Shown piece by piece: positions 1 through 64,000 of a stretch of 64,000 nucleotides of DNA. The notes beneath the pieces were generated by a model that was given only the letters and a program-made list of their open reading frames with translations, was not told the DNA's origin and made no database searches. The DNA is from a virus. Each line of letters starts with the position of its first letter. Position 1 is the first letter of the stretch. Made by a program: the position numbers and the translations under genes. The stretch lies in the IMG/VR virus record IMGVR_UViG_3300043410_001256, positions 30,880-94,879 of that record; one strand, given 5' to 3'.

Positions 1-781
1 CCCAGTTAGCCGCACCACGACGTGTACGCTGAGCGATCAAGTTTGCACTACGGTTGATTAGAACTGCCAATGCGGCATGCTCGTCACCAACGAAAGTAGC
101 TGTACCAGAAACTGTGGACTGGTCATATGTGAATTCAGTTGCTGCCAATGAACGTAGGCTTGCCAAAATTTCTTGGTCAATTTCAACTGTGATTTCTTGT
201 GCCAAAGCTGCCATGATTTCAGCTTCAACATCTAAACCGTGCATAGCTTGAGCATCTTGAGCTGCCTCAAATGTCCAACGTGCGCTTAGTTTACGTGTCT
301 TAGCTTCGACAACTTGTTTCAAGATTTGAACGTTGATACGGTTACCAGGTGTACCTTCTAGGGTACTAGTAGCGTATGCCTTGCTTGTTGCTGGGTTACC
401 AGAATAAGCAGTTGCAATCTTGAATGGGCTTAGTGCTTCGTCACCAGCTAGTGCGCCATCTGTACCTGTAGTTGCGCTAACAGTGTCAGCATAACGTACA
501 CGTAGAGTATGGATTTGTGCAACTGGGCCAGTCATTGGCTGAACACCAACGATTTCGTTAGCAATAACGGTTGGCATTACACGACGAATCACTGGTAGAA
601 TAACGCGATTCAATGTTGCTACGTTGCTTGAGCTAGTAGCACCAGCAGTTGCGTTTTCTGCCAAGTACTTGCGAGTGTTCTCTAGGATCACACCCATGCT
701 GGTTCTCTTAGAACCTTGTAGGCCTTCTAACAGGGCTTCTTTTGTTTCGCCCCAACGGCTCTCTAATAGTGCGGTTGTCAT
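1..781 (-). CDS. gp23: Major capsid protein gp23 (3' end cut by window edge)
   Basis: Major head subunit of T4-like phages, which forms the hexamers of the capsid and is processed by the prohead protease. The frame opens at an ATG at 781 behind a strong ribosome binding site (AGGAGAAGGA) and stays open for 260 codons to the left edge, so the C-terminal part is missing. The visible protein begins MTTALLESRWGE and contains the gp23 block RRVMPTVIANEIVGVQPM followed by TGPVAQIHTLRVRYAD, which matches the family stretch ending GVQPM. It is the last gene of the gp20-67-21-22-23 run, the standard T4 head cluster order, here on the minus strand. The short gap to gp22 suggests co-transcription with the scaffold. 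Confidence 0.95.
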   Translation of the reverse strand, partial: MTTALLESRWGETKEALLEGLQGSKRTSMGVILENTRKYLAENATAGATSSSNVATLNRVILPVIRRVMPTVIANEIVGVQPMTGPVAQIHTLRVRYADTVSATTGTDGALAGDEALSPFKIATAYSGNPATSKAYATSTLEGTPGNRINVQILKQVVEAKTRKLSARWTFEAAQDAQAMHGLDVEAEIMAALAQEITVEIDQEILASLRSLAATEFTYDQSTVSGTATFVGDEHAALAVLINRSANLIAQRTRRGAANW

Positions 782-806
782 TTTATTTCCTTCTCCTGTT
801 TAGGGT

Positions 807-1904
807 TTACTTTAGCCCTGCTAAACGCTTGATTTCAATCACGTTAGTGGCATCATCAGAGGCGCTGACCTTAGCAGTCTTATCACCAGTTTGTACTGAA
901 CGTCCTTCGCTTAACACAGCCTTTGGAGCTGCCTTAATTGGAGTGTTATTCAACACAGCTGGAAGATACTTATCAAATGCAGTTTGTAATTTGTCTGTCT
1001 GCACTGATTCAAGAAGTTCGCTCATTACTGCGGCCTTCTCTTTGTTCAAAGGTTTCAACAACACAGAAAGAGTTTCTTTACGTGTTGCAGATTCTTTGAT
1101 AATCTTAATTTCTTTTTCTTTCGTTTCTACCAGAGCGGCCTTTTCATCGGCGGCACGAGTAGCCTCGGCTAATTGCTGAGCTTGAGCATCCATCTCTGCA
1201 CGTAGCTTGGCAATTTCACGGTTCTCATTGAGGTGAGTAACTGCAAATTCACTAGCAAATGCCTCAAACAAACGACGACCAAACATGTTCTCACGAGCAC
1301 TTTGGATATCTTCTTTGAGTTGTACGATTTCTGTTTCAAGGTTTTGAGCAATAGACTCTTTAACCAACTTGGCGCTACGTTCTACAAACTGACTCTTTAG
1401 TTGAGTCAAATGTTGTTTAGCTTCTGCAACTAAACGAACGCGAGCTTCTACCACAGCTTTCTTATCTGTTTCAAATTCTTGAATCTCTTCAGCTAACGCT
1501 GTGATAACAAACTTCTCAAGACGACTTACGTTTTCTTGATATTGCTTGCGATCAGCACGTAGTTCCTTCAATTCCTCAGCTAGTTTGCTGATCATGAATT
1601 GATCAAACTTGCTTGCGTTTTCAGACATGCGAGTTTGGAACTTCACACGGTCTTCTGCGAGAGCACGTTTTTCTTCTTGGAACTCACGAATTTCTTCAGA
1701 TAGAGCGTCGGTAACCATGTGGTCTAGGGCTTCAACCATTACACTCTTGTCATGCTCATAGCGTTGTGCAAATTCTTCGCGCAACTCTGCACGTGCAGTT
1801 TCACGTGCCTCATGAAGCTTGGCTTCCCAAGCTTCAGAGATGGCCTGACGAGTGTCTTCGTTGATAATGCCGGCATCCAACAGTGGTTTGATAGCATCAA
1901 ACAT
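807..1904 (-). CDS. gp22: Prohead core scaffolding protein gp22
   Basis: Main internal scaffold of the prohead, which gp21 degrades during maturation. The 365-residue protein is almost wholly charged alpha-helix and coiled coil: long stretches rich in Glu, Lys, Arg and Ala run from about residue 30 to 310. It includes a repeated pattern like ALAEEIQEFETDK and LAEELKELRADR, and lacks cysteine-rich or membrane segments. The C-terminus (about 320-365) is less regular and ends IEIKRLAGLK. It is longer than T4 gp22 (269 aa), as in aquatic T4-like phages. Position between protease gp21 and capsid gp23 makes the call secure even though such sequences diverge quickly. The repeated helical blocks at about 60-75, 105-120 and 135-150 suggest internal duplication. 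Confidence 0.9.
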   Translation of the reverse strand: MFDAIKPLLDAGIINEDTRQAISEAWEAKLHEARETARAELREEFAQRYEHDKSVMVEALDHMVTDALSEEIREFQEEKRALAEDRVKFQTRMSENASKFDQFMISKLAEELKELRADRKQYQENVSRLEKFVITALAEEIQEFETDKKAVVEARVRLVAEAKQHLTQLKSQFVERSAKLVKESIAQNLETEIVQLKEDIQSARENMFGRRLFEAFASEFAVTHLNENREIAKLRAEMDAQAQQLAEATRAADEKAALVETKEKEIKIIKESATRKETLSVLLKPLNKEKAAVMSELLESVQTDKLQTAFDKYLPAVLNNTPIKAAPKAVLSEGRSVQTGDKTAKVSASDDATNVIEIKRLAGLK

Positions 1905-1914
1905 TACCTATCTC

Positions 1915-2553
1915 CTATAATTTCAAATCATTGATTAGGCGCACAACAGCCTCTTTCAGATACTTCTGAACTTTTTGATCATGTACTGCGTCACCTGCTG
2001 TGTCCAAAACACGATGTCCATGACGCATGTTCATTAGACCTTCGTAAATTGCTTTTGGATAAGCGTGTGGTGCGCTAGGTTGTGCTACTATGTCCACAGT
2101 GATTATTTCAAAGTCACTGACTTGACCTGAACTCTCGTTAACGTTGCCGCTGCCACGTGAGCTCACTCCTAACTTGACTCCGCTAGTAAGCATGGCTTTC
2201 ACCAGCTCACCCATCGGGGTCGGTAGAATCTTTAGTTTACCTATACCAGCATGTCCGTCCATGTACATTTCTGTAATCATGTGGCTCACACGGTCTAGAT
2301 TAATTTTTAGGTCATCTGGATGGTCTACTTCACCTAGAACGCTGTTACCTTTTCTTAACTGTTCGTTAATTTGGGTAACAGCTTTCTCGATTTCGTGAAT
2401 TGGGTATATGCGCTTGTTTTCGTTCTTGATACCGCCTTCAATGCATATACCTTTCAGATAGAGGTTCTTACCTTTGCCGTCGGGAGCGTCTTCGTTGAGC
2501 AACTCCAACCTAGCGGCATCAAATGTAAGATTCTCTTTTAGGTACATAGCCAT
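1915..2553 (-). CDS. gp21: Prohead core protease gp21
   Basis: Serine protease of the T4 prohead protease family. It cleaves scaffold and capsid proteins inside the assembled prohead and then itself. The 212-residue sequence has the two family signature sites: GEVDHPDD with the probable catalytic His at residue 78, and GVKLGVSSRGSG with the nucleophilic Ser at about 131-132. A later Asp-containing strand (ITVDIVAQPS, about 151-160) is followed by the family motif APHAYP. Length matches T4 gp21. It lies 13 bases downstream of the gp67-like gene and 10 bases upstream of gp22, so it is expected to be expressed with the rest of the head operon. Confidence 0.95.
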   Translation of the reverse strand: MAMYLKENLTFDAARLELLNEDAPDGKGKNLYLKGICIEGGIKNENKRIYPIHEIEKAVTQINEQLRKGNSVLGEVDHPDDLKINLDRVSHMITEMYMDGHAGIGKLKILPTPMGELVKAMLTSGVKLGVSSRGSGNVNESSGQVSDFEIITVDIVAQPSAPHAYPKAIYEGLMNMRHGHRVLDTAGDAVHDQKVQKYLKEAVVRLINDLKL

Positions 2554-2566
2554 ATTAACTACCTAA

Positions 2567-3562
2567 TTATTTTGCTTTGAAACCAGATTTGCCACCTGGT
2601 TCAATGCTGTGTTTGTTAACACTCACGCTACCATCAGTTGTGCTGCCTTCTGCAGACTTAGCACTTGCTTTAGTATTGTAATAGTTTTGAGCGCCTTTGT
2701 TGCCACCTGGCTTGTTTACATTGCGTTTAGCAACATCAATTTCCTGTGGAGCTTTCAAAAAGCCGCCTGCTTTACCTTTTGGGGACTGACCGTTAGGATC
2801 TGGAACGTTGTCTTGACGGTTCATGTTTTCATTTGTACCGCCCATGTCGTTAGGCATGTCGTCAACGATGCTGGTCTTGTTTACGCTTACGCTACCGCCT
2901 TTAGCACCAACTTCTTTGCCTTCAGCGTCGCCTTTTTTGTCAGCGCCATGACCACCAGATACTTTTTCTACGTATTCACGAATACGCTCTGCTTCAGTTC
3001 TAGCACGACGTGATTCAGCAACTGAATCTTCTTCGTCATCTGCTTCTTCTTCGTCATCTGCTTCTTCGTCGCCTTCTTCATCACCCTCTTCGTCGCTGCC
3101 GCCAAATGGGTTATCGTCGCCTTCTTCATCACCCATGTCATCGCCGCCGAAGTCGTCACCGCCTTCTTCGTCGCCCATCAAGCGATCAAATTCTGCTTTT
3201 AATTCGTCAATTGCAGACTCTAGGTCCATAATGTCAGACTTGGTAGCTGGAGCTTCGCTGTCGCCAGCACCGCCTAAACCACCCATGTCATCGCCGCCTG
3301 GCATGTCATCGCCGCCTGGCTCGCCGGACATGTCATCACCTGGCATGCCCAATTCATCGTCTTCTTCAGTCATGCCATTTTCGTCCATGGCAACTTCTTG
3401 AGCAAGGTTACCCACGCGATCATGGCTAACTGCTGGTTCTTCGTCCATTAATGATTCATAGATTTCACGGCTGCGCTCTACCACGATTGAGTGGAAAAGA
3501 GCACGAGCTTTGTCTTCGTCATCATTAATGATATGTTCTATAAGCTGTTCGTATTTGTTCAT
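2567..3562 (-). CDS. gp67: Acidic prohead core protein, gp67-like, greatly extended
   Basis: Probable minor prohead core component. The first 40 residues (MNKYEQLIEHIINDDEDKAR then LFHSIVVERSREIYESLMDE) have the pattern of T4 gp67: a short helix that enlists the protein into the core, followed by an acidic tail. T4 gp67 is about 80 residues; this one is 331. Residues about 70-110 are Gly/Asp/Met repeats (GDDMPGGDDMGG type). Residues about 128-175 are nearly pure Asp/Glu with Gly. The C-terminal third is basic to neutral, low in complexity, and contains a duplicated SVSVNK segment (GGSVSVNKTSI and DGSVSVNKHSI). Start: ATG at 3562 with a strong GAGGAG site and a CTTAAATA late-type promoter 34 bases upstream. 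The gp67 name rests on position and the N-terminus. T4 gp68 is the alternative. Confidence 0.6.
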   Translation of the reverse strand: MNKYEQLIEHIINDDEDKARALFHSIVVERSREIYESLMDEEPAVSHDRVGNLAQEVAMDENGMTEEDDELGMPGDDMSGEPGGDDMPGGDDMGGLGGAGDSEAPATKSDIMDLESAIDELKAEFDRLMGDEEGGDDFGGDDMGDEEGDDNPFGGSDEEGDEEGDEEADDEEEADDEEDSVAESRRARTEAERIREYVEKVSGGHGADKKGDAEGKEVGAKGGSVSVNKTSIVDDMPNDMGGTNENMNRQDNVPDPNGQSPKGKAGGFLKAPQEIDVAKRNVNKPGGNKGAQNYYNTKASAKSAEGSTTDGSVSVNKHSIEPGGKSGFKAK

Positions 3563-3595
3563 GAGAACTCCTCTAGTAATATGGCTATGTTATTT

Positions 3596-3603
3596 TATTT
3601 AAG
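3596..3603 (-). promoter_or_regulatory. Late-type promoter CTTAAATA for the gp67-like gene
   Basis: On the minus strand CTTAAATA lies 34 bases before the ATG at 3562, with GAGGAG as ribosome binding site between them. The same 8-mer precedes gp20. Confidence 0.5.
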
Positions 3604-3657
3604 ATAACGGCTAAGATTTCGCCAGTTATGTGGATGTTTTTGAGCGATTTGCAAAAT

Positions 3658-3903
3658 TTATAGGCTTGCAGGTGCTCCAACACCGGCTGCACCCTCTTCC
3701 GGAGCTGTTTTATATTGCTTGCTTACCCTCTTGAGCTGTTGCTCATGTTCTACTTTTTTAACGTCATTCATCATACGCAAACGGTTAATCTGCGCTAATG
3801 TGAGTCTAGTTTTGCGTCGATCATCCAGCTTGATGGTGGTATGATCTTCTTGGGGTTCGTAACGTCCGGGCAATACTGGATTAAAAAATTCGTATAAATT
3901 CAT
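3658..3903 (-). CDS. Small conserved head-cluster protein, function unknown
   Basis: An 81-residue basic protein encoded between the portal gene and the gp67-like gene. It begins MNLYEFFNPVLPGRYEPQ, continues with a highly charged helix (DDRRKTRLTLAQINRLRMMND, then KKVEHEQQLKRVSKQY) and ends in a flexible Ala/Gly tail. From memory, a similar small protein with the RLTLxQINxLR core sits next to gp20 in other aquatic T4-like phages, but no function is known to me. The position is that of the T4 core proteins gp67 and gp68, so a prohead core or scaffold role is an inference. A GGTAAATA motif ends only 6 bases before the ATG, too close to give a normal leader. Confidence 0.6.
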   Translation of the reverse strand: MNLYEFFNPVLPGRYEPQEDHTTIKLDDRRKTRLTLAQINRLRMMNDVKKVEHEQQLKRVSKQYKTAPEEGAAGVGAPASL

Positions 3904-3909
3904 AACTTG

Positions 3910-3917
3910 TATTTACC
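3910..3917 (-). promoter_or_regulatory. GGTAAATA motif before the small head protein
   Basis: The minus strand reads GGTAAATA, as in the two hairpin-associated elements. It ends 6 bases before the ATG at 3903, so a message from it would be nearly leaderless. It may be a chance match or serve downstream genes. Confidence 0.25.
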
Positions 3918-3926
3918 CAAAACGGT

Positions 3927-5672
3927 TTATATTGCCGGCGGTATGCCGCTTGCAGGCGTGGATGCTGTGCCTCCTGGGACTGGACTGCCCATGCCTGGAC
4001 CAGCTGGCATTTCACCTGGCATGCCCATTCCTGGCTCTCCTTCAGCAGGGACGTCTGCGGCTTCTAGGTCGCTTTGGATGCCACCTGGGGTTACGCCCAC
4101 TGAACGTAGCTCGGCAGCATCAGCAGGTGCAGTTTCAACATCACCTTGTTCTTCTGCCCACATGCTTTCGTTTTCTGTCATTTCTTGTTCAGTTAAGCCC
4201 AAGAAACGTTGCATTAGGAAACGTTTGGAGAAGTAAGGAAACTGCTCCAACTGTGTAAATGTGTTGATACGTGCCATATCAACGTCAGCTTGACGGTACT
4301 GTGCAAAGTTCTGTGGGGGATTAAACTTAAGATCAAACAGTTGTCCGTCGATACTAATACCGCGCCACTTCATGTACAGCTTGAACTCTTTGTCTAGATA
4401 TTCAGCAACAATCTTTTGTAAACGCAAACAGTATTGGTTAAAGCGCCATTCCTGAATCAGTGCTGTGCCTACTTTACCATCAGTAAAACTGCCCTGTGCG
4501 CCGTCGTCTAGTCCTGTAGGCAAATAGCTACTTGGAATGCGTAAACCACGGAATAATTTGTTGGTAAAGAAGTGTAAATCAGTGATTTCACCTAGGTTCT
4601 GACCGCCTGCTAGTGTCTCTACGCTAGACCCACGGCCGTCTGCTGTAACAGGGAAGAAATAGTCTTCATTTTGGCTCAATGGGTTGTAAGTAGCATCCAT
4701 CATGTTTGTTCCGCCACCTGTTTGTGTGGGGATTCTACGCTGATGCACTTCGTTTTTAATACGCTCAACAAAGGCCATAGCCATGTGACTTGGCATGTTT
4801 CCTACGTCAATTTTGAAGATTCTACGCTCTGGAGCACGTTGTACACGGTAGATAATAATAGCATCTTCCAGCAGTTCTTTCTGCTTAAACACCTTGAAAA
4901 TGTTCTCTAAAACAGAGTTGCCGAACGGCCAATATACGTCCAGGCCCTCTGTTAAACTCATGTGTAAAACGTGTTCTGCGTTGATTGCTACTTCGTTTTT
5001 AGCCTGGCTAAAACGGCTACCACCTGCTGTATAATTGCTGGGTTGTACATAGCTACCAGTGGGTCCACCCACTTGCGGATGGTTAATATATGTGTCTGTT
5101 GCGGCTACTGCGGTTACACTTAGGTTTTGCAGGTTAGGATTAATGTCTTTGATAATGTACTGCTCAGGCTGTTTGCCCTCTGCTTCGTTTACAATAATCT
5201 TAACCACTTTTGACATTTCAACCCAGAACAGTTTGAATGTTTCTGGATCACGCACAAACACTTGATCTCCGTATTTGATAACGCTACGGAAAATACGAAA
5301 GATACGTTTGTTCAGTTCATTGAGACTTACCCACTGATGCAGTTGTTCTTTGATAATTTTAATTTCGTTTTCAGTTGGTTGCTCTTTGAAATCTAGTGTA
5401 AAAGCATTACCATACTCTTCGTTGTCTTGTGTGCTGAATTCTGCTAGAATGTCTAGGGCCGCATTGACTTCGCTGTCCATGTCCATTTGTTCATACTGGT
5501 TGTATCGCTCAACACGATTTGGATGTCCAATATAAATTTCTGGCAGACTGCTTTGCCAGTTGCGATAACCAGGGTTAGTAGGGGTAGAGCTTCCATTGAA
5601 TGTGAATGGACTAACAGCACCTCCCATATTCTGGGGTATGTTAGAGCTCTTAAAATATTTTTTCCAAGACAT
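3927..5672 (-). CDS. gp20: Portal vertex protein gp20
   Basis: Dodecameric portal at the unique head vertex: prohead assembly initiator, DNA entry channel and docking point for terminase and neck. The 581-residue sequence has family blocks such as LPEIYIGHPNRVERYNQY, MDSEVNAALDILAEFSTQ, VIKYGDQVFVRDP and EDYFFPVTADGRGSSVETL, then LGEITDLHFFTNKLFRGLRI with SSYL. The C-terminal 70 residues are low-complexity Gly/Pro/Met-rich and end in PASGIPPAI, an addition relative to T4 (524 aa). A CTTAAATA late-type element (5695-5702) lies 22 bases upstream of the ATG. It heads the head operon and follows the tape-measure-like gene by 33 bases. Confidence 0.97.
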   Translation of the reverse strand: MSWKKYFKSSNIPQNMGGAVSPFTFNGSSTPTNPGYRNWQSSLPEIYIGHPNRVERYNQYEQMDMDSEVNAALDILAEFSTQDNEEYGNAFTLDFKEQPTENEIKIIKEQLHQWVSLNELNKRIFRIFRSVIKYGDQVFVRDPETFKLFWVEMSKVVKIIVNEAEGKQPEQYIIKDINPNLQNLSVTAVAATDTYINHPQVGGPTGSYVQPSNYTAGGSRFSQAKNEVAINAEHVLHMSLTEGLDVYWPFGNSVLENIFKVFKQKELLEDAIIIYRVQRAPERRIFKIDVGNMPSHMAMAFVERIKNEVHQRRIPTQTGGGTNMMDATYNPLSQNEDYFFPVTADGRGSSVETLAGGQNLGEITDLHFFTNKLFRGLRIPSSYLPTGLDDGAQGSFTDGKVGTALIQEWRFNQYCLRLQKIVAEYLDKEFKLYMKWRGISIDGQLFDLKFNPPQNFAQYRQADVDMARINTFTQLEQFPYFSKRFLMQRFLGLTEQEMTENESMWAEEQGDVETAPADAAELRSVGVTPGGIQSDLEAADVPAEGEPGMGMPGEMPAGPGMGSPVPGGTASTPASGIPPAI

Positions 5673-5694
5673 GTATAATTGGTTCCGTGTCGTA

Positions 5695-5702
5695 TATTTA
5701 AG
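5695..5702 (-). promoter_or_regulatory. Late-type promoter CTTAAATA for gp20
   Basis: CTTAAATA followed by TACG on the minus strand, 22 bases before the gp20 ATG at 5672. TACG after the motif is shared with the element before fiber 2 (CATAAATATACG). Confidence 0.5.
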
Positions 5703-5705
5703 TGA

Positions 5706-8700
5706 TTAGAAGTTGTTGCCAATCTTCTTGAGGTAGCGTACACTATCGCTATTAGCAGAAACCACTGCCCCCATTTTTGTTGCTAGACTACGCATAACTT
5801 CAACACCCTCGGCTGTTTCTTTGGTTAGCTTACCTAATGCAAAAATAATAGGATCACCTTTACCATATTCAATCAAATCGTTTTCAGTGAACGCTTTGCC
5901 TTTTTTAGCCTTAGGATCATAAAAATCGCCCGGTCTAACAGATGTAGTGCCAAGTGGACCTGCTCCGCCCTGGGCACTTTTTAATGCATCAACAAATGCA
6001 CTAGTTAAGATTCCTTTTGCATTTGCTGTAAACGTAATAGCATTACCAGCCGACGATAGGCTTACAGCAAGAGCGCCATCAAATGCTTTAAGTCCTTCTG
6101 GCAGTTTGCCTGTAACTGTTACAGTTGCACCAGCTGGTGCTGATGGTGCAGAACGTGGCTTACCATTGGTAGTAGTAGGTTTATCGTCACCAAACCAACT
6201 CATTGGATTTAAGTTGCTAAATTTCTGTTTAACTGTTTTCCAACTATCTTCTACCCAGTCGCTTATGGTTGTAAATGTACTACCTAGAGTTTTACCAATT
6301 GAATCCCAAACTCCTTTGAACGTCCAACTCTGCCACCACTTGGAAAAACTTTGTCCAATTTTATTAACCCATTTAGAAGCATCAGTCATATAATACAGCA
6401 CACCTGCACCAATACTACCTAGTAATCCGCCAATGATAGCGCCGGGTCCTGCACCAACACCTCCAAACCATACACCAATTGCGGCACCAACTGCGGCACC
6501 TATCTTTCCGCCAGCCCAGGCAGCGGCAACACCACCTGCAGTCTCTGCTGTTTTACCAGTGTACTCTTCATTTGCTTGTTCTGCTGTTATTTCGCCGCGG
6601 TTTTTCTTTTCACGAATTTGATTCATTTCGTAACCGTACATAAGAGTCTGAACGCCTATGTTGGCACGATTAACATTTTTTAACAGAGGTGCGGCTTTTT
6701 CTAAGGCTGTTGCAATCTTGGCTTGTCTTATTTCCGCGGCAGCGGCTTTGGAGCGCAATTCCATTTCTGCGACGTCTTTTGCACTACCAGTTAGTTCTTT
6801 GCCTTTGAATGGATTCTTTTCTTTGAACCATTCTTTGAATCGTTCTGTGCGAGTCTTGCCTTCTTCTACTTTAGCACCACCCTCTGTTGCAGTTGTTGTT
6901 GTTCCTCCACCAAAACGTCCAGATGTTGCCCAGCGTATGAGTTTCAATGCATCAACTGCTAGTAGTGCGGCAATGGCAATTGGTAACCACTTGTTGATTT
7001 CTCCCATGCCAGGTATATCGCCGCCGCCAAACTTGCGTTGGAATCCGCCGAGACCTTCTTCTATTAATCTGTTTGCTTCTTCTAATGAAGCTTTGATCTT
7101 AGTTCCAATCTCAGGAAGTCTATCAATAATGTGTTGTTGGAACTTGGCTGTTAGATCTCTGCCTGCCGCTTCAATGTCAGTCAACATCTGTGTCATGTTC
7201 TTGGGCTTGCCAGTCTTACCTGCTTCTTCAGCATCTTCCATGGTCTGACGTTGATTTTCTTTTATGTTTTTAACCGCGTCTGCTGTAAACCTAGAGCCTT
7301 CAACCATCATGCTGGACAGAGAATTAATAGCAGGTGCCAGTTTACTATTACTTGCCGCAATAGTACCAAAGGTCTGATCCTTCATGATTGTTTGGTACAC
7401 ACTTGACAGTCGTGTACGAATCTTGATTGCTTCGTCTGGTGTCATGGTACCGTTACGCATTGACTTGGCTGCGTCTCGGAAAATTACCTGTAGCTCTGGG
7501 AATCTGGCAGCTAACAATTTCATGCTGTCACCAGTGGCTACACCAAACTTAGCAGTCTGAACAATTGATCGACGTATCTCGTCATCAAAGGTGTCCATGG
7601 CTTTTGTAACTGTGGCTCTCACACTATCTGGAAGATTAGCCATCTCTTGTTGGTATGCAAAGTCTGCCTGGTTGGCTTTGGCTTTTTCTTTAAGGTCTCT
7701 AATGCTCTTACCAGTCAGTTGATTAATAATACTCAACGACTGTGCATACTCCACAGAGCGTTGTAAAATTTCTGAATCTTTCAAGGACCGACCAAACTGT
7801 CCTTGTTTCATGTATGCCATTTCAGATGCGGCAATGCCCATAAAGTCTTCAACTGACACCCCCATGGCCTGCAACTGTCTGTCTAGTTTTTGTCCTCTGA
7901 GCTGTGCTGCCACGCGACCCATCTGCAAACTGGCTTGACCAATGCCCATACCAGTTCTAACCAATGCGTCTGCGTTTTCTTGCACACCTTGCTTGAACTG
8001 ATCAAAGGTCATCATCATGACGCCATTGAATTGCAATGCCTTGGCTATGTCATCGGCACCACCTGCAACAACAACACCTGCCTTGGTTAAATCTTTGTAG
8101 GCTCTTAACAGTTGATCACCACCAGTCATCAGCACCTGGTTGTAGAGTCTTGCGGCAGCAGTTTTAAGTTCTGATTGTACTTTGTTTGACTCGGCATTCA
8201 ATACCATGCCCAAGCCAAGCAGTTTACTTGCAAATCCTGGAATAGCCGCAACTGCTGTGCCAGCCATTTGTGTGGCAGTGGCCAATTGCTGTGCATGAAC
8301 ATTAGCAATGTTCAGTTCCATTTCCATCTGAGCATTGGCTATGGCAAATCCAGAACCACCGCTCTGGATAGTGCTCATTACCTGTCCAACGCCCTGTATG
8401 GTTGCCATTTGCACAGCACCATAGTAGCCTATTAGAAACTTGCCCCACTTTTCAACACCGCCGGTGAACTTCTGGAATACTTCGCCGCGATCCTGCATAG
8501 ACGAAATTTCTTTGCGTCTAGCTTCAACTTCTTTTAACTGTAACGGTGTTAGTAGTGCGGTGCCAGCACGATGTTTGCGTAGTGCTTCTTCTAGATCATA
8601 GAGTTCATTGTTAGCTTGACGCAGTGCTTCTTTGTGTTCGTATTGTGCTCTGTTGGTTAAACGCAAACTTGCACTTAGACGTTTGTAGCTGTCTGTGGCA

Positions 8701-8852
8701 TCTTTACTGCTTTTCAAAAGATTATCTATACGTTCTTTGTATGTTGCTCCATCAGAATCACCGCTGGAGCTTGATCGGCCCGCAGACGGGTTGCGGTCTC
8801 CCATAACCTCTTGCATTGCCCGTTTGAATGCTTCAATTTGCTCGCGATCCAT
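5706..8852 (-). CDS. Tail tape-measure-like protein
   Basis: A 1048-residue protein with the architecture of a tail tape measure, the molecule that sets tube length and lies inside the tube. The N-terminal 110 residues are charged coiled coil (ERIDNLLKSSKDATDSYKRL, then heptad-like helices to about 120). The centre is long helical sequence with hydrophobic patches (about 140-175, 200-230 and 612-632, the last WLPIAIAALLAVDALKLI). Residues about 769-822 are a Gly/Ala membrane-type segment (GGKIGAAVGAAIGVWFGG and GAIIGGLLGSIGAGVLYYM). T4's equivalent is gp29 (590 aa), but no specific gp29 motif was recognised, so no symbol is given. As an uninterrupted helix it would allow a tail longer than T4's. 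It diverges from gp26, which may belong to its assembly-chaperone set. Another large structural role is possible. Confidence 0.6.
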   Translation of the reverse strand: MDREQIEAFKRAMQEVMGDRNPSAGRSSSSGDSDGATYKERIDNLLKSSKDATDSYKRLSASLRLTNRAQYEHKEALRQANNELYDLEEALRKHRAGTALLTPLQLKEVEARRKEISSMQDRGEVFQKFTGGVEKWGKFLIGYYGAVQMATIQGVGQVMSTIQSGGSGFAIANAQMEMELNIANVHAQQLATATQMAGTAVAAIPGFASKLLGLGMVLNAESNKVQSELKTAAARLYNQVLMTGGDQLLRAYKDLTKAGVVVAGGADDIAKALQFNGVMMMTFDQFKQGVQENADALVRTGMGIGQASLQMGRVAAQLRGQKLDRQLQAMGVSVEDFMGIAASEMAYMKQGQFGRSLKDSEILQRSVEYAQSLSIINQLTGKSIRDLKEKAKANQADFAYQQEMANLPDSVRATVTKAMDTFDDEIRRSIVQTAKFGVATGDSMKLLAARFPELQVIFRDAAKSMRNGTMTPDEAIKIRTRLSSVYQTIMKDQTFGTIAASNSKLAPAINSLSSMMVEGSRFTADAVKNIKENQRQTMEDAEEAGKTGKPKNMTQMLTDIEAAGRDLTAKFQQHIIDRLPEIGTKIKASLEEANRLIEEGLGGFQRKFGGGDIPGMGEINKWLPIAIAALLAVDALKLIRWATSGRFGGGTTTTATEGGAKVEEGKTRTERFKEWFKEKNPFKGKELTGSAKDVAEMELRSKAAAAEIRQAKIATALEKAAPLLKNVNRANIGVQTLMYGYEMNQIREKKNRGEITAEQANEEYTGKTAETAGGVAAAWAGGKIGAAVGAAIGVWFGGVGAGPGAIIGGLLGSIGAGVLYYMTDASKWVNKIGQSFSKWWQSWTFKGVWDSIGKTLGSTFTTISDWVEDSWKTVKQKFSNLNPMSWFGDDKPTTTNGKPRSAPSAPAGATVTVTGKLPEGLKAFDGALAVSLSSAGNAITFTANAKGILTSAFVDALKSAQGGAGPLGTTSVRPGDFYDPKAKKGKAFTENDLIEYGKGDPIIFALGKLTKETAEGVEVMRSLATKMGAVVSANSDSVRYLKKIGNNF

Positions 8853-8861
8853 TTTGCTACC

Positions 8862-8869
8862 TATAAATA
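8862..8869 (+). promoter_or_regulatory. Late promoter, exact T4 consensus TATAAATA
   Basis: TATAAATA, identical to the T4 late promoter -10-type element, lies 33 bases before the gp26 ATG at 8903. A GAGGA ribosome binding site (8891-8895) sits between them at normal spacing. gp55, the sigma factor that reads this motif, is encoded at 15586-16464. Confidence 0.75.
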
Positions 8870-8883
8870 AACGTATATTTCAA

Positions 8884-8891
8884 TATTTATG
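8884..8891 (-). promoter_or_regulatory. Late promoter CATAAATA for the tape-measure-like gene
   Basis: On the minus strand this reads CATAAATA, one base from the T4 late consensus, 31 bases upstream of the ATG at 8852. With the plus-strand element at 8862 it forms a divergent pair of late promoters in a 50-base intergenic region. Confidence 0.6.
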
Positions 8892-8902
8892 AGGATCAAA
8901 AT

Positions 8903-9778
8903 ATGAGCACAGAACAGACAGCAGTGCCACCAGCAAATAACCCACTGAGCAAGTTTTTCCGCACCCCGGCAATTTATATTGGTTTGCCCAGTGGAGGACG
9001 CTGGTGGAAAGACGGAGCACTGGAATTACCCGAAAACGGGGAATTACCTGTGTATCCTATGACCAATCGTGATGAAATCATGATCAGAACTCCAGATGCG
9101 CTGATCAACGGACAAGGCGTAACCGATGTAATACAAAGCTGTATGCCCAACATCAAAGACGCTTGGAAAATGCCCAGTGTAGACGTAGACACTTGTCTGA
9201 TAGCCATGCGTATTGCCAGCTACGGGCACAAAATGGATTTTACAAACAAATGTCCGCATTGCAAAGCAGAACACGACTATGCAGTGGATCTACGTGTGAT
9301 GTTGGATTCTATCAAATGCCCCGACTACGATAAAGATCTAGACATCGGCGTTATTAAAATCAAGTTCCGCCCACAGATGTACTGGGAAACCAACTTCACA
9401 AACAAAACCAGTTTTGAAGTGCGTAAACTGCAAATGGCTCTGGAAGCATTGCCCGGTGACGAGGAAGATGAAGAAAAGACCAAAGCACTAACAGATCAGC
9501 TGATGCGTGTTAACGAAATCAATCACTCTGTTATGGCCAGCAGTATTGAATACATTGAAATTGTTGAAAGTGGTGAAAGAGTTGGAGATCAAAACTTTAT
9601 TAAAGATTTCTTAAACGAAGTTGATCGTAAAATATTTGATCAGATACAAAATGAAATCACCAAGCTACAAGAACAAGGTGCAGTTAAGCCAGTTAAAGTA
9701 AACTGTAACTCTTGCAATGAACCGCTGGACATTGCTATCCTATTTGATTATTCAAATTTTTTCGTAGTCGGCTCTTGA
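8903..9778 (+). CDS. gp26: Baseplate hub subunit gp26 (T4 baseplate protein family)
   Basis: Protein of the T4 baseplate hub family, needed for assembly of the central hub. Of 291 residues, the region from about 25 to 75 carries the family blocks IYIGLPSGGRWWKDG, GELPVYPMTNRDEIMIRTPD and VIQSCMPNIKDAWKMPSVD. Two CxxC pairs, NKCPHCKAEH at about 114-123 and NCNSCNEPLD at about 272-281, probably form a zinc ribbon. T4 gp26 is 208 aa. The last codons contain a slippery heptamer (9754-9760), after which the -1 frame is open into the next gene. This protein may therefore be made in a short and an extended form. The ATG has a GAGGA site 7 bases upstream and a perfect TATAAATA late promoter. Confidence 0.85.
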   Translation: MSTEQTAVPPANNPLSKFFRTPAIYIGLPSGGRWWKDGALELPENGELPVYPMTNRDEIMIRTPDALINGQGVTDVIQSCMPNIKDAWKMPSVDVDTCLIAMRIASYGHKMDFTNKCPHCKAEHDYAVDLRVMLDSIKCPDYDKDLDIGVIKIKFRPQMYWETNFTNKTSFEVRKLQMALEALPGDEEDEEKTKALTDQLMRVNEINHSVMASSIEYIEIVESGERVGDQNFIKDFLNEVDRKIFDQIQNEITKLQEQGAVKPVKVNCNSCNEPLDIAILFDYSNFFVVGS

Positions 9779-9793
9779 CTTTAACCGACGACG
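9754..9793 (+). other. Candidate programmed -1 frameshift signal
   Basis: A_AAT_TTT (9754-9760) is in the gp26 frame in the X_XXY_YYZ arrangement used for -1 slippage. Six bases later GTCGG (9767-9771) pairs with CCGAC (9785-9789). The arms extend to CGTAGTCGG and CCGACGACG, nine pairs with one A-G mismatch, around a 13-base loop. The gp26 stop TGA (9776-9778) lies in the loop. In the -1 frame the codons after the slip read F-R-S-R-L-L-T and run without a stop into the next frame. Confidence 0.55.
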
Positions 9794-9993
9794 AAATTGG
9801 ATTGTTGCTAGAAGAATACGACAAACAGTCAAGAGCCATACGCGAGGAAGTGATTAGATTTACCTGGTGGATGCGCGGAGGAATAGATTATGATTCCGCT
9901 ATGTCCTTGGCTCACACTGACAACGAAATCATCAGGGAAATTATTAAAGAAAATATGGAAACTACTAAGAACAGTGGTTTACCATTCTTCTAA
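9775..9993 (+). CDS. Small protein overlapping gp26, probably made by -1 frameshift
   Basis: A 72-codon frame ending in NSGLPFF, with a conserved-looking helical core (FTWWMRGGIDYDSAMSLAHT). Small proteins with an MRGGI..(D/E)A core and an LPFF end follow gp26 in other aquatic T4-like phages as far as I recall. The position matches T4 gp51, a hub assembly factor, but I see no clear resemblance to it. Its only upstream start is a TTG (9775) that overlaps the gp26 stop as TTGA, with no ribosome binding site in front. It could be translated by coupling, or more likely as a C-terminal extension of gp26 through the slippery heptamer at 9754. That arrangement is like the G/GT tail assembly chaperones of other tailed phages. 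Confidence 0.6.
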   Translation: MTLTDDEIGLLLEEYDKQSRAIREEVIRFTWWMRGGIDYDSAMSLAHTDNEIIREIIKENMETTKNSGLPFF

Positions 9994-10013
9994 TACTTTT
10001 TCTAACACTTTCA

Positions 10014-10032
10014 AGAACTGCTTCGCAGTTCT
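10014..10032 (+). terminator. Hairpin after the gp26 operon
   Basis: AGAACTGC (10014-10021) and GCAGTTCT (10025-10032) form a perfect 8-bp stem with a TTC loop, 20 bases after the stop of the 72-codon gene. No strong T-tract follows, so it may protect the 3' end or work with the second hairpin at 10066. Confidence 0.5.
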
Positions 10033-10065
10033 ATTGATTTCGCTATCGCTCATCAATATCTTTCT

Positions 10066-10081
10066 TCGCTTTAGCGATTTT
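10066..10081 (+). terminator. Possible rho-independent terminator
   Basis: TCGCT (10066-10070) pairs with AGCGA (10073-10077) and is followed directly by TTTT. The right arm can instead pair with ATCGCT at about 10043-10048. It is a weak terminator shape downstream of gp26 and the 72-codon gene. Confidence 0.4.
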
Positions 10082-10189
10082 AAGTATCATCTAGATTAAT
10101 CGGTCAGAATTCGCCCGTTGCCGGGCAAAAAACGTGCATCATCTGAGTAGCACAGTCATCTATTCTAAATGGGATTGTCGTAAGACACG

Positions 10190-10414
10190 GAGGCGGTTGA
10201 CCTGTACCCCCTACCCAAGCTTCGCATGTCAACGGAACCCTAGTGATCCGGAATAGACCCAAATCCTATAAGCTGTGGTTGCATCTTTTTCGCAGAGCCA
10301 CGACCATTTGAACCTTAAGTTAGTTCTTTTCTTGCAACGCACCAGTATCTAGCGGCACAGCACTACCTGTACAACCTCAAGGTGAGTCTAGCAGCCTAGA
10401 CCAAACAATGTTGC
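10190..10414. ncRNA. Candidate structured RNA, strand unknown
   Basis: Several inverted repeats are packed into about 220 bases without a gene. GTTGAC pairs with GTCAAC around 10196-10233. GTGG...TGC pairs with GCA...CCAC around the T-rich stretch near 10275-10305. GTCTAG (10386-10391) and CTAGAC (10396-10401) close a CAGC loop. GCAAC (10334-10338) and GTTGC (10410-10414) enclose the last 81 bases. No known RNA family was recognised, and the pairing is visual, not computed. It could be a phage regulatory RNA or the 3' region of the minus-strand nuclease transcript. Confidence 0.3.
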
Positions 10415-10418
10415 TATG

Positions 10419-10934
10419 TTATGAACACAGAGTACGAACTACTTTAACGTGTTCGTTGTGTTCCCAAAATTTATCGTAATCGTAAATGAGCCAGGAGCCG
10501 TGTTTGTCTGATTGGTAGAGAAGATGTGGTATCGATAGATCCCAATGTGTGCCATGTTGTACCGCTACAAACATGCCTTTGCGGTTGAACTTCATGAACA
10601 GAATATTGAAATCACCTTGGTCGGCTACATCCAATGTTTGCTCAATCCAGTCATCCAGCTGTTTGCAGGAGCCTTGAAAGAGTTGATGAAATGGAAAGTC
10701 TTTGTAACTTTTGCACTCAGCATTGAACTTTGGGAAACTCTGTCCAGGAATAATATCCCCTTTGAAGCTTCTTATTTGTCCCTCGTGCAGTATCTCTTTG
10801 CGATTTGCATTTGACCCGCCAATATAAGCGCCAGAATGCGGAACGCGGATAAAGCGTTCTCCATAGGTAACAGTAAGGTGATCTGCCACCTTGCGTTCCC
10901 ATGCATTTCCTTTTGCTTTTTGTGGACTGGTCAT
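10419..10934 (-). CDS. RecB-family PD-(D/E)XK nuclease, Holliday-junction-resolvase-like
   Basis: A 171-residue probable endonuclease. KGNAWERKVADHL (residues 8-20) supplies the N-terminal Glu of the fold. RVPHSGAYIGG (35-45) is typical of phage resolvase-like nucleases. FKGDIIP (58-64) gives the metal-binding Asp, and FNAECKSY (70-77) gives the ExK catalytic pair. This is the order E...GD...ECK. It is the last gene of the gp55-gp47-gp46 operon, which suits a role in resolving recombination intermediates or trimming branched DNA before packaging. T4 uses the unrelated gp49 endonuclease VII for that job, and no gp49 is seen here. A restriction-type enzyme with the same fold cannot be excluded. 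Confidence 0.7.
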   Translation of the reverse strand: MTSPQKAKGNAWERKVADHLTVTYGERFIRVPHSGAYIGGSNANRKEILHEGQIRSFKGDIIPGQSFPKFNAECKSYKDFPFHQLFQGSCKQLDDWIEQTLDVADQGDFNILFMKFNRKGMFVAVQHGTHWDLSIPHLLYQSDKHGSWLIYDYDKFWEHNEHVKVVRTLCS

Positions 10935-10986
10935 AGCTTAGTTAATTATCTTGTATTTTGGGTGAGTTAAAAAATCTGTTTTCTGT

Positions 10987-11919
10987 CTATTTTAGAACGG
11001 TTTCTTCTGTAAATTGCCTTGAAAAGTGTGTTTGATTGTTGTGTGTAGAACAGTGCCTTTTGCAAACTTCATGCGGATTTGTGGTCCAGCTGTCTGCGAG
11101 TCCATGATAATTTGGTGCTTGTATCCATTGTTTTAGTTGATCGTCTAGTGTAAAAATTCTGTTGCCTATGAAACAGCAGGGCAGTACTTGCCCCGTTGCT
11201 GACACGTATAAACTTTTTTCGTTTACAGCATGACAGGAAATTGGGCCATCGGGCACGATTGGAACATAGCCTTTGGGCGGAGATAAAAACTCCACAGGAC
11301 GATCTTCAAATCTATTGCTAACCTTGGCACGAAAATGTGTAAAGCCCATCTTTCTAGCATGTTCACGGCAATGGTCAACATGATGCTGATTATGCTCAAA
11401 CACCAGCATGTCCCAGTGTGCTCTCCCGCCTGACATGATAAATGTTTCTGCATTCAGCATCACACGATGCCACATAACACCTCGGCGATAGATGTCATTG
11501 GTACTAGCCATGCCGTCGATGCTGAACACACAATAATCTAGATTGCAATTAAACAGTTCGCCTAGTTCAATCCAAAAACGTGTGTCACGTAATCCACCAT
11601 TGGTATTCATGCCCAGGGTGATGTTGGGATTAACTTCTCTAAACCAACGCAGTATAGGTATACATTCTTTAGCTGCCGCCGGATCGCCAAAGTCTCCACA
11701 GGCAAACACCTTATCCAGCTGGCGTACAAAATCTTCTGAAAACAATTCTTTGCAACGTGCCAGTGTTAAGTCATGATCATCACTGTAGCCTAGACTAGGA
11801 TCCATTCTACTGCATTGAGGACATGATGCTTGACACCTGGTGGTTAACTCAAGATGCAGTACACGTATGCCAGCAGGATCAAACGGTGTCAACATCTGTT
11901 CCATAGCTGGTAAATCCAT
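10987..11919 (-). CDS. Radical SAM enzyme with C-terminal SPASM-like cysteines (copy A)
   Basis: A 310-residue radical SAM protein. TTRCQASCPQC gives the CxxxCxxC motif at C29, C33 and C36, which binds the [4Fe-4S] cluster that cleaves S-adenosylmethionine. CGDFGDP at about 74-80 takes the place of the usual GGE motif. The strand with MNTNGG and FSIDGM follows the core pattern. The C-terminus carries further cysteines (ISCHAVNE, VLPCCFIG, VCKRHC), as in SPASM or twitch domains that hold auxiliary clusters in peptide-modifying enzymes. Its start overlaps the end of gp46 by 41 bases, so it is probably translated by coupling. It is a paralogue of the 13635-14522 gene. The substrate is unknown, and it is an unusual resident of a recombination operon. 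Confidence 0.8.
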   Translation of the reverse strand: MDLPAMEQMLTPFDPAGIRVLHLELTTRCQASCPQCSRMDPSLGYSDDHDLTLARCKELFSEDFVRQLDKVFACGDFGDPAAAKECIPILRWFREVNPNITLGMNTNGGLRDTRFWIELGELFNCNLDYCVFSIDGMASTNDIYRRGVMWHRVMLNAETFIMSGGRAHWDMLVFEHNQHHVDHCREHARKMGFTHFRAKVSNRFEDRPVEFLSPPKGYVPIVPDGPISCHAVNEKSLYVSATGQVLPCCFIGNRIFTLDDQLKQWIQAPNYHGLADSWTTNPHEVCKRHCSTHNNQTHFSRQFTEETVLK

Positions 11920-13648
11920 TTTCTTTTGTAACAGTCAACACATTGCTAACACGACTAGTTAACTCATCCTTGTGACTTACCAACCAAACACTCTTGTTTC
12001 TATCACGTGACATCTTCTTGAGAATAGCCAAGGCTGCTTCAACACCTGAACTGTCCATGCCTGAGTCTACAACTTCGTCAATGAACAGCAGGTTAATAGG
12101 TTGATACAGACTTTCCCACACATCACGGAAGCTCCAGCTCAGTGACAGGATAAGTCTATTACGTTCTCCACGTGACAAGTTATCAAAGTCTAGTTCACGT
12201 CCTAGCTCAGTGATGTTAACAGTTAAGTCGTTTTGGAATACCACTGTGTGTGGCAAGCCAATCTTGTCAAGGTAGTAACTTAGTCGTTGATTTAGATAAG
12301 TTAAGTTTTGATCAATGATGCGTTTGCGAACAAAGCTGTCTTTGCTGGTAAGCAGTTTGTGTAAAAAGTCTTGATGATCCAGCAGGTTGGTTAACCTGTT
12401 CATTTCATCATAATCAATTTCTTCCAGCGCCTGCTTTTCCATTTCTACAATTTGATCAGAGTATGGATCTGCTTCTTCCTGTTTAGCAGTAATCTGTCCA
12501 AGTATGGCACCCAGACTGGCACGATGCTCAAATGCATCTGCTTCACGCTCATAGAATGTTTTAGGAACTTCGCCCAGCTCACCTAGTTCTGCTAGTGCAG
12601 TGGTGTTCTCCATGTACTGTGTGTTTGCACTCAGCGCATTCAGTGCGGCTTCCTGCATTTCTGTTTTTTTAGTAGCAAGCAACTGCTCATGATTGTTGTC
12701 GTGTAGTTCTTGTCCACAAGCATGACACTTGTGATCTTCCAAGCTGGCAATTTCTGCTTTGAGCTTTTCCACCACACGATTTTCACGAGCTTCATCGCGC
12801 TCGTTCTGTACAATATATTTTTTAAGTTGATCAATGGCTTGCTTTTTAACAAAGTATTCTGCAAGCTGTTGATGTGCAACCAGTTCTGCTTCAATGTCAA
12901 TTTTGTCCAGCTCTGCGTAGCCTACAGCAAGTTTTTCTAGATCTTCCTGCTTCTTGGTCTGCCACAGAGTTTGTCTGCGACGTAGATTAGCAATCTGATC
13001 TTCCATGCGCTTGTTGGCATCCTGCACAGCCTTGATGCGATATTCCTCTTTGGTAATTGCATCTTTGGTAGCCTTCATTTGCTCTTTGAGAGCTTCGGCT
13101 TTTTCTGATAGCTGTGTAACGCCCAACAACTGTTCAATCATCACACGTTGTTCTGCGGCTTTCAAGCTCAAGAACGGCTCTGTGTAGGTGTTCAATGCAA
13201 CCACGTGCTTGAACATTTCGTGACTCATGCCCAATAGCTGTTCAATGGCATGTTGTGTTTCTCTTGAGTCGCCTTGTGCTTCGTCTTTTTGTTCTTGCTC
13301 TACATCACCCACAAAGAATTTCAGTGTGTTGGGTTTACGCCCACGCTCAATCTTGTAGCTGACTCCGTCTTTGTCAAACTCAATGGTAACCATCATAGCT
13401 TTACCATTGGTTTTGTTAATTAGGTTTTCCTTGCGAATGCGTGTGAGTGCTTCGCCGTACAGCGCATAACTCAGTGCATTGATGATTGTGGTCTTGCCTG
13501 TGCCATTACGTGCGCCTGTGTCGTCCCCGCCTAGGTCTAGGTTTTGCCCCAACACCAGTGTAAGATCACTGCGATCAAATCGAATGGCCTGCGTGGCATT
13601 ACCCACGCTCATAAAGTTTTTTACAGTAAGATTTTTAATTATCATCAT
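11879..13648 (-). CDS. gp46: Recombination endonuclease subunit gp46 (Rad50/SbcC-like)
   Basis: SMC-type ATPase that works with gp47 to resect DNA ends for recombination-dependent replication and host DNA degradation. Of 589 residues, GARNGTGKTT (45-54) is the Walker A loop. Long coiled-coil arms flank a zinc hook CHACG near residue 306. The C-terminal half-site has the signature LSRGERNRLILSL, Walker B LLFIDEVVDSG and the switch His in VSHKDE. Length is close to T4 gp46 (560 aa). It starts with two adjacent ATGs (13648 and 13645), without an evident ribosome binding site, inside the last codons of the upstream radical SAM gene (14-base overlap). Its own end overlaps the next radical SAM gene. 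Confidence 0.97.
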   Translation of the reverse strand: MMIIKNLTVKNFMSVGNATQAIRFDRSDLTLVLGQNLDLGGDDTGARNGTGKTTIINALSYALYGEALTRIRKENLINKTNGKAMMVTIEFDKDGVSYKIERGRKPNTLKFFVGDVEQEQKDEAQGDSRETQHAIEQLLGMSHEMFKHVVALNTYTEPFLSLKAAEQRVMIEQLLGVTQLSEKAEALKEQMKATKDAITKEEYRIKAVQDANKRMEDQIANLRRRQTLWQTKKQEDLEKLAVGYAELDKIDIEAELVAHQQLAEYFVKKQAIDQLKKYIVQNERDEARENRVVEKLKAEIASLEDHKCHACGQELHDNNHEQLLATKKTEMQEAALNALSANTQYMENTTALAELGELGEVPKTFYEREADAFEHRASLGAILGQITAKQEEADPYSDQIVEMEKQALEEIDYDEMNRLTNLLDHQDFLHKLLTSKDSFVRKRIIDQNLTYLNQRLSYYLDKIGLPHTVVFQNDLTVNITELGRELDFDNLSRGERNRLILSLSWSFRDVWESLYQPINLLFIDEVVDSGMDSSGVEAALAILKKMSRDRNKSVWLVSHKDELTSRVSNVLTVTKENGFTSYGTDVDTV

Positions 13649-14522
13649 GGTTGTCTATACTAGCACATGTACCACAGGAATGTAAACATTTCTGGTGAGG
13701 ATGCTGTTCTAATTCAAGTTTAATATCTGGCAACTGATCAAAGCTGTGGTACTCACGCCTGTGATTGAAAAAACAGCACGGCGACAACTGACCATTGGCA
13801 CTTAGATACACACTGGGATCTGTTAGATGCCTACAGTCTTTTGTGGTTACTGTTCTGTCAGGTTGTTTGTACTTGTTGGTCTTTTGATCTTTGCTCCAAG
13901 GCTTTATTTCAATTGTTTGTCCTGTTTGATAGTGTTTTGCCACATCGGGATATCTAACATTTCTAACTATTTCAAAACGTTTGAATCCCAACTGCTGACT
14001 CAGTGCTATGCATCGAGTTATTTCTGTTTGGTTGTGCTCAAACGGTATAAACTGCCATACCGCTTGTCCGCCTTGATCAATAAACGCAGTGGCATTGTCG
14101 ATAACCTTTTGCCATGCTGTGCCTTGGCGATATATTTCATGTGTTCCTGCTAGTCCGTCTAGTGTAAACCAGACTTCGTGCCTAATAGGAGCGAGCAGTT
14201 CAGCAAGATCACGCCACCAGTCTTGATTGCGTAAACTGCCATTGGTATGAATGTTCACGTGCCCAACACGAGACACAGCGATTTCGATATGTTCAAGAGA
14301 ATCCGGCGAAGCCAGTGCATCACCGTATGTGCCACAAAATTGTATAGTAGACAAGTTAGGAAACATGTCCAGCACTTCTTTGAATCGATTGATATCTAAA
14401 TCCTGTTCTACAAAGTTATCTCTTAATCCATAGCCACCGTTGTTCCTGCCACAAGAGGGACACCAGGCATTGCACCGAGTAGTATTTTCTACTTGTAACC
14501 AGGTGATATCACTGGCCTGCAT
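13635..14522 (-). CDS. Radical SAM enzyme with C-terminal SPASM-like cysteines (copy B)
   Basis: A 295-residue radical SAM protein inserted between gp47 and gp46. TTRCNAWCPSC gives CxxxCxxC at C17, C21 and C24. CGTYGDA at about 63-69 replaces GGE in the same way as in copy A. HTNGS and FTLDGL are the next core strands. C-terminal cysteines (DCRHLTD, LSPCCFF, KCLHSCGTC) suggest one auxiliary iron-sulfur cluster. Shared spacing and motifs (YRQGTAW against YRRGVMW, FEHNQ in both) show that it is a paralogue of copy A. The ATG is fused to the gp47 stop as TAATG, so translation is coupled to gp47. The reaction is unknown. A peptide or RiPP-type modification would be the family expectation. Confidence 0.8.
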   Translation of the reverse strand: MQASDITWLQVENTTRCNAWCPSCGRNNGGYGLRDNFVEQDLDINRFKEVLDMFPNLSTIQFCGTYGDALASPDSLEHIEIAVSRVGHVNIHTNGSLRNQDWWRDLAELLAPIRHEVWFTLDGLAGTHEIYRQGTAWQKVIDNATAFIDQGGQAVWQFIPFEHNQTEITRCIALSQQLGFKRFEIVRNVRYPDVAKHYQTGQTIEIKPWSKDQKTNKYKQPDRTVTTKDCRHLTDPSVYLSANGQLSPCCFFNHRREYHSFDQLPDIKLELEQHPHQKCLHSCGTCASIDNHDDN

Positions 14523-15535
14523 TAACAGTTCCTGTAGATGTCTAACAGTAGTTTTGGATCGTAGTGTTCGCTGGAAATAGCATTGATTTGATTTTGTACT
14601 ATGGTATCAATGCTTTCAAATTTGATTTCGCCTGTGGCATCTGCTGTGACTTCAACATCCTTCTTGGGGATTAAACTAAGCTCACGCAGTTTGTAAGTAT
14701 CAATGAATGTTTCTTTAATGAAGTTTGCTTCTTCGTAGCTGAGATCAATGTCAATGTTGATCCTGGCATGCATCTTGGGCTTGAAGATTTTGTCTGCATT
14801 GTTCACCACACTACTCAAACTCAGCACACGATATGTAGGTTGGTCGGGCCAGGCGTGGTAAACAGGGTCTTGACCCCATTCAATAATAGTCAGTCCACGT
14901 TCTTCGTCGCCATCATCGGCGTAGTTGTGTGGAAACGCATTACCAATATAGGTAATGTTGTTGGCGCTTTGACGCTTGTGAAAATGACCAGTAAACACCT
15001 GCTCAAAGCCCAAGAAGTCCTCACGCCTGGCCTCACCCACATCCGGCATTTGAACCATGGCATTCATATAATAGCCAGGCAGTTCAAAGTGCCCAAAACA
15101 ATACTTGCCTTTTTTCTTTAATAGCTTTTTGTGGTCGTCGCCCACAAGCCATGGAGCGATAACAACATCGCCGTCGCTAAACCAATCATTGCAAATATGC
15201 ACGTTTGGTAAGTGACGTGCCCATTCCACGCTTTGTACATCGCGCTTGTCTCTATAGTATAGATCGTGATTACCAGGAATGAAGTAAACAGCTTCAAAGT
15301 TGTCATTCATATGCTCCAGTGCTTTGAGACTGTAGTTTAGAGTGAGAATGTTTAGTGCGGCTCGATTGTTGTGCCAGTCACCAAGGAACAGGCACGTTTC
15401 GCACCCTTCCTCTTTGGCTTTGGCAACTGCCCATTTAACAAACGATAAACAGTCCTCGTTGTGAGTGATACTGTTGCTTTTTAAGCCAAAATGAATATCG
15501 GTGAAGACCGCAGCCTTCTTGAATAGGTTAGACAT
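14522..15535 (-). CDS. gp47: Recombination endonuclease subunit gp47 (Mre11/SbcD-like)
   Basis: Metallophosphoesterase nuclease, partner of gp46 in the T4 Mre11-Rad50-type complex. The metal-binding series is complete and in order: DIHFG (12-16), GDWHNN (about 52-57), GNHDLY (about 84-89), FGHFELP (about 148-154) and GHFHKR (about 178-183). The C-terminal part, which caps the active site and contacts gp46, is less conserved. Length (337 aa) equals the T4 protein. It follows gp55 by 50 bases, the neighbour order seen in aquatic T4-like phages, and is followed without a gap by radical SAM copy B. An AGGA lies only 4 bases before the ATG. Confidence 0.97.
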   Translation of the reverse strand: MSNLFKKAAVFTDIHFGLKSNSITHNEDCLSFVKWAVAKAKEEGCETCLFLGDWHNNRAALNILTLNYSLKALEHMNDNFEAVYFIPGNHDLYYRDKRDVQSVEWARHLPNVHICNDWFSDGDVVIAPWLVGDDHKKLLKKKGKYCFGHFELPGYYMNAMVQMPDVGEARREDFLGFEQVFTGHFHKRQSANNITYIGNAFPHNYADDGDEERGLTIIEWGQDPVYHAWPDQPTYRVLSLSSVVNNADKIFKPKMHARINIDIDLSYEEANFIKETFIDTYKLRELSLIPKKDVEVTADATGEIKFESIDTIVQNQINAISSEHYDPKLLLDIYRNC

Positions 15536-15543
15536 AGCATCCT

Positions 15544-15572
15544 AGTATAGACAGTTGTAATGACAAAAGCAA
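15544..15572 (-). promoter_or_regulatory. Possible sigma-70-type promoter before gp47
   Basis: On the minus strand TTGCTT (15567-15572) and TATACT (15544-15549) are separated by exactly 17 bases. Transcription would begin close to the gp47 ATG, giving a leaderless or nearly leaderless message, which counts against it. It could be an early promoter for the recombination genes or a chance match. Confidence 0.3.
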
Positions 15573-15585
15573 GAGATTTGATAAT

Positions 15586-16464
15586 CTACTCTTCGTGCAT
15601 ACCAGAACCACTGTTGGCCATTTGTCTGGTGTAACTTGGGTTCAGGTTGTTCATTTGTAAAATGTCGTCTCTTAGGTTTTGGTTGCGTTTTTCAATATTA
15701 AGCACACGAGTAAAGCTATTGGTAATAGCCGCAGTGTAATACGCAAAAGGATTCTGTGACTTGCTTTCATCGAACTGTAATCCAATCTGACTTAACTGTA
15801 GCAGAGCCTGTGAGCGCATTTCGTCATTGTAGGTGTAACCACGCCAGTTACTACGGGTAGCATAACGTTCACACAGCTTCATAAACATGTGTGCCAGCTT
15901 GTTGGTCATTGCTCCATGCTCACGACTGTAGTGCCCAGTCTCTGGATCGCCCTTCCAATGACTGATACCCACTGTGGTTGGCTCTAACTCGCCTTCTTCG
16001 TTTTTAACAAACTTCACGTGTTTGAAAGGAGGAAAATTAACTTTGACAAATTTAGTTGGCTTGACAACTTCTTCATCGTATTCGGTGTCAACAGACTCGT
16101 CTTCGTCTACAGGTTCGGATTTACTACGCTTTTTTGCAACTTTAACTTCTTCTTGCAGTGGCACATGTTCCCAGGTCATCACACGAAAAACAACATCTTC
16201 CTCGGGAATTTTAGTATGCTTGGGGGTAACTTCTTCTAATTTTACTTTCACACCATTGGCAATGGACTCTTCGTAGGCCAGTTTGCCCAGTCGCTCAGCA
16301 CGATTTTTTCTAGCCTGCAGGATGTCTTTTTTGGTTATTTTCTTGTTGTCAGAAATAATCATGTCGTAATCGGCATCACCAGGCGTCATAAACCAGCAGT
16401 AGGTGTTCTTGCTCTTGTGTATTTCTTTTAATATGTCTTTGTTATTCAGATAGTTGTGTTTCAT
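15586..16464 (-). CDS. gp55: Late-promoter sigma factor gp55
   Basis: Phage sigma factor that directs host RNA polymerase to TATAAATA-type late promoters. The family core is in the C-terminal half: LAHMFMKLCERYATRSNWRG, then YNDEMRSQALLQLSQIGLQF and NPFAYYTAAITNSFTRVLNI. These correspond to the sigma region 2 that binds polymerase and the -10 element. ATG at 16464 is preferred over the upstream frame opening at 16524, because AAGGA lies upstream of it and the protein then begins MKHNYLNNKDILKEIHKSK. The result is 292 residues, much longer than T4 gp55 (185). The extra length is an acidic and basic low-complexity stretch in the middle (KKRSKSEPVDEDESVDTEYD). It faces gp48 across a 74-base divergent region. 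Confidence 0.92.
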   Translation of the reverse strand: MKHNYLNNKDILKEIHKSKNTYCWFMTPGDADYDMIISDNKKITKKDILQARKNRAERLGKLAYEESIANGVKVKLEEVTPKHTKIPEEDVVFRVMTWEHVPLQEEVKVAKKRSKSEPVDEDESVDTEYDEEVVKPTKFVKVNFPPFKHVKFVKNEEGELEPTTVGISHWKGDPETGHYSREHGAMTNKLAHMFMKLCERYATRSNWRGYTYNDEMRSQALLQLSQIGLQFDESKSQNPFAYYTAAITNSFTRVLNIEKRNQNLRDDILQMNNLNPSYTRQMANSGSGMHEE

Positions 16465-16487
16465 TTGTAATAAAATCCTTATAAAAC

Positions 16488-16512
16488 TACCTGTTATTTT
16501 AACAGGTAAATA
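16488..16512 (+). promoter_or_regulatory. Hairpin joined to a TAAATA late-type element
   Basis: TACCTGTTA (16488-16496) and TAACAGGTA (16500-16508) form a perfect 9-bp inverted repeat with a TTT loop. The right arm runs directly into GGTAAATA (16505-16512), 27 bases before the gp48-like ATG at 16539. The same TACC...GGTAAATA layout occurs at 23812-23836. Confidence 0.5.
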
Positions 16513-16538
16513 GTAGAAAAGCAAGAGGCTAACACATT

Positions 16539-17327
16539 ATGTCAACAAGCAGATTAAATGGGGCTTTACCCGGAGGGTTGCCAGCACGTTCAGACCTGTC
16601 AAACACTCGTCTTAACATGTTTAGATTTGGAGCCTTGGAAAATCTAGACGATGGAAGAAATACAAAACTGGACGCTACCAAAGATTGGCGAGTGCGTATC
16701 AGCTTGCCCCCAAGCTCTAATTTTGCTTTTAGGAGCGGTGTTTTTCCTAGCATCGTCTATCCTTTGATAAGTCAAAGCGGTAAAAGTACAGGCACAGATG
16801 GAGTTGTATTTCCACACACGCCTACTGTTACTATGCAACATAACGCAAGGTATCAAGAGCAAGCTCTGACACACAGCAACTATAAGAATTATTTCTATGA
16901 AGGCAGCGATGTAGCACCAATTACCATTACAGGACTATTTACCTGTCAAAATGGTGCCGAGGCACTTTATCTAATGGCCAGTTTGCAATTCCTTCGTGCT
17001 TGTACAAAAATGTATTTTGGTAAAGGTGATCCAAAAGCAGGCACACCGCCAACTCTGGTTAGACTAAGCGGATACGGAGACCATTATTTGCCATCTATCA
17101 CAGGCGTGGTAACACAGGTGTCACACACCATGCCCGATGATTGTGATTACATCAAGTACAGTTATAAAGACAATGAGGAGTATGGCTGGATGCCAACTTC
17201 TAGTACATTAACTGTAACCATACAGCCAGTACTAAGCAGACAGCGTCAAGCTGAAGAAATGAAGTTGGATGATTATGTACGTGGACTACTGGTCAAAGAC
17301 AGTAGCAACCGAGGAGGTATCATTTAA
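16539..17327 (+). CDS. gp48: Baseplate tail-tube cap protein, gp48-like
   Basis: Probable protein that joins the baseplate hub to the first tail-tube ring. The 262-residue sequence has the blocks HTPTVTMQHNARYQEQALTH, NYKNYFYEGSDVAPITITG, LMASLQFLRACTKMYFG and LSGYGDHYLPSITGVVTQV, which I associate with the short gp48 of aquatic T4-like phages. The N-terminal 60 residues are polar and probably bury in the hub. T4 gp48 has 364 residues. gp54, the tube initiator, has a related fold and is the main alternative. Ribosome binding site AAGAGG is 9 bases upstream. The stop overlaps the gp53 start (ATGG at 17327), the conserved neighbour. Confidence 0.65.
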   Translation: MSTSRLNGALPGGLPARSDLSNTRLNMFRFGALENLDDGRNTKLDATKDWRVRISLPPSSNFAFRSGVFPSIVYPLISQSGKSTGTDGVVFPHTPTVTMQHNARYQEQALTHSNYKNYFYEGSDVAPITITGLFTCQNGAEALYLMASLQFLRACTKMYFGKGDPKAGTPPTLVRLSGYGDHYLPSITGVVTQVSHTMPDDCDYIKYSYKDNEEYGWMPTSSTLTVTIQPVLSRQRQAEEMKLDDYVRGLLVKDSSNRGGII

Positions 17328-17626
17328 TGGCAACTTATGCTAAAACAAGTCCATACTATGGTACACCAGTCTATGGTACATTTTTAGACGTACAAAAAAA
17401 GCGTACTATACCTTTTAGAAAAGACGACACGGTGTATGTAATAGAACGAGCTTATCAATATAGGCCTGACCTACTAGCATACGACTTATATGGTGATGCA
17501 GGACTATGGTGGGTGTTTGCCGCACGTAATCCTAATGTAATACAAGACCCTATTGGGGACTTCCTGTCAGGCGTTACCATACGCTTGCCTAAGCAACGGG
17601 ATTTGGTTGCCGCATTGGGACTGTAA
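17327..17626 (+). CDS. gp53: Baseplate wedge subunit gp53
   Basis: Wedge protein of the baseplate, with a LysM-like fold in T4, where it clamps neighbouring wedges together. This 99-residue form keeps the recognisable centre: YVIERAYQYRPDLLAYDLYG followed by DAGLWWVFAARNPNVIQDPI and GDFLSGVTIRLP. It lacks the remaining half of T4 gp53 (196 aa), as in other phages of this group. The start overlaps the gp48-like stop by one base, so translation is coupled. The next gene begins 3 bases downstream. Small size but strong motif content and position make this a firm call. Confidence 0.85.
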   Translation: MATYAKTSPYYGTPVYGTFLDVQKKRTIPFRKDDTVYVIERAYQYRPDLLAYDLYGDAGLWWVFAARNPNVIQDPIGDFLSGVTIRLPKQRDLVAALGL

Positions 17627-17629
17627 TCA

Positions 17630-20600
17630 ATGCCTAACACTACCCTCAACGGCCAGTCAGTACAAGTTGGCAAAGATCTTCAATCAACAAAAGACGCGGC
17701 CATACTACAAGCCAAGGTTAGAGCACTTCAAACGATCTACGGTAATACATTCACTGATGTGCAGGCCGGTTTGCTTCTTGTAAATGAATTCACTGAACCA
17801 GAACTAACCATAACACAAAGCCCAGACGGAACCTGGACTGTAGGTGTGTCTCTTAGTGTTGAAGATGTTGAAGTACCAGCCGACTGGGCGCCTGGGGCAA
17901 TAATAGATTATAAAACAGGCAAACTAGCAAACTTGTCTGACGTCAAGGTTTCTGACGTTACCTTGTCTGAAATCAAAGATTCTCAGGCTGTGACACCAGA
18001 GAAGGCTGTGACTACTTTAGTTGCAGACGGATTCTCAATTGAATCTTACCGACAGCAAATTGCCAGTGAACAAGAAGCACAACGACTAAAAGTTGAAGCT
18101 GACAGAACACTAGCAGGGATGGAAGACGCCAAGCGATCAGCTGTGTTGTCAATCTATCTTAAAAATAATTATTTCACTGACGAACATGTTCCTAATATTG
18201 TCAAGGTTGAAGAAAAAGACGGCAAGGTTATAGTATACGAAGGTAACGGAGCATCACGTGAACTAAGACAAGATGATCTTGATTTATACGGAACTCTCAG
18301 GAATAGCAATCTTGCTCTGTTTGAACAGCAGGACAATGAACTAAAAGCATTCAAGAACTGGGCCGCGGAAAATAGCAGACTGACCACAGGTCAAATCGAC
18401 ACGCTCACCACATACGATAGTATTTTGCGTACTGATCAATATGCTGATTTTCAATCGTATGTTGATTCGTATAAAAATGCCAACAATGGTCTTTTACCTT
18501 ATTCTAAGCCATATGATCAACTTGTTGCAATGCAGGCAGCAAAAGCAAATGCCGAAGCCGAAGCTGCCGCAAGAAAAGTTCGAGATGGCGGAGCCGCTGA
18601 TGCAGTGGATTCATCTGCACAAGCCGATGCGTCTACTGTACAAAATTTATCAGCCGAAGAGCGTATTAGAATAAACAACAACGGCAAAAGTCTTGACGAC
18701 TTGAAAAGAGAAGCAATTGGCGGAGGAACAGAATACCAAGCTAAACAGGCAGCAGCCGCTGCCGAAATAGCCAGTCGATTAGCGGCACGAGAAGCTGAAT
18801 CATCAGATGAATCATTCACACCAGTCGATGCTATTAAATCAAGTGCAAGCGATCCTAGTGTAGTAACAGATGCTCAAGCAGGAGAAGGGTTTACCAGCTA
18901 TGTTGTGGACAACCCGCTGGATCAATTTTCCAACTATACATATGGCATAGCCTTGCATGTTCTGACAGAAGAAGAACACAAACAACTGTCACAGAACGCG
19001 GCAGATTGGAAACCTTCGCACACGCTGATTGCAAGTGCAGGCAGATGGGATGAAAACGTATTCAGCACCAGCCCGCTGGATCAAACAGTTGATGGTGATC
19101 CAACTCTGTCAAAAACATTTTTACGCAGAGAGCCTGGTTGGGAACACAATTTCTTTTTTGACGGACTAAAAGTATCACAAGTTGTTGGGCCTAGTTCTAC
19201 TAATAGAACAACCAACACCATTGACATTGAATTCACTATCATTGAGCCATATGGACTCAGCCTGTTGGACAGACTGTTAAAAACATCAAAGAAACTAAAA
19301 CAGCCTACATATATGCAGTTGTGCTATATGTTGCAGATTGATTTCTATGACAGTCAATTTGGCTTATTAATTGAACATAGAAAATACATTCCAATTTCAA
19401 TCTTTGATATGAAAGTCAAAGTGTCGGGCAAAGGCAGCGAATATGTGTGTACAGCCGCACCATTCCATCATAGAAGTTTGTTGCAGTCCATGTCAACCAC
19501 TCCTGCAAACTTTGATGTGTCGTCGATGACATTGCGAGAGTTTTTTGCAGATACTAATGCCAGTGATACAAATTTAATTAACAACTCTATTGACAATCAA
19601 CGCAATGAAATTGCAAACTTGGCCAAGCAACAAAACATTGGCGAAGCAGATGCAGCCGCTAGGATATTAGAACAGAACGGAAGTCTTAAAGACAAGACTT
19701 ATGAAATCAACAGCTACATTGCTGGTGTAAACAGTTGGTACGCTAAACTAAAACAACTGAATGTGGTTGATCAAAACAGTATACCTAATTCTATCAAAGT
19801 GCGATTCCACGATGAAATTATTGCTGGAGAAAAAATGGCACGGCCCAGCGAAGTTGATTCGTCTGCAGGTAGAAGTGCTATGGCCAAGCCAGACATGCCT
19901 CGTGACCGTCCAGTGGCAGATGAAAAGAAACGTGACAGATGGTCTATCCCAGCTGGTATGGCAATTCCTGAAGTAATCAACATGGTGATGTTATCATCAG
20001 ATTATATCCGTGGGCAAGTGTTGGTAGCAAACAAAAATGAAGCTACAACAACATCTAAGAAAGGCATTGTCAAGTGGTGGAAGATTTTGCCTTCGATTTC
20101 AATTACAGGATTTGATGCCGTAATCAATAGATGGACCTACGATGTCACATACTTTGTACTACCTTATTTGGTTTACAATACAAAACATCCTAATCTGCCA
20201 AAGCAATCTCCTAAAAAAGCAGACGTAGTCAAATACTACAAATACTTGTATTCTGGCGAGAACACGTCGATCATTGATTTCCAAATTGACTTTGACATGC
20301 TGTACATTACTACTATTTCAGCATTGAAAGAAGTAAACACAGATGATGATACTCGAGATGCACAGGGCAATGATGCTACCGCAGAACAATCTGGAAAAGA
20401 CTCTAACGATAGATCTAAAAAAACTTCAAATACAATTACACCTGTGTCCTTGCTGGTTGTAAGTCAAGACCTTAGCGCAATCACTGGCAAAAAAGTTGAT
20501 AAAGATCCTGTGTCTGTTGCAATTAGTTCCATGAACGACAGCATCTACAGCAGGTCCACAGGAGACATGTTAACACTAACATTAAAAATTATCGGCGATC

Positions 20601-21214
20601 CTACGCTGATCAAACAAGACGATATATTTTTTAATGTTAACAAGTGGTATGATCCCAACGGACGTACTGCTACATCAGATGGTATAAAAGTAGATCAAGC
20701 CTATAGGTCCAATGGCGATATTACACTAAACAACAATGCATTGATCATGGATGCTGGCGAAGTTCTAGCATGGATTGATGTTGTACTGCCAACAGACATG
20801 GACGATCTTAAAGGTGGCACAGCTTCGGTAAGCACAGACACAACCACATTCAGTGGTGTATACAGAGTACAAGAAGTAGTAAACGAATTCAAAACTGGTA
20901 AGTTTGAACAAACGTTAACACTGATTAGATATCAAGAACAAGATATTGATTTTGAAGTCAAGGATGAAGAAAGAGCCGCATTGACTGATGAACAGCTTGC
21001 AGAAGAAGAAAGAATACTTGGCATACTAAACAACACCGGCGGTACTGACTCTAGCGGAGCAGTTACTACCAGCGGATCAACCAGTTCTGGTCAAGCAGTG
21101 TCTGCCGACGAAAGTGCTGGACCAAAACCTGCAAGTGAAGCACCTGAGATTGTGCCTCTACTTAATTTAGATAGACTACCTCAAAGCGAAGGTAGAATTG
21201 ATGACTTTGCATAA
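17630..21214 (+). CDS. Large baseplate protein, probable hub (gp27 position)
   Basis: A 1194-residue structural protein between gp53 and gp5. Residues 1-420 are helical, charged and Ala-rich (SAEERIRINNNGKSLDDLKR type), possibly an elongated extension. From about 425 to 640 comes a beta-rich domain, FTSYVVDNPLDQFSNYTYGI and EPGWEHNFFFDGLKVSQVVG with FTIIEPYGLSLLDRLL, typical of large structural proteins of aquatic T4-like phages. Residues about 770-1100 include YIRGQVLVANKNEA and a domain with GDMLTLTLKIIGDPTLIKQD and YRVQEVVNEFKTGKFEQTL, as in phage hub or D-protein folds. The last 80 residues are low-complexity. No separate gp27 is present in the window, so this is the best candidate for the hub trimer that holds gp5. 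That assignment is inference. Confidence 0.55.
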   Translation: MPNTTLNGQSVQVGKDLQSTKDAAILQAKVRALQTIYGNTFTDVQAGLLLVNEFTEPELTITQSPDGTWTVGVSLSVEDVEVPADWAPGAIIDYKTGKLANLSDVKVSDVTLSEIKDSQAVTPEKAVTTLVADGFSIESYRQQIASEQEAQRLKVEADRTLAGMEDAKRSAVLSIYLKNNYFTDEHVPNIVKVEEKDGKVIVYEGNGASRELRQDDLDLYGTLRNSNLALFEQQDNELKAFKNWAAENSRLTTGQIDTLTTYDSILRTDQYADFQSYVDSYKNANNGLLPYSKPYDQLVAMQAAKANAEAEAAARKVRDGGAADAVDSSAQADASTVQNLSAEERIRINNNGKSLDDLKREAIGGGTEYQAKQAAAAAEIASRLAAREAESSDESFTPVDAIKSSASDPSVVTDAQAGEGFTSYVVDNPLDQFSNYTYGIALHVLTEEEHKQLSQNAADWKPSHTLIASAGRWDENVFSTSPLDQTVDGDPTLSKTFLRREPGWEHNFFFDGLKVSQVVGPSSTNRTTNTIDIEFTIIEPYGLSLLDRLLKTSKKLKQPTYMQLCYMLQIDFYDSQFGLLIEHRKYIPISIFDMKVKVSGKGSEYVCTAAPFHHRSLLQSMSTTPANFDVSSMTLREFFADTNASDTNLINNSIDNQRNEIANLAKQQNIGEADAAARILEQNGSLKDKTYEINSYIAGVNSWYAKLKQLNVVDQNSIPNSIKVRFHDEIIAGEKMARPSEVDSSAGRSAMAKPDMPRDRPVADEKKRDRWSIPAGMAIPEVINMVMLSSDYIRGQVLVANKNEATTTSKKGIVKWWKILPSISITGFDAVINRWTYDVTYFVLPYLVYNTKHPNLPKQSPKKADVVKYYKYLYSGENTSIIDFQIDFDMLYITTISALKEVNTDDDTRDAQGNDATAEQSGKDSNDRSKKTSNTITPVSLLVVSQDLSAITGKKVDKDPVSVAISSMNDSIYSRSTGDMLTLTLKIIGDPTLIKQDDIFFNVNKWYDPNGRTATSDGIKVDQAYRSNGDITLNNNALIMDAGEVLAWIDVVLPTDMDDLKGGTASVSTDTTTFSGVYRVQEVVNEFKTGKFEQTLTLIRYQEQDIDFEVKDEERAALTDEQLAEEERILGILNNTGGTDSSGAVTTSGSTSSGQAVSADESAGPKPASEAPEIVPLLNLDRLPQSEGRIDDFA

Positions 21215-21232
21215 TCAACTAGGGACATATCA

Positions 21233-23422
21233 ATGAGTGATAAAATAACCGGTAAAAAAATACCAAAACAATATGATGAAACAGCTTCGCATGGTACCAA
21301 GCTCAGTTACGGCACTTACATTGGTGTTGTAAAAAACGTTAATGATCCTGGACGCAACGGAAAGTTAGCTGTATGGATACCGTTACTAGGCGGAGCAGAA
21401 GACGATTCCAGGAATTGGATCACTGTTAGATATGCAAGTCCTTTCCTTGGCAGCACAAATACGCCTGGTGTACAAGGGCAAAAAAGTCTAGCAAAAACTT
21501 TTTCCGCATCTTCACAAACCTACGGATTCTGGGCAGTACCGCCGGACGTTGGCAACCAGGTGCTAATAACTTTTATCAACGGAGATAGAAACAAAGGCTT
21601 TTGGTTTGCTTGTATATTTGATAGAGATGGACACTACATGGTTCCTGGTAACCCAGGCGGTGCACCAGGAACAGACTTTGATGTAAACACAGTCGAAAGT
21701 GCAACACTCAAAGGAACTATTAATCAACTTGACACAGCAAATATTCCACTGTCAGAATTTAACCGTTACGGCAAATATTCCGATCCAGTAGCCACACGTA
21801 AAAAAGCAGTACACGAATTTCTAGCACCTAGCTATATTGAACAAGGACTAGCCGGGGATATTGTAAGAGGTCCAACTCGTAGCAGTAGTCAGCGTGATAT
21901 TCCCAGCGGCGTGTTTGGATGGAGCACACCTGGCAGACCCAAAAATGATCCAGGTTACAACGCCAATCAAAACAAAAACGCTGACCCTACTAAACCAATA
22001 TACGAGCGTGTAGGTGGACACAGTTTTGTCATGGATGACGGCGACTACTACGGCCAAGGTCAGCAGATACGACTACGCAGTGCCGGAGGACATCAACTGT
22101 TAATGGACGATACTACTGGTGCGTTTTATGTAATTAATGCTGCCGGCAGTTGCTGGATTGAATTAAGTCCCACTGGACAAATGAGCGTTTACTCTGGCTC
22201 CAGTATAAACATGAGAACACGTGGCGACTTGAACTTGCACAGTGATCAAAAGGTCAGCATCTACGGACAGTCTGGCATTGAAATGTTCACAGACGGTGAA
22301 ATGATTCTTGAAGGGGCTAAACAAGTTGGCATCACTGGTGGCGACTCACTGTTTTTACACGGATTCAAGCGATGCGTAATGGCCAGTCAGAATGGCCCAA
22401 TACAAATTGATGCCAATGGACAGATTTCACTCAAGACCAAGGGTCTTGGCATCATTGATGCCGCAGGCAAACTACAGTTGCAATCGGGCAAAGCACCAGA
22501 TCTTCCAACACTACCAAAAGGTATTACCACATATGATCACGACGATACCATGGTGGCTGGTAACAACTGGGTAACTAGAAAACGTGCTACAAAGAGTACA
22601 GTTGCAGTTTTGCCAACGCATGAGCCGTGGAACAGAGAAGGATACGATGCTGTTTCTAATCAAAGAATTGGTATTGCAGATGGTCCTGCACCAAAGCAAA
22701 CATTTGTTGGCGGGGACAGAGCTGCATCCGGACGTATAATTCAATCCACAGTTCCTGAAGTAGGCTCTGCATTGCCGGACAATTACCTGGACAGATTTCC
22801 TGGTGTTAAACAAGGCTTAACAACCACGTTGGGTAGTAATTTACTACCAAAAACAAACTCATACACCAGTCGTAGCGCACCCAAAGCCACCGCACCCTGC
22901 GGTACACTGAGTCAAGACAAGCTGAGTTCTCTGCAGGCAGGTATTGCTTACTTAGAGACTCGTGGCGATCCTGAAAAAGATGGGTCTGACTATGAACAAG
23001 TGAACAGACTGCGCTATGCAGGTCGCTATCAACACGGCGCACAATCATTGGAAACGCTGGGCTATTTGAAGCCAGGGTCGTATCAGCAGTACGGAAATGC
23101 CGCCTTTGACCGCCCAGAATGTTGGTCAGGTAAAAACGGGATAAGTAATGGTAGAGACTATTTAGGCAGTCCAGGCGAGCAAGAAAAAGCACAGCAAGAA
23201 CTGACTATTAGAAACTATCGACAGCTGAGTGCCGCAGGAGTAATCACAGCAGACAGTCCACCCGAACACGTTGGCGGAATGTTGGCAGTAGCTCACTTGC
23301 TGGGCGCAGGCGGTGCAACAAGATGGGCAAGAACAGGGGATGGGCGTGATGCTAACGGCACAACAGGTGCAACGTACTATGCAGCCGGCAGCTACGCAAT
23401 ACAGAACAAGATAAGTTACTAA
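21233..23422 (+). CDS. gp5: Baseplate hub spike gp5 with C-terminal cell-wall hydrolase-like domain
   Basis: Central spike of the baseplate that pierces the envelope. The 729 residues begin with an OB-fold (about 27-160): YIGVVKNVNDPGRNGKLAVW and WAVPPDVGNQVLITFINGDR. A beta-helix-like stretch follows at about 255-410 (GGHQLLMDDTTGAFYVINAAG, then repeated short strands). In T4 the lysozyme lies between these two domains. Here it is absent from that place, and a separate globular domain occupies about 560-729: AYLETRGDP with a candidate catalytic Glu near 575, then YAGRYQHGAQSLETLGYL and GGMLAVAHLLGAGGATRW. This resembles lysozyme or transglycosylase-like domains of phage tail proteins. AGGGA lies 8 bases before the ATG. 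Confidence 0.85.
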   Translation: MSDKITGKKIPKQYDETASHGTKLSYGTYIGVVKNVNDPGRNGKLAVWIPLLGGAEDDSRNWITVRYASPFLGSTNTPGVQGQKSLAKTFSASSQTYGFWAVPPDVGNQVLITFINGDRNKGFWFACIFDRDGHYMVPGNPGGAPGTDFDVNTVESATLKGTINQLDTANIPLSEFNRYGKYSDPVATRKKAVHEFLAPSYIEQGLAGDIVRGPTRSSSQRDIPSGVFGWSTPGRPKNDPGYNANQNKNADPTKPIYERVGGHSFVMDDGDYYGQGQQIRLRSAGGHQLLMDDTTGAFYVINAAGSCWIELSPTGQMSVYSGSSINMRTRGDLNLHSDQKVSIYGQSGIEMFTDGEMILEGAKQVGITGGDSLFLHGFKRCVMASQNGPIQIDANGQISLKTKGLGIIDAAGKLQLQSGKAPDLPTLPKGITTYDHDDTMVAGNNWVTRKRATKSTVAVLPTHEPWNREGYDAVSNQRIGIADGPAPKQTFVGGDRAASGRIIQSTVPEVGSALPDNYLDRFPGVKQGLTTTLGSNLLPKTNSYTSRSAPKATAPCGTLSQDKLSSLQAGIAYLETRGDPEKDGSDYEQVNRLRYAGRYQHGAQSLETLGYLKPGSYQQYGNAAFDRPECWSGKNGISNGRDYLGSPGEQEKAQQELTIRNYRQLSAAGVITADSPPEHVGGMLAVAHLLGAGGATRWARTGDGRDANGTTGATYYAAGSYAIQNKISY

Positions 23423-23430
23423 GGGTTAAC

Positions 23431-23805
23431 ATGGCATTATTCAAAGGTTTCAGCACCTACAACCGCAAAAAACAGTTCAGGCTAACTGACTTTGAATTAG
23501 TCAAACAGGACCTGTTTAACCATTTTAACATTCGCAAAGGCGAAAAACTCATGCGCCCAAACTTTGGAACCAGCGTGTGGGACTACTTGTTTGAGCCGTT
23601 TAGCAGTGAAATAACCGAAGTTATACGTGAAGAAATTGGTATAGTTGTAGGCACCGATCCGCGCTTAAAAGTTGAAAAAATATCAATTAATTCCTATGAT
23701 CAGGGACTTGAAGTTTCAATCAAATTGATCTTTGTGCCGCTGAATCTAGCCGACGTCCTGTATCTAAAATTTGACCGGGACAATCAAAAACTTGTAGCGT
23801 CCTGA
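23431..23805 (+). CDS. gp25: Baseplate wedge subunit gp25
   Basis: Small wedge and sheath-initiation protein found in nearly all contractile systems (gp25/lysozyme-like family, without enzyme activity). The 124 residues carry the family pattern FRLTDFELVKQDLFNHFNIR, then KGEKLMRPNFGTSVWDYLFE, including the conserved RP.FG..VWDYLFEP segment. The C-terminal strand (LEVSIKLIFVPLNLADVLYL) interacts with sheath in T4. Length is close to T4 gp25 (132 aa). It lies 8 bases after gp5 and is followed by a hairpin/late-promoter element before gp6, which suggests a transcription boundary. Confidence 0.95.
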   Translation: MALFKGFSTYNRKKQFRLTDFELVKQDLFNHFNIRKGEKLMRPNFGTSVWDYLFEPFSSEITEVIREEIGIVVGTDPRLKVEKISINSYDQGLEVSIKLIFVPLNLADVLYLKFDRDNQKLVAS

Positions 23806-23811
23806 TTAAAG

Positions 23812-23836
23812 TACCAGATTTTAGATCTGGTAAATA
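23812..23836 (+). promoter_or_regulatory. Second hairpin joined to a TAAATA late-type element
   Basis: TACCAGAT (23812-23819) and ATCTGGTA (23825-23832) form an 8-bp inverted repeat with a 5-base loop. The right arm leads into GGTAAATA (23829-23836), 20 bases before the gp6 ATG at 23857. AGGA follows at about 23845. The layout copies the element at 16488-16512 although the stem sequences differ. Confidence 0.5.
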
Positions 23837-23856
23837 CGTGATACAGGAACAATATA

Positions 23857-26800
23857 ATGGCTGCTACAACCAGACAAACTAATTTGTTAGTACAACAGGA
23901 TTGGAAGAAGATTTACCAAACCTTCCAAAATGCTGACTTCCAAAGCTACGATTTCGAAACATTGCGTAAGACAATGATCGACTACTTACGCACTTACTAT
24001 CCTGAAGACTTCAACGATTTTATTGAAAGCAGTGAGTATGTAGCCCTGATTGACTTGATTGCTTTCCTGGGACAGAGTCTAGCGTTTCGTAATGATCTTA
24101 ACGCAAGAGAAAACTTCATTGACACAGCAGAGCGCAGAGACAGCGTTCTAAACCTGGCTCGTTTGGTTAGTTATGTTCCTAAAAGAAACGTAGCCGCTAC
24201 TGGATTGATGCGTGTTGAAGCAATCAGCACCACTGAAGCATTAATGGACAGCAACAGCATTGAATTGTCCAATGTGCCTGTTAATTGGAACGACCCTGGC
24301 AACGACAACTGGCTAGAGCAATTCAGCTTGGTGTTGAATGCAGCCTTGATTGACAGTCAGGTTGTGGGCAAGCCTGGCAACAGCCAAGCCATTGGCGGTA
24401 TTCAAACAGATGAATACAGCCTTAATATTCTTAACAACGTACTGCCAACTTTCAGCTATGAGAGCAATGTCAATGGAACATTGATGCGCTTTGAAATGGT
24501 TAGCCCTACCAGCTTGAATCAAGAATATGTATACGAGCGTGAGCCACGTCCACGCAGTATTTTCAACTTGTTGTATCGTAATGATAACCTAGGCAACGAC
24601 AGCACCAACAGTGGTTGGTTTATGTATTTCAAGCAAGGAGAACTACGCAACCTTGATTTTACTTTAGATCAAAAGTTACCTAACCGTACAGTGTCAGTTA
24701 ACGTTGACAACATCAACAACGATGACGTATGGTTGTATCAACTAGATGACAATGGCAACTATGTTGAGCTGTGGGAAAAAACTGAAAGCGTAACCGGCGT
24801 TAACATCATTTACAACACTTCAGTTAATCGTAACCTGTACCAGATCAATACTCGCGCAGGCGACCAGGTCGATCTAGTGTTTGGCGACGGTGCGTTTGCA
24901 AACATTCCAAGTGGTAAGTTCCGTTTGTTCTATCGTGTGAGCAACGGCTTGAATTATAAAATTGCGCCAGCAGAAATGCAAAACGTGTTAGTTCCAATTA
25001 CCTATGTAAGCCGCAACGGACGAGCAGAAACCTTAACACTCAGAGCGAGCTTGTATTACACTGTCAACAATGCCAATGCTCGTGAAACACTAACAGAAAT
25101 TAAAAACAAAGCGCCACAGCAGTACTACACACAGAATCGTATGATCACCGGCGAGGATTACAACATCCTGCCATTTACAAAATTCAACAGTATTCTTAAA
25201 ATCAAGAGTACTAACCGTTCCAGCTCTGGTATTAGCCGTTACCTTGACACACTAGATGTTACAGGCAAATATTCCAGCACAAACATTTTTGCTGAAGACG
25301 GAATTTTATATCGCAACGAAAGCATTGACAGTCTTGACTTTGTTCCACAAACGTCTGGAGACATCATCGGACAGTTTAATGAAATTTTGAATAATCAACT
25401 GTTGGTTAACAATTACATTGCCTTCAGTCAGTTTATCTATTCAAAGTTTCGTAGATTCAAAACAACAGACCTGGATGTAAACGGAAGTATCTTCCAATGT
25501 GCTTGGCAACAGATGACTGTTAGCACAAATCAAAGTACAGGATTTTTGTGTACAGCACAAAGTTACAATGCTACACTGAATGCAACCACTGGCAAACAAA
25601 CCACAGGAACCTTGGCACTGCCAGCATTGAAAACTGGTGCCGCAAGTTCTAACAGTCTGAAATATGTTAAGCCAGGCAGCATTATCAAGTTCCGTGCTAC
25701 ATCAGACAATGGATTGTTACCTAAATATTTTAATTCAGCAAACGAGATTGTTGACGGTTCACCAAACGCCACAGGCGATCATTTGTACATATATGCCACA
25801 GTTGTAAACGTACTAGGCGATGGTACAGGCGATGGTGTTTTAACCACAGCAGATGCTGGACCAATTACATTGAGTACATTTGTTCCTACTGGTGCGTACA
25901 TTGATGAAATCATTCCTAAGATTTACAATATTATTCCGCCAGACGTGTTGCGCTCTGCTGTTACTTTGATCAACAGCAAGAAAAACTTTGGTTTAAGATT
26001 TGATCAAATCCAAGCAACCTGGAATATTATTCAGCCGCAGGATTTGAAATTAAAACAAAGCAACAGCGTGTTGATCAACACTGATGGATACAACGCTGAA
26101 TACAGCGGAACTTATGCAGGCGACGAAACCAGTTCGTCATTGGACAGTTCTTGGATCATGGCATTTGTATCTGGTACATTTGGTTATAAAATTTACTATC
26201 GTCAGATAAACTATATCTTTGAAAGCGAACAGGAAACCAAATTCTATTTTGATCCACGTGTGCGTGTGTATGACAGTAAAAGTGCTACAACACTCAGCGA
26301 CCAAGTTAAAGTTTTACGTTCAAACAGTTTGCCTGATGGTAACACAGCTTTGTACGAAGATAAAACTTGGTTTATCTACAAAATGATTGTTGACCCAGAC
26401 GGTCGCGAAAACACAAACAAGATTCTAGTTAAATTTTCTGACAACAACCGCGACGGTGTGCCAGACAATCCTGACATCTTTGAAGAGTTAGTAAATCCTG
26501 CGGTTAACTCAAGTAGCAAGTATGTGTACTTCAAACGTACATATAATAACAACAGCTTTGAACAGTTTACGCCTATTGCCAGCACGTTGGTATCTACGCT
26601 TTATGCTTCTCAAGGCGATATTGTACAGGCTTACAATTTGTACGAAGATGGACAAATTTTTTACGCAACAGAAGAAAACAAATTCTATGACTTGAGCGTT
26701 ACAGCAAGCAGAGGGGTTGAAACTCGTACACTAACACAAAGTGCCAACGGTGAAAAATATCTATGGTTGTATGGACGTCGTGGTTTGTATTTCCAGTATC

Positions 26801-27390
26801 GTCATGCCAGCCCTTCTAATAGAAGAATTGATCCAAGTCCAAACAACATTGTTGACTTGTATATTCTAACCAAGAGTTATGCGTCAGACTATCAGTCCTG
26901 GATCAAAGATACCAGTGGTAAAGTGTCTGAGCCAATCAAAGTTGATGTTGAACAACTGCGATTGGCCTACGGTGAACTTGAGAATTACAAAACCATCAGT
27001 GATACCATTATCTACAACCCTGCTAGATTCAAGCCAATTTTTGGTGCAAAGGCCAATGAAGCACTTCGTGCTACATTCAAGGTAGTTAAAAATCCTGAGA
27101 TTGTTATCAGCGACAATGATGTCAAGGTTGCGGTGATTGCAGCCGTGAACAAATATTTTGATGTTACCAATTGGGATTTTGGTGAAAGTTTTTATTTCAG
27201 TGAGTTGAGTGCGTATTTGCACTCAGAGCTATCAACAAAGATTAGTAGCGTGATTATTGTTCCTAAGAGTACACAGCAAAACTTTGGTAATTTGTATCAA
27301 ATCAACGCTGAACCTGATGAAATAATTATTAGTTGTGCTACGCCAGATGATGTTGAAATTATAACTGCTATTACCGCAGTTCAATTGTAA
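23857..27390 (+). CDS. gp6: Baseplate wedge subunit gp6
   Basis: Structural backbone of the baseplate wedge. In T4, gp6 dimers form the inner ring that switches with sheath contraction. The N-terminus is diagnostic: QNADFQSYDFETLRKTMIDY, YYPEDFNDFIESSEYVALID, LIAFLGQSLAFRNDLNAREN and SVLNLARLVSYVPKRN. A central block (YYTQNRMITGEDYNILPF, then KFNSILKIKSTNR) follows the gp6/J pattern. The C-terminal region (about 1000-1177) has AYGELENYKTISDTIIYNPA and FKVVKNPEIVISDNDVKVAV. At 1177 residues it is nearly twice T4 gp6 (660). The extra mass is beta-rich sequence between about 480 and 1000. The ATG has AGGA 8 bases upstream. Confidence 0.95.
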   Translation: MAATTRQTNLLVQQDWKKIYQTFQNADFQSYDFETLRKTMIDYLRTYYPEDFNDFIESSEYVALIDLIAFLGQSLAFRNDLNARENFIDTAERRDSVLNLARLVSYVPKRNVAATGLMRVEAISTTEALMDSNSIELSNVPVNWNDPGNDNWLEQFSLVLNAALIDSQVVGKPGNSQAIGGIQTDEYSLNILNNVLPTFSYESNVNGTLMRFEMVSPTSLNQEYVYEREPRPRSIFNLLYRNDNLGNDSTNSGWFMYFKQGELRNLDFTLDQKLPNRTVSVNVDNINNDDVWLYQLDDNGNYVELWEKTESVTGVNIIYNTSVNRNLYQINTRAGDQVDLVFGDGAFANIPSGKFRLFYRVSNGLNYKIAPAEMQNVLVPITYVSRNGRAETLTLRASLYYTVNNANARETLTEIKNKAPQQYYTQNRMITGEDYNILPFTKFNSILKIKSTNRSSSGISRYLDTLDVTGKYSSTNIFAEDGILYRNESIDSLDFVPQTSGDIIGQFNEILNNQLLVNNYIAFSQFIYSKFRRFKTTDLDVNGSIFQCAWQQMTVSTNQSTGFLCTAQSYNATLNATTGKQTTGTLALPALKTGAASSNSLKYVKPGSIIKFRATSDNGLLPKYFNSANEIVDGSPNATGDHLYIYATVVNVLGDGTGDGVLTTADAGPITLSTFVPTGAYIDEIIPKIYNIIPPDVLRSAVTLINSKKNFGLRFDQIQATWNIIQPQDLKLKQSNSVLINTDGYNAEYSGTYAGDETSSSLDSSWIMAFVSGTFGYKIYYRQINYIFESEQETKFYFDPRVRVYDSKSATTLSDQVKVLRSNSLPDGNTALYEDKTWFIYKMIVDPDGRENTNKILVKFSDNNRDGVPDNPDIFEELVNPAVNSSSKYVYFKRTYNNNSFEQFTPIASTLVSTLYASQGDIVQAYNLYEDGQIFYATEENKFYDLSVTASRGVETRTLTQSANGEKYLWLYGRRGLYFQYRHASPSNRRIDPSPNNIVDLYILTKSYASDYQSWIKDTSGKVSEPIKVDVEQLRLAYGELENYKTISDTIIYNPARFKPIFGAKANEALRATFKVVKNPEIVISDNDVKVAVIAAVNKYFDVTNWDFGESFYFSELSAYLHSELSTKISSVIIVPKSTQQNFGNLYQINAEPDEIIISCATPDDVEIITAITAVQL

Positions 27391-27402
27391 TGAAGTGATA
27401 GA

Positions 27403-30400
27403 ATGTCTATTAAAAGTATAAATCTTTTACCTGAAGTATTCCGCAGTGAAACTAACAAAAAGTTTCTTGCAGCCACCGTTGATCAATTGATCAGCGAAGC
27501 AGACACCACTGTACGAGTTGATTCTTATATTGGTCGTCAAGATGCACCAGCATGGAGCACTGGCGACACTTATATCAAAGAACCAAACACAGATAGGAAA
27601 AACTATCAACTTGAATCTTCGGTACTAGTAGATGCTGGTCAAGGCCAGACTGACTTTTACAATGGCTATCTAGATCTATTACAACAAATTTCATACTATG
27701 GTGGTTTAACAAATGACCATAGCAGATTGTTCAGCAGTGACAGTTACACATTTGATGGTTGTTTTGACATTGACAAGTTTGTTAACTTTACACAATACCT
27801 ATGGCTACCAAATGGCCCGCCAGAAGTTACTGTAACCGCGAGCAATCTAGATGTTTCGTCTCTGTACAATGTCAGCAGATCACTTGCTGTACAAGGTTAT
27901 CAGTTTACTGAATTTGGTAACGATAAAAACCCTATCATCACATTGATCAAAGGACAAACATATCGTATCAAGGTTAACCAGCCAGGTCATCCATTTTGGA
28001 TCCAAACAAATCTAGGTGCCACTGGAACCTACAGCGAAAGTGCAACCGAACTAAGTCGCCGTGTGCTCGGCGTAAACAACAATGGTATTGATGTTGGCGA
28101 AATTGAATTCAGCGTACCAGCTGGCAATGCACAGGATACTTTCTTAACAGCAAAAACAGCAGCCACAGTTGATTTTGCCACAACTAAAAAATACAGCCAA
28201 ATTCAAGGCGCAATGACTAACCAGCTTGCTCTCATTGGAGGCATTGATGGAGTTAGTCAAGGTTTGAATGGCAAGACTCTAATCTTTTTAACTGATGACA
28301 ACAACAATGATGCCTGGACAGATCCTGGTAACTTTGACGTAGGTACAGAAAACGGTCAGCCGGGTACATTTGATTACGACGGCGAAGGATTTGAAGCAGG
28401 TGATACCGTTGCAGGTGTAAACCGCAAGGGAATTTTTAGAATTCGTTTGGTTTCTGTTGCAGGCGGTCGTCAAATTGTTAAACTGGATCCTATCCAACAA
28501 GTTGCATTGGGAGAAAAAGTCTACGTCAAAGCAGGTACAAAAAATTCCAACGTTGAATATCTATTGAATCAATCAAATCAATATGAAGCAGTTCCTCCTC
28601 TTACTGCTTCGTTGGATACCTTGTACTATCAAGACGGGTCAGACAACAAGTTTGCTGGTATTATTAGACTGGTGAATCCAGGCACAGAAACAATTAACAT
28701 CGACGAAGATATCGTTGGTAAAGTAAACTATACAAGTCCTAACCAGGTGGTGTTTACCAACGGTCTGCATGTTAGATTTGATGATACTGCAATTCCAAGT
28801 TCTTATGCTAACAACAATTACATTGTTGAAGGTGTAGGCGATGCAATTAAATTGATCAGCATTGGTAATTTCAGTTCTCCTGAAAACTATGCACAACTCA
28901 GCAATCTTGCAACTCCTGACTATATTACGATTAATCGCGCCAGCCGCGATCTAAATGCTTGGTCCAGAAGCAACCGTTGGTTCCATATTGAAACAATTGA
29001 ATCAGCAGCCAAGTACAGAGAAGAGCCAGCATTGCTGGACATATCGGGTATACAAAGAGCCAAGCGTCCAATCATTGAATTTGATCCAGACATTTATTTG
29101 TTTGACTATGGTCGCACAGCCAAAAGCCCAGTTGATATAATTGACTTTACTATCACTGATGCTTTCAAAGAAGTTGAAGGACAAACGAACTATGTAATTC
29201 GTATGCCCAACGGCGTTACACGTGCTCTTACTGCTGGTACACGAATTATTTTTGCTGCCGACGAAGATCCAGAAGTAAACAACAAGATCTACAGAGTTGA
29301 TTTTATTACAACCAGCACTGGAACACAGATTCACTTGGTGAGTCAAAACACCAGCACGTTGCCAACATACACAGTAAATTCTGCTGTAATAACATCAAAT
29401 CTAAGCTACAACTTTATACCAAGTGTAACATTCTCTTCTCCACTGCCAGGCATTGGCACAGAAGTTGCTACAGGTAATGTAGTTCTAAAAACATCCGGTG
29501 TTGATTCAATTGGCGTAAACAATTCAGGCATCAGCTATGTTGCTGATCCTTATATTTCTATCAGCAGTGATTACACCACCGCAGTTGAAACCAATATTGT
29601 ATACCAGCCTTACAAGCACGTTGACTACATTAGACTTGTTGCACGTGGTACTGGCTACACAGCAACCAATCCAAATGTACACATCAGTAATCCTAATACC
29701 TACTATGCAGTAATTTCAAATGCCACAGTAGGACAGTTTGGTTTAACTTTTGAAGCCAATGGCATTACAACCAGTCAATGGCTAGGCATACAACCAGGCG
29801 CTCAGGTAATTGGTAACGGTATCATTGGCGGAACAATTATTACAGCAGTAGATCAAACTGCAAACTTGATCACAATCAATGCACCTGCTATTTCAGCTAA
29901 CGTTGATTCAGTGCCACCTATTTCAGGTATTACCACAGTGGCCATTGGTGACCAGTGGGTGTTCAAGACCAATGTAACTGCTGGCACTTATGCAGTTGTA
30001 CAATCTACTGTACAAAATGCCAAGACTGTTACAGTTGATGATACCAGCATGATTGATGTTGGTATGATTGTCAGCGGCGGCGAACGACCAATATCTATAT
30101 CCAGTATAAGAATTGATGTTGTGCCAACTCGTGTAATTACTTCATCACTGCACAATCTCAATGACGGAGACTTGATCTTTATTCGCGATATTGTTGGTAC
30201 AGTTGAATTAAACTTTTCACGTTACTATGTAAAACGAATCAGCGAAACTGCAATTGATTTGTACACAGACTCTAGTTTTTCTACTGCCGCACAACAAGAC
30301 TCACGTAACTTTACAGACTATGTAAGCGGTGGTTTGATCACTGCCTACACCATTGACTATGCTCAAACAAAAGTAGCAAAGGTGTTAAGTTCTACACAGT

Positions 30401-33400
30401 TTGTAACAGACAAGAATGTAACAATTCGTGCTGGCGCAAAACTGGTGTTTGCAGGTGTTCCTGCTACTGCTATTGCACGTAGCGATGGTAACTCCATTTA
30501 TAATATTTCCGTTACCAATGCCGGCTCCGGATATGCATCTGCACCAACTGTTACCATTGAAGACACACAAGGTAACCAGGCCACTGCAACTGCTGTGGTA
30601 AATGATAATCTTATTAGCTATGTTGAAATTGTAAACCCAGGCGCTGGTTACAAAGTTGGTGAAAATGTACAAGCTGAAATTGTAAGTTATGTAGAACTGA
30701 AAACATCGGCTACATCAACTTACGGAACTGATACTTTGTATTTTGCAGAAGGCACAGACCTTAGTGCAATTAAACCAGGTTGGTTGGTATTCTTGGTTTC
30801 TACTATTAACGGCAATGAGTTGTATACAGATTTTGGATTGACTCCGTATGCGGAAACAGATTACACTGGACCAAATCCGGATGACTACATTTCGTTTATG
30901 GATATTGCACTAACACGTGCAGATATTCGTACAGTTGTTACTGTGGACACCGATCGTTTGGTATTAGATGGGCCTATTAGAAGCTTAGACTCAGATGGCG
31001 AAGTAATTGACTTGCCATTGGATTCCAAGATTTTTGTAACTTGCCAAAGCAGATTCTTCACAGAAGACGGTTATGGTTCTAGTGCTAGAGTTCCAGGAAA
31101 TACAAAATCTGGATTCCTTAGTGTTGCAGAAATCGTAACTGGCAATGAAATGGTTCTAGACACCGTTGCAGGTGTACAACCTGGCATGGTAGTTAAAGAT
31201 GTATCTGGATACATTTCCTATACCGTTACTGTATTAAACGTTGATGCTTATACTAGAAGAATTAAACTTTCCGGTGACGTTACTGTTCCAGCACTAACAC
31301 CAGTTTATTTCAACAACAATGCAGACATAACAGCAACCATTGCATCATCTGAAATTGACTACATTGACATTACAAATTCAGGTCGTGGATATGTACATGC
31401 TCCACAAATAACTATTGAATCATTGTATCCTGTTGTTACCAAGGTGGCAGCATGTACTGGCAGCACAAATTTAATCACATACCTTGATCCAACAACTCTA
31501 GCACCAATTCAGTACCAGTCTGGTAAAGTACTAAAAGTTGACACCTACACTGGTGTAGTTGTTGGTGCAAAAGTAACAAGTACCTATGATAACTTTGGTG
31601 TTGGTTTAACCACTGGTGCAAATACACCTAAAGTTGTAGCATTGGTTCTAGAACAAACAGCGTCTGCGGTGTTTGAAAAGAGAATTGTATTAGATATACT
31701 ACAACCTGAGTTCAGTGACATCGAAGTAACATTTACCTATGCCGCCGAAGCAGTGGCATTAATTGATCAGCAGAACTCTGCAATAGATGTCGAAGACACC
31801 ACACCAGAAACATATGATGTTGGCGATACTGTGGTTGTTAATATTCCTACTAACGCTAGACAAACTTCGACTAATATTGTTACATACAATCAATATTATT
31901 TTACAGGCACAGAATGGTTGCCTGCACAACAAAAATCAGACACCAATCAAGAACCACTGTTTGATGCGTTTGATAAAAATGGATACAGTGCCGGCGATGG
32001 TACTACATACCCTGGTACTAAATTCACAGGTACCAAGATCTTTGGATATCGCATAGGCTCGGGTAAAGCAGACACTGTGCTGAATTTCTCACTGACCTAT
32101 AAGAATTTCCAAAACGTTGGTGATATTGAATTCTCTAACTACTTCCAGACCGATACGTTTAGTTACTTGTTAGGGTTTGGCGAAGTTTCAATTCCAATTA
32201 AGAACTTTGTTCTTAAACAAAGCACCAGCGACAGTTATCGTTTAAGAAACATCTGGACTCCAGTTACTGAAAAATCAAAACAGTATCAGGTTATCACACA
32301 TCAATATGATGGTACAACCAACTATTTTGAAGTTGACATTGAACCAGAAACCAGCAACACAATACCTTACTTAAAAGTATTTGTTGGAACTACCCTGCTG
32401 GATTCAACACAGTATGTGCTTACACAGTTTGGCGGTCGCAAGGCTATTGTTATTAACACATCTAACCTTGACACCAACAAACAGGTTATTATTAAAATAT
32501 ACAGCAAGTCACAGTCTACAATTGGACATTATGAAACACCAGTTAACTTTGATTTGAATCCATTGAATAATAACTTTGAGTATTTGACACTGGGACAAAT
32601 TAGAAATCACCTGGTTACCAAAACACAAAATCACTATGGTTTAGTTGGCCCAACACTGGGAAATAATAACCTACGCAACATTTCTAATAAGAGCTGGCAA
32701 GGCTCAATTCTACAACACGCAAGTCCTGTGGCCATGGCAGCTTTGTTTATGACAGACAAAGATTTGAATGTTGTTCAGGCAATCGAATTTGCACAAAAAG
32801 AATATTCTAAGTTCAAGAATCGTTTCTTGGACATGGCAGCTAAGTCACAGATTGACCCATACGATATTCCTGCATCGGTTGATCGTGTATTAGAAAGCAT
32901 CATGGTAGGTAAGAGCTCAATGAGCCCGTGGTACGACAGCGACATGGTTCCATACGGATCAAAGTTCCGTAAAACCACTCGCATACCAGTGTTGAATGTA
33001 AGACAAAAAACATATCTGATTCCAGATACTTTTGATCCTACTGTGCTATCTCGTCGTGCGGTATTGGTATACTTACAAGACACAACCACTAGAACTGTTC
33101 AACAGTTAATAAGAGGAATTGATTTTGATTTCCTAACTGATACTTCTAGTATTCTTGTTAAAGACTCTGTGTCCTTAACCTACACCAGCGTGATTGTTAT
33201 TGTTGACTATTCAACCACGGTAGAAAACTACATTCCAGAAACTCCAACCAAGTTGGGAATGTATCCTAAATTTACACCTACTTTGATAGTTGACGATTCT
33301 TACAGAACTCCTATCAATGTTATTCAAGGACACGATGGTAGCCTAACCCCTGCATTCAATGACTATCGTGATGATATGTTGTTGGAACTAGAGCGTAGAA

Positions 33401-36400
33401 TTTACAATAATATCAAAGTTGAATACGACGATACATTGTTAGAAATCTATGATGATATTCCTGGTAAGTTTAGATCTACAGATTATTCTAGACAAGAATT
33501 TAATCAGCTGATCACAAGAACATTCCTTAGCTGGATTGGCAACAACCGATTAGACTACAGTTCAAATAGTTACTTTGATCCAAACAATTCTTGGACCTGG
33601 AACTATGCACGTTTCAAAGACAGCACAGGAGAATCTTTACCTGGCTACTGGCGCGGTGTTTACAAATATTTCTATGATACTGATCGTCCACACACCATGC
33701 CATGGGAGATGCTTGGCTTTAGTACCAAGCCAGACTGGTGGGAAACATACTATGGTCCAGCACCATACACCAGCGGTAACAAAGTTTTGTGGGAAGACCT
33801 AGAAGCAGGACGCATAGTTGATGGCACACGTGCTGGCATTGATTTGCGTTTTGCCCGTCCTGGACTGTCAAAGATTATTCCAGTGACTGATACAGGAGAG
33901 CTGGTGAGCCCAATTAATCTTGGCGTTACCAATTACAATCCTACGGATACCAGTGCATCGTTTAGCATTGGAGACCACGGACCTGTTGAAACAGCATGGC
34001 GTCGTAGCAGTGACTATCCATATGCTGTACAAATTGCATTGATCCTGGCAAGACCTGGGTTCTATCTAGGCACACAGTTTGATAACAATAGATATCGCTA
34101 TGATTCAGAACTAAAACAAATCACTGATATCACCAGTCGTCAACGTTTGATCTTGGATCAGATTGTTGTACCAGATTCTGGATTAAAAGACAGCGATGTT
34201 GCGCTCACAGCCGGATACAGTAACTGGATAAGAGATTTCCTAGTACAACAAGGTATTGACGGATCAGCACGTATGCGCGATTGGCTCAAACGTTTGGATG
34301 TACGTTTAAGTTACAAGCTGGCTGGCTTCACTGACAAGAACATGATGGAAGTTGTAGCAGAGCAAAGTAGTCCAGGAGGTAGCGGACGCAACATTATTAT
34401 TCCTGACGAAAACTACAGAGTTCATCTGCACAAGAGCACACCAGTAAAGCGTTTAATCTACAGTGCTATTATTGTAGAAGTAACCACCAATGGTTGGAAA
34501 GTCAGCGGATACGATATTCTAAGACCATACTTTACTATTGTACCTAGCGAAATTAACAACAATGCTTATAGTATCAGCGAGCTAGGATTAAGTGTAAGAG
34601 TATACAGAGATTATCAACTGCGTAAGTTGACAATACCATATGGCTTTGAATTCAAAACGCATCAACAGCTTGCAGACTTCTTGACCAGTTATGGTCGCTA
34701 TCTAACAGCCAATGGATTTAACTTTGAAAGAAACAATGATGAGCTAGGTACAGCACAAGACTGGGACTTGGCTATTCGCGAATTCCTAACCTGGAGTAGA
34801 CAAGGTTGGGCACCCGGTAATGTTATTGTATTGAGCCCAGTGGGTAGCAATATTTCTGTGACAGCTGATTACGGTGTAGTTGATCATATTACTAATAGAC
34901 TGATTGGCAACAAACTGCTGGATCAAAACTTTGCATTAATTCGTCAAGGCGATTATACAGTAACTCGCGATCAAGGCGTGTTTACTGCAAATGCATTATA
35001 TGGCAAGATGATTGCGCTGGCCGACTTGAGCTTGGTTGAATACGAACATGTGTTGATATTTGACAACCAGACTGTGTTCAACGATGTAATCTATCAGCCT
35101 GAGATTGGTAACAGACAATATCGGTTGCGTCTAATTGGCTTTAAGTCAGGCAACTGGACTGGTCAATTGAATGCCCCTGGTTATATCTACAACAGCCAGG
35201 AAGTTGACGAATGGCAACCTGGCGGAACTTACAGCATTGGCAGCTTGGTCAGTTACAAGAACCAATATTTTGTAGCATTACAAAAGGTTCCTGAAAGCAC
35301 AACGTTTAATTTCAACTACTGGAAGCCAATCGACAAGAACAGAATTAAAACAGGCCTATTACCAAACTTGTCAAATTCCGCAGGACGCTTGAAACATGTC
35401 TATGACATGGAGTACCAAGACCGCGATGAAAACTTTGACAAATACTCATATGGCTTGATTGGTTTTAGAAACAGAGAATATCTAAATGATTTGGGTATTG
35501 AAAATCGTGCCCAGGTTAAATTCTATCAAGGCTACATTAAACAAAAAGGTACAAAGAACGCAATTGAAAGATTAACATCTGGAAACTTTGATAGAGTTAC
35601 CAGTGAAATCACATTGTACGAAGAATGGGCCTTGCGTGTTGGCGAATACGGTGCCACTGGCAGTGATCAGTACATTGAAGTAGAACTCAGTGACCAATCA
35701 TTTACAGAAGATCCTGCTACTATTAATCTGCTGGACAAAGACGAAGCAGATGTATCAGGCGTAATTAACTTTACTCCATACACAATCTATAGAACCAGTG
35801 AAGAAAACTACAGCAAGAATATTGTAAAAACTAGATCTGACCTAAAGCCAAGAATTGGTGATAACGTCACTGCTGGTTATCCACGCTTGGATGACGTAGA
35901 CGGTACAATCTATAACATTGAAAATTATCAAAACTACTATCAGTTGGTAAACACACTGGGCGCAGGATACAAACTGTGGGTAGCTGTTGATTTCAACAAG
36001 AGTTGGAATATGTATCGTGCTACAGAAACAGATGTATTGTTGAATTCTATTACTAGAACCAGTGGAACAGATTTACTGTTTACATTTGATAAGCCTCATG
36101 GCGCAAGTGTAAAAGAATTAATTGTAATCAAGAACTTTAACAACAATGAATTTGATGGTTTCTACATTGTTAAAACAATCGAAGACAACTTGAGTGTTCT
36201 TGTTACAGGCTATCGTGGACTAGAAACATTTGCTCAAGTGCAAAGTGTTGAAAGTGAAGGCGTATACTTTAGAATGATCAGTGTACGATTCAACTTGGTA
36301 AGTGAAATTATTGAATTTACACCACCACATGGATGGAGAGATCAGGACCGTGTCTGGGTAGACAACGATCAAGCAGAAAATGTTTGGGGTGTGTTCCAAA

Positions 36401-39400
36401 AGATTGACGGTTGGCAGTTTGATCAATTGTTACCATTGCGTCAAGGTGAAGATCGTTACCAAGAGGGATATGGTAGTGAAGTTAGATTAAGTTCCGACAA
36501 TCAGATTATTTTAGCAGGTACACCATACTTTACCAATGGATCATTAACTGGACTACGAATTATTGATCCAGGTGCTAACTATTCAAACCCTGTGGTTAGA
36601 ATCACTGCTCCTACTGGATTAAATGGCGAACAAGCAAGTTTCTCTGTTACCAAAGACAACGGTACTTTAACCAAGGCCAACGTGCTTACAACTGGCGCTG
36701 GTTATACTATTTCTCCAAACGTTACCTTGCTAGACGAGTGGAATACTATAACCACAGCAGAAACATTAAACACAGATTGGTTGTATGTTAGCACAGCTGA
36801 CTTGGATCACATCTATCTAGGCGATTATGTAATCGGCGATGGTATCCCGGCTGATTATCAAGTAACTGATACTGACTTAGCCGGACATCGTGTTAAGATT
36901 GAAGGACCAGCATACGCCGGATTGATCAGTGCTACACCTATTCCTGTAGCCACAGGCACAGTAACATTTACAACCAATTTGCCAGCCACATTAACACCAA
37001 TTGTACCAGGTGCTGGTATTCGTGCGTACAAGACTGGTGACCTTTCTACGTACATTGAAGGTTATGTAATTGATTTTACTGGTACAACATTAACAGCACA
37101 AATTGAAATAGTTCAAGGTACTGGCTCAGCAACCAGCTGGGTAATCACAACCAGCCTAAGTGTACGCAGTGGCAAAGATGTTAAATTCTATAGAGGCACT
37201 GGTGGCCGCGTAGTATCAAAACTAAGTCCTACAGGTGTAGACTACATAGAAATTGTCAACGGCGGCAGTGGATTTATTATCACTCCAACTGTTGAAATTG
37301 TTGGCGGTGGTGGCTTTGGTGCAACTGCACGTGCAGTACTAACAGGTGGTCGTATCACCGAAGTTGTTATTACTAACCAAGGTTCTGGATATACAGAAGA
37401 ACCTGAAGTGATTTTGTTAACCAACAACCCAACTCCTGTTACACTAAGAGCTAGATTAAAACTAACATCAGTTGACCAATTTGTTATTACTGACAAAGGA
37501 CAAGATTACAGAGAACCAACCATTACAATCTCAACACACTCAAGCGATTATGCAAATAACGCACGTGCAGATTTAAGTTTTTACAGTAATGGTGGTATAC
37601 AATCAGTTGGATTTACTGGTGCTACAGCCAGCCGTGGAAGAAGTTACGGATCTGGTACAATCATTACCATGGCAAACAGCGCCACTGGTAGCGGATTCTC
37701 TGGCACCGTGACAACTTTTGCCAATGGTGCAATTAACACTATTACCATATTGAATCCAGGCAGTGATTACGATACTCAATACACTTATGCTAATTTGTAC
37801 TACGGTGGCGGCACTGGTGCAACGGGTAATATTGGACGTACCATTGACGGTATTTCTAACTTTACTGGAACCAGTGTTATCAGCTATGGTCAAGGTTATT
37901 TAGAAATTCCAACAGTTGAAATTGTTGACCTGTCAGGAACAGGTAGTGGTGCTATTGTTGAAGCAGTATTGCCAATTGGACAAGTTAAGACATTCTTACG
38001 CCCTGACCAAAACAAAACAACAATCGAAGAAACACAGTTGATCAAGCCGTTTAACAGCTATGCTAGAGAATTTGGCTACAGCGTTGACATTGGCACAATT
38101 CTTGCTGCCATTGGTGCACCAGGATCTTATAACGACACTGGTGGTGTTTTCATAAGCCAGACGCTAGGATCACAGTGGATCAGCTATCAATTGCTATACC
38201 CAGCAGATCTAATGGCAGGCGATAGATTTGGTCATAGCGTTGCAATGAGCCCAGATCAACAGTGGATCTACATTGGTGCACCAGGTGCTAACAAAGTATA
38301 TGCATATGGTAAGAAAACACAGAACTATTCTCGTGTTACTTTAACACCTGTGACAAATCAGTTATCCTATGCAACGAACTTGTTTAATTTGAAATCAGCA
38401 AGCGAATTGAAAGTATTAGGTAGCAACGGTAAACTATACGAACCAAACTTTGACTACACAGTTGACAACGCTGGTGGTATCTATTTTGCTGATTATGATC
38501 GTATTGCGACACAAGAAAAGATTTACATCAACCGTTTGCGCTTGCAGACAACTATTACACCAACTATTATTAGAAATCTAGTTACTAGAAGTTATGCGCT
38601 GGAAAGCCGCCCTGAAACCATTGACCAACTGTTGGTGTATGGCGCAACAGGCCGTGTGTTTGTGCCCAACAGAGAATACACTGTTATCGGCGGCAACATT
38701 GTATTCTTAACAGACGACTTCTTGAGTGAGCCAACTATTGTTGTGGTGCAGAAAGACGTATTCTATCAATTGGTAGACGTAATTGAACCGCCTGATTCTA
38801 TCAACAGCGACGCTAACTTTGGTTGGAGCGTCAAGTGTGACCAAGGAGGCTATAGAATAATTGTTGGCGCTCCAGACGTTGACGACATGGATGTAGATAT
38901 GAACACAATACCTAGTGCAGGTAGAGTGTACACATTCAGTCGCAGTTACGAAGTATTGCTAAGTTTGGGCGACACCAACATCTACACACTAGATGCATTG
39001 CGTAACGTGGTAGCGGTAACCATCGACAACATTCTACTAACCAACCTGGTTGACTATAATGTTGAAGGTAACTCTATTGTTCTTTCTGTTATTCCTCGTA
39101 ACGGTGCCCGCATCAAGATCGATACAAACTTCTTCAACATAATTCAAATCTTGCCTTGCCCAACAGTGGTTAACCTAGGACGTTTTGGATACACAGTTGA
39201 TATCAGCCCTGACAACAAGAGCCTTGTAGTTGGTAGTCCGGGGTATCGCGATGAAGTTTACTACAACGGCCAAGTGTATCGTTATGTAAACAAAGGCTTG
39301 TACTACGGAACAGTTACAACAGAAAAGACTTATCTTGAAGTTGGCGTTACACTAGGCGACACTATTAAGATCAACGACAAGAATGCATCATTGAGTCAGA

Positions 39401-42400
39401 TTGTTCCTGGCGTTACATCAAATGTAAATGCCATGTTCAGTACCATTGCTAACGAGATTTCTCTTGCATCCAACGTTGGATTGGCAATTGGTGACAGCGT
39501 GATTGGTCCAGACATCAAGAAAACTGACCGCATTCAGATCACTGGATGGGCAGGTGCGTCTCCTGGTTATTATTCTAACGTTATTGTTAATTTGCCTGTT
39601 ACTGTGAGTGCAGGCGACAGCTTGCAATTTATTCGCTATGGTGATAACCTTGACAAGATCAAGAAAAACTTGGATGCGGCAAACGCAGTTGCGGTAGAAA
39701 CCACAGTTGATGAAAGTGGATACTTGACCATTGCTGTTAAGACAGACAGTAATCTTGGTGCATTGGATATTTTACCTGGTGCAAGCGGAACTGCATTAGA
39801 TGGCATTGGACTTAAAATATATGAACTAACACAGGTATTGCAACACCCACGTTATGGCGTGCCAGAAAAGTTTGGTACAAGAGTTGCAATTGATGACACA
39901 GGTAACACAGTGGCAGTTGCCAGCGAAGGCGGTAACACTCTGAAGACCAGTACCTTTGACGGCAAGCTAACCTTGTTTGACACAGACACCACACGATTCA
40001 TTGACAGTTTGAATGCATCTGGTGCAGTATACTTGTATGACTATTTGAACCCTCCGGGCGAAACACTAGCAAATCCTGGCAAACTGTTGTACAACCAAGT
40101 TCTACAAAACGCCTTTGTTCTAACAGGCGACAACTTTGGTAGTTCAGTTGATGTTAACAGAGGCTGGGCGCTGGTTGGTGCGGACCGCAGTGATTATCAC
40201 AGTCCTGACGCAGGTGCGGTACACATGTTTGTTAACGAAAAGAATGTCAAGGGTTGGAGCAGACTGCGTGAACGTGGCGACCAAATTGACATTGACTATA
40301 TTAACAAAGCCTTGTTGTACGATAAAGTAAAACAAGTGTCTATCATTGACCTAGACTATTTTGATCCTGTCAAAGGCAAGATCCTGGGTATTGTTGATCA
40401 GGACCTGGACTACAAGAGCAGTTACGATCCTGCACAATACAATCGTGGTGTAAGAACAACCGTAAACATTGCAGAAGACAGCAGTTGGAATGCATCGCAA
40501 GTTGGACAAACCTGGTGGGACTTATCCTTGTGCCGTTATATTGATTACGAACAAGGTCCATTGAATTATCGTAGCACCAATTGGGGTACACTATTCCCAG
40601 ACAGCCAGATTCAGGTTGCTGAATGGGTATCAAGTCCTGTGTTGCCAAGTCAATACGCAGAATTCTCAGGCGACGGACAAGCCAAGTATCCCGACAACAG
40701 TGCCTATGTTGAAGAAGCATACTACGAAAGCACATCGGGGTTGATCAAAACACAGTACTACTTCTGGGTAGTAAACAAGCAGTTGTTTGATAGAACCAAA
40801 ACATCTCGTGTGTCCAGCGTGGTAACACTGGAATCATTGATCAGCGATCCAGCGGCACAAGGAGTTCCTTATGTCGCGGCTATTGCATCAAATGCTTTCA
40901 ACATCTATAACTTCAAGGAATATCTAAAAGCCAGCGACACTGTGTTCCGTTTAGAATACAGTCGCAAGCTAGGCGATATTATCAGTCATAATGAATACGA
41001 ATTGATTCAGCAAGGTGATGAAAATGCTCGCATACCGCAAAAGCTAATCAGCAAACTAATTGATAGTTTGAGTGGAGAAAACTCAACTGGTGCAGTTGTT
41101 CCTGATTTGAAGCTGACCACAGCAGATGCATATGGTATCAGTAATCTACCAAGACAGAGTATGATTATTGATAATCTGTCTGCTGCCAAGGTATTTGTAT
41201 CTTTTGTTAATAACATACTGTTGAAGAAGCAGATAAACAATAAACGTAATCTAGCTCGTTTCTATGCCGCAGAAGAAATACCAGCAGCTGGAGTTGGATT
41301 CTATGATGCTGCCGTTGATACAGTAGATCAGTTGTTGTACATTCCAGCAAGCGAATTGTTTGACGGATTCAAAGTACTAGTCAAAGTAGACTCAGACTTC
41401 TTCAACTACTGGACCATTTACGAATACAATCAGTATGTTGGATTCCGTATGATTCGAATCCAAAGTTATGATACATCACGTTGGTGGAACTTTGCTGATT
41501 GGTATGCTGATGGCTATGACCAGTATACCAACATAGATTATATTGTTAATCGTTATAACGACATTGCCAAACTAAGTTTGAATGTTGGCAATACTGTTAA
41601 AGTGCTTGACCTAGGCAAAGGCTTGTATTCTGTATACGAATATCAAGTTGATGGATCACTGATTGAAGTAATTGCAGAAAAAGGAACTATACAACTCAGT
41701 TCTGGATTGTACAATACTGATATAAGCAGAACAGGTTTTGATAATTCAGCGTTTGACCAAGTTGGATTCTCAACCACACAAAGTATTGAACTGCGTAATA
41801 TCTTTGAAGGTCTAGTATACGATATCTTTGTTAACGAAGATCAAGTTGAAATCAACAACTTGTTCTTTACATTGTTGAACTATATCTTGAGCGAACAGGT
41901 AGTTGTTGACTGGGCTATTAAAACCAGCTTGGTTACTGTGCTACACAAAATTCGTAAACTTGAACAGTTTACAAACTACATCAAAGATAACCAAACTTAC
42001 TACGAGTCTTATATCAATGAAGTTAAACCTTATAGAACACAAATACGCGAGTATCTACTAGACTATAATGGTATAGAAAACCTCAATCCTGGTGTAAGCG
42101 ACTTTGACTTCCCGTCATACTATGACAAGTCAATTGGCAATTACAAAGTGCTTGATCCTGCTAACGCAAGAGATTTGATCTTGATTAACGGCAGCAACAG
42201 ACGCGACTGGATTGAAAATTACAAGTATCGAATTCAAAGTCTAGCACTAAATTCTGGCGGAGCAGGATATACTATTGCTCCACGTGTGTCAATCACAGGT
42301 GGCGGCGGCACTGGTGCTACTGCACGTGCGGTTCTTGGTATCCCAGTCGCAGACGGTACCGCATCAGTTGTTGAAGTAATTCTTACAAACCCTGGATCAG

Positions 42401-45400
42401 GGTACACCAGTGTTCCTACAGTTACTTTCAACGGTGGCAATGGAACTGGAGCAAGCGCAGCCGTACAATTAGTACAAGACCCAACAGCTCCTATTACTTC
42501 AACCACACTGAATAAGAAAATACGCAGTGTGTTAACCAAGATCAAATTTGATCGTATCAGTTATACCAGTGAATTAAAATTCTGGAAGCCTTACGAAATT
42601 TATCATCCAGGCGACCTGCTGGTACTAGACGATGTACGCGAACAGTATTTTGCCAATTACACAGAACGTACCTTGCCAAGATTTAGTTTTGTTTACAGAG
42701 TACTCAAGACACTAACTGGTAGAAGTTCAATTGACTTGAACCTGTTTGAAGATGCAACTGTTGTTGAAAAAATTAACGGATCAGATATTGAAAACGCCAA
42801 CGATAGAATTGCCGCTTACTTGCAACCTGGTAGTCCTGAAGTTGCTCAGATTTACAGTTCACCAAACACAATTCGTTTGGTCCCGGGCGCAATTAACGAT
42901 CAAATTATTTCCGTTGCTAAACAATGGAACTCTGTACGTCACAGTGTATTCTATCCTGTACAACACGGTTATCAATATGCCGCAGTTGGTGATGCTAGTT
43001 TGATTGGATTGAGCAAAGACGGTATTGAGTGGACAACAAATCGTATCACTGACACAGGTATTAATGCACGTGATGTGATTTTGTATCGTAACTATACCTG
43101 GGTGGTGGTTGCTAACCAAGGTACAATTTACACCAATGACGACGGCGAAAACTGGGTAAGTGAAAAAGTTAACACTTATAGATTCAGTCCTACCAACGAT
43201 AACGTAAACGGATTGATTCAAGAAAACATTGCACAAACTTTGGACATCACAGGTGGTGCAAGTGCAATGACCACTTATGCAGACTATCTGGTAATAGCTG
43301 GTAACAACGGTTTGATTCTAGCTAATGCACGAGGCAACTCATACTTTGATACAGCATTCAATGGCTGGTACAATGTTAAAGTACAAAATCAATTGATCAT
43401 TCAGAACTATCTGAAATTGATATCTATTGATTTTGGTTATCTAACTGACATTGACGGAACCACATACAAGGTTGAAATTCAACCAGTCAGCGGATACTTT
43501 ACAGAATCTATTTCTGTTGCGGCTCGCACCATGAAGGCAGGTTTTGTAATGACGCTGGGTATCAACGGTGCAATCAATGTGATTACATACAATGCGCTGG
43601 ATGATTACATGCAGGGTTACTTGTATGGCTACAACTATAACAATGGCAAAGCAGGCAACGTTAACTATCCATGGAAGCCACTGAGTGTTCCAATCGACGT
43701 TAAAGGCCTCAATGATGGCTACTCTGGACAGCAGTTAGCCAGTGTTGCAACCAGTGGCACAGACAGCAACTGGATTGTGGTAGTAGGCTCGGGCGGTACG
43801 CTGATATGGAACCAGTTTGGATTGGTCATTGAAGAACAAGAAGGTCGTGCTGAACTGGCACCAGATACAATTGATAAAACTGTAATCAACTATAAGTTTA
43901 ACTCATATGAAAACTTTAGAAAGTTTGATGCAGACAATTTTGTTGCACCATTAACTACTGCATACTTAGAAAACATTGACTTCAATGACATCACCTGGGA
44001 CGGTGAAAAGTTTGTAGTTGTTGGTAACAAGAGTATTATTCTGTGGGGCTACCCAGGATACATGAGCGAAGCCTACATTGAGATGGGCTTCTTAAGTCCT
44101 ACGCTGAGTGTAGCAACACTACGTGAGGCAGCAAGCTGGACTGGTGGATCAGGAATTACTTCACTGGTTATTCAAATTTCAGCTATTGACATTGATGCAA
44201 GATCCATAATGGTTGGCATGAATGCATCTGGTACAGGAATCCCAGCTGATGCAGTGGTGTCTAATGTTGTAGTAGGATTAACTACACATCTAATTACCAT
44301 AAGTTTTGCAGCCACAACTGTTGCTACTGCGTCTGAGCGCAATGTTCTATTCACCACTGGATTGAATTCAGGATTAGCCATTGGAGATAAGATCACAGTA
44401 TCCAACGGATCAACTACATCTCAACTAACAGTTTCACGTGCCGCAGTAAGGGGCGATAGAAAAATCTATGTTAGCGACTACAATCAAAACGTAGATGTTA
44501 ACTGGGCAATTTCTGGCACAGGTGTTCCTGTTAATATACGTGTAAGATTTGTTGGTAAGAAAGCTTCGTTCTCTTGGCAGTTTGCTCCTGGCGTAGAAGA
44601 AAACGTAAACTTGGACTACAGAACAGTTTCAGTTAATACCAAGACTATCACATTGAGCAAGCCATTGTTGACACACGGCGGAAACGTAACAGGTGTGTAC
44701 ACTGGCAACGTGGTTACATTCTACGATCCAACTGGCACAGTGATTTCATTGACTGCAACACAAAACTTGCCAGGCAATGCACAGATCCTGACATTTGATT
44801 CTATTAGAAATCTTGAAGTTGGATACGATCTACAGGCCAATACCAGCTTGGGTATCCAAGAAGGAACAAAGATTACCAGCGTGGTTAACTATAACATTGC
44901 TGGTGTTCTGAGTGGACTGCAAAAGGATATTCCAGCACTGGTGCCAGGAACTGGCTACACAGGAAGTCAAGTACAAGGCAAGAAATTCACCGACACAGTA
45001 GAAGATGCACTGGGCATGGACACAGTTATAACCAGTGAATTCACAGACGATTTATTGGGTGTAAGACCTGAGGACATTACTATTGATGGTGGTAAGTTTA
45101 TTGATACATACTCTAGCCATGCACCAGAAGAACTAGTTCCAGGGCAAGTTATTGACAGCTTGCAAATGAACGTGTTCACAGCCAATATTGTAAATGGACA
45201 ACCAGATTATGGTAATGTAATTGCCTACAAGATCTTCACCGATTACAAGTTGTCAACTACTTACTATCGTTTGGGTGCAAGCAGTACAACCATGTTAACA
45301 CAAGATTTGCGCTTTGACGATACACAAATTGCCGTTGATGATATCAGCAAGTTGCCAGACTCTGGTAGCGTGTGGATCAACGCAGAAAAGATAGTTTATC

Positions 45401-45663
45401 AATCAGTTGATCGTGTAAATGGACTACTACTAGATCTGCGTCGCGGAAGCCTAAGAACCAGTGTTGCTCCTATACATGAAATGGGCAGTCTGATCACTGA
45501 TGCGTCACCAAGTCAACTGGTTAACGAAGACTTTACAACACCAATCACCGAAGATGTAATAGTTGAAAACGGTATTGTCGGCGGTGCTAATACTTCAACT
45601 TATTTGAGCTCTGAAGTTACCAGCATACCGCAGGGCAGAATTTGGTTAGATTTGGACACATAA
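27403..45663 (+). CDS. Giant baseplate/tail protein in gp7 position (6086 aa)
   Basis: One uninterrupted frame of 6086 codons, 28 percent of the window. The N-terminal 150 residues (INLLPEVFRSETNKKFLAAT, SYYGGLTNDHSRLFSSDSYT, FDIDKFVNFTQYLWLPNGPP) match, from memory, the large protein that follows gp6 in other aquatic T4-like phages, where T4 has gp7 (1032 aa). Many GxGYxxxPxV beta repeats occur near residues 1040, 1075, 1325, 3047-3110, 3283-3520 and 4947-5025. FG-GAP-like propeller blades occur at about 3607, 3806, 3928, 4157 and 4245 (DRFGHSVAMSPDQQWIYIGAP type). BNR/YCF48-like blades lie between about 5194 and 5540 (GLSKDGIEWTT, TIYTNDDGENW). It is probably a long peripheral baseplate arm with receptor-facing modules. 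The frame has no internal stop or obvious frameshift. Confidence 0.75.
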   Translation: MSIKSINLLPEVFRSETNKKFLAATVDQLISEADTTVRVDSYIGRQDAPAWSTGDTYIKEPNTDRKNYQLESSVLVDAGQGQTDFYNGYLDLLQQISYYGGLTNDHSRLFSSDSYTFDGCFDIDKFVNFTQYLWLPNGPPEVTVTASNLDVSSLYNVSRSLAVQGYQFTEFGNDKNPIITLIKGQTYRIKVNQPGHPFWIQTNLGATGTYSESATELSRRVLGVNNNGIDVGEIEFSVPAGNAQDTFLTAKTAATVDFATTKKYSQIQGAMTNQLALIGGIDGVSQGLNGKTLIFLTDDNNNDAWTDPGNFDVGTENGQPGTFDYDGEGFEAGDTVAGVNRKGIFRIRLVSVAGGRQIVKLDPIQQVALGEKVYVKAGTKNSNVEYLLNQSNQYEAVPPLTASLDTLYYQDGSDNKFAGIIRLVNPGTETINIDEDIVGKVNYTSPNQVVFTNGLHVRFDDTAIPSSYANNNYIVEGVGDAIKLISIGNFSSPENYAQLSNLATPDYITINRASRDLNAWSRSNRWFHIETIESAAKYREEPALLDISGIQRAKRPIIEFDPDIYLFDYGRTAKSPVDIIDFTITDAFKEVEGQTNYVIRMPNGVTRALTAGTRIIFAADEDPEVNNKIYRVDFITTSTGTQIHLVSQNTSTLPTYTVNSAVITSNLSYNFIPSVTFSSPLPGIGTEVATGNVVLKTSGVDSIGVNNSGISYVADPYISISSDYTTAVETNIVYQPYKHVDYIRLVARGTGYTATNPNVHISNPNTYYAVISNATVGQFGLTFEANGITTSQWLGIQPGAQVIGNGIIGGTIITAVDQTANLITINAPAISANVDSVPPISGITTVAIGDQWVFKTNVTAGTYAVVQSTVQNAKTVTVDDTSMIDVGMIVSGGERPISISSIRIDVVPTRVITSSLHNLNDGDLIFIRDIVGTVELNFSRYYVKRISETAIDLYTDSSFSTAAQQDSRNFTDYVSGGLITAYTIDYAQTKVAKVLSSTQFVTDKNVTIRAGAKLVFAGVPATAIARSDGNSIYNISVTNAGSGYASAPTVTIEDTQGNQATATAVVNDNLISYVEIVNPGAGYKVGENVQAEIVSYVELKTSATSTYGTDTLYFAEGTDLSAIKPGWLVFLVSTINGNELYTDFGLTPYAETDYTGPNPDDYISFMDIALTRADIRTVVTVDTDRLVLDGPIRSLDSDGEVIDLPLDSKIFVTCQSRFFTEDGYGSSARVPGNTKSGFLSVAEIVTGNEMVLDTVAGVQPGMVVKDVSGYISYTVTVLNVDAYTRRIKLSGDVTVPALTPVYFNNNADITATIASSEIDYIDITNSGRGYVHAPQITIESLYPVVTKVAACTGSTNLITYLDPTTLAPIQYQSGKVLKVDTYTGVVVGAKVTSTYDNFGVGLTTGANTPKVVALVLEQTASAVFEKRIVLDILQPEFSDIEVTFTYAAEAVALIDQQNSAIDVEDTTPETYDVGDTVVVNIPTNARQTSTNIVTYNQYYFTGTEWLPAQQKSDTNQEPLFDAFDKNGYSAGDGTTYPGTKFTGTKIFGYRIGSGKADTVLNFSLTYKNFQNVGDIEFSNYFQTDTFSYLLGFGEVSIPIKNFVLKQSTSDSYRLRNIWTPVTEKSKQYQVITHQYDGTTNYFEVDIEPETSNTIPYLKVFVGTTLLDSTQYVLTQFGGRKAIVINTSNLDTNKQVIIKIYSKSQSTIGHYETPVNFDLNPLNNNFEYLTLGQIRNHLVTKTQNHYGLVGPTLGNNNLRNISNKSWQGSILQHASPVAMAALFMTDKDLNVVQAIEFAQKEYSKFKNRFLDMAAKSQIDPYDIPASVDRVLESIMVGKSSMSPWYDSDMVPYGSKFRKTTRIPVLNVRQKTYLIPDTFDPTVLSRRAVLVYLQDTTTRTVQQLIRGIDFDFLTDTSSILVKDSVSLTYTSVIVIVDYSTTVENYIPETPTKLGMYPKFTPTLIVDDSYRTPINVIQGHDGSLTPAFNDYRDDMLLELERRIYNNIKVEYDDTLLEIYDDIPGKFRSTDYSRQEFNQLITRTFLSWIGNNRLDYSSNSYFDPNNSWTWNYARFKDSTGESLPGYWRGVYKYFYDTDRPHTMPWEMLGFSTKPDWWETYYGPAPYTSGNKVLWEDLEAGRIVDGTRAGIDLRFARPGLSKIIPVTDTGELVSPINLGVTNYNPTDTSASFSIGDHGPVETAWRRSSDYPYAVQIALILARPGFYLGTQFDNNRYRYDSELKQITDITSRQRLILDQIVVPDSGLKDSDVALTAGYSNWIRDFLVQQGIDGSARMRDWLKRLDVRLSYKLAGFTDKNMMEVVAEQSSPGGSGRNIIIPDENYRVHLHKSTPVKRLIYSAIIVEVTTNGWKVSGYDILRPYFTIVPSEINNNAYSISELGLSVRVYRDYQLRKLTIPYGFEFKTHQQLADFLTSYGRYLTANGFNFERNNDELGTAQDWDLAIREFLTWSRQGWAPGNVIVLSPVGSNISVTADYGVVDHITNRLIGNKLLDQNFALIRQGDYTVTRDQGVFTANALYGKMIALADLSLVEYEHVLIFDNQTVFNDVIYQPEIGNRQYRLRLIGFKSGNWTGQLNAPGYIYNSQEVDEWQPGGTYSIGSLVSYKNQYFVALQKVPESTTFNFNYWKPIDKNRIKTGLLPNLSNSAGRLKHVYDMEYQDRDENFDKYSYGLIGFRNREYLNDLGIENRAQVKFYQGYIKQKGTKNAIERLTSGNFDRVTSEITLYEEWALRVGEYGATGSDQYIEVELSDQSFTEDPATINLLDKDEADVSGVINFTPYTIYRTSEENYSKNIVKTRSDLKPRIGDNVTAGYPRLDDVDGTIYNIENYQNYYQLVNTLGAGYKLWVAVDFNKSWNMYRATETDVLLNSITRTSGTDLLFTFDKPHGASVKELIVIKNFNNNEFDGFYIVKTIEDNLSVLVTGYRGLETFAQVQSVESEGVYFRMISVRFNLVSEIIEFTPPHGWRDQDRVWVDNDQAENVWGVFQKIDGWQFDQLLPLRQGEDRYQEGYGSEVRLSSDNQIILAGTPYFTNGSLTGLRIIDPGANYSNPVVRITAPTGLNGEQASFSVTKDNGTLTKANVLTTGAGYTISPNVTLLDEWNTITTAETLNTDWLYVSTADLDHIYLGDYVIGDGIPADYQVTDTDLAGHRVKIEGPAYAGLISATPIPVATGTVTFTTNLPATLTPIVPGAGIRAYKTGDLSTYIEGYVIDFTGTTLTAQIEIVQGTGSATSWVITTSLSVRSGKDVKFYRGTGGRVVSKLSPTGVDYIEIVNGGSGFIITPTVEIVGGGGFGATARAVLTGGRITEVVITNQGSGYTEEPEVILLTNNPTPVTLRARLKLTSVDQFVITDKGQDYREPTITISTHSSDYANNARADLSFYSNGGIQSVGFTGATASRGRSYGSGTIITMANSATGSGFSGTVTTFANGAINTITILNPGSDYDTQYTYANLYYGGGTGATGNIGRTIDGISNFTGTSVISYGQGYLEIPTVEIVDLSGTGSGAIVEAVLPIGQVKTFLRPDQNKTTIEETQLIKPFNSYAREFGYSVDIGTILAAIGAPGSYNDTGGVFISQTLGSQWISYQLLYPADLMAGDRFGHSVAMSPDQQWIYIGAPGANKVYAYGKKTQNYSRVTLTPVTNQLSYATNLFNLKSASELKVLGSNGKLYEPNFDYTVDNAGGIYFADYDRIATQEKIYINRLRLQTTITPTIIRNLVTRSYALESRPETIDQLLVYGATGRVFVPNREYTVIGGNIVFLTDDFLSEPTIVVVQKDVFYQLVDVIEPPDSINSDANFGWSVKCDQGGYRIIVGAPDVDDMDVDMNTIPSAGRVYTFSRSYEVLLSLGDTNIYTLDALRNVVAVTIDNILLTNLVDYNVEGNSIVLSVIPRNGARIKIDTNFFNIIQILPCPTVVNLGRFGYTVDISPDNKSLVVGSPGYRDEVYYNGQVYRYVNKGLYYGTVTTEKTYLEVGVTLGDTIKINDKNASLSQIVPGVTSNVNAMFSTIANEISLASNVGLAIGDSVIGPDIKKTDRIQITGWAGASPGYYSNVIVNLPVTVSAGDSLQFIRYGDNLDKIKKNLDAANAVAVETTVDESGYLTIAVKTDSNLGALDILPGASGTALDGIGLKIYELTQVLQHPRYGVPEKFGTRVAIDDTGNTVAVASEGGNTLKTSTFDGKLTLFDTDTTRFIDSLNASGAVYLYDYLNPPGETLANPGKLLYNQVLQNAFVLTGDNFGSSVDVNRGWALVGADRSDYHSPDAGAVHMFVNEKNVKGWSRLRERGDQIDIDYINKALLYDKVKQVSIIDLDYFDPVKGKILGIVDQDLDYKSSYDPAQYNRGVRTTVNIAEDSSWNASQVGQTWWDLSLCRYIDYEQGPLNYRSTNWGTLFPDSQIQVAEWVSSPVLPSQYAEFSGDGQAKYPDNSAYVEEAYYESTSGLIKTQYYFWVVNKQLFDRTKTSRVSSVVTLESLISDPAAQGVPYVAAIASNAFNIYNFKEYLKASDTVFRLEYSRKLGDIISHNEYELIQQGDENARIPQKLISKLIDSLSGENSTGAVVPDLKLTTADAYGISNLPRQSMIIDNLSAAKVFVSFVNNILLKKQINNKRNLARFYAAEEIPAAGVGFYDAAVDTVDQLLYIPASELFDGFKVLVKVDSDFFNYWTIYEYNQYVGFRMIRIQSYDTSRWWNFADWYADGYDQYTNIDYIVNRYNDIAKLSLNVGNTVKVLDLGKGLYSVYEYQVDGSLIEVIAEKGTIQLSSGLYNTDISRTGFDNSAFDQVGFSTTQSIELRNIFEGLVYDIFVNEDQVEINNLFFTLLNYILSEQVVVDWAIKTSLVTVLHKIRKLEQFTNYIKDNQTYYESYINEVKPYRTQIREYLLDYNGIENLNPGVSDFDFPSYYDKSIGNYKVLDPANARDLILINGSNRRDWIENYKYRIQSLALNSGGAGYTIAPRVSITGGGGTGATARAVLGIPVADGTASVVEVILTNPGSGYTSVPTVTFNGGNGTGASAAVQLVQDPTAPITSTTLNKKIRSVLTKIKFDRISYTSELKFWKPYEIYHPGDLLVLDDVREQYFANYTERTLPRFSFVYRVLKTLTGRSSIDLNLFEDATVVEKINGSDIENANDRIAAYLQPGSPEVAQIYSSPNTIRLVPGAINDQIISVAKQWNSVRHSVFYPVQHGYQYAAVGDASLIGLSKDGIEWTTNRITDTGINARDVILYRNYTWVVVANQGTIYTNDDGENWVSEKVNTYRFSPTNDNVNGLIQENIAQTLDITGGASAMTTYADYLVIAGNNGLILANARGNSYFDTAFNGWYNVKVQNQLIIQNYLKLISIDFGYLTDIDGTTYKVEIQPVSGYFTESISVAARTMKAGFVMTLGINGAINVITYNALDDYMQGYLYGYNYNNGKAGNVNYPWKPLSVPIDVKGLNDGYSGQQLASVATSGTDSNWIVVVGSGGTLIWNQFGLVIEEQEGRAELAPDTIDKTVINYKFNSYENFRKFDADNFVAPLTTAYLENIDFNDITWDGEKFVVVGNKSIILWGYPGYMSEAYIEMGFLSPTLSVATLREAASWTGGSGITSLVIQISAIDIDARSIMVGMNASGTGIPADAVVSNVVVGLTTHLITISFAATTVATASERNVLFTTGLNSGLAIGDKITVSNGSTTSQLTVSRAAVRGDRKIYVSDYNQNVDVNWAISGTGVPVNIRVRFVGKKASFSWQFAPGVEENVNLDYRTVSVNTKTITLSKPLLTHGGNVTGVYTGNVVTFYDPTGTVISLTATQNLPGNAQILTFDSIRNLEVGYDLQANTSLGIQEGTKITSVVNYNIAGVLSGLQKDIPALVPGTGYTGSQVQGKKFTDTVEDALGMDTVITSEFTDDLLGVRPEDITIDGGKFIDTYSSHAPEELVPGQVIDSLQMNVFTANIVNGQPDYGNVIAYKIFTDYKLSTTYYRLGASSTTMLTQDLRFDDTQIAVDDISKLPDSGSVWINAEKIVYQSVDRVNGLLLDLRRGSLRTSVAPIHEMGSLITDASPSQLVNEDFTTPITEDVIVENGIVGGANTSTYLSSEVTSIPQGRIWLDLDT

Positions 45664-46061
45664 TGGAAATATTATCAAATGTTCTTACGCTAGGCACAGG
45701 CCTGTATCGAGCTCAAACGCTACAGGCCGAATTCCTACGAGGCAACAAAGCCTATGACCCTGGCATTGATCCCCGCCTGCCCAAGCATGATACCCTAGCA
45801 GGCAATCTTACAATCTGGGCCAACGCTGAAATCAAGGTTTCAAACATCAGTTTGTATTCAGCACCCGATGCAGAAAATGGAATTTATGGGGTAGTACGCA
45901 TACGTGAAGAAGTTATACGCTACGCAGATAGGTTTGTTGCAAACAGTACACTGACCACGCTGACCAGAAATGTAGCAAACACTTTGAACTGCACGATTTC
46001 GGGCAACTTAACCAGCGGGAATTTGGTTTCCGTGTTGGGTTTACAAACAGTTACAGACTAG
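45663..46061 (+). CDS. Small virion-associated protein of unknown function
   Basis: A 132-residue protein whose ATG (45663) shares a base with the stop of the giant gene as TAATG, so it is translationally coupled. The frame opens upstream at 45642, but those codons lie inside the giant gene and have no ribosome binding site. The body, NISLYSAPDAENGIYGVVRI then REEVIRYADRF and LTTLTRNVANT, follows the same pattern as the last domain of the giant protein (SGSVWINAEKIVYQ, then LLLDLRRGSLRT). It may be a detached copy of that terminal domain. Its position in the baseplate-fiber cluster supports a structural role. No family name is known to me. Confidence 0.6.
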   Translation: MEILSNVLTLGTGLYRAQTLQAEFLRGNKAYDPGIDPRLPKHDTLAGNLTIWANAEIKVSNISLYSAPDAENGIYGVVRIREEVIRYADRFVANSTLTTLTRNVANTLNCTISGNLTSGNLVSVLGLQTVTD

Positions 46062-46071
46062 GATTCAAGTT

Positions 46072-46779
46072 ATGCTAAATAAGGATATGGACAAAAATAC
46101 GGATAAAAACATGCAAGATCAGTCTGGAAATCCTTTTGAAAAACAAGATCAAGCCAAATTGCCAGATGTCACAGCTGGAATTTATGTGCGTGGTCACATC
46201 AAAATACACGACCCAACCACCGGCGAAGTTTTCATTGACAAGCCAAATGCTATTCACTACGAAAACATGAGTGAAGCTATTGCTTATGCGTTGAGTCACA
46301 GAGACCAGCAGTATATGTATGAAATGCACTTTGGCAATGGCGGTACCGCTGTTGACAGCACAGGTGTAATTACATATCTTGCCCCAAACACTACAAACCA
46401 ATCAGCTGATTTGTACAACCCAACGTACTACAAAATCATTGATGACACAGACACAAACAACAATGCAGACGTAGCTCACAACAAAATGCAGGTGCGTCAT
46501 ATTGCAGGTAACCCCTACTCAGACATTATTATTACTTGTTTGCTAGACTACGGCGAGCCTGCAACACAAGCAGTATTTGATAACAGTACAACACTAAATG
46601 ATACCTATACGTTTGATGAACTAGGTATCAAAGCACGTGCTATTGATGGCACCGCAGGCGCAGGCAAATTGCTTACACACGTAATTTTCCACCCAGTGCA
46701 GAAGTCACTGAACCGCTTGATTCAAATTGATTATACCGTGAGGATCCAGACACTAACCAATCTCAGTGCAATAGGATAA
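46072..46779 (+). CDS. Conserved structural protein between baseplate and fiber genes
   Basis: A 235-residue protein that starts with about 30 polar, Lys/Asp/Gln-rich residues and continues with a compact beta-rich domain. The block GIYVRGHIKIHDPTTGEVFI followed by DKPNAIHYENMSEAIAYAL is distinctive. A second one is MHFGNGGTAVDSTGVITYL. I recall such a protein from other aquatic T4-like phages as an unnamed virion protein. T4 has gp8 in roughly this place, but I cannot see gp8 motifs. AGGA lies 8 bases before the ATG at 46072, which supports this start over the second ATG at 46087. A fiber gene follows after 5 bases. Confidence 0.65.
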   Translation: MLNKDMDKNTDKNMQDQSGNPFEKQDQAKLPDVTAGIYVRGHIKIHDPTTGEVFIDKPNAIHYENMSEAIAYALSHRDQQYMYEMHFGNGGTAVDSTGVITYLAPNTTNQSADLYNPTYYKIIDDTDTNNNADVAHNKMQVRHIAGNPYSDIIITCLLDYGEPATQAVFDNSTTLNDTYTFDELGIKARAIDGTAGAGKLLTHVIFHPVQKSLNRLIQIDYTVRIQTLTNLSAIG

Positions 46780-46784
46780 AGTAA

Positions 46785-49367
46785 ATGGCTTATACGATAA
46801 CTAAAACCAACGGTGACACACTAACTACAATTCCCGATACAGAATTGAACAGGGATTACGGGCTCACCTTGGTTGGCCGTAATTACGCAGGTTATGGTAT
46901 CTACCTAAATGACAATTTTATTTCCTTGATGGAAAACTTTGCCAAAGATACAGCGCCAGCAACTCCACTAGAAGGCCAGTTGTGGTGGAACACCAGCGAA
47001 ATGAGTTTGCAGGTCTGGGAAGGATCTGTTTGGAAAAAACTAAGTTTCCTAACAACAAATTCTGTAGCTCCTTCCGCAACAGGCCGCACAGTAGGTGACC
47101 TATGGTGGGACACAGCCAACCAACAGTTAAAGGCCTGGGCAGGAGAAGTAACCAGTAATGTACTAGCGCAGTATTCTACTACCAGCTATATTGTTGCGCT
47201 GGCCAGCACTGACAATGTTAGAATTGGTGATATCCTTACCACTGGCAATGTGTTGTCTGCAAATGCTGTGACTGTGACACAGATACTCAGCAGTGGCAAC
47301 GTTAGAATAAACACTCCTGCTACAATCTATGCAACTGAAACTGTAAGATTCACTAGAAATTCTGGCTGGAACGTTATTGGTCCAGGGTATACAAAAGATC
47401 AACAGATCACTGGTATCTATCCTAGAACCATTACAGACGTCAACGGCACTGTAAGAACATTAGGTTTGATCTACCAAAAAGGTCAAATTGTTGGAACCAT
47501 AAGCAGAGACAACGAGTACACACCAAGAGATGCAGATGCAATTGAAAGACTGCCAATTATCAAACCTGGTATTACTTTAATTGAAACAGCCGGTCCTCAA
47601 TATGTTAAGAGCGTGGCAGCAAATGCCGCTGGCGCAGGCGGTACAACTGTCGTAACATTGTCTAGTACCAGCGACCTAGCAGTTGGCGACATTGTAATTG
47701 CGGCAAACATTGCGTACAGCGCAAACAAAACAATTCAAGAAATCTATGCCAACAACGCAATACGTGTCAATGTAACAGATTTCTTTACAGAAAACGAAGT
47801 ACTAACATTCCAACGTGGATCCGACGAAAGCGTATTGTTCCATGGAACAGCAACAGATGCACAAAGATTAAACGGCAAAACGTCAGACCTATTTGCCACA
47901 CTATCAACTGAACAATGGTTCCGCGATAACCTAGCAGTTGAAGGCAACATCTATCTTGGCGCCAACTCAACTCCAGCAGTTAACAAAACAGTGTTCTGGC
48001 AACAGAATGCCAACCTAAACATTACCAATACTCAGAACTTAGGTAACATTAATCTAAGCACACGTATTTCTGGTATTGCTAATCCTGTAACAGTTTTATC
48101 TATCAGTGGTTTAACTGGACTAAGCAGTGTTCGCGGAGACCCAACGACAGCCAATGGTATTGCTACAAAAAATTATGTAGACACAACCAGCGGAGTGGTA
48201 CTTGGCGCATTGTCTGCTAATATTGATGCAATTATTAATAATGCACCAGTCAGCAAGAGAGACTTTGGTAATGTAGCCACAATACTTACTAGTTTTGAAA
48301 ATACATTTGTCACAGTTAATGCAACACTGGATGCCAAAGCAGATGTTGATAGTCCTGCTTTGACAGGAACACCGACTGCACCTACAGCGGCATTTGGTTC
48401 AAATTCCACAGCGATAGCAACCACTGCGTTTGCAACCAATTTGATTTCTTATACATCGTCATTGATCAATGCAAACATTGCGGCAGCTAATTCTCAAATT
48501 TCGCTACGTGCAACAATAAACAGTCCTGCGTTCACAGGCGTACCAACTGCACCTACACCAGCATCTAACACAAACACAACACAAATTGCTACTACTGCAT
48601 TTGTACAAGATCTATTAGAAACTGCAACATCTGACATTAGCGGGTCAGTGTCGGGTAAAGCTCCTATTAACAGTCCTACATTCACAGGATCTCCAGCGGC
48701 ACCTACACAAACATCAACAGACAGCAGTACCAAGTTAGCTACTACTGCTTTCGTGCAAGCTCAGAAAGTAGCACCGGCATTTACAGGGATACCAACTGCA
48801 CCAACAGCGGCAGCAGGTACAAACACAACACAACTTGCTACCACTGCATTTGTTCAAGGCGAAAAAGCATCGCCAGTGTTTACAGGTGTACCAACTGCAC
48901 CAACAGCGGCAGCAGGTACAAACACAAATCAGTTGGCAACAACCAGATTCGTAAACGAGTCTAGTCCTGTGTTGTCAGTAAATGGCAAAAACGGAGCAAT
49001 AACCCTTGGTGTTGCTGACATCACTGGCGCCGCACCAATTAACAATCCAGCATTCACTGGAACACCAACACTAACAACTATTCCTATCGCAGGAGATGAT
49101 TCGGCTGCTATCCCATCAACATCGTGGGTTAAAGATATCACAGATCTTTTAGCACCAATGTCCAGCCCAACATTCATTGGCACTGTAACAGTTCCAAATC
49201 CAAGCAGTAGCAGTGACACCACTGTGGCTGCAACTACTTCTTGGGTTAGAGCAAGAATAGCCAGTGCAGACGTTCCAAAGTGGGGCGGGTCAACCAAATA
49301 CATATCGCAAAACGAACCAGGTACTGGTGATGGGGCAAATGGCGATATTTGGTTCAAGTATCTCTAA
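46785..49367 (+). CDS. Tail fiber protein 1 with tandem fiber repeats
   Basis: An 860-residue fiber or fiber-like protein. Residues 1-130 form an attachment domain shared with the next fiber: SLTLVGRNYAGYGIYLNDNF-type sequence, then GQLWWNTS and GDLWWDTANQQLKAW. The middle has a GIATKNYVD segment (about 462-470), also shared. Residues about 520-830 contain seven tandem repeats of 33-45 residues with the pattern (N/S)SPxFTGxPTAPT......T.(I/L)ATTAFV, as in phage tail fiber repeat families that form trimeric shafts. Two of them (48790-48828 and 48889-48927) are near-identical in DNA. The C-terminus is a short Gly-rich tip (KYISQNEPGTGDGANGDIWF). Receptor binding is inferred from the class. Confidence 0.8.
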   Translation: MAYTITKTNGDTLTTIPDTELNRDYGLTLVGRNYAGYGIYLNDNFISLMENFAKDTAPATPLEGQLWWNTSEMSLQVWEGSVWKKLSFLTTNSVAPSATGRTVGDLWWDTANQQLKAWAGEVTSNVLAQYSTTSYIVALASTDNVRIGDILTTGNVLSANAVTVTQILSSGNVRINTPATIYATETVRFTRNSGWNVIGPGYTKDQQITGIYPRTITDVNGTVRTLGLIYQKGQIVGTISRDNEYTPRDADAIERLPIIKPGITLIETAGPQYVKSVAANAAGAGGTTVVTLSSTSDLAVGDIVIAANIAYSANKTIQEIYANNAIRVNVTDFFTENEVLTFQRGSDESVLFHGTATDAQRLNGKTSDLFATLSTEQWFRDNLAVEGNIYLGANSTPAVNKTVFWQQNANLNITNTQNLGNINLSTRISGIANPVTVLSISGLTGLSSVRGDPTTANGIATKNYVDTTSGVVLGALSANIDAIINNAPVSKRDFGNVATILTSFENTFVTVNATLDAKADVDSPALTGTPTAPTAAFGSNSTAIATTAFATNLISYTSSLINANIAAANSQISLRATINSPAFTGVPTAPTPASNTNTTQIATTAFVQDLLETATSDISGSVSGKAPINSPTFTGSPAAPTQTSTDSSTKLATTAFVQAQKVAPAFTGIPTAPTAAAGTNTTQLATTAFVQGEKASPVFTGVPTAPTAAAGTNTNQLATTRFVNESSPVLSVNGKNGAITLGVADITGAAPINNPAFTGTPTLTTIPIAGDDSAAIPSTSWVKDITDLLAPMSSPTFIGTVTVPNPSSSSDTTVAATTSWVRARIASADVPKWGGSTKYISQNEPGTGDGANGDIWFKYL
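48340..49260 (+). repeat. Seven in-frame tandem fiber repeats
   Basis: In fiber 1, units encoding (S/N)PxFTGxPTxPT...ATTxFV begin near 48349, 48520, 48670, 48772, 48871, 49033 and 49159. The fourth and fifth share a run of about 38 identical bases at a 99-base offset (48790 and 48889), pointing to recent duplication. The last two units have drifted (STSWV, TTSWV). Confidence 0.75.
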
Positions 49368-49386
49368 TTATAGGGTTATAACTTTG

Positions 49387-49394
49387 CATAAATA
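49387..49394 (+). promoter_or_regulatory. Late promoter CATAAATA before fiber 2
   Basis: CATAAATA followed by TACG lies 29 bases upstream of the fiber 2 ATG at 49416, with CGGAG as ribosome binding site in between. A small hairpin TTATA/TATAA (about 49368-49381) precedes it and may separate it from fiber 1 transcription. Confidence 0.6.
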
Positions 49395-49415
49395 TACGAA
49401 ATCGGAGTCCAGATA

Positions 49416-51992
49416 ATGGCATATAACATAGTAAAATCAGATAACACACCGTTGGCTACAATCAACGATGGTCAAACCAATACCACAGCCACTAGTTTAA
49501 CCTTGGTTGGTAAAAACTTTGCTGGGTATGGTACATTCTTAAATGAGAATTTTGTTAAACTATTAGAACATTTTGCTAGTGCTAACGAACCTGCTCATAA
49601 GATCACTGGACAACTTTGGTACCAAACTTCTACAAAAGTGTTGCAGGTATACAATGGTAGTGCATGGAAATCAATCTCCGGCGCACAATCTGTAGCAGAC
49701 GAGCCCACATACAAAGTTGCAGGCGACTTGTGGTTTGACTCAGTTAACCAACAGTTGAAAGTTTGGTCAGGTGCGGGCTGGGTCGTTATTGGACCAAGCT
49801 TCACATCCACAACTGGTACATCTGGTGCTGTTGCTGATACTGTTATTGACTCCAGTCAGTTCAGTCACGTGGTTGTTAAATTCTTTGTACAGAACCAATT
49901 GGTTGCTGTTCTAAGCAAAGACGCCGCATTCCAACCAGCTACAACCATTCCTGGATTCCCAACAATCAAGCCTGGTTTGAATTTGGCACGTGGTACCAGC
50001 CCTGAACTGATATTCTATGAAAACGCCAACAACGCCAGCTATCTGGGTAGTTTGGCAGCTGATCAGTATTTGACAAAAGACAATGCGTTACTAACCAGTA
50101 AATTGGTTATTCGTAACAACGATGGTATTGAATTAGAAGAACCTTCTGGTACAGTTACCAACTTCCAATTGAACATTAACAACAACAACATTCAATTGCT
50201 AAGTTTGATTCGTGGTAACGGTTTTATTATCCGTACCAAACCAGACAACGCTGGTGGTGCATATCAAACAGTTTTAGCAGTTGACAAGATCACTGGCTTG
50301 ATTACAGTTCTAAACGATCCTACTCAATCAGCTGGTATTGCCACAAAGAACTATGTTGACAACCGCGACGACAACACACGTACAATGTTGTTGAACAACG
50401 TAACTGCTATTAACAGTAACGTCAGTACATTGAAGTCAAACACAGATGTTGTCTACGGTAACGTTCGTACACTACAAAACCACCTAGGATTTAGAAAAGG
50501 TGGAGCAAATAGTCCTGACGATCAGAAGTATACAGAATTGTTTATTACCAACAACGAAAGTCTGGTTGGTAACTTATACACACTATGGAGCAACGTAGCT
50601 ACTATTGTTTCCAACGTATTAACACGCACCGGTGATGGTGGCCCTGGTGGTACAGTTGGATCATCAATGTATGCTAACGTCAGATCAATTCAAGGCCGTG
50701 TGTCTAACTTGGAAAACGATGCTTTCCGACGTGATGGTACATTGACACTAACTGGTTCTATTATTCCATCATCAGAAGACGCTAGAGATGTTGGTAGCAC
50801 TGGTTTCCGTATGCGCGAAGTGTTTGCAACAAAAGCAAACATTGGTGCAATCACAAACTTGGCAAGTATTAACTTAACAGGTGCTCGCGGCGCAACAGAC
50901 AGTTTCACTATTCGTGCTAACCCAGTTACACTCAGCGGTAACCTAGTGTTTGACGATTTGGACGGTGGCACAGCAAGCAATCCTCAGTTGGGTGTGCTAG
51001 GTGATGTTCGTATCACCGGTAGACTACAAACAGTTGGACATATTACTATTCCAAACGAAGCAGGATTTAATGAACAATATAACATTGGATCGTCTAATAC
51101 TTTCCGTTATAACAACATCTATGTTAAAACAGTTAACGCAGACGCAATCACACTAACAGGTACAGGTGGTTTGAGTTCTAGTGCAGATGCTAGTTTTGGT
51201 TCATTAACAATTAATAACCTATTCCCGTCAGCTGACATCACATACGATCTAGGTAAAGGTTCTCCAGCTGGTACTGAGAAACGCTGGTTGAATGTGTATG
51301 CAAGAAACTTTATCAGTGATACTGGTGTAACTTTAACCGCAACTGGTGCTAACAAAGGTATTCGTTGGTATTCAAGCGGCACCAGCGGCGAAGCAGACAT
51401 TGGCACAAGCTCAATGAGATTTGGTGTTGCCTATGTAGGTGGATACAGCAGTCCTCATTTGGTTATGGACAGCAGTGGTATTAAATATCAAACAGTTGGT
51501 GCAAGTCCTCCAAACGATGGCACACAAGATATTGGTACAAGCAGTAGAAAATTTGGTACCGCTTATATCAACAACGTGATTGGTACAGCATCATCAGCAA
51601 AATACGCTGACTTGGCAGAACGCTTTGCAGCCGATGCGGCTTATCCTCCAGGCACATTGTTGAAGATTGGTGGCGAGCATGAAGTTACTCTTGAAGACGC
51701 AATTTGCAGTGCTGAAGTACTAGGTGTGGTAAGTACTCAACCAGCTTATCTAATGAACAGAGAAGCAGGCGATGACAGTACTCATCCTGCTATTGCATTG
51801 TCTGGACGAGTACCGGTTAGAGTTGTTGGCCCAATTAGAAAAGGTCAACGCCTGGTTAGTGCAGGCAATGGATGTGCTAAAGCGGCAAATCCAATGGAAG
51901 CATCTTGGGAAACTGTGATTGGTAGAGCTTTGGAAACAAATGAGTATTCCGAAGAAAAACTAGTCATGTCAATTATTAAGGTAAGTTTATAA
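49416..51992 (+). CDS. Tail fiber protein 2 with conserved C-terminal domain
   Basis: An 858-residue paralogue of fiber 1. The first 125 residues align with it (TLVGKNFAGYGTFLNENF, GQLWYQTS, GDLWFDSVNQQLKVW), and GIATKNYVD recurs at about 309. The shaft is different: two long helical stretches with NVxTLxxN and LNNVTAINSNVSTLKSN patterns, then repeated DIGT(S)S..KFGTAYI and SAxFxxLT.. units (about 500-730). The last 130 residues (SSAKYADLAERFAADAAYPP, then GVVSTQPAYLMN and GRVPVRVVGPIRKGQRLV) match a C-terminal domain common in fibers of aquatic myophages and similar to Peptidase_G2-type chaperone domains, which may release themselves after trimer folding. It has its own late promoter. Confidence 0.8.
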   Translation: MAYNIVKSDNTPLATINDGQTNTTATSLTLVGKNFAGYGTFLNENFVKLLEHFASANEPAHKITGQLWYQTSTKVLQVYNGSAWKSISGAQSVADEPTYKVAGDLWFDSVNQQLKVWSGAGWVVIGPSFTSTTGTSGAVADTVIDSSQFSHVVVKFFVQNQLVAVLSKDAAFQPATTIPGFPTIKPGLNLARGTSPELIFYENANNASYLGSLAADQYLTKDNALLTSKLVIRNNDGIELEEPSGTVTNFQLNINNNNIQLLSLIRGNGFIIRTKPDNAGGAYQTVLAVDKITGLITVLNDPTQSAGIATKNYVDNRDDNTRTMLLNNVTAINSNVSTLKSNTDVVYGNVRTLQNHLGFRKGGANSPDDQKYTELFITNNESLVGNLYTLWSNVATIVSNVLTRTGDGGPGGTVGSSMYANVRSIQGRVSNLENDAFRRDGTLTLTGSIIPSSEDARDVGSTGFRMREVFATKANIGAITNLASINLTGARGATDSFTIRANPVTLSGNLVFDDLDGGTASNPQLGVLGDVRITGRLQTVGHITIPNEAGFNEQYNIGSSNTFRYNNIYVKTVNADAITLTGTGGLSSSADASFGSLTINNLFPSADITYDLGKGSPAGTEKRWLNVYARNFISDTGVTLTATGANKGIRWYSSGTSGEADIGTSSMRFGVAYVGGYSSPHLVMDSSGIKYQTVGASPPNDGTQDIGTSSRKFGTAYINNVIGTASSAKYADLAERFAADAAYPPGTLLKIGGEHEVTLEDAICSAEVLGVVSTQPAYLMNREAGDDSTHPAIALSGRVPVRVVGPIRKGQRLVSAGNGCAKAANPMEASWETVIGRALETNEYSEEKLVMSIIKVSL

Positions 51993-51993
51993 A

Positions 51994-53052
51994 ATGGCAT
52001 ACAGCACCGGCGGCCTCATTGAAGCGCAACACTACAACCAATTGGTTTGGGGTAGTACCACTGGTGGTACATTGGTTACCACCAATAACAACCTAAACTA
52101 TGTATGGGGTCCTGGCTACGGTAACCGCGGGCTTAACCAAGACATGTCTAGCATTGTTGGATTGCCAAATGCCCACCTACTGGTTAACCCAATCAGCGGA
52201 ACAGATGCAGTTACTGGTACAAACTACAACGACGGAGTAGGAACGCTAACACAAGTTGACTCTACGCTTAATGTTAAGAGTCAACAGTGGATTGGTTTGA
52301 TGTCGGCTATCAACAGAGGATTGTATCATCAGAATCAATCAAATGTTGCACTGAGTCCTGCACCTGCATACGGTGGAACAATCAAGGTTATCAGCGGACT
52401 TCAAACTGCTGTTAATAACATTGCTGGTCAAACTGGTACTGCTAGAAACTCAGTGGTTAGAGCAGTTGCTGGTGGTAGTAAGACTTTTAGCTGGATCAGA
52501 GCAACCAGCGCAACCAATGCATCAACTAGTTTCACACGAAGCGTAAGTTGGTCCAATGGTAACAATGCACGTTGGTTTTTTAATGCAGGTGGCAAAATCA
52601 GAATCACAGCATCTGCATCCACTGCAAGTGGCGATAGAAGTGCCGCTATTGTTACAGTAATCAATGACCTCGGTGCTTGCGATTTTGGCTTTAACACCAA
52701 CAGTGGATTTGTTGGTGCTGATCCTGGGACCACAAACACAAACAAGGGTTATTGGAACATAGGCACCAGTTATGTACAGCTAGGAAAAAATCAATCAGTG
52801 TCAGGCTCAACATATCCAGGCACTTATGTAGCTATTTCGGCCAGACTAACAGGTGACACCAGCGATGGCGCAGTTGGATCATTATTAGAAGTTAAAATGG
52901 ACCTGTTTAGTGACTACGGCGGCACAGGTGCAGACCCTCGTTGGGGAACAGATAATATCAACGTGTCAGTTGGATTCAACATAGATGTATTTGATCCTTC
53001 CTATACTGGCGGCATGTTAACACGCAATTGGGCTGATCCAGATTTATTGTAA
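51994..53052 (+). CDS. Fiber-associated structural protein
   Basis: A 352-residue protein that starts one base after the fiber 2 stop. The N-terminus (MAYSTGGLIEAQHYNQLVWG) and the block SVSWSNGNNARWFFNAGGKI followed by RITASASTASGDRS resemble unnamed phage tail proteins in which an (N/D)AR.FFNAGG motif recurs. The C-terminal third is beta-rich with NVSVGFNIDVFDP and ends WADPDLL. No enzymatic motif is visible. Its position after two fibers suggests a fiber tip, a fiber attachment protein or a small adhesin. Direct proof of function is lacking. Confidence 0.65.
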   Translation: MAYSTGGLIEAQHYNQLVWGSTTGGTLVTTNNNLNYVWGPGYGNRGLNQDMSSIVGLPNAHLLVNPISGTDAVTGTNYNDGVGTLTQVDSTLNVKSQQWIGLMSAINRGLYHQNQSNVALSPAPAYGGTIKVISGLQTAVNNIAGQTGTARNSVVRAVAGGSKTFSWIRATSATNASTSFTRSVSWSNGNNARWFFNAGGKIRITASASTASGDRSAAIVTVINDLGACDFGFNTNSGFVGADPGTTNTNKGYWNIGTSYVQLGKNQSVSGSTYPGTYVAISARLTGDTSDGAVGSLLEVKMDLFSDYGGTGADPRWGTDNINVSVGFNIDVFDPSYTGGMLTRNWADPDLL

Positions 53053-53082
53053 TATCGCAGTGATTTCCTGCTAAGTATTTGC

Positions 53083-53394
53083 ATGGAAATTCATAGTCTA
53101 GTTGCAGAAATACGTCAGTCCACTGACATTCAAAGAAACAAGTTAAAACTAAGAGAACAAATCATGGGTGACCTCATGGTTACTCATAATGACGGCCTTT
53201 TCAAAGTCACTCCAGAATTAATTGCTTTCTTATCAGCCTGGGACAGCGATGAACTGTATCTTGAAGATCATTACGGCAATCCTGTTGAAGTAGACAGAGC
53301 TGTGTTACTAGACAGTTGCAAACGTCGATATCAAAAAGTCATGAATCAATGGCATAATCAATATGAACAACTACGCCAAGTTAGAAAAATCTAG
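53083..53394 (+). CDS. Small conserved protein of unknown function
   Basis: A 103-residue, mostly helical, charged protein. It contains IQRNKLKLREQIMGDLMVTH, then NDGLFKVTPELIAFLSAW and DLYLEDHYGNPVEVDR-like sequence, and ends in a basic helix. Similar small proteins occur after fiber genes in other aquatic T4-like phages as I recall, without assigned function. It is the first gene of the overlapping run that leads into the glycosyltransferase and radical SAM block, and its last 32 bases overlap the next gene. A structural or assembly role is a guess. Confidence 0.6.
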   Translation: MEIHSLVAEIRQSTDIQRNKLKLREQIMGDLMVTHNDGLFKVTPELIAFLSAWDSDELYLEDHYGNPVEVDRAVLLDSCKRRYQKVMNQWHNQYEQLRQVRKI

Positions 53395-54133
53395 AGGAGT
53401 ATTGGTTTTTGCTAACAACACAGACACCATTGATTACATAGGTATTGCTAACAAAACAATACAATTAGCAAAGCATCATTTGGGTATTGAAACACTAGTT
53501 GTTACACAAGATTACCAAACCACATACACCAATGCCAGAACTGACATAGACACAGAAAAGTCTGTGCAATGGAATAACTTTGGCCGACATCGTGCATGGG
53601 AAGTCACTCCCTGGGATGAAACGCTGGTGATTGATGCCGACTATTTGGTTACAACACCTCGGCTGCTAACACTATTTGACTCACCGAGCGACTTGGTGCT
53701 GTGCCATCAAAACAACTACCTCTACGAAGATCCAGATCCAAAGTGTTATCTTCCCCCTGTGTGGGCCACAGTGTTCTTTTTTAGGCGCACTGAGCGCAAC
53801 AAACTATTCTTTGATCTAGTTGGCAAAATTGAACGCAACTGGATTTACTACAGAATTTTGTTTGGACTACCATATCGCAACTTTCGTAATGATCTTGCAT
53901 TTGCCATGGCTGAAAGAATCATGCATGGATACCAACTGCCACAGCACACACAGATGCCCTGGGCAATAACCACAATAGAAAAACCCTTGTTGGATATCAA
54001 TATCAACACAGACTGGATGGTGGTGCGAACCAAAGAACGTGCTGACGTATTACCAAGACAAGACCTGCATGTGATGAGCAAGCAGTGGCTACAAAGCGAA
54101 AAGCTAGACCATTTTATTGAGCAGGCATTATGA
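53363..54133 (+). CDS. Glycosyltransferase-like protein 1 (GT-A type)
   Basis: A 256-residue protein with the outline of a GT-A nucleotide-sugar transferase. RGVLVFANNTDTIDYIGIA (residues 11-29) forms the first strand-helix. ETLVVTQD is the second strand. VTPWDETLVIDADYLV (81-96) holds a DxD metal-binding motif (D91, D93). The later LPPVWATVFFFRRTE and the C-terminal part follow the pattern of unnamed marine phage proteins of this kind. The next gene is a paralogue (TPFNETIKVETDLLF). The ATG at 53363 lies inside the previous gene and has no clear ribosome binding site; an AGAGGAG sequence lies downstream of it at about 53392. The acceptor is unknown and could be a virion protein, a lipopolysaccharide or DNA. 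Confidence 0.55.
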   Translation: MNNYAKLEKSRGVLVFANNTDTIDYIGIANKTIQLAKHHLGIETLVVTQDYQTTYTNARTDIDTEKSVQWNNFGRHRAWEVTPWDETLVIDADYLVTTPRLLTLFDSPSDLVLCHQNNYLYEDPDPKCYLPPVWATVFFFRRTERNKLFFDLVGKIERNWIYYRILFGLPYRNFRNDLAFAMAERIMHGYQLPQHTQMPWAITTIEKPLLDININTDWMVVRTKERADVLPRQDLHVMSKQWLQSEKLDHFIEQAL

Positions 54134-54963
54134 CAGTTGGCGTAATATCCATGGCACAGAACAACAGCACAACCAATTATTTGAGGTTGGCATATCTACA
54201 GCGGTTAAGTCTAAAACTGGTTTCACCTGACATTCCTTATGCTGTGGTAACAGACCAAGCAAGTCTTGACAGCATACCGCAGGAACATGCACAGATGTTT
54301 GATCATGTGATACTGTTAACCACAGACTGGGCACAGGATCAAGAATGGAAACAAAGAAACGATTGGCAACTGGCAGCACTAACACCATTCAATGAAACTA
54401 TAAAAGTAGAAACTGATCTATTGTTCACACGTGCAATTGATCACTGGTTTACAATGTTAAGACACAGAGATGTTGTACTAAGTCTAGGATGTAGAAATTA
54501 CCTAGGTGACCCAGCCGCCAGTAGAAAATATAGACAAGTGTTTGACAGCAACAATTTACCAGACACATACTCTGGATTAATGTACTGGCGCAACACAGTA
54601 ACCGCAAACAACTTCTTTCAATTGTGCAAAAGAATTTATAAATTTTGGGATCTAGTAAAGCAGGATCTTGCTTACTGCGATGATCCTGGCAGTAACGATT
54701 TAGTTTTTTCTATAGCCGCAAGATGCATTGGAGAAGAGTTAGTCACACTACCGGCAGCAGACTTTTTCAACATCACGCACATGAAGCCTGCTATAAATGG
54801 AAAAGTAGAACGCAAGAACTGGTTGAACGAACTGCACATAGAATTAGATCCACCTTATATTAGAGTAAACGGACAAGACCAAACTTACCCATTTCATTAT
54901 CAAAATAAAAATTGGGTCACAGACGAAATGATTAGAAAATATGAACACGCCATCAGAACTTGA
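54130..54963 (+). CDS. Glycosyltransferase-like protein 2
   Basis: A 277-residue paralogue of the preceding protein. TVGVISMAQNNSTTNYLRLA opens the domain, PYAVVTDQ is the second strand, and LTPFNETIKVETDLLFT (84-100) is equivalent to the DxD segment, with E94-T-D96 in place of D-x-D. That replacement may change metal use or activity. The C-terminal half contains NDLVFSIAARCIGEE and PYIRVNGQDQTYPFHYQNKN. It starts in an ATGA overlap with protein 1, so the two are translationally coupled and may act as a pair. No close family name is known to me. The call rests on fold-like pattern and context. Confidence 0.5.
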   Translation: MTVGVISMAQNNSTTNYLRLAYLQRLSLKLVSPDIPYAVVTDQASLDSIPQEHAQMFDHVILLTTDWAQDQEWKQRNDWQLAALTPFNETIKVETDLLFTRAIDHWFTMLRHRDVVLSLGCRNYLGDPAASRKYRQVFDSNNLPDTYSGLMYWRNTVTANNFFQLCKRIYKFWDLVKQDLAYCDDPGSNDLVFSIAARCIGEELVTLPAADFFNITHMKPAINGKVERKNWLNELHIELDPPYIRVNGQDQTYPFHYQNKNWVTDEMIRKYEHAIRT

Positions 54964-55324
54964 AATTGCCATTGCTGAGTTTTTTCAAATACAGGAAAAT
55001 CTCAAGCAACACCCTGTGGCCAATCAATATAGATGTTACTATCGAAAAGATGGATCTATAATGGATATAGTAATAGGTCCACCTTGGCCAGAACTAGATT
55101 TTGACTACATAGACATAACCAAATCACAAGCAGACCAGTGTACCAATACCACTACTGTTGTGAACAAAGAATTGGTTTTTGTTGACTTCTCGGAAGGATA
55201 TGTAGTAAAATTGCTTGAGGATTCAGATGGCGAACATACTGCCGTTACCAATCACATGGCCATTATTGTAGAACCCAACGAAGCATATAACGATGTCACA
55301 AGATACACAAAAAAATATACTTGA
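54941..55324 (+). CDS. Unknown 127-aa protein in the modification cassette
   Basis: A small acidic protein with no recognised motif. The centre reads ANQYRCYYRKDGSIMDIVIG then PPWPELDFDYIDITKSQADQ, a beta-rich pattern, and there are two cysteines (C32 and a second near residue 69). It overlaps the preceding gene by 23 bases and the next by 32, so it is clearly part of the same translational unit. It might be an accessory subunit or a substrate-binding partner for the neighbouring enzymes. Nothing in the sequence decides this. Confidence 0.55.
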   Translation: MNTPSELEIAIAEFFQIQENLKQHPVANQYRCYYRKDGSIMDIVIGPPWPELDFDYIDITKSQADQCTNTTTVVNKELVFVDFSEGYVVKLLEDSDGEHTAVTNHMAIIVEPNEAYNDVTRYTKKYT

Positions 55325-56207
55325 TATTGCAGATCTTGATGTGATCTTCTTAACCTATGACGAGCCTAAAAAAGATGAGTTTTGGATTAAAGTTAAAAAC
55401 ATGGTACCGTGGGCCAAACGTGTGGATGGCGTCAAGGGCTCGGATGCGGCGCATAAAGCGGCAGCAGATGCAAGTGATACCGACCGTTTCATCTTGGTGG
55501 ATGGTGACAATATACCGGATCCAGGATTTTTTAATCTACAGCTGGCGCTGGATGATACTAATCGCGACTGTGTTTTTCGTTGGCGGGCTCGTAATCATAT
55601 CAATGGATTGATGTATGGCAATGGCGGTCTTAGTTGCTGGACCAAGAAGTTTGTACAAGAAATGCGTACACACGAAAACACAGATGGACGCAATGAGACC
55701 TTGGTAGAGTTTTGTTTTGCTCCTAACTACTGGAGCATGTATGATTGCTATTCTGTAACATATCCTAATCAAACACCATTCCAGGCCTGGAGAGCAGGAT
55801 TCCGTGAAGGAGTTAAGATGTGTTTGGATCGTGGCGCACGACCAAGTCTGAGCGAATTCAAACAAAGGGTACACAACAGGAATCTAGACAATCTCAGCAT
55901 CTGGCAAAATGTAGGAATGGATGTTGACAATGGAGCATGGGCCATTGCTGGCGCTAAACAAGGCACATGGAAAACCATGCTTGCAGATTGGGATTATACT
56001 CTGGTGCAAGACTTTGCTGAACTAGAACATCTATGGAACACAGAAGTAAAAACACGTGACCCGTTGGAAATGATTGACCATATGGGACAGGATCTGCACT
56101 ATCAACTGGATCTACCAATGGCATGTATGACAGTTGCACAGAGCAAGTTTTTCAAACATCATTATCGCAGTAATTTTGTAAACAAAGGAATAATGGTTCG
56201 TGACTAG
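55293..56207 (+). CDS. Glycosyltransferase-like protein 3
   Basis: A 304-residue protein that begins like a GT-A enzyme. DLDVIFLTYDEPKKDEFW (15-32) is the first strand and nucleotide-binding loop, VPWAKRVDGVKGSDAAHKAA (39-58) is the following helix, and DRFILVDGDNIPDPGFF (64-80) has the DxD-type motif D70-G-D72 with the strand in front of it. The rest (GLMYGNGGLSCWTKKFVQEM, YNQ-type sequences, WRAGFREGVKM) is characteristic of an unnamed phage protein family I have seen near such cassettes. It is different from the paired proteins at 53363 and 54130. It overlaps the radical SAM gene RS1 by 8 bases. Confidence 0.6.
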   Translation: MSQDTQKNILDIADLDVIFLTYDEPKKDEFWIKVKNMVPWAKRVDGVKGSDAAHKAAADASDTDRFILVDGDNIPDPGFFNLQLALDDTNRDCVFRWRARNHINGLMYGNGGLSCWTKKFVQEMRTHENTDGRNETLVEFCFAPNYWSMYDCYSVTYPNQTPFQAWRAGFREGVKMCLDRGARPSLSEFKQRVHNRNLDNLSIWQNVGMDVDNGAWAIAGAKQGTWKTMLADWDYTLVQDFAELEHLWNTEVKTRDPLEMIDHMGQDLHYQLDLPMACMTVAQSKFFKHHYRSNFVNKGIMVRD

Positions 56208-57570
56208 TGATTTCAAAGCCGCCGCAGAGGAAATGCAGGCCCGACTAGGCCCTGCACTCTGCCTGGCTAAATGGCAACAGGTTAGTTTACACCTGGGCAC
56301 TGGCATGACCAATAGTTGTTATCATCCACCACTGCACAAGATTCCCGTGGAGTTACTTGCAGACAATCCCAGTGCGCTACACAACACACCTCACAAGAAA
56401 CAACAGCGTGTGTTCATGTTAAAGAATGAACGTCCTAAAGAATGCTCCTACTGCTGGAGTGCAGAAAACAACCAACAACTCAGTGATAGACACTATCGCT
56501 CAGGCGAGCCATGGGCCGCTGAATATTATGACAAGATTGTAAATAGTACTGGAGAAGAAGATGTTGTCCCCTCTTATGTTGAAGTTAATTTTAGCAATGT
56601 TTGCAATCTTAAATGTAGTTATTGTAGTCCTCAGTTTTCCAGCCAGTGGGCGGCAGAGGTTAACGTACACGGTGCTTACCCTACTAGCAATCGCCATAAT
56701 GACCCTGAGTACTTTACAGGCACTAGACGCAATATTCGACACAGAGAAGACAACCCCTATGTTGACGCCTTCTGGGCCTGGTGGCCCGAACTCTACCCGC
56801 GTCTACAACATCTAAGACTCACTGGTGGTGAACCATTACTAGACTACAACACCTACAGAGTGTTTGAGTACGTGCTTGCACTACCCAAGCCAGATCTACA
56901 TCTAGACGTAACCAGCAACTTCAGCGTAGACTACAAGACCTTTGACAAATACATTGACTATGTTCAACGATTGTGCAAAACACAGATTGAACATTTCATG
57001 CAGTATGTTAGCCTTGACACAGGCGTGCCACATCAAGCTGAATATATTCGTTCTGGTCTTAACTGGCACACACTCACCAGAAACGTAGATCGTTATCTAA
57101 CTGACGTGCCAGAAAAAAACAGCCTTACCTTTATTGTAACAATAAACAACCTGAGCATTGTAGGGCTACAAGATCTATTGGACTACATACTGGAACTACG
57201 TTCCAAACACAGTCATACCTATCAGCGTGTGTGGTTTGATACACCATTGTTGCGTCAACCCGCCTGGCAGAGCATACAAACACTTACGCCTGCTTACCAA
57301 TTAAAAATGGAACAGGTAATTGACTTCATGCGCGAAAACGAATCCAATGACAGCTTTGTTGGCTTTAGAGATTATGAAATACAGCGCATGGAACGTAATC
57401 TTGTCTGGATGAAAGAACCACAAACACCTGAACGTCTAGCACGTGACCGTGCAGACTTTTATAGATTTTTCAATGAACATGATCGCAGACGTGAAACAGA
57501 TTTCTTAACAACGTTTCCTGAAATGCGTGAGTTCTGGAGCATGTGCAAATACTATGCCGAAACAGAATAA
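56200..57570 (+). CDS. Radical SAM protein with N-terminal twitch-type domain, RS1
   Basis: First of five consecutive radical SAM genes. It is read from GTG at 56200, because AGGA lies 10 bases upstream. The internal ATG at 56233 follows GGAA without room for a binding site. Cysteines C21, C40, C82 and C85 (CLAKWQQ, NSCYHPP, ECSYCW) form an N-terminal SPASM/twitch-like cluster site, in which the usual CC pair has become CY. The core has FSNVCNLKCSYC, CxxxCxxC at C135, C139 and C142, then LRLTGGEPLLD, the GGE motif. The C-terminus ends in the motif FLTTFPEMREFW that recurs in this series. The reaction is unknown. Family expectation is a peptide or protein modification. It overlaps RS2 by 17 bases. 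Confidence 0.8.
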   Translation: MTSDFKAAAEEMQARLGPALCLAKWQQVSLHLGTGMTNSCYHPPLHKIPVELLADNPSALHNTPHKKQQRVFMLKNERPKECSYCWSAENNQQLSDRHYRSGEPWAAEYYDKIVNSTGEEDVVPSYVEVNFSNVCNLKCSYCSPQFSSQWAAEVNVHGAYPTSNRHNDPEYFTGTRRNIRHREDNPYVDAFWAWWPELYPRLQHLRLTGGEPLLDYNTYRVFEYVLALPKPDLHLDVTSNFSVDYKTFDKYIDYVQRLCKTQIEHFMQYVSLDTGVPHQAEYIRSGLNWHTLTRNVDRYLTDVPEKNSLTFIVTINNLSIVGLQDLLDYILELRSKHSHTYQRVWFDTPLLRQPAWQSIQTLTPAYQLKMEQVIDFMRENESNDSFVGFRDYEIQRMERNLVWMKEPQTPERLARDRADFYRFFNEHDRRRETDFLTTFPEMREFWSMCKYYAETE

Positions 57571-58891
57571 CGAAACAGACTTAGAATACAAACGCAGAGT
57601 GATTGACATCAAGAGTGAATCATTCTGTGGTGCCAAGTGGTACAATGCTACCATCTGGCTAGGCAGTGGACAGACAACCAGTTGTCACCATCCATTGCCA
57701 CATGCAATTGATCCGGAAGAGATCAAAACAAATCCCAGTGCTATTCACAACACGCCCAGAAAGAAATTTGAGCGTGAGCAAATGCAACGGGGCGAACGAC
57801 CAGCAGGCTGTGACTACTGCTGGAAGATTGAAGACATGGACAAGGATGCAATATCCGACCGTGTGTACAAAACAGTAATACACTCAGATGAGGATTTAGA
57901 AAATGCTTACACAAAACCAGCCACAGACAATGTCAACCTTCGCACGTTGGAAATTGCTTTTGACAGAACTTGTCAGTTTGCTTGCAGTTATTGTAACCCT
58001 GCTTTTAGTAGTACTTGGGTTAATGACATACGTAAAAACGGACCCTACACTAACTTGGTATCAGACGGGCGCAATCATTACACTCACCCTCATGATCATA
58101 GTCAACTTTATAAATTCGGTGAGACTAATCCGTATGTGGAGGCTTTTTTCCAGTGGTGGGAATCAGACCTCCACAAGAGTCTTAAAGAACTCCGAATCAC
58201 TGGAGGAGAACCACTCATGTCAGGACACACCTGGCAACTCATTGACTGGTTCAAACAAAACCAAGGACAAAGCCAAACACGGCTAGCCATTAACACAAAC
58301 CTTGGCAAGGAAGTGGACGTTGACCGTTTGTTAGCGTCAACACAGGGCATTGAGCTAGATATCTATACTAGTTGCGAATCAATTGGCCTACACGCAGAGT
58401 ACATACGTGATGGCCTAGATTGGAAAGCATGGCTAGACAATGTAGAAAAGATTGCACAAAGCGGCATACGTGGTCTCCATGTTATGTGTACCATCAACGC
58501 ATTGTGCTTGCCTGGATTACCTGTGTTCTTGTCTTACATGATGGCATTGAAGAAAACATATGGTAGAGACTTTCCTAGCATGAGTTTCAATATCTTGCGC
58601 TTTCCGAGTTTCCAGAGTGTGTATGTATTACCACTAGAAGACCGCAAGTGGTATGCAAAAAGCATTGCAGGATTCATAGTTGATTACAAAGGCGATAGCC
58701 TGCTACACGAGCATGAAATCAATCAGCTGACTCGCTTGCATGACTATTTGCAAGAGCCAGTTGTGGGGCCTGACTTGGCAAGAATGCGTAACGATTTCAA
58801 ACAGTTTTACACACAATACGATCAACGCAGAGGAAAGAACTTTATAGATACTTTCCCTGAGTTTAAGGAATTCTATGAGCAAATACCCTAA
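57554..58891 (+). CDS. Radical SAM protein with N-terminal twitch-type domain, RS2
   Basis: A 445-residue protein counted from ATG at 57554. The frame opens at 57527, but the longer form would lie deep inside RS1. The N-terminal cysteines are C25 (FCGAKWYN), C44 (TSCHHPLPH), C86 and C89 (GCDYCW), equivalent to RS1. The core motif FDRTCQFACSYCNP gives C140, C144 and C147, and ELRITGGEPLMSG is the GGE motif. The strand SQTRLAINTNLG follows. FIDTFPEFKEFYEQ ends the protein, the same C-terminal motif as RS1. RS1 and RS2 are the closest pair of the series by N-terminal sequence (SxIHNTPxKK in both). The last 17 bases overlap RS3. Confidence 0.8.
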   Translation: MPKQNNETDLEYKRRVIDIKSESFCGAKWYNATIWLGSGQTTSCHHPLPHAIDPEEIKTNPSAIHNTPRKKFEREQMQRGERPAGCDYCWKIEDMDKDAISDRVYKTVIHSDEDLENAYTKPATDNVNLRTLEIAFDRTCQFACSYCNPAFSSTWVNDIRKNGPYTNLVSDGRNHYTHPHDHSQLYKFGETNPYVEAFFQWWESDLHKSLKELRITGGEPLMSGHTWQLIDWFKQNQGQSQTRLAINTNLGKEVDVDRLLASTQGIELDIYTSCESIGLHAEYIRDGLDWKAWLDNVEKIAQSGIRGLHVMCTINALCLPGLPVFLSYMMALKKTYGRDFPSMSFNILRFPSFQSVYVLPLEDRKWYAKSIAGFIVDYKGDSLLHEHEINQLTRLHDYLQEPVVGPDLARMRNDFKQFYTQYDQRRGKNFIDTFPEFKEFYEQIP

Positions 58892-60182
58892 GGACTACAC
58901 ATACAACACACGAATTCCTATTCGTGGAGACTTTCACAACATGCCGGAACGGCATCAAGACCTGCTGACTACAGACAAACACTTTTGCATGATACCATGG
59001 TTGCACATGCACGCCTTTCCTGATGGTCGTGCGTATCCTTGCTGTATGGGCGAGTACAATATGCCTATTGGCAACCTAAAAGAACACACAATGAAGGAAG
59101 TCTGGAATAGCGAAGGCATGCGAAAGATGCGTGTAAACATGCTTAATGGCAAACCCAGCAGAGAGTGTGGTCGTTGCTATGAGCAGGAAAAAGCAGGCTT
59201 TGTTAGTATGCGTCACAGTAGCAGTCAAAACTTTGGACACAACATTGGCCTTGTAGATACTACAAATGAAGATGGTAGTTTGGATTGGTTTGAACTGCGC
59301 TACTATGATATACGTTTTTCTAATGTGTGCAATTTCCGTTGCCGCAGTTGTGGTAGCATTTTCAGCAGTAACTGGTACAACGATGAAGTAAAGTTGTTTG
59401 GACCAAAGCGCCAGCCAAGAATCATGTATGCTGGTCGCCATGAAGAAGACATGTGGGAACAGATGCAAGAGCATATTCCGCATCTAGAACAAATCTACTT
59501 TGCTGGTGGCGAACCCTTGATCATGGAAGAACACTATCGCTTGCTCAATGAGCTGGTCAAACGTGAAATGTTTCATGTGCGATTGATCTACAATTCAAAT
59601 TTTAGCAAACTGGCCTATAAAGACCAAGACGTACTTGAACTGTGGAAGAAGTTTAGATCAGTCAGCGTTGGTGCAAGTCTTGATGCCAGCGGCAGTCGTG
59701 CAGAGTACATTCGCAAAGGTACAGACTGGGAAGAAATTGTAGAAAACAGAAAACGCATGTTGGCCGTGTGTCCAAACGTGGACTTTTACATCAGTGCCAC
59801 AGTTAGTATTTTTAATGCATTTCACGTTGTAGACTTTCATCGCGAATGGATTGATTTAGGATTGATCAAACCACAGGATATCAACATCAACATTCTACAA
59901 AGCCCAGAGTGGTATCGTGTGGATGTGTTGCCCAAAGAAATCAAAGACCAGATACGACAAAAAGTCAAAGAGCATGTGGAGTGGCTAACACCACAGGACA
60001 AACTCACACGTGCTACCAGCGGATTCAATGGACTGATAAGTTTTATGGATGCCGAGGACCAGACTGAAAAATACATCAAAGAATTTTTCAAACGCACACA
60101 CGAGTTAGATAACCTGCGTGGAGAAAACTTTTACGATACATTCCCTGAGCTTGCAGGTTTGAGAAAATATGACATTACCTAA
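58875..60182 (+). CDS. Radical SAM protein with N-terminal twitch-type domain, RS3
   Basis: A 435-residue protein with the clearest permuted layout. Residues 38-101 are a full SPASM/twitch-like motif of the kind usually found after the core: CMIPWLHMHAFPDG (C38), RAYPCCMGEYNMPIGNL (C56, C57), EVWNSEGMRKMR, then ECGRCYEQEKAGF (C98, C101). The core follows: FSNVCNFRCRSCGSIFSSNW, with C152, C156 and C159, then YFAGGEPLIMEEHYRLL. SVGASLDASGSRAEYIRKG is the sixth-strand region, and FYDTFPELAGLRKY is the series C-terminal motif. It overlaps RS4 by 14 bases. The substrate is unknown. Confidence 0.82.
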   Translation: MSKYPKDYTYNTRIPIRGDFHNMPERHQDLLTTDKHFCMIPWLHMHAFPDGRAYPCCMGEYNMPIGNLKEHTMKEVWNSEGMRKMRVNMLNGKPSRECGRCYEQEKAGFVSMRHSSSQNFGHNIGLVDTTNEDGSLDWFELRYYDIRFSNVCNFRCRSCGSIFSSNWYNDEVKLFGPKRQPRIMYAGRHEEDMWEQMQEHIPHLEQIYFAGGEPLIMEEHYRLLNELVKREMFHVRLIYNSNFSKLAYKDQDVLELWKKFRSVSVGASLDASGSRAEYIRKGTDWEEIVENRKRMLAVCPNVDFYISATVSIFNAFHVVDFHREWIDLGLIKPQDININILQSPEWYRVDVLPKEIKDQIRQKVKEHVEWLTPQDKLTRATSGFNGLISFMDAEDQTEKYIKEFFKRTHELDNLRGENFYDTFPELAGLRKYDIT

Positions 60183-61386
60183 AACCATATGCATGTTGCC
60201 TTGGATCAGCATTGAAGCCAGTCCAATTGGAACAATACGTCCGTGCTGTCTTGCACAGGATGAAATCGTTGATGATGATGGTACTAGGTACGACCTGCTG
60301 ACCTCCACACTGGAAGATGCTTACAACAGTCAGTACATGCAAAACCTACGCAAACAGTTTCTCGCAGGAGAACAACCTGCTACTTGCAGTAGATGCTGGA
60401 CCGAGGAACGTGCAGGCAAAGACAGCAAACGCATTCACAGTCAGCGTAGACTGCACCACTTAGAAAGCAAGATTGATTGGTACAATGAAAAACCCAATCA
60501 ACTATGGTTCTTGGATCTCAAGCTGGGCAACATCTGTAATCTAAAATGTCGTATATGCGGCAGTTGGAGCAGTAGTAAATGGGCTGAAGAAGATATGAAA
60601 ACTTCAGCTCACGGAGACAAGAAACAGCACAGCGCATATCGTTGGCTCAAACAAGGTGCATGGCCACGCACCACACTGACATTTTGGGATAACTTAAAAA
60701 GTCTATTGCCCAACATCAAGTATATAGAATTCACAGGCGGTGAGCCCTGGCTCATACAAGAGCATTGGGAGTTGCTGAAGTTTGCAGTTGAAGAAGGTCA
60801 CAGCAATCACATAGACATACACTACAACACCAATGCTACGGTAGAGCTAGGTGAGCACACACTGGTATGGAATCATTTTGGTCGTGTGGATATTGCTTTC
60901 AGTATAGACAACGTGCATGATCGTTTTGAAGTTGAAAGATACGGTGCCAAGTGGAGTCTAGCAAACAAGATCATTGACGATGTGCATTCTGCTAAACAGT
61001 CTCATGCACCCAACATTACCACGCAACTGTGTTTTACTATCAACATTCAAAATGTTTACTATATAGATGAGCTACTGACCTGGGCAGATACCAAACCCTT
61101 TGGCAGTATCTATTTTAACATGTTGCACAGTCCAGACCATATGAACATTCAGTACATGACACCCAATGCAAAAGCACTGGTGCTGGATAAACTAAAGTCT
61201 GTTGACTGGAGAACTAACTTTTATAAAAATGAAATACAAAACGTGATTAATTTTATAGAACAAGGTCCTGGCAGTGATGGACAAGAGTTTGTGTCACGTA
61301 TGAAAAAAATGGATGCATACAGAAAACAGAACTTTGTAGATACACATCCAGAAATAGCCAAGGCAATGGGTTATGGACAAGCCTAA
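60169..61386 (+). CDS. Radical SAM protein with N-terminal twitch-type domain, RS4
   Basis: A 405-residue protein from ATG at 60169. The N-terminal cluster site is ICMLPWISIEASPIG (C8), IRPCCLAQDE (C26, C27), LRKQFLAGEQPATCSRCWTEE (C73, C76). The core motif LGNICNLKCRICGSWSSSKW gives C123, C127 and C130, then YIEFTGGEPWLIQEHW. The strand HYNTNAT is conserved, as is DIAFSIDNVHDRFEVERYG. The C-terminal motif is FVDTHPEIAKAMGY. The start lies within the last 14 bases of RS3, and the stop overlaps RS5 by 14 bases. Compared with RS3 it lacks the 30-residue N-terminal lead. Confidence 0.82.
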   Translation: MTLPKTICMLPWISIEASPIGTIRPCCLAQDEIVDDDGTRYDLLTSTLEDAYNSQYMQNLRKQFLAGEQPATCSRCWTEERAGKDSKRIHSQRRLHHLESKIDWYNEKPNQLWFLDLKLGNICNLKCRICGSWSSSKWAEEDMKTSAHGDKKQHSAYRWLKQGAWPRTTLTFWDNLKSLLPNIKYIEFTGGEPWLIQEHWELLKFAVEEGHSNHIDIHYNTNATVELGEHTLVWNHFGRVDIAFSIDNVHDRFEVERYGAKWSLANKIIDDVHSAKQSHAPNITTQLCFTINIQNVYYIDELLTWADTKPFGSIYFNMLHSPDHMNIQYMTPNAKALVLDKLKSVDWRTNFYKNEIQNVINFIEQGPGSDGQEFVSRMKKMDAYRKQNFVDTHPEIAKAMGYGQA

Positions 61387-62668
61387 GAATCTTTGCATGG
61401 CACCATGGGTACACACATACCTAAGTCCTCAGACTGAACGTAGAATGTGTTGTGCAAGTCGCGAACCTGCACAGAACTTTCAACAGTATATTGACACCAG
61501 TGCCGGCACTGGCCGATACATACCTATCACACTGGACGAACACTGGAACGGTGAGCACATGCAATCCGTTAGACGTAGAATGATGGCCGGCGAAACACTA
61601 CCAGAGTGCGAAGTATGCAATGACAAACTGTTGAATACATCTGTGTATAGAGATTACTTTAATCAATTGTTTAGTCACAAATGGGATGAAGTAATTGAAT
61701 CCACCGCCGCAGACGGCACAACAACCATGTTGCCTGTAAGCTGGGACTATCGTTTTAGTAACCTTTGCAATTTCAAATGTCGCATGTGTGGCGACATGTT
61801 GAGCAGTGCCTGGGAAAGTGAACAGCGCCAGCACAACATGATTGATCATACTAATCCTAAAAATGCATGGATGCAACCAGCAGTGAGAAAAGAAATATCA
61901 CAGTTTCAAGATACCATTGTTGAACAAGAATTTGCACGTGCAGTTGAAGAACATCGTGTAGAAGAAGTCTATTGGGTTGGTGGCGAACCATTGATGTACG
62001 AACAACATTGGAAATACATGCGCCGTATCATTGAACTAGGAGATGGACACAAAGTTTATGCTAGATATAATACTAATCTTAGCCGTGTTTCTTATCACGG
62101 TTGGAATCTCTATAAAGATATTTTGTCTGGGTTACGAGATTGGCAGATATGTGCGAGTATCGACGGAACCGGCGCCATTGGCGAATACATCCGCACAGGA
62201 TTAAACTACGAACAATGGTTAGACAACTTCAAACAAGGACTGGAAATAAAACAGCACCGCAGACAAATGAGATTGGATTTTACTCTTACTTTGCCTGGCA
62301 TGTTTGAAGTAGAAAATATACAACGTCTAGCACGAGAACTAGACGTAGATGTTTTAGCAAAGGTTGTGTTTAGTTTTAGCCCGGACATTGTTATGTCACC
62401 GCTGGCACTACCCAGACATCTATTGGATGAATGGGTAGATGAAATCTTGCACGTCATTGATAAAGGCGCACTACGTGACACGATGGTCCAGTTAAAAACT
62501 AGACCAACCTTTGCTGAACAATGGCCTGACTCATACAACGAAGCCATTGTAAAAGGAAAACAACGTATGTTACAATTAGAAAGCATACGCACACAGCCAA
62601 TCACAATGGACAAGATATTAGAGCAAAGACCAGAAGTACACAAATGGTGGAGAAGCATTGATGCATGA
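61373..62668 (+). CDS. Radical SAM protein with N-terminal twitch-type domain, RS5
   Basis: The last of the five, 431 residues. N-terminal cysteines: LCMAPWVHTYLSPQ (C8), RRMCCASREP (C26, C27), EHWNGEHMQSVRRRM, LPECEVCNDK (C79, C82). Core: FSNLCNFKCRMCGDMLSSAW with C132, C136 and C139, then VYWVGGEPLMYEQHW. ASIDGTGAIGEYIRTG is the sixth-strand region. The end is drifted relative to the others (ILEQRPEVHKWW). A GGAG site near its 3' end (about 62650) serves the next gene, which it overlaps by 8 bases. Confidence 0.82.
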   Translation: MDKPKNLCMAPWVHTYLSPQTERRMCCASREPAQNFQQYIDTSAGTGRYIPITLDEHWNGEHMQSVRRRMMAGETLPECEVCNDKLLNTSVYRDYFNQLFSHKWDEVIESTAADGTTTMLPVSWDYRFSNLCNFKCRMCGDMLSSAWESEQRQHNMIDHTNPKNAWMQPAVRKEISQFQDTIVEQEFARAVEEHRVEEVYWVGGEPLMYEQHWKYMRRIIELGDGHKVYARYNTNLSRVSYHGWNLYKDILSGLRDWQICASIDGTGAIGEYIRTGLNYEQWLDNFKQGLEIKQHRRQMRLDFTLTLPGMFEVENIQRLARELDVDVLAKVVFSFSPDIVMSPLALPRHLLDEWVDEILHVIDKGALRDTMVQLKTRPTFAEQWPDSYNEAIVKGKQRMLQLESIRTQPITMDKILEQRPEVHKWWRSIDA

Positions 62669-63725
62669 TGTTAGAATAGTTTTAAGTAGCGACACCGGCA
62701 CCATTGACTACACCATAAAAGCGCATGACAATCAGCTTGCACGTGACTGGCTGGTTGCATTAGAAAACATACTCAAAGCTGGGCTCACGCTTAACAAGAA
62801 CTTTTGTTTCTTGGGTTTTCCCAACACACCAAGAGACCTAGACTTTTTGTGTAATAAACTAAACCATGCCATTAGAGAAATAAACCTACACGACTGGCAA
62901 CAATACGGACTAGAACCTTATGTGATTGAAGAACACTTTGTTCCAGACGCAGTAAGATTTGGACCTGAGTACCCAAAGCCTCCGGGCATGAGTGACAGCA
63001 GTTTGTTTTTAAGCGTCAAGCACGATATACTGAATCGCATACACAATCACTTTGAAAGGCTGCAGGGCACAGTTGAAAATGAAAGTGCATATCACAAACA
63101 CGCTCCTTTCAATGTACGCAGAGCCATTGGACATCTTAACACAGTATGTCATGAGATTGAAAGTTTAATACTAAGCTATAGAAAACACGTGCTATTGCCT
63201 GAATGGACACGCCCAAGTCAGATTACAACATTTCACAGCGCACCTCGTTATGAACTAACATCACAGCACAAGCAGTTGTTCAAACAGAATGCGTACAATA
63301 AAAGATTCGGCGAAGTCTACATGCACTGGGCACAAATAGGCAAAACTCTGTTTGAAGTGTTTCGCGACGAACACGCACCCAAGCTGGATACTGCCACCTG
63401 CGAAGCTATTACACATCTCAAATACTACAGTGGCGAGTTTGATATTGAATGGGGACGAGATCTACTTGAAGGACAGTTTCCCTGGCATGACAAACAGATG
63501 CAGGATTTCCGTCAATGGTTGGCTGATAACCAGTTTGATATCAATGACGAAAATCTATGTTTAGGTTACGCACCAATTGGACAAGTGGAAATATTAAAAT
63601 CCTTTGGCACAGAAAATCCTGCAGAAGTCTGGCGAATACTGGAACAGCACCTAAACATTCAATCAATTGAATGCGGTAGCACAAAGATCGACTACAACTA
63701 TACCTGGAGAGATCAAGATGTATGA
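62661..63725 (+). CDS. Unknown protein following the radical SAM series
   Basis: A 354-residue protein starting at ATG 62661 with GGAG 8 bases upstream. The frame could also open at a TTG (62658) directly in front, which is less likely. It has no cysteine motif, no P-loop and no signal peptide. Visible segments are VRIVLSSDTGTIDYTIKAHD, LGFPNTPRDLDFLCNKLNHA and EEHFVPDAVRFGPEYPKPPG, then a His-rich stretch (NRIHNHFERLQGTVE, ESAYHKHAPFNVRRAIGHLN) that could bind metal. YSGEFDIEWGRDLL and LCLGYAPIGQVE follow. The mixed alpha/beta character suggests an enzyme or a binding partner. It is coupled to RS5 by an 8-base overlap and to the next gene by another 8-base overlap. Function unknown. Confidence 0.6.
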   Translation: MHDVRIVLSSDTGTIDYTIKAHDNQLARDWLVALENILKAGLTLNKNFCFLGFPNTPRDLDFLCNKLNHAIREINLHDWQQYGLEPYVIEEHFVPDAVRFGPEYPKPPGMSDSSLFLSVKHDILNRIHNHFERLQGTVENESAYHKHAPFNVRRAIGHLNTVCHEIESLILSYRKHVLLPEWTRPSQITTFHSAPRYELTSQHKQLFKQNAYNKRFGEVYMHWAQIGKTLFEVFRDEHAPKLDTATCEAITHLKYYSGEFDIEWGRDLLEGQFPWHDKQMQDFRQWLADNQFDINDENLCLGYAPIGQVEILKSFGTENPAEVWRILEQHLNIQSIECGSTKIDYNYTWRDQDV

Positions 63726-64000
63726 TATGTGTATAGTATCTCTTGGCAGTGACGAACATCTTGTAGAGCAGTTGAATACACAGTATCCTCATGCTCGCAC
63801 AACTCGTTTCTATAGAAGCATGTTTTCCACAGTGATACGTTGTATTGAATACGCACGTACCAGTCATGTATGGATTGTGTTGTCCTGTAGCGATTGTAAA
63901 AACTTTGACTTTAACTATGTGCCTGCCCCTTGGGAAGAAAACCAAATACACGTATGGGCGGCAGGAACTCAAAAGTACGGAGACATACTGCTGGTGCCCA
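63718..64000 (+). CDS. Unknown protein, cut by right window edge
   Basis: The frame opens at ATG 63718 inside the end of the preceding gene and runs 94 codons to the right edge. The visible part reads MYDMCIVSLGSDEHLVEQLN, then HARTTRFYRSMFSTVIRCIE, YARTSHVWIVLSCSDCKNFD, FNYVPAPWEENQIHVWAAG and TQKYGDILLVP. I recall proteins with the same W-in-context pattern in aquatic phage genomes, but without a function. The alternating strand and helix with SHVWIVLSCSD is compatible with a GT-A-like fold. The rest of the gene would be needed to name it. It extends the run of overlapping genes beyond this window. Confidence 0.55.
   Translation, partial: MYDMCIVSLGSDEHLVEQLNTQYPHARTTRFYRSMFSTVIRCIEYARTSHVWIVLSCSDCKNFDFNYVPAPWEENQIHVWAAGTQKYGDILLVP

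Follow-up and report, generated by a model that had tools for sequence, protein, structure and literature searches.

A conserved cassette of five radical SAM genes downstream of tail-fibre genes in a viral genome fragment and its relatives

We analyzed a 64,000-nucleotide stretch of viral DNA (hereafter, the window), which corresponds to bases 30,880 to 94,879 of the 94,879-base record IMGVR_UViG_3300043410_001256, its right edge being the end of the record. Toward this edge, tail-fibre genes are followed on the plus strand by putative glycosyltransferases, by five radical SAM genes (RS1-RS5) and by two further partners:

46785-53052, plus strand: tail-fibre region, with the tail fibre protein, its paralogue and Fib1
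46785-49367, plus strand: tail fibre protein (PHROGs tail fibre matches, E down to 1e-39)
49416-51992, plus strand: paralogue of the tail fibre protein
51994-53052, plus strand: Fib1, no PHROGs match
53083-53394, plus strand: C103, small conserved protein, no PHROG match
53363-54133, plus strand: GTa, glycosyltransferase-like, weak similarity to GTb
54130-54963, plus strand: GTb, GT8/glycogenin-like glycosyltransferase (weak assignment)
54941-55324, plus strand: S127, small protein that varies among relatives
55293-56207, plus strand: GTc, probable GT-A-fold transferase
56200-57570, plus strand: RS1, N-terminal twitch radical SAM protein, GTG start (NF033640, 316 bits)
57554-58891, plus strand: RS2, N-terminal twitch radical SAM protein, ATG start at 57554 (NF033640, 293 bits)
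58875-60182, plus strand: RS3, N-terminal twitch radical SAM protein (NF033640, 426 bits; Pfam SPASM at residues 38-102, and Radical_SAM)
60169-61386, plus strand: RS4, N-terminal twitch radical SAM protein (NF033640, 339 bits; Pfam SPASM at residues 8-77)
61373-62668, plus strand: RS5, N-terminal twitch radical SAM protein (NF033640, 297 bits)
62661-63725, plus strand: U355, conserved partner of 355 amino acids, no recognised fold
63667-64000, plus strand: U667, N-terminal part, cut by the end of the record

RS1-RS5 fill positions 56200-62668 with five open, full-length reading frames, which encode proteins of 456, 445, 435, 405 and 431 amino acids, respectively. The original prediction of five intact radical SAM genes lying head to tail on one strand is borne out, and its wording "without any gap" holds in that there is no intergenic space, but the genes overlap by 14-17 nt instead of abutting (RS1/RS2 and RS2/RS3, 17 nt each; RS3/RS4 and RS4/RS5, 14 nt each). 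The first of these values assumes that RS2 starts at ATG 57554, which is most likely the start rather than GTG 57527, because the orthologue in the related locus L012 compares that way; from the longest start, RS2 would have 454 residues. GTc overlaps RS1, and RS5 overlaps U355, by 8 nt each. Terminator-like sites in the region are close to expectation (13 found, 10.1 expected from shuffled sequences). The arrangement fits one translationally coupled operon.

All five proteins match the NCBIfam family NF033640 (N_Twi_rSAM) over nearly their full length with 293-426 bits, well above the curated cut-off of 170 bits. Pfam detects the radical SAM core in every one of the five, with a score above the curated cut-off for three; in RS3 and RS4 it also finds a SPASM domain at the N terminus. 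Each protein contains the CxxxCxxC motif of the SAM cluster, a GGEP motif and four N-terminal cysteines, and is thus predicted to have the ligands for one SAM-binding cluster and for an N-terminal auxiliary cluster. Compared with solved structures, the radical SAM profile returns core-domain similarity only (viperin, MoaA, YydG and others), which is uninformative on the substrate. We know of no characterized member of the N-terminal twitch family. NF033640 describes single proteins, whereas the phage operon combines five distinct, conserved classes of them.

We located related loci by scanning with RS3, with RS5 and with an alignment of RS3 sequences, and all locus rates given below are conditional on loci found in this way. 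Among the matches listed there are at least 117 distinct loci after removal of near-duplicates, at least 112 of them on viral contigs; the remaining candidates (L060-L064) come from bacterial MAGs, their contigs being phage-like. All five orthologue classes are present in 95 of the 117 distinct loci listed, in the order RS1-RS2-RS3-RS4-RS5 in 82, with RS4 and RS5 swapped in 12 and with an extra RS2 in one. Because 95 of 117 loci hold all five classes, and 94 of 117 (among the matches listed) show either this order or the RS4/RS5 swap, their togetherness is more than chance as judged from gene content and order. RS3 and RS4 are fused in two loci (L009 and L052), and many loci have additional genes between the core genes, some of them radical SAM genes too; one locus (L015) carries a PF01883 Fe-S assembly gene between RS1 and RS2. 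A NifU-type Fe-S scaffold was not found in the related virus records. Radical SAM genes had originally been taken to occur singly in phages, but related virus records contain 5-16 NF033640 genes each (19 records), and 12 radical SAM genes have been reported from one T4-like genome (PMC5332604). In a collection of isolated phages, RS3 returned only weak matches, in Vibrio phages, and U355 returned none.

The neighbors of the five genes are conserved as well. Of the 68 loci with enough upstream sequence (near-duplicates kept in), 65 have Fib1 upstream of the cassette and, likewise, 65 have C103 upstream of GTa. GTa, GTb and GTc follow one another in this order in 87 of 87 loci (near-duplicates kept in), and the nearest core gene on the upstream side of RS1 is GTc in all 99 loci among the matches listed; S127 has orthologues in many, not all, loci. 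GTa has no match in direct Pfam and PHROG searches, and its counterpart in L012 matches GTb of the window with an E value of 4e-9. A profile built from 24 GTb orthologues finds glycogenin-1 structures (E = 1.5e-4), which weakly suggests a GT8 enzyme. GTc has an invariant DGDN motif, and the weak fold matches of its AlphaFold2 model (pLDDT 79.9; best match, E = 9e-3) are for the most part GT-A transferases and nucleotidyltransferases, pointing to a probable GT-A-fold transferase. On the other side, U355 follows the cassette in 81 of the 91 loci with downstream sequence, among the matches listed. Its AlphaFold2 model (pLDDT 88.6) has no fold match in the PDB at E ≤ 0.001; invariant His, Glu and Asp residues might, at a guess, form a metal site. 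The full-length orthologue of U667 (L012:14782-16161) contains a GTc-like domain (residues 232-425 match GTc with E = 4e-17).

We next consider conservation within each class. The cluster cysteines are invariant in RS1 (Cys-21, Cys-40, Cys-82, Cys-85, Cys-135, Cys-139 and Cys-142; 37/37 orthologues), in RS2 (Cys-34, Cys-53, Cys-95, Cys-98, Cys-149, Cys-153 and Cys-156; 38/38), in RS3, where Cys-57 is kept in addition to the seven cluster cysteines (38/38), and in RS4 (38/38). For RS5, 39 of 40 rows have them; the remaining row is from L057, where RS5 is split into two ORFs. The GGEP motif is kept in 37/37 (RS1), 38/38 (RS2), 38/38 (RS3), 37/38 (RS4) and 38/40 (RS5) sequences. A loss of cluster-binding residues in relatives, which would have spoken against the original prediction, is therefore not what we find: the cysteines are kept essentially throughout the orthologues. 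Pairwise dN/dS values of about 0.01-0.16, taken only from pairs without saturated synonymous sites, indicate strongly purifying selection on RS1-RS5. In a quick tree of 112 phage and bacterial proteins, the phylogeny that had been proposed for the five, each phage class forms one side of a branch, with SH-aLRT values of 99 (RS1), 92 (RS2), 99 (RS3) and 95 (RS4); RS5 reaches 46 alone and 100 when two bacterial RS5 sequences join it. Long branches part the five classes, and members of a Bacteriovoracaceae array (L070) attach to all five. As the classes are separate and the array contributes to each of them, the tree identifies RS1-RS5 as old paralogues and not as a recent expansion.

Homologues of the RS1-RS5 classes, of GTc and of U355 are also found on Bdellovibrionota chromosomes; the neighbors of the L070 array are ordinary chromosomal genes as judged by reading the sequence. 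In the phylum of the genome that contains this array (G001), NF033640 matches at E ≤ 1e-40 occur in 30 of 114 genomes. The RS3 alignment was also used as the seed for scanning genomes, a mixed-class alignment being too divergent for this purpose, and the sampling of bacteria is thus biased to RS3-like genes. GTc homologues occur in 6 of the 114 genomes, as do U355 homologues, and in either case all six are among the 30 genomes with NF033640 genes (hypergeometric probability for six of six, 2e-4, a figure that ignores shared ancestry). Each of the seven GTc homologues with a measured distance has an NF033640 gene no more than 2 kb away; for U355 homologues the distance is 0.5-8 kb in three genomes, as measured on shared contigs. 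One such region (G004) combines NF033640 genes with a DegT aminotransferase, a carbamoyltransferase, an ABC-2 transporter, an amidinotransferase and a PqqD-S74 fusion, and another (G033) contains an MBOAT protein, an ABC-2 transporter, PqqD and an S74 protein. We had considered S74 as a common fibre marker and dropped it, as it is found near the bacterial clusters and not clearly in virus records.

Peptides and proteins are the usual substrates of SPASM/twitch radical SAM enzymes. The phage proteins resemble the SPASM/twitch maturases of RiPP pathways in having a radical SAM core and an auxiliary cluster in a SPASM/twitch-like domain, but here this domain is N-terminal, and neither a precursor gene nor PqqD was found with it. 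The block of overlapping genes leaves no intergenic space for a precursor peptide gene, nor is there room for one downstream in L012, where U355 and U667 overlap too. PqqD/RRE domains (PF05402) gave no match in 19 virus records, in which controls were detected, although divergent RREs may escape such a search. The original reading that no precursor peptide is evident thus stands, and we discard a strict RiPP system.

Sugar-tailoring genes are frequent near the operon in relatives. Among the matches listed, the 91 loci with downstream sequence include 84 with a NodU-type carbamoyltransferase, 56 with a GDSL-like gene, 37 with a DegT gene, 28 with an epimerase and 23 with an amidinotransferase. 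In L012, the closest relative among the loci listed, genes resembling DegT and epimerases were recognized by reading the sequence. A carbamoyltransferase was not found in its 72-kb record nor in the record of the window, both of which are probably fragments.

The original prediction left the substrate undecided between a virion protein, a host protein and a glycan; gene context now favors a sugar or glycan route tied to tail fibres or the cell surface over a free peptide. Our leading reading, to which we assign a probability of about 0.4, is that the operon forms the core of a tail-fibre-linked surface modification, in which a modified sugar or glycan is made and put on the fibres. RS1-RS5 would each make a different radical change (oxidation, epimerization, bond formation or deoxygenation) on a sugar or an intermediate that bears one, as successive steps of one route whose substrate, reaction and acceptor we infer throughout. 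The carbamoyltransferase, DegT aminotransferase, epimerase and amidinotransferase of relatives may add lineage-specific groups, and GTa-GTc would transfer the product, most likely onto the adjacent fibre proteins, which could alter receptor binding or mask the virion. In favor of such a route, RS1-RS5, three glycosyltransferase-like proteins and U355 are kept together directly downstream of tail-fibre genes. The near-fixed order of five old, intact classes under purifying selection, the matches of GTb and GTc, the sugar-tailoring genes of relatives, the restriction of bacterial GTc and U355 homologues to genomes with NF033640 genes and the content of the G004 region also speak for it. Against it count the weak assignments of GTa-GTc, the missing carbamoyltransferase in the fragments of the window and L012, the preference of SPASM/twitch enzymes for peptides in the face of no characterized N-terminal twitch member known to us, and the PqqD proteins in some bacterial clusters, which fit protein substrates. 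More broadly, phage fibres or the host surface are probably decorated with an unusual sugar. It is a more tentative proposal that Bdellovibrionota and T4-like aquatic phages share a common pathway, in which five RS enzymes acting in sequence, together with U355 and GTc, would yield a modified glycan or glycoprotein on fibres or the cell surface.

Second in rank, and unlikely in our estimate, the five enzymes would modify amino acids of a virion protein directly, the likeliest target being a tail fibre or Fib1, by epimerization, crosslinking, methylation or other changes, and the glycosyltransferases would act on the same protein or independently. The general preference of the enzyme class for peptides and proteins, the adjoining fibre genes and the two bacterial clusters with the substrate-binding domain PqqD and with S74, a fibre-chaperone domain, are in line with this, but the 19 virus records lack detectable PqqD and clear S74 domains, and the conserved sugar-tailoring neighbors would be left unexplained. 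Instead, infection could involve the remodeling of a host surface polysaccharide, perhaps as a means of keeping out competing phages, with the virion left unmodified. We rank this third and consider it rather improbable: bacterial clusters of the same gene families do carry ABC-2 exporters and MBOAT proteins, and cyanophage surface-polysaccharide genes and pelagimyophage glycosyltransferases have been so interpreted before, but the cassette is tightly linked to tail-fibre genes and not to host-takeover genes, and a non-exhaustive search recognized no exporter within phage cassettes. Synthesis of a hypermodified DNA base is far less probable. Phage glycosyltransferases can act on DNA, and by sequence reading L012 has ORFs resembling thymidylate synthase and DHFR in the vicinity, but the neighborhood consists of fibre genes and the bacterial gene set is found beside ABC-2 exporters; a search for TET/JBP base oxidases gave no match in 19 virus records, nor did its positive control. 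Finally, we reject recent tandem duplicates or decaying relics without distinct roles: the genes are neighboring paralogues and extra NF033640 copies are frequent in relatives, but five deeply separated classes, each kept across phages with invariant cysteines under purifying selection, make this a very remote prospect.

In most loci the five non-redundant paralogue classes occur together, with dN/dS of about 0.01-0.16; they are therefore neither relics nor recent duplicates, in agreement with the multi-step pathway suggested originally. We regard five non-redundant radical SAM enzymes in near-fixed order at about a hundred viral loci as strong evidence for an important pathway. It predicts unusual modifications of the virion or host surface that would escape standard proteomics, connects the tail-fibre regions of phages with gene clusters on Bdellovibrionota chromosomes, and provides a defined gene set (RS1-RS5, GTc and U355) for in vitro tests.

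Radical SAM cassettes in T4-like phages are already on record. In pelagimyophages, the host recognition cluster combines tail-fibre genes with GT8 glycosyltransferases and with radical SAM cassettes inserted into it (Zaragoza-Solas et al. 2020, PMC7029224), and by description it shares fibre genes, a GT8-like protein (GTb, weakly assigned) and radical SAM genes with our locus. It was described as hypervariable and non-syntenic (PMC7029224), whereas the block reported here, compared by description only, has a near-fixed order and five orthologue classes. The pelagimyophage cluster is placed between VrlC and gp14, neither of which was recognized in the record of the window. The 12 radical SAM genes of the T4-like genome TARA_ERS488813_N000010, which also has Fe-S assembly genes, were interpreted in terms of Fe-S metabolism, and a five-class operon was not described (Nishimura et al. 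2017, PMC5332604); by description this genome resembles our loci in its many radical SAM genes, and the L015 cassette likewise includes PF01883. Surface-polysaccharide clusters of cyanophages and jumbo phages contain glycosyltransferases and sugar-modifying genes, and some cyanophages carry a carbamoyltransferase (PMC3037559, PMC7824862); the text of either paper does not mention radical SAM, and, unlike our cassette, these clusters have not been portrayed there as adjoining a fixed operon linked to fibre genes. In the open-access papers searched, neither the five-class operon nor its Bdellovibrionota counterpart is described. The conserved five-enzyme operon may be new, its priority not being certain. 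Two further radical-SAM-like genes lie on the minus strand of the window, at 10987-11919 and 13635-14522.

In one viral locus (L024), a relative of the conserved operon built around the five radical SAM genes RS1 to RS5 contains an additional gene, the product of which is closest to the PhpK-like and RiPP C-methyltransferase models:

L024 7028-8794, B12-binding-type radical SAM gene, inserted within the operon

A second viral locus (L057) has two ORFs (10001-10585 and 10621-11292) in place of an intact RS5; this split is a frameshift, either viral or assembly-derived. A third viral locus carries a gene that resembles, at E about 1e-14, amidinotransferases of the arginine:glycine and inosamine-phosphate types; a gene in the radical SAM cluster of the Bdellovibrionota genome G004 is related to this phage gene:

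L040 14771-15811, minus strand, amidinotransferase-like phage gene

Bdellovibrionota radical SAM clusters encode PqqD and S74 either as a fusion or separately:

L219 5739-6536, PqqD-S74 fusion
L236 8600-9058 and 9063-9374, S74 and PqqD as separate genes

Prepilin-like genes, with weak N_methyl matches, neighbor these clusters.

Two further radical-SAM-like genes of the window score outside NF033640, the N-terminal twitch family that holds all five RS proteins, and an SbcC-like gene sits between them, overlapping each:

10987-11919, minus strand, radical-SAM-like gene 1
11879-13648, SbcC-like gene
13635-14522, minus strand, radical-SAM-like gene 2

One product shares 43% identity with proteins of PA5oct-like Pseudomonas phages (about 286 kb), so the virus record possibly covers only part of a longer phage genome:

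807-1904, minus strand, structural-region protein

Shortly upstream of the tail-fiber genes, we find a single ORF of 6086 amino acids (window 27403-45663).
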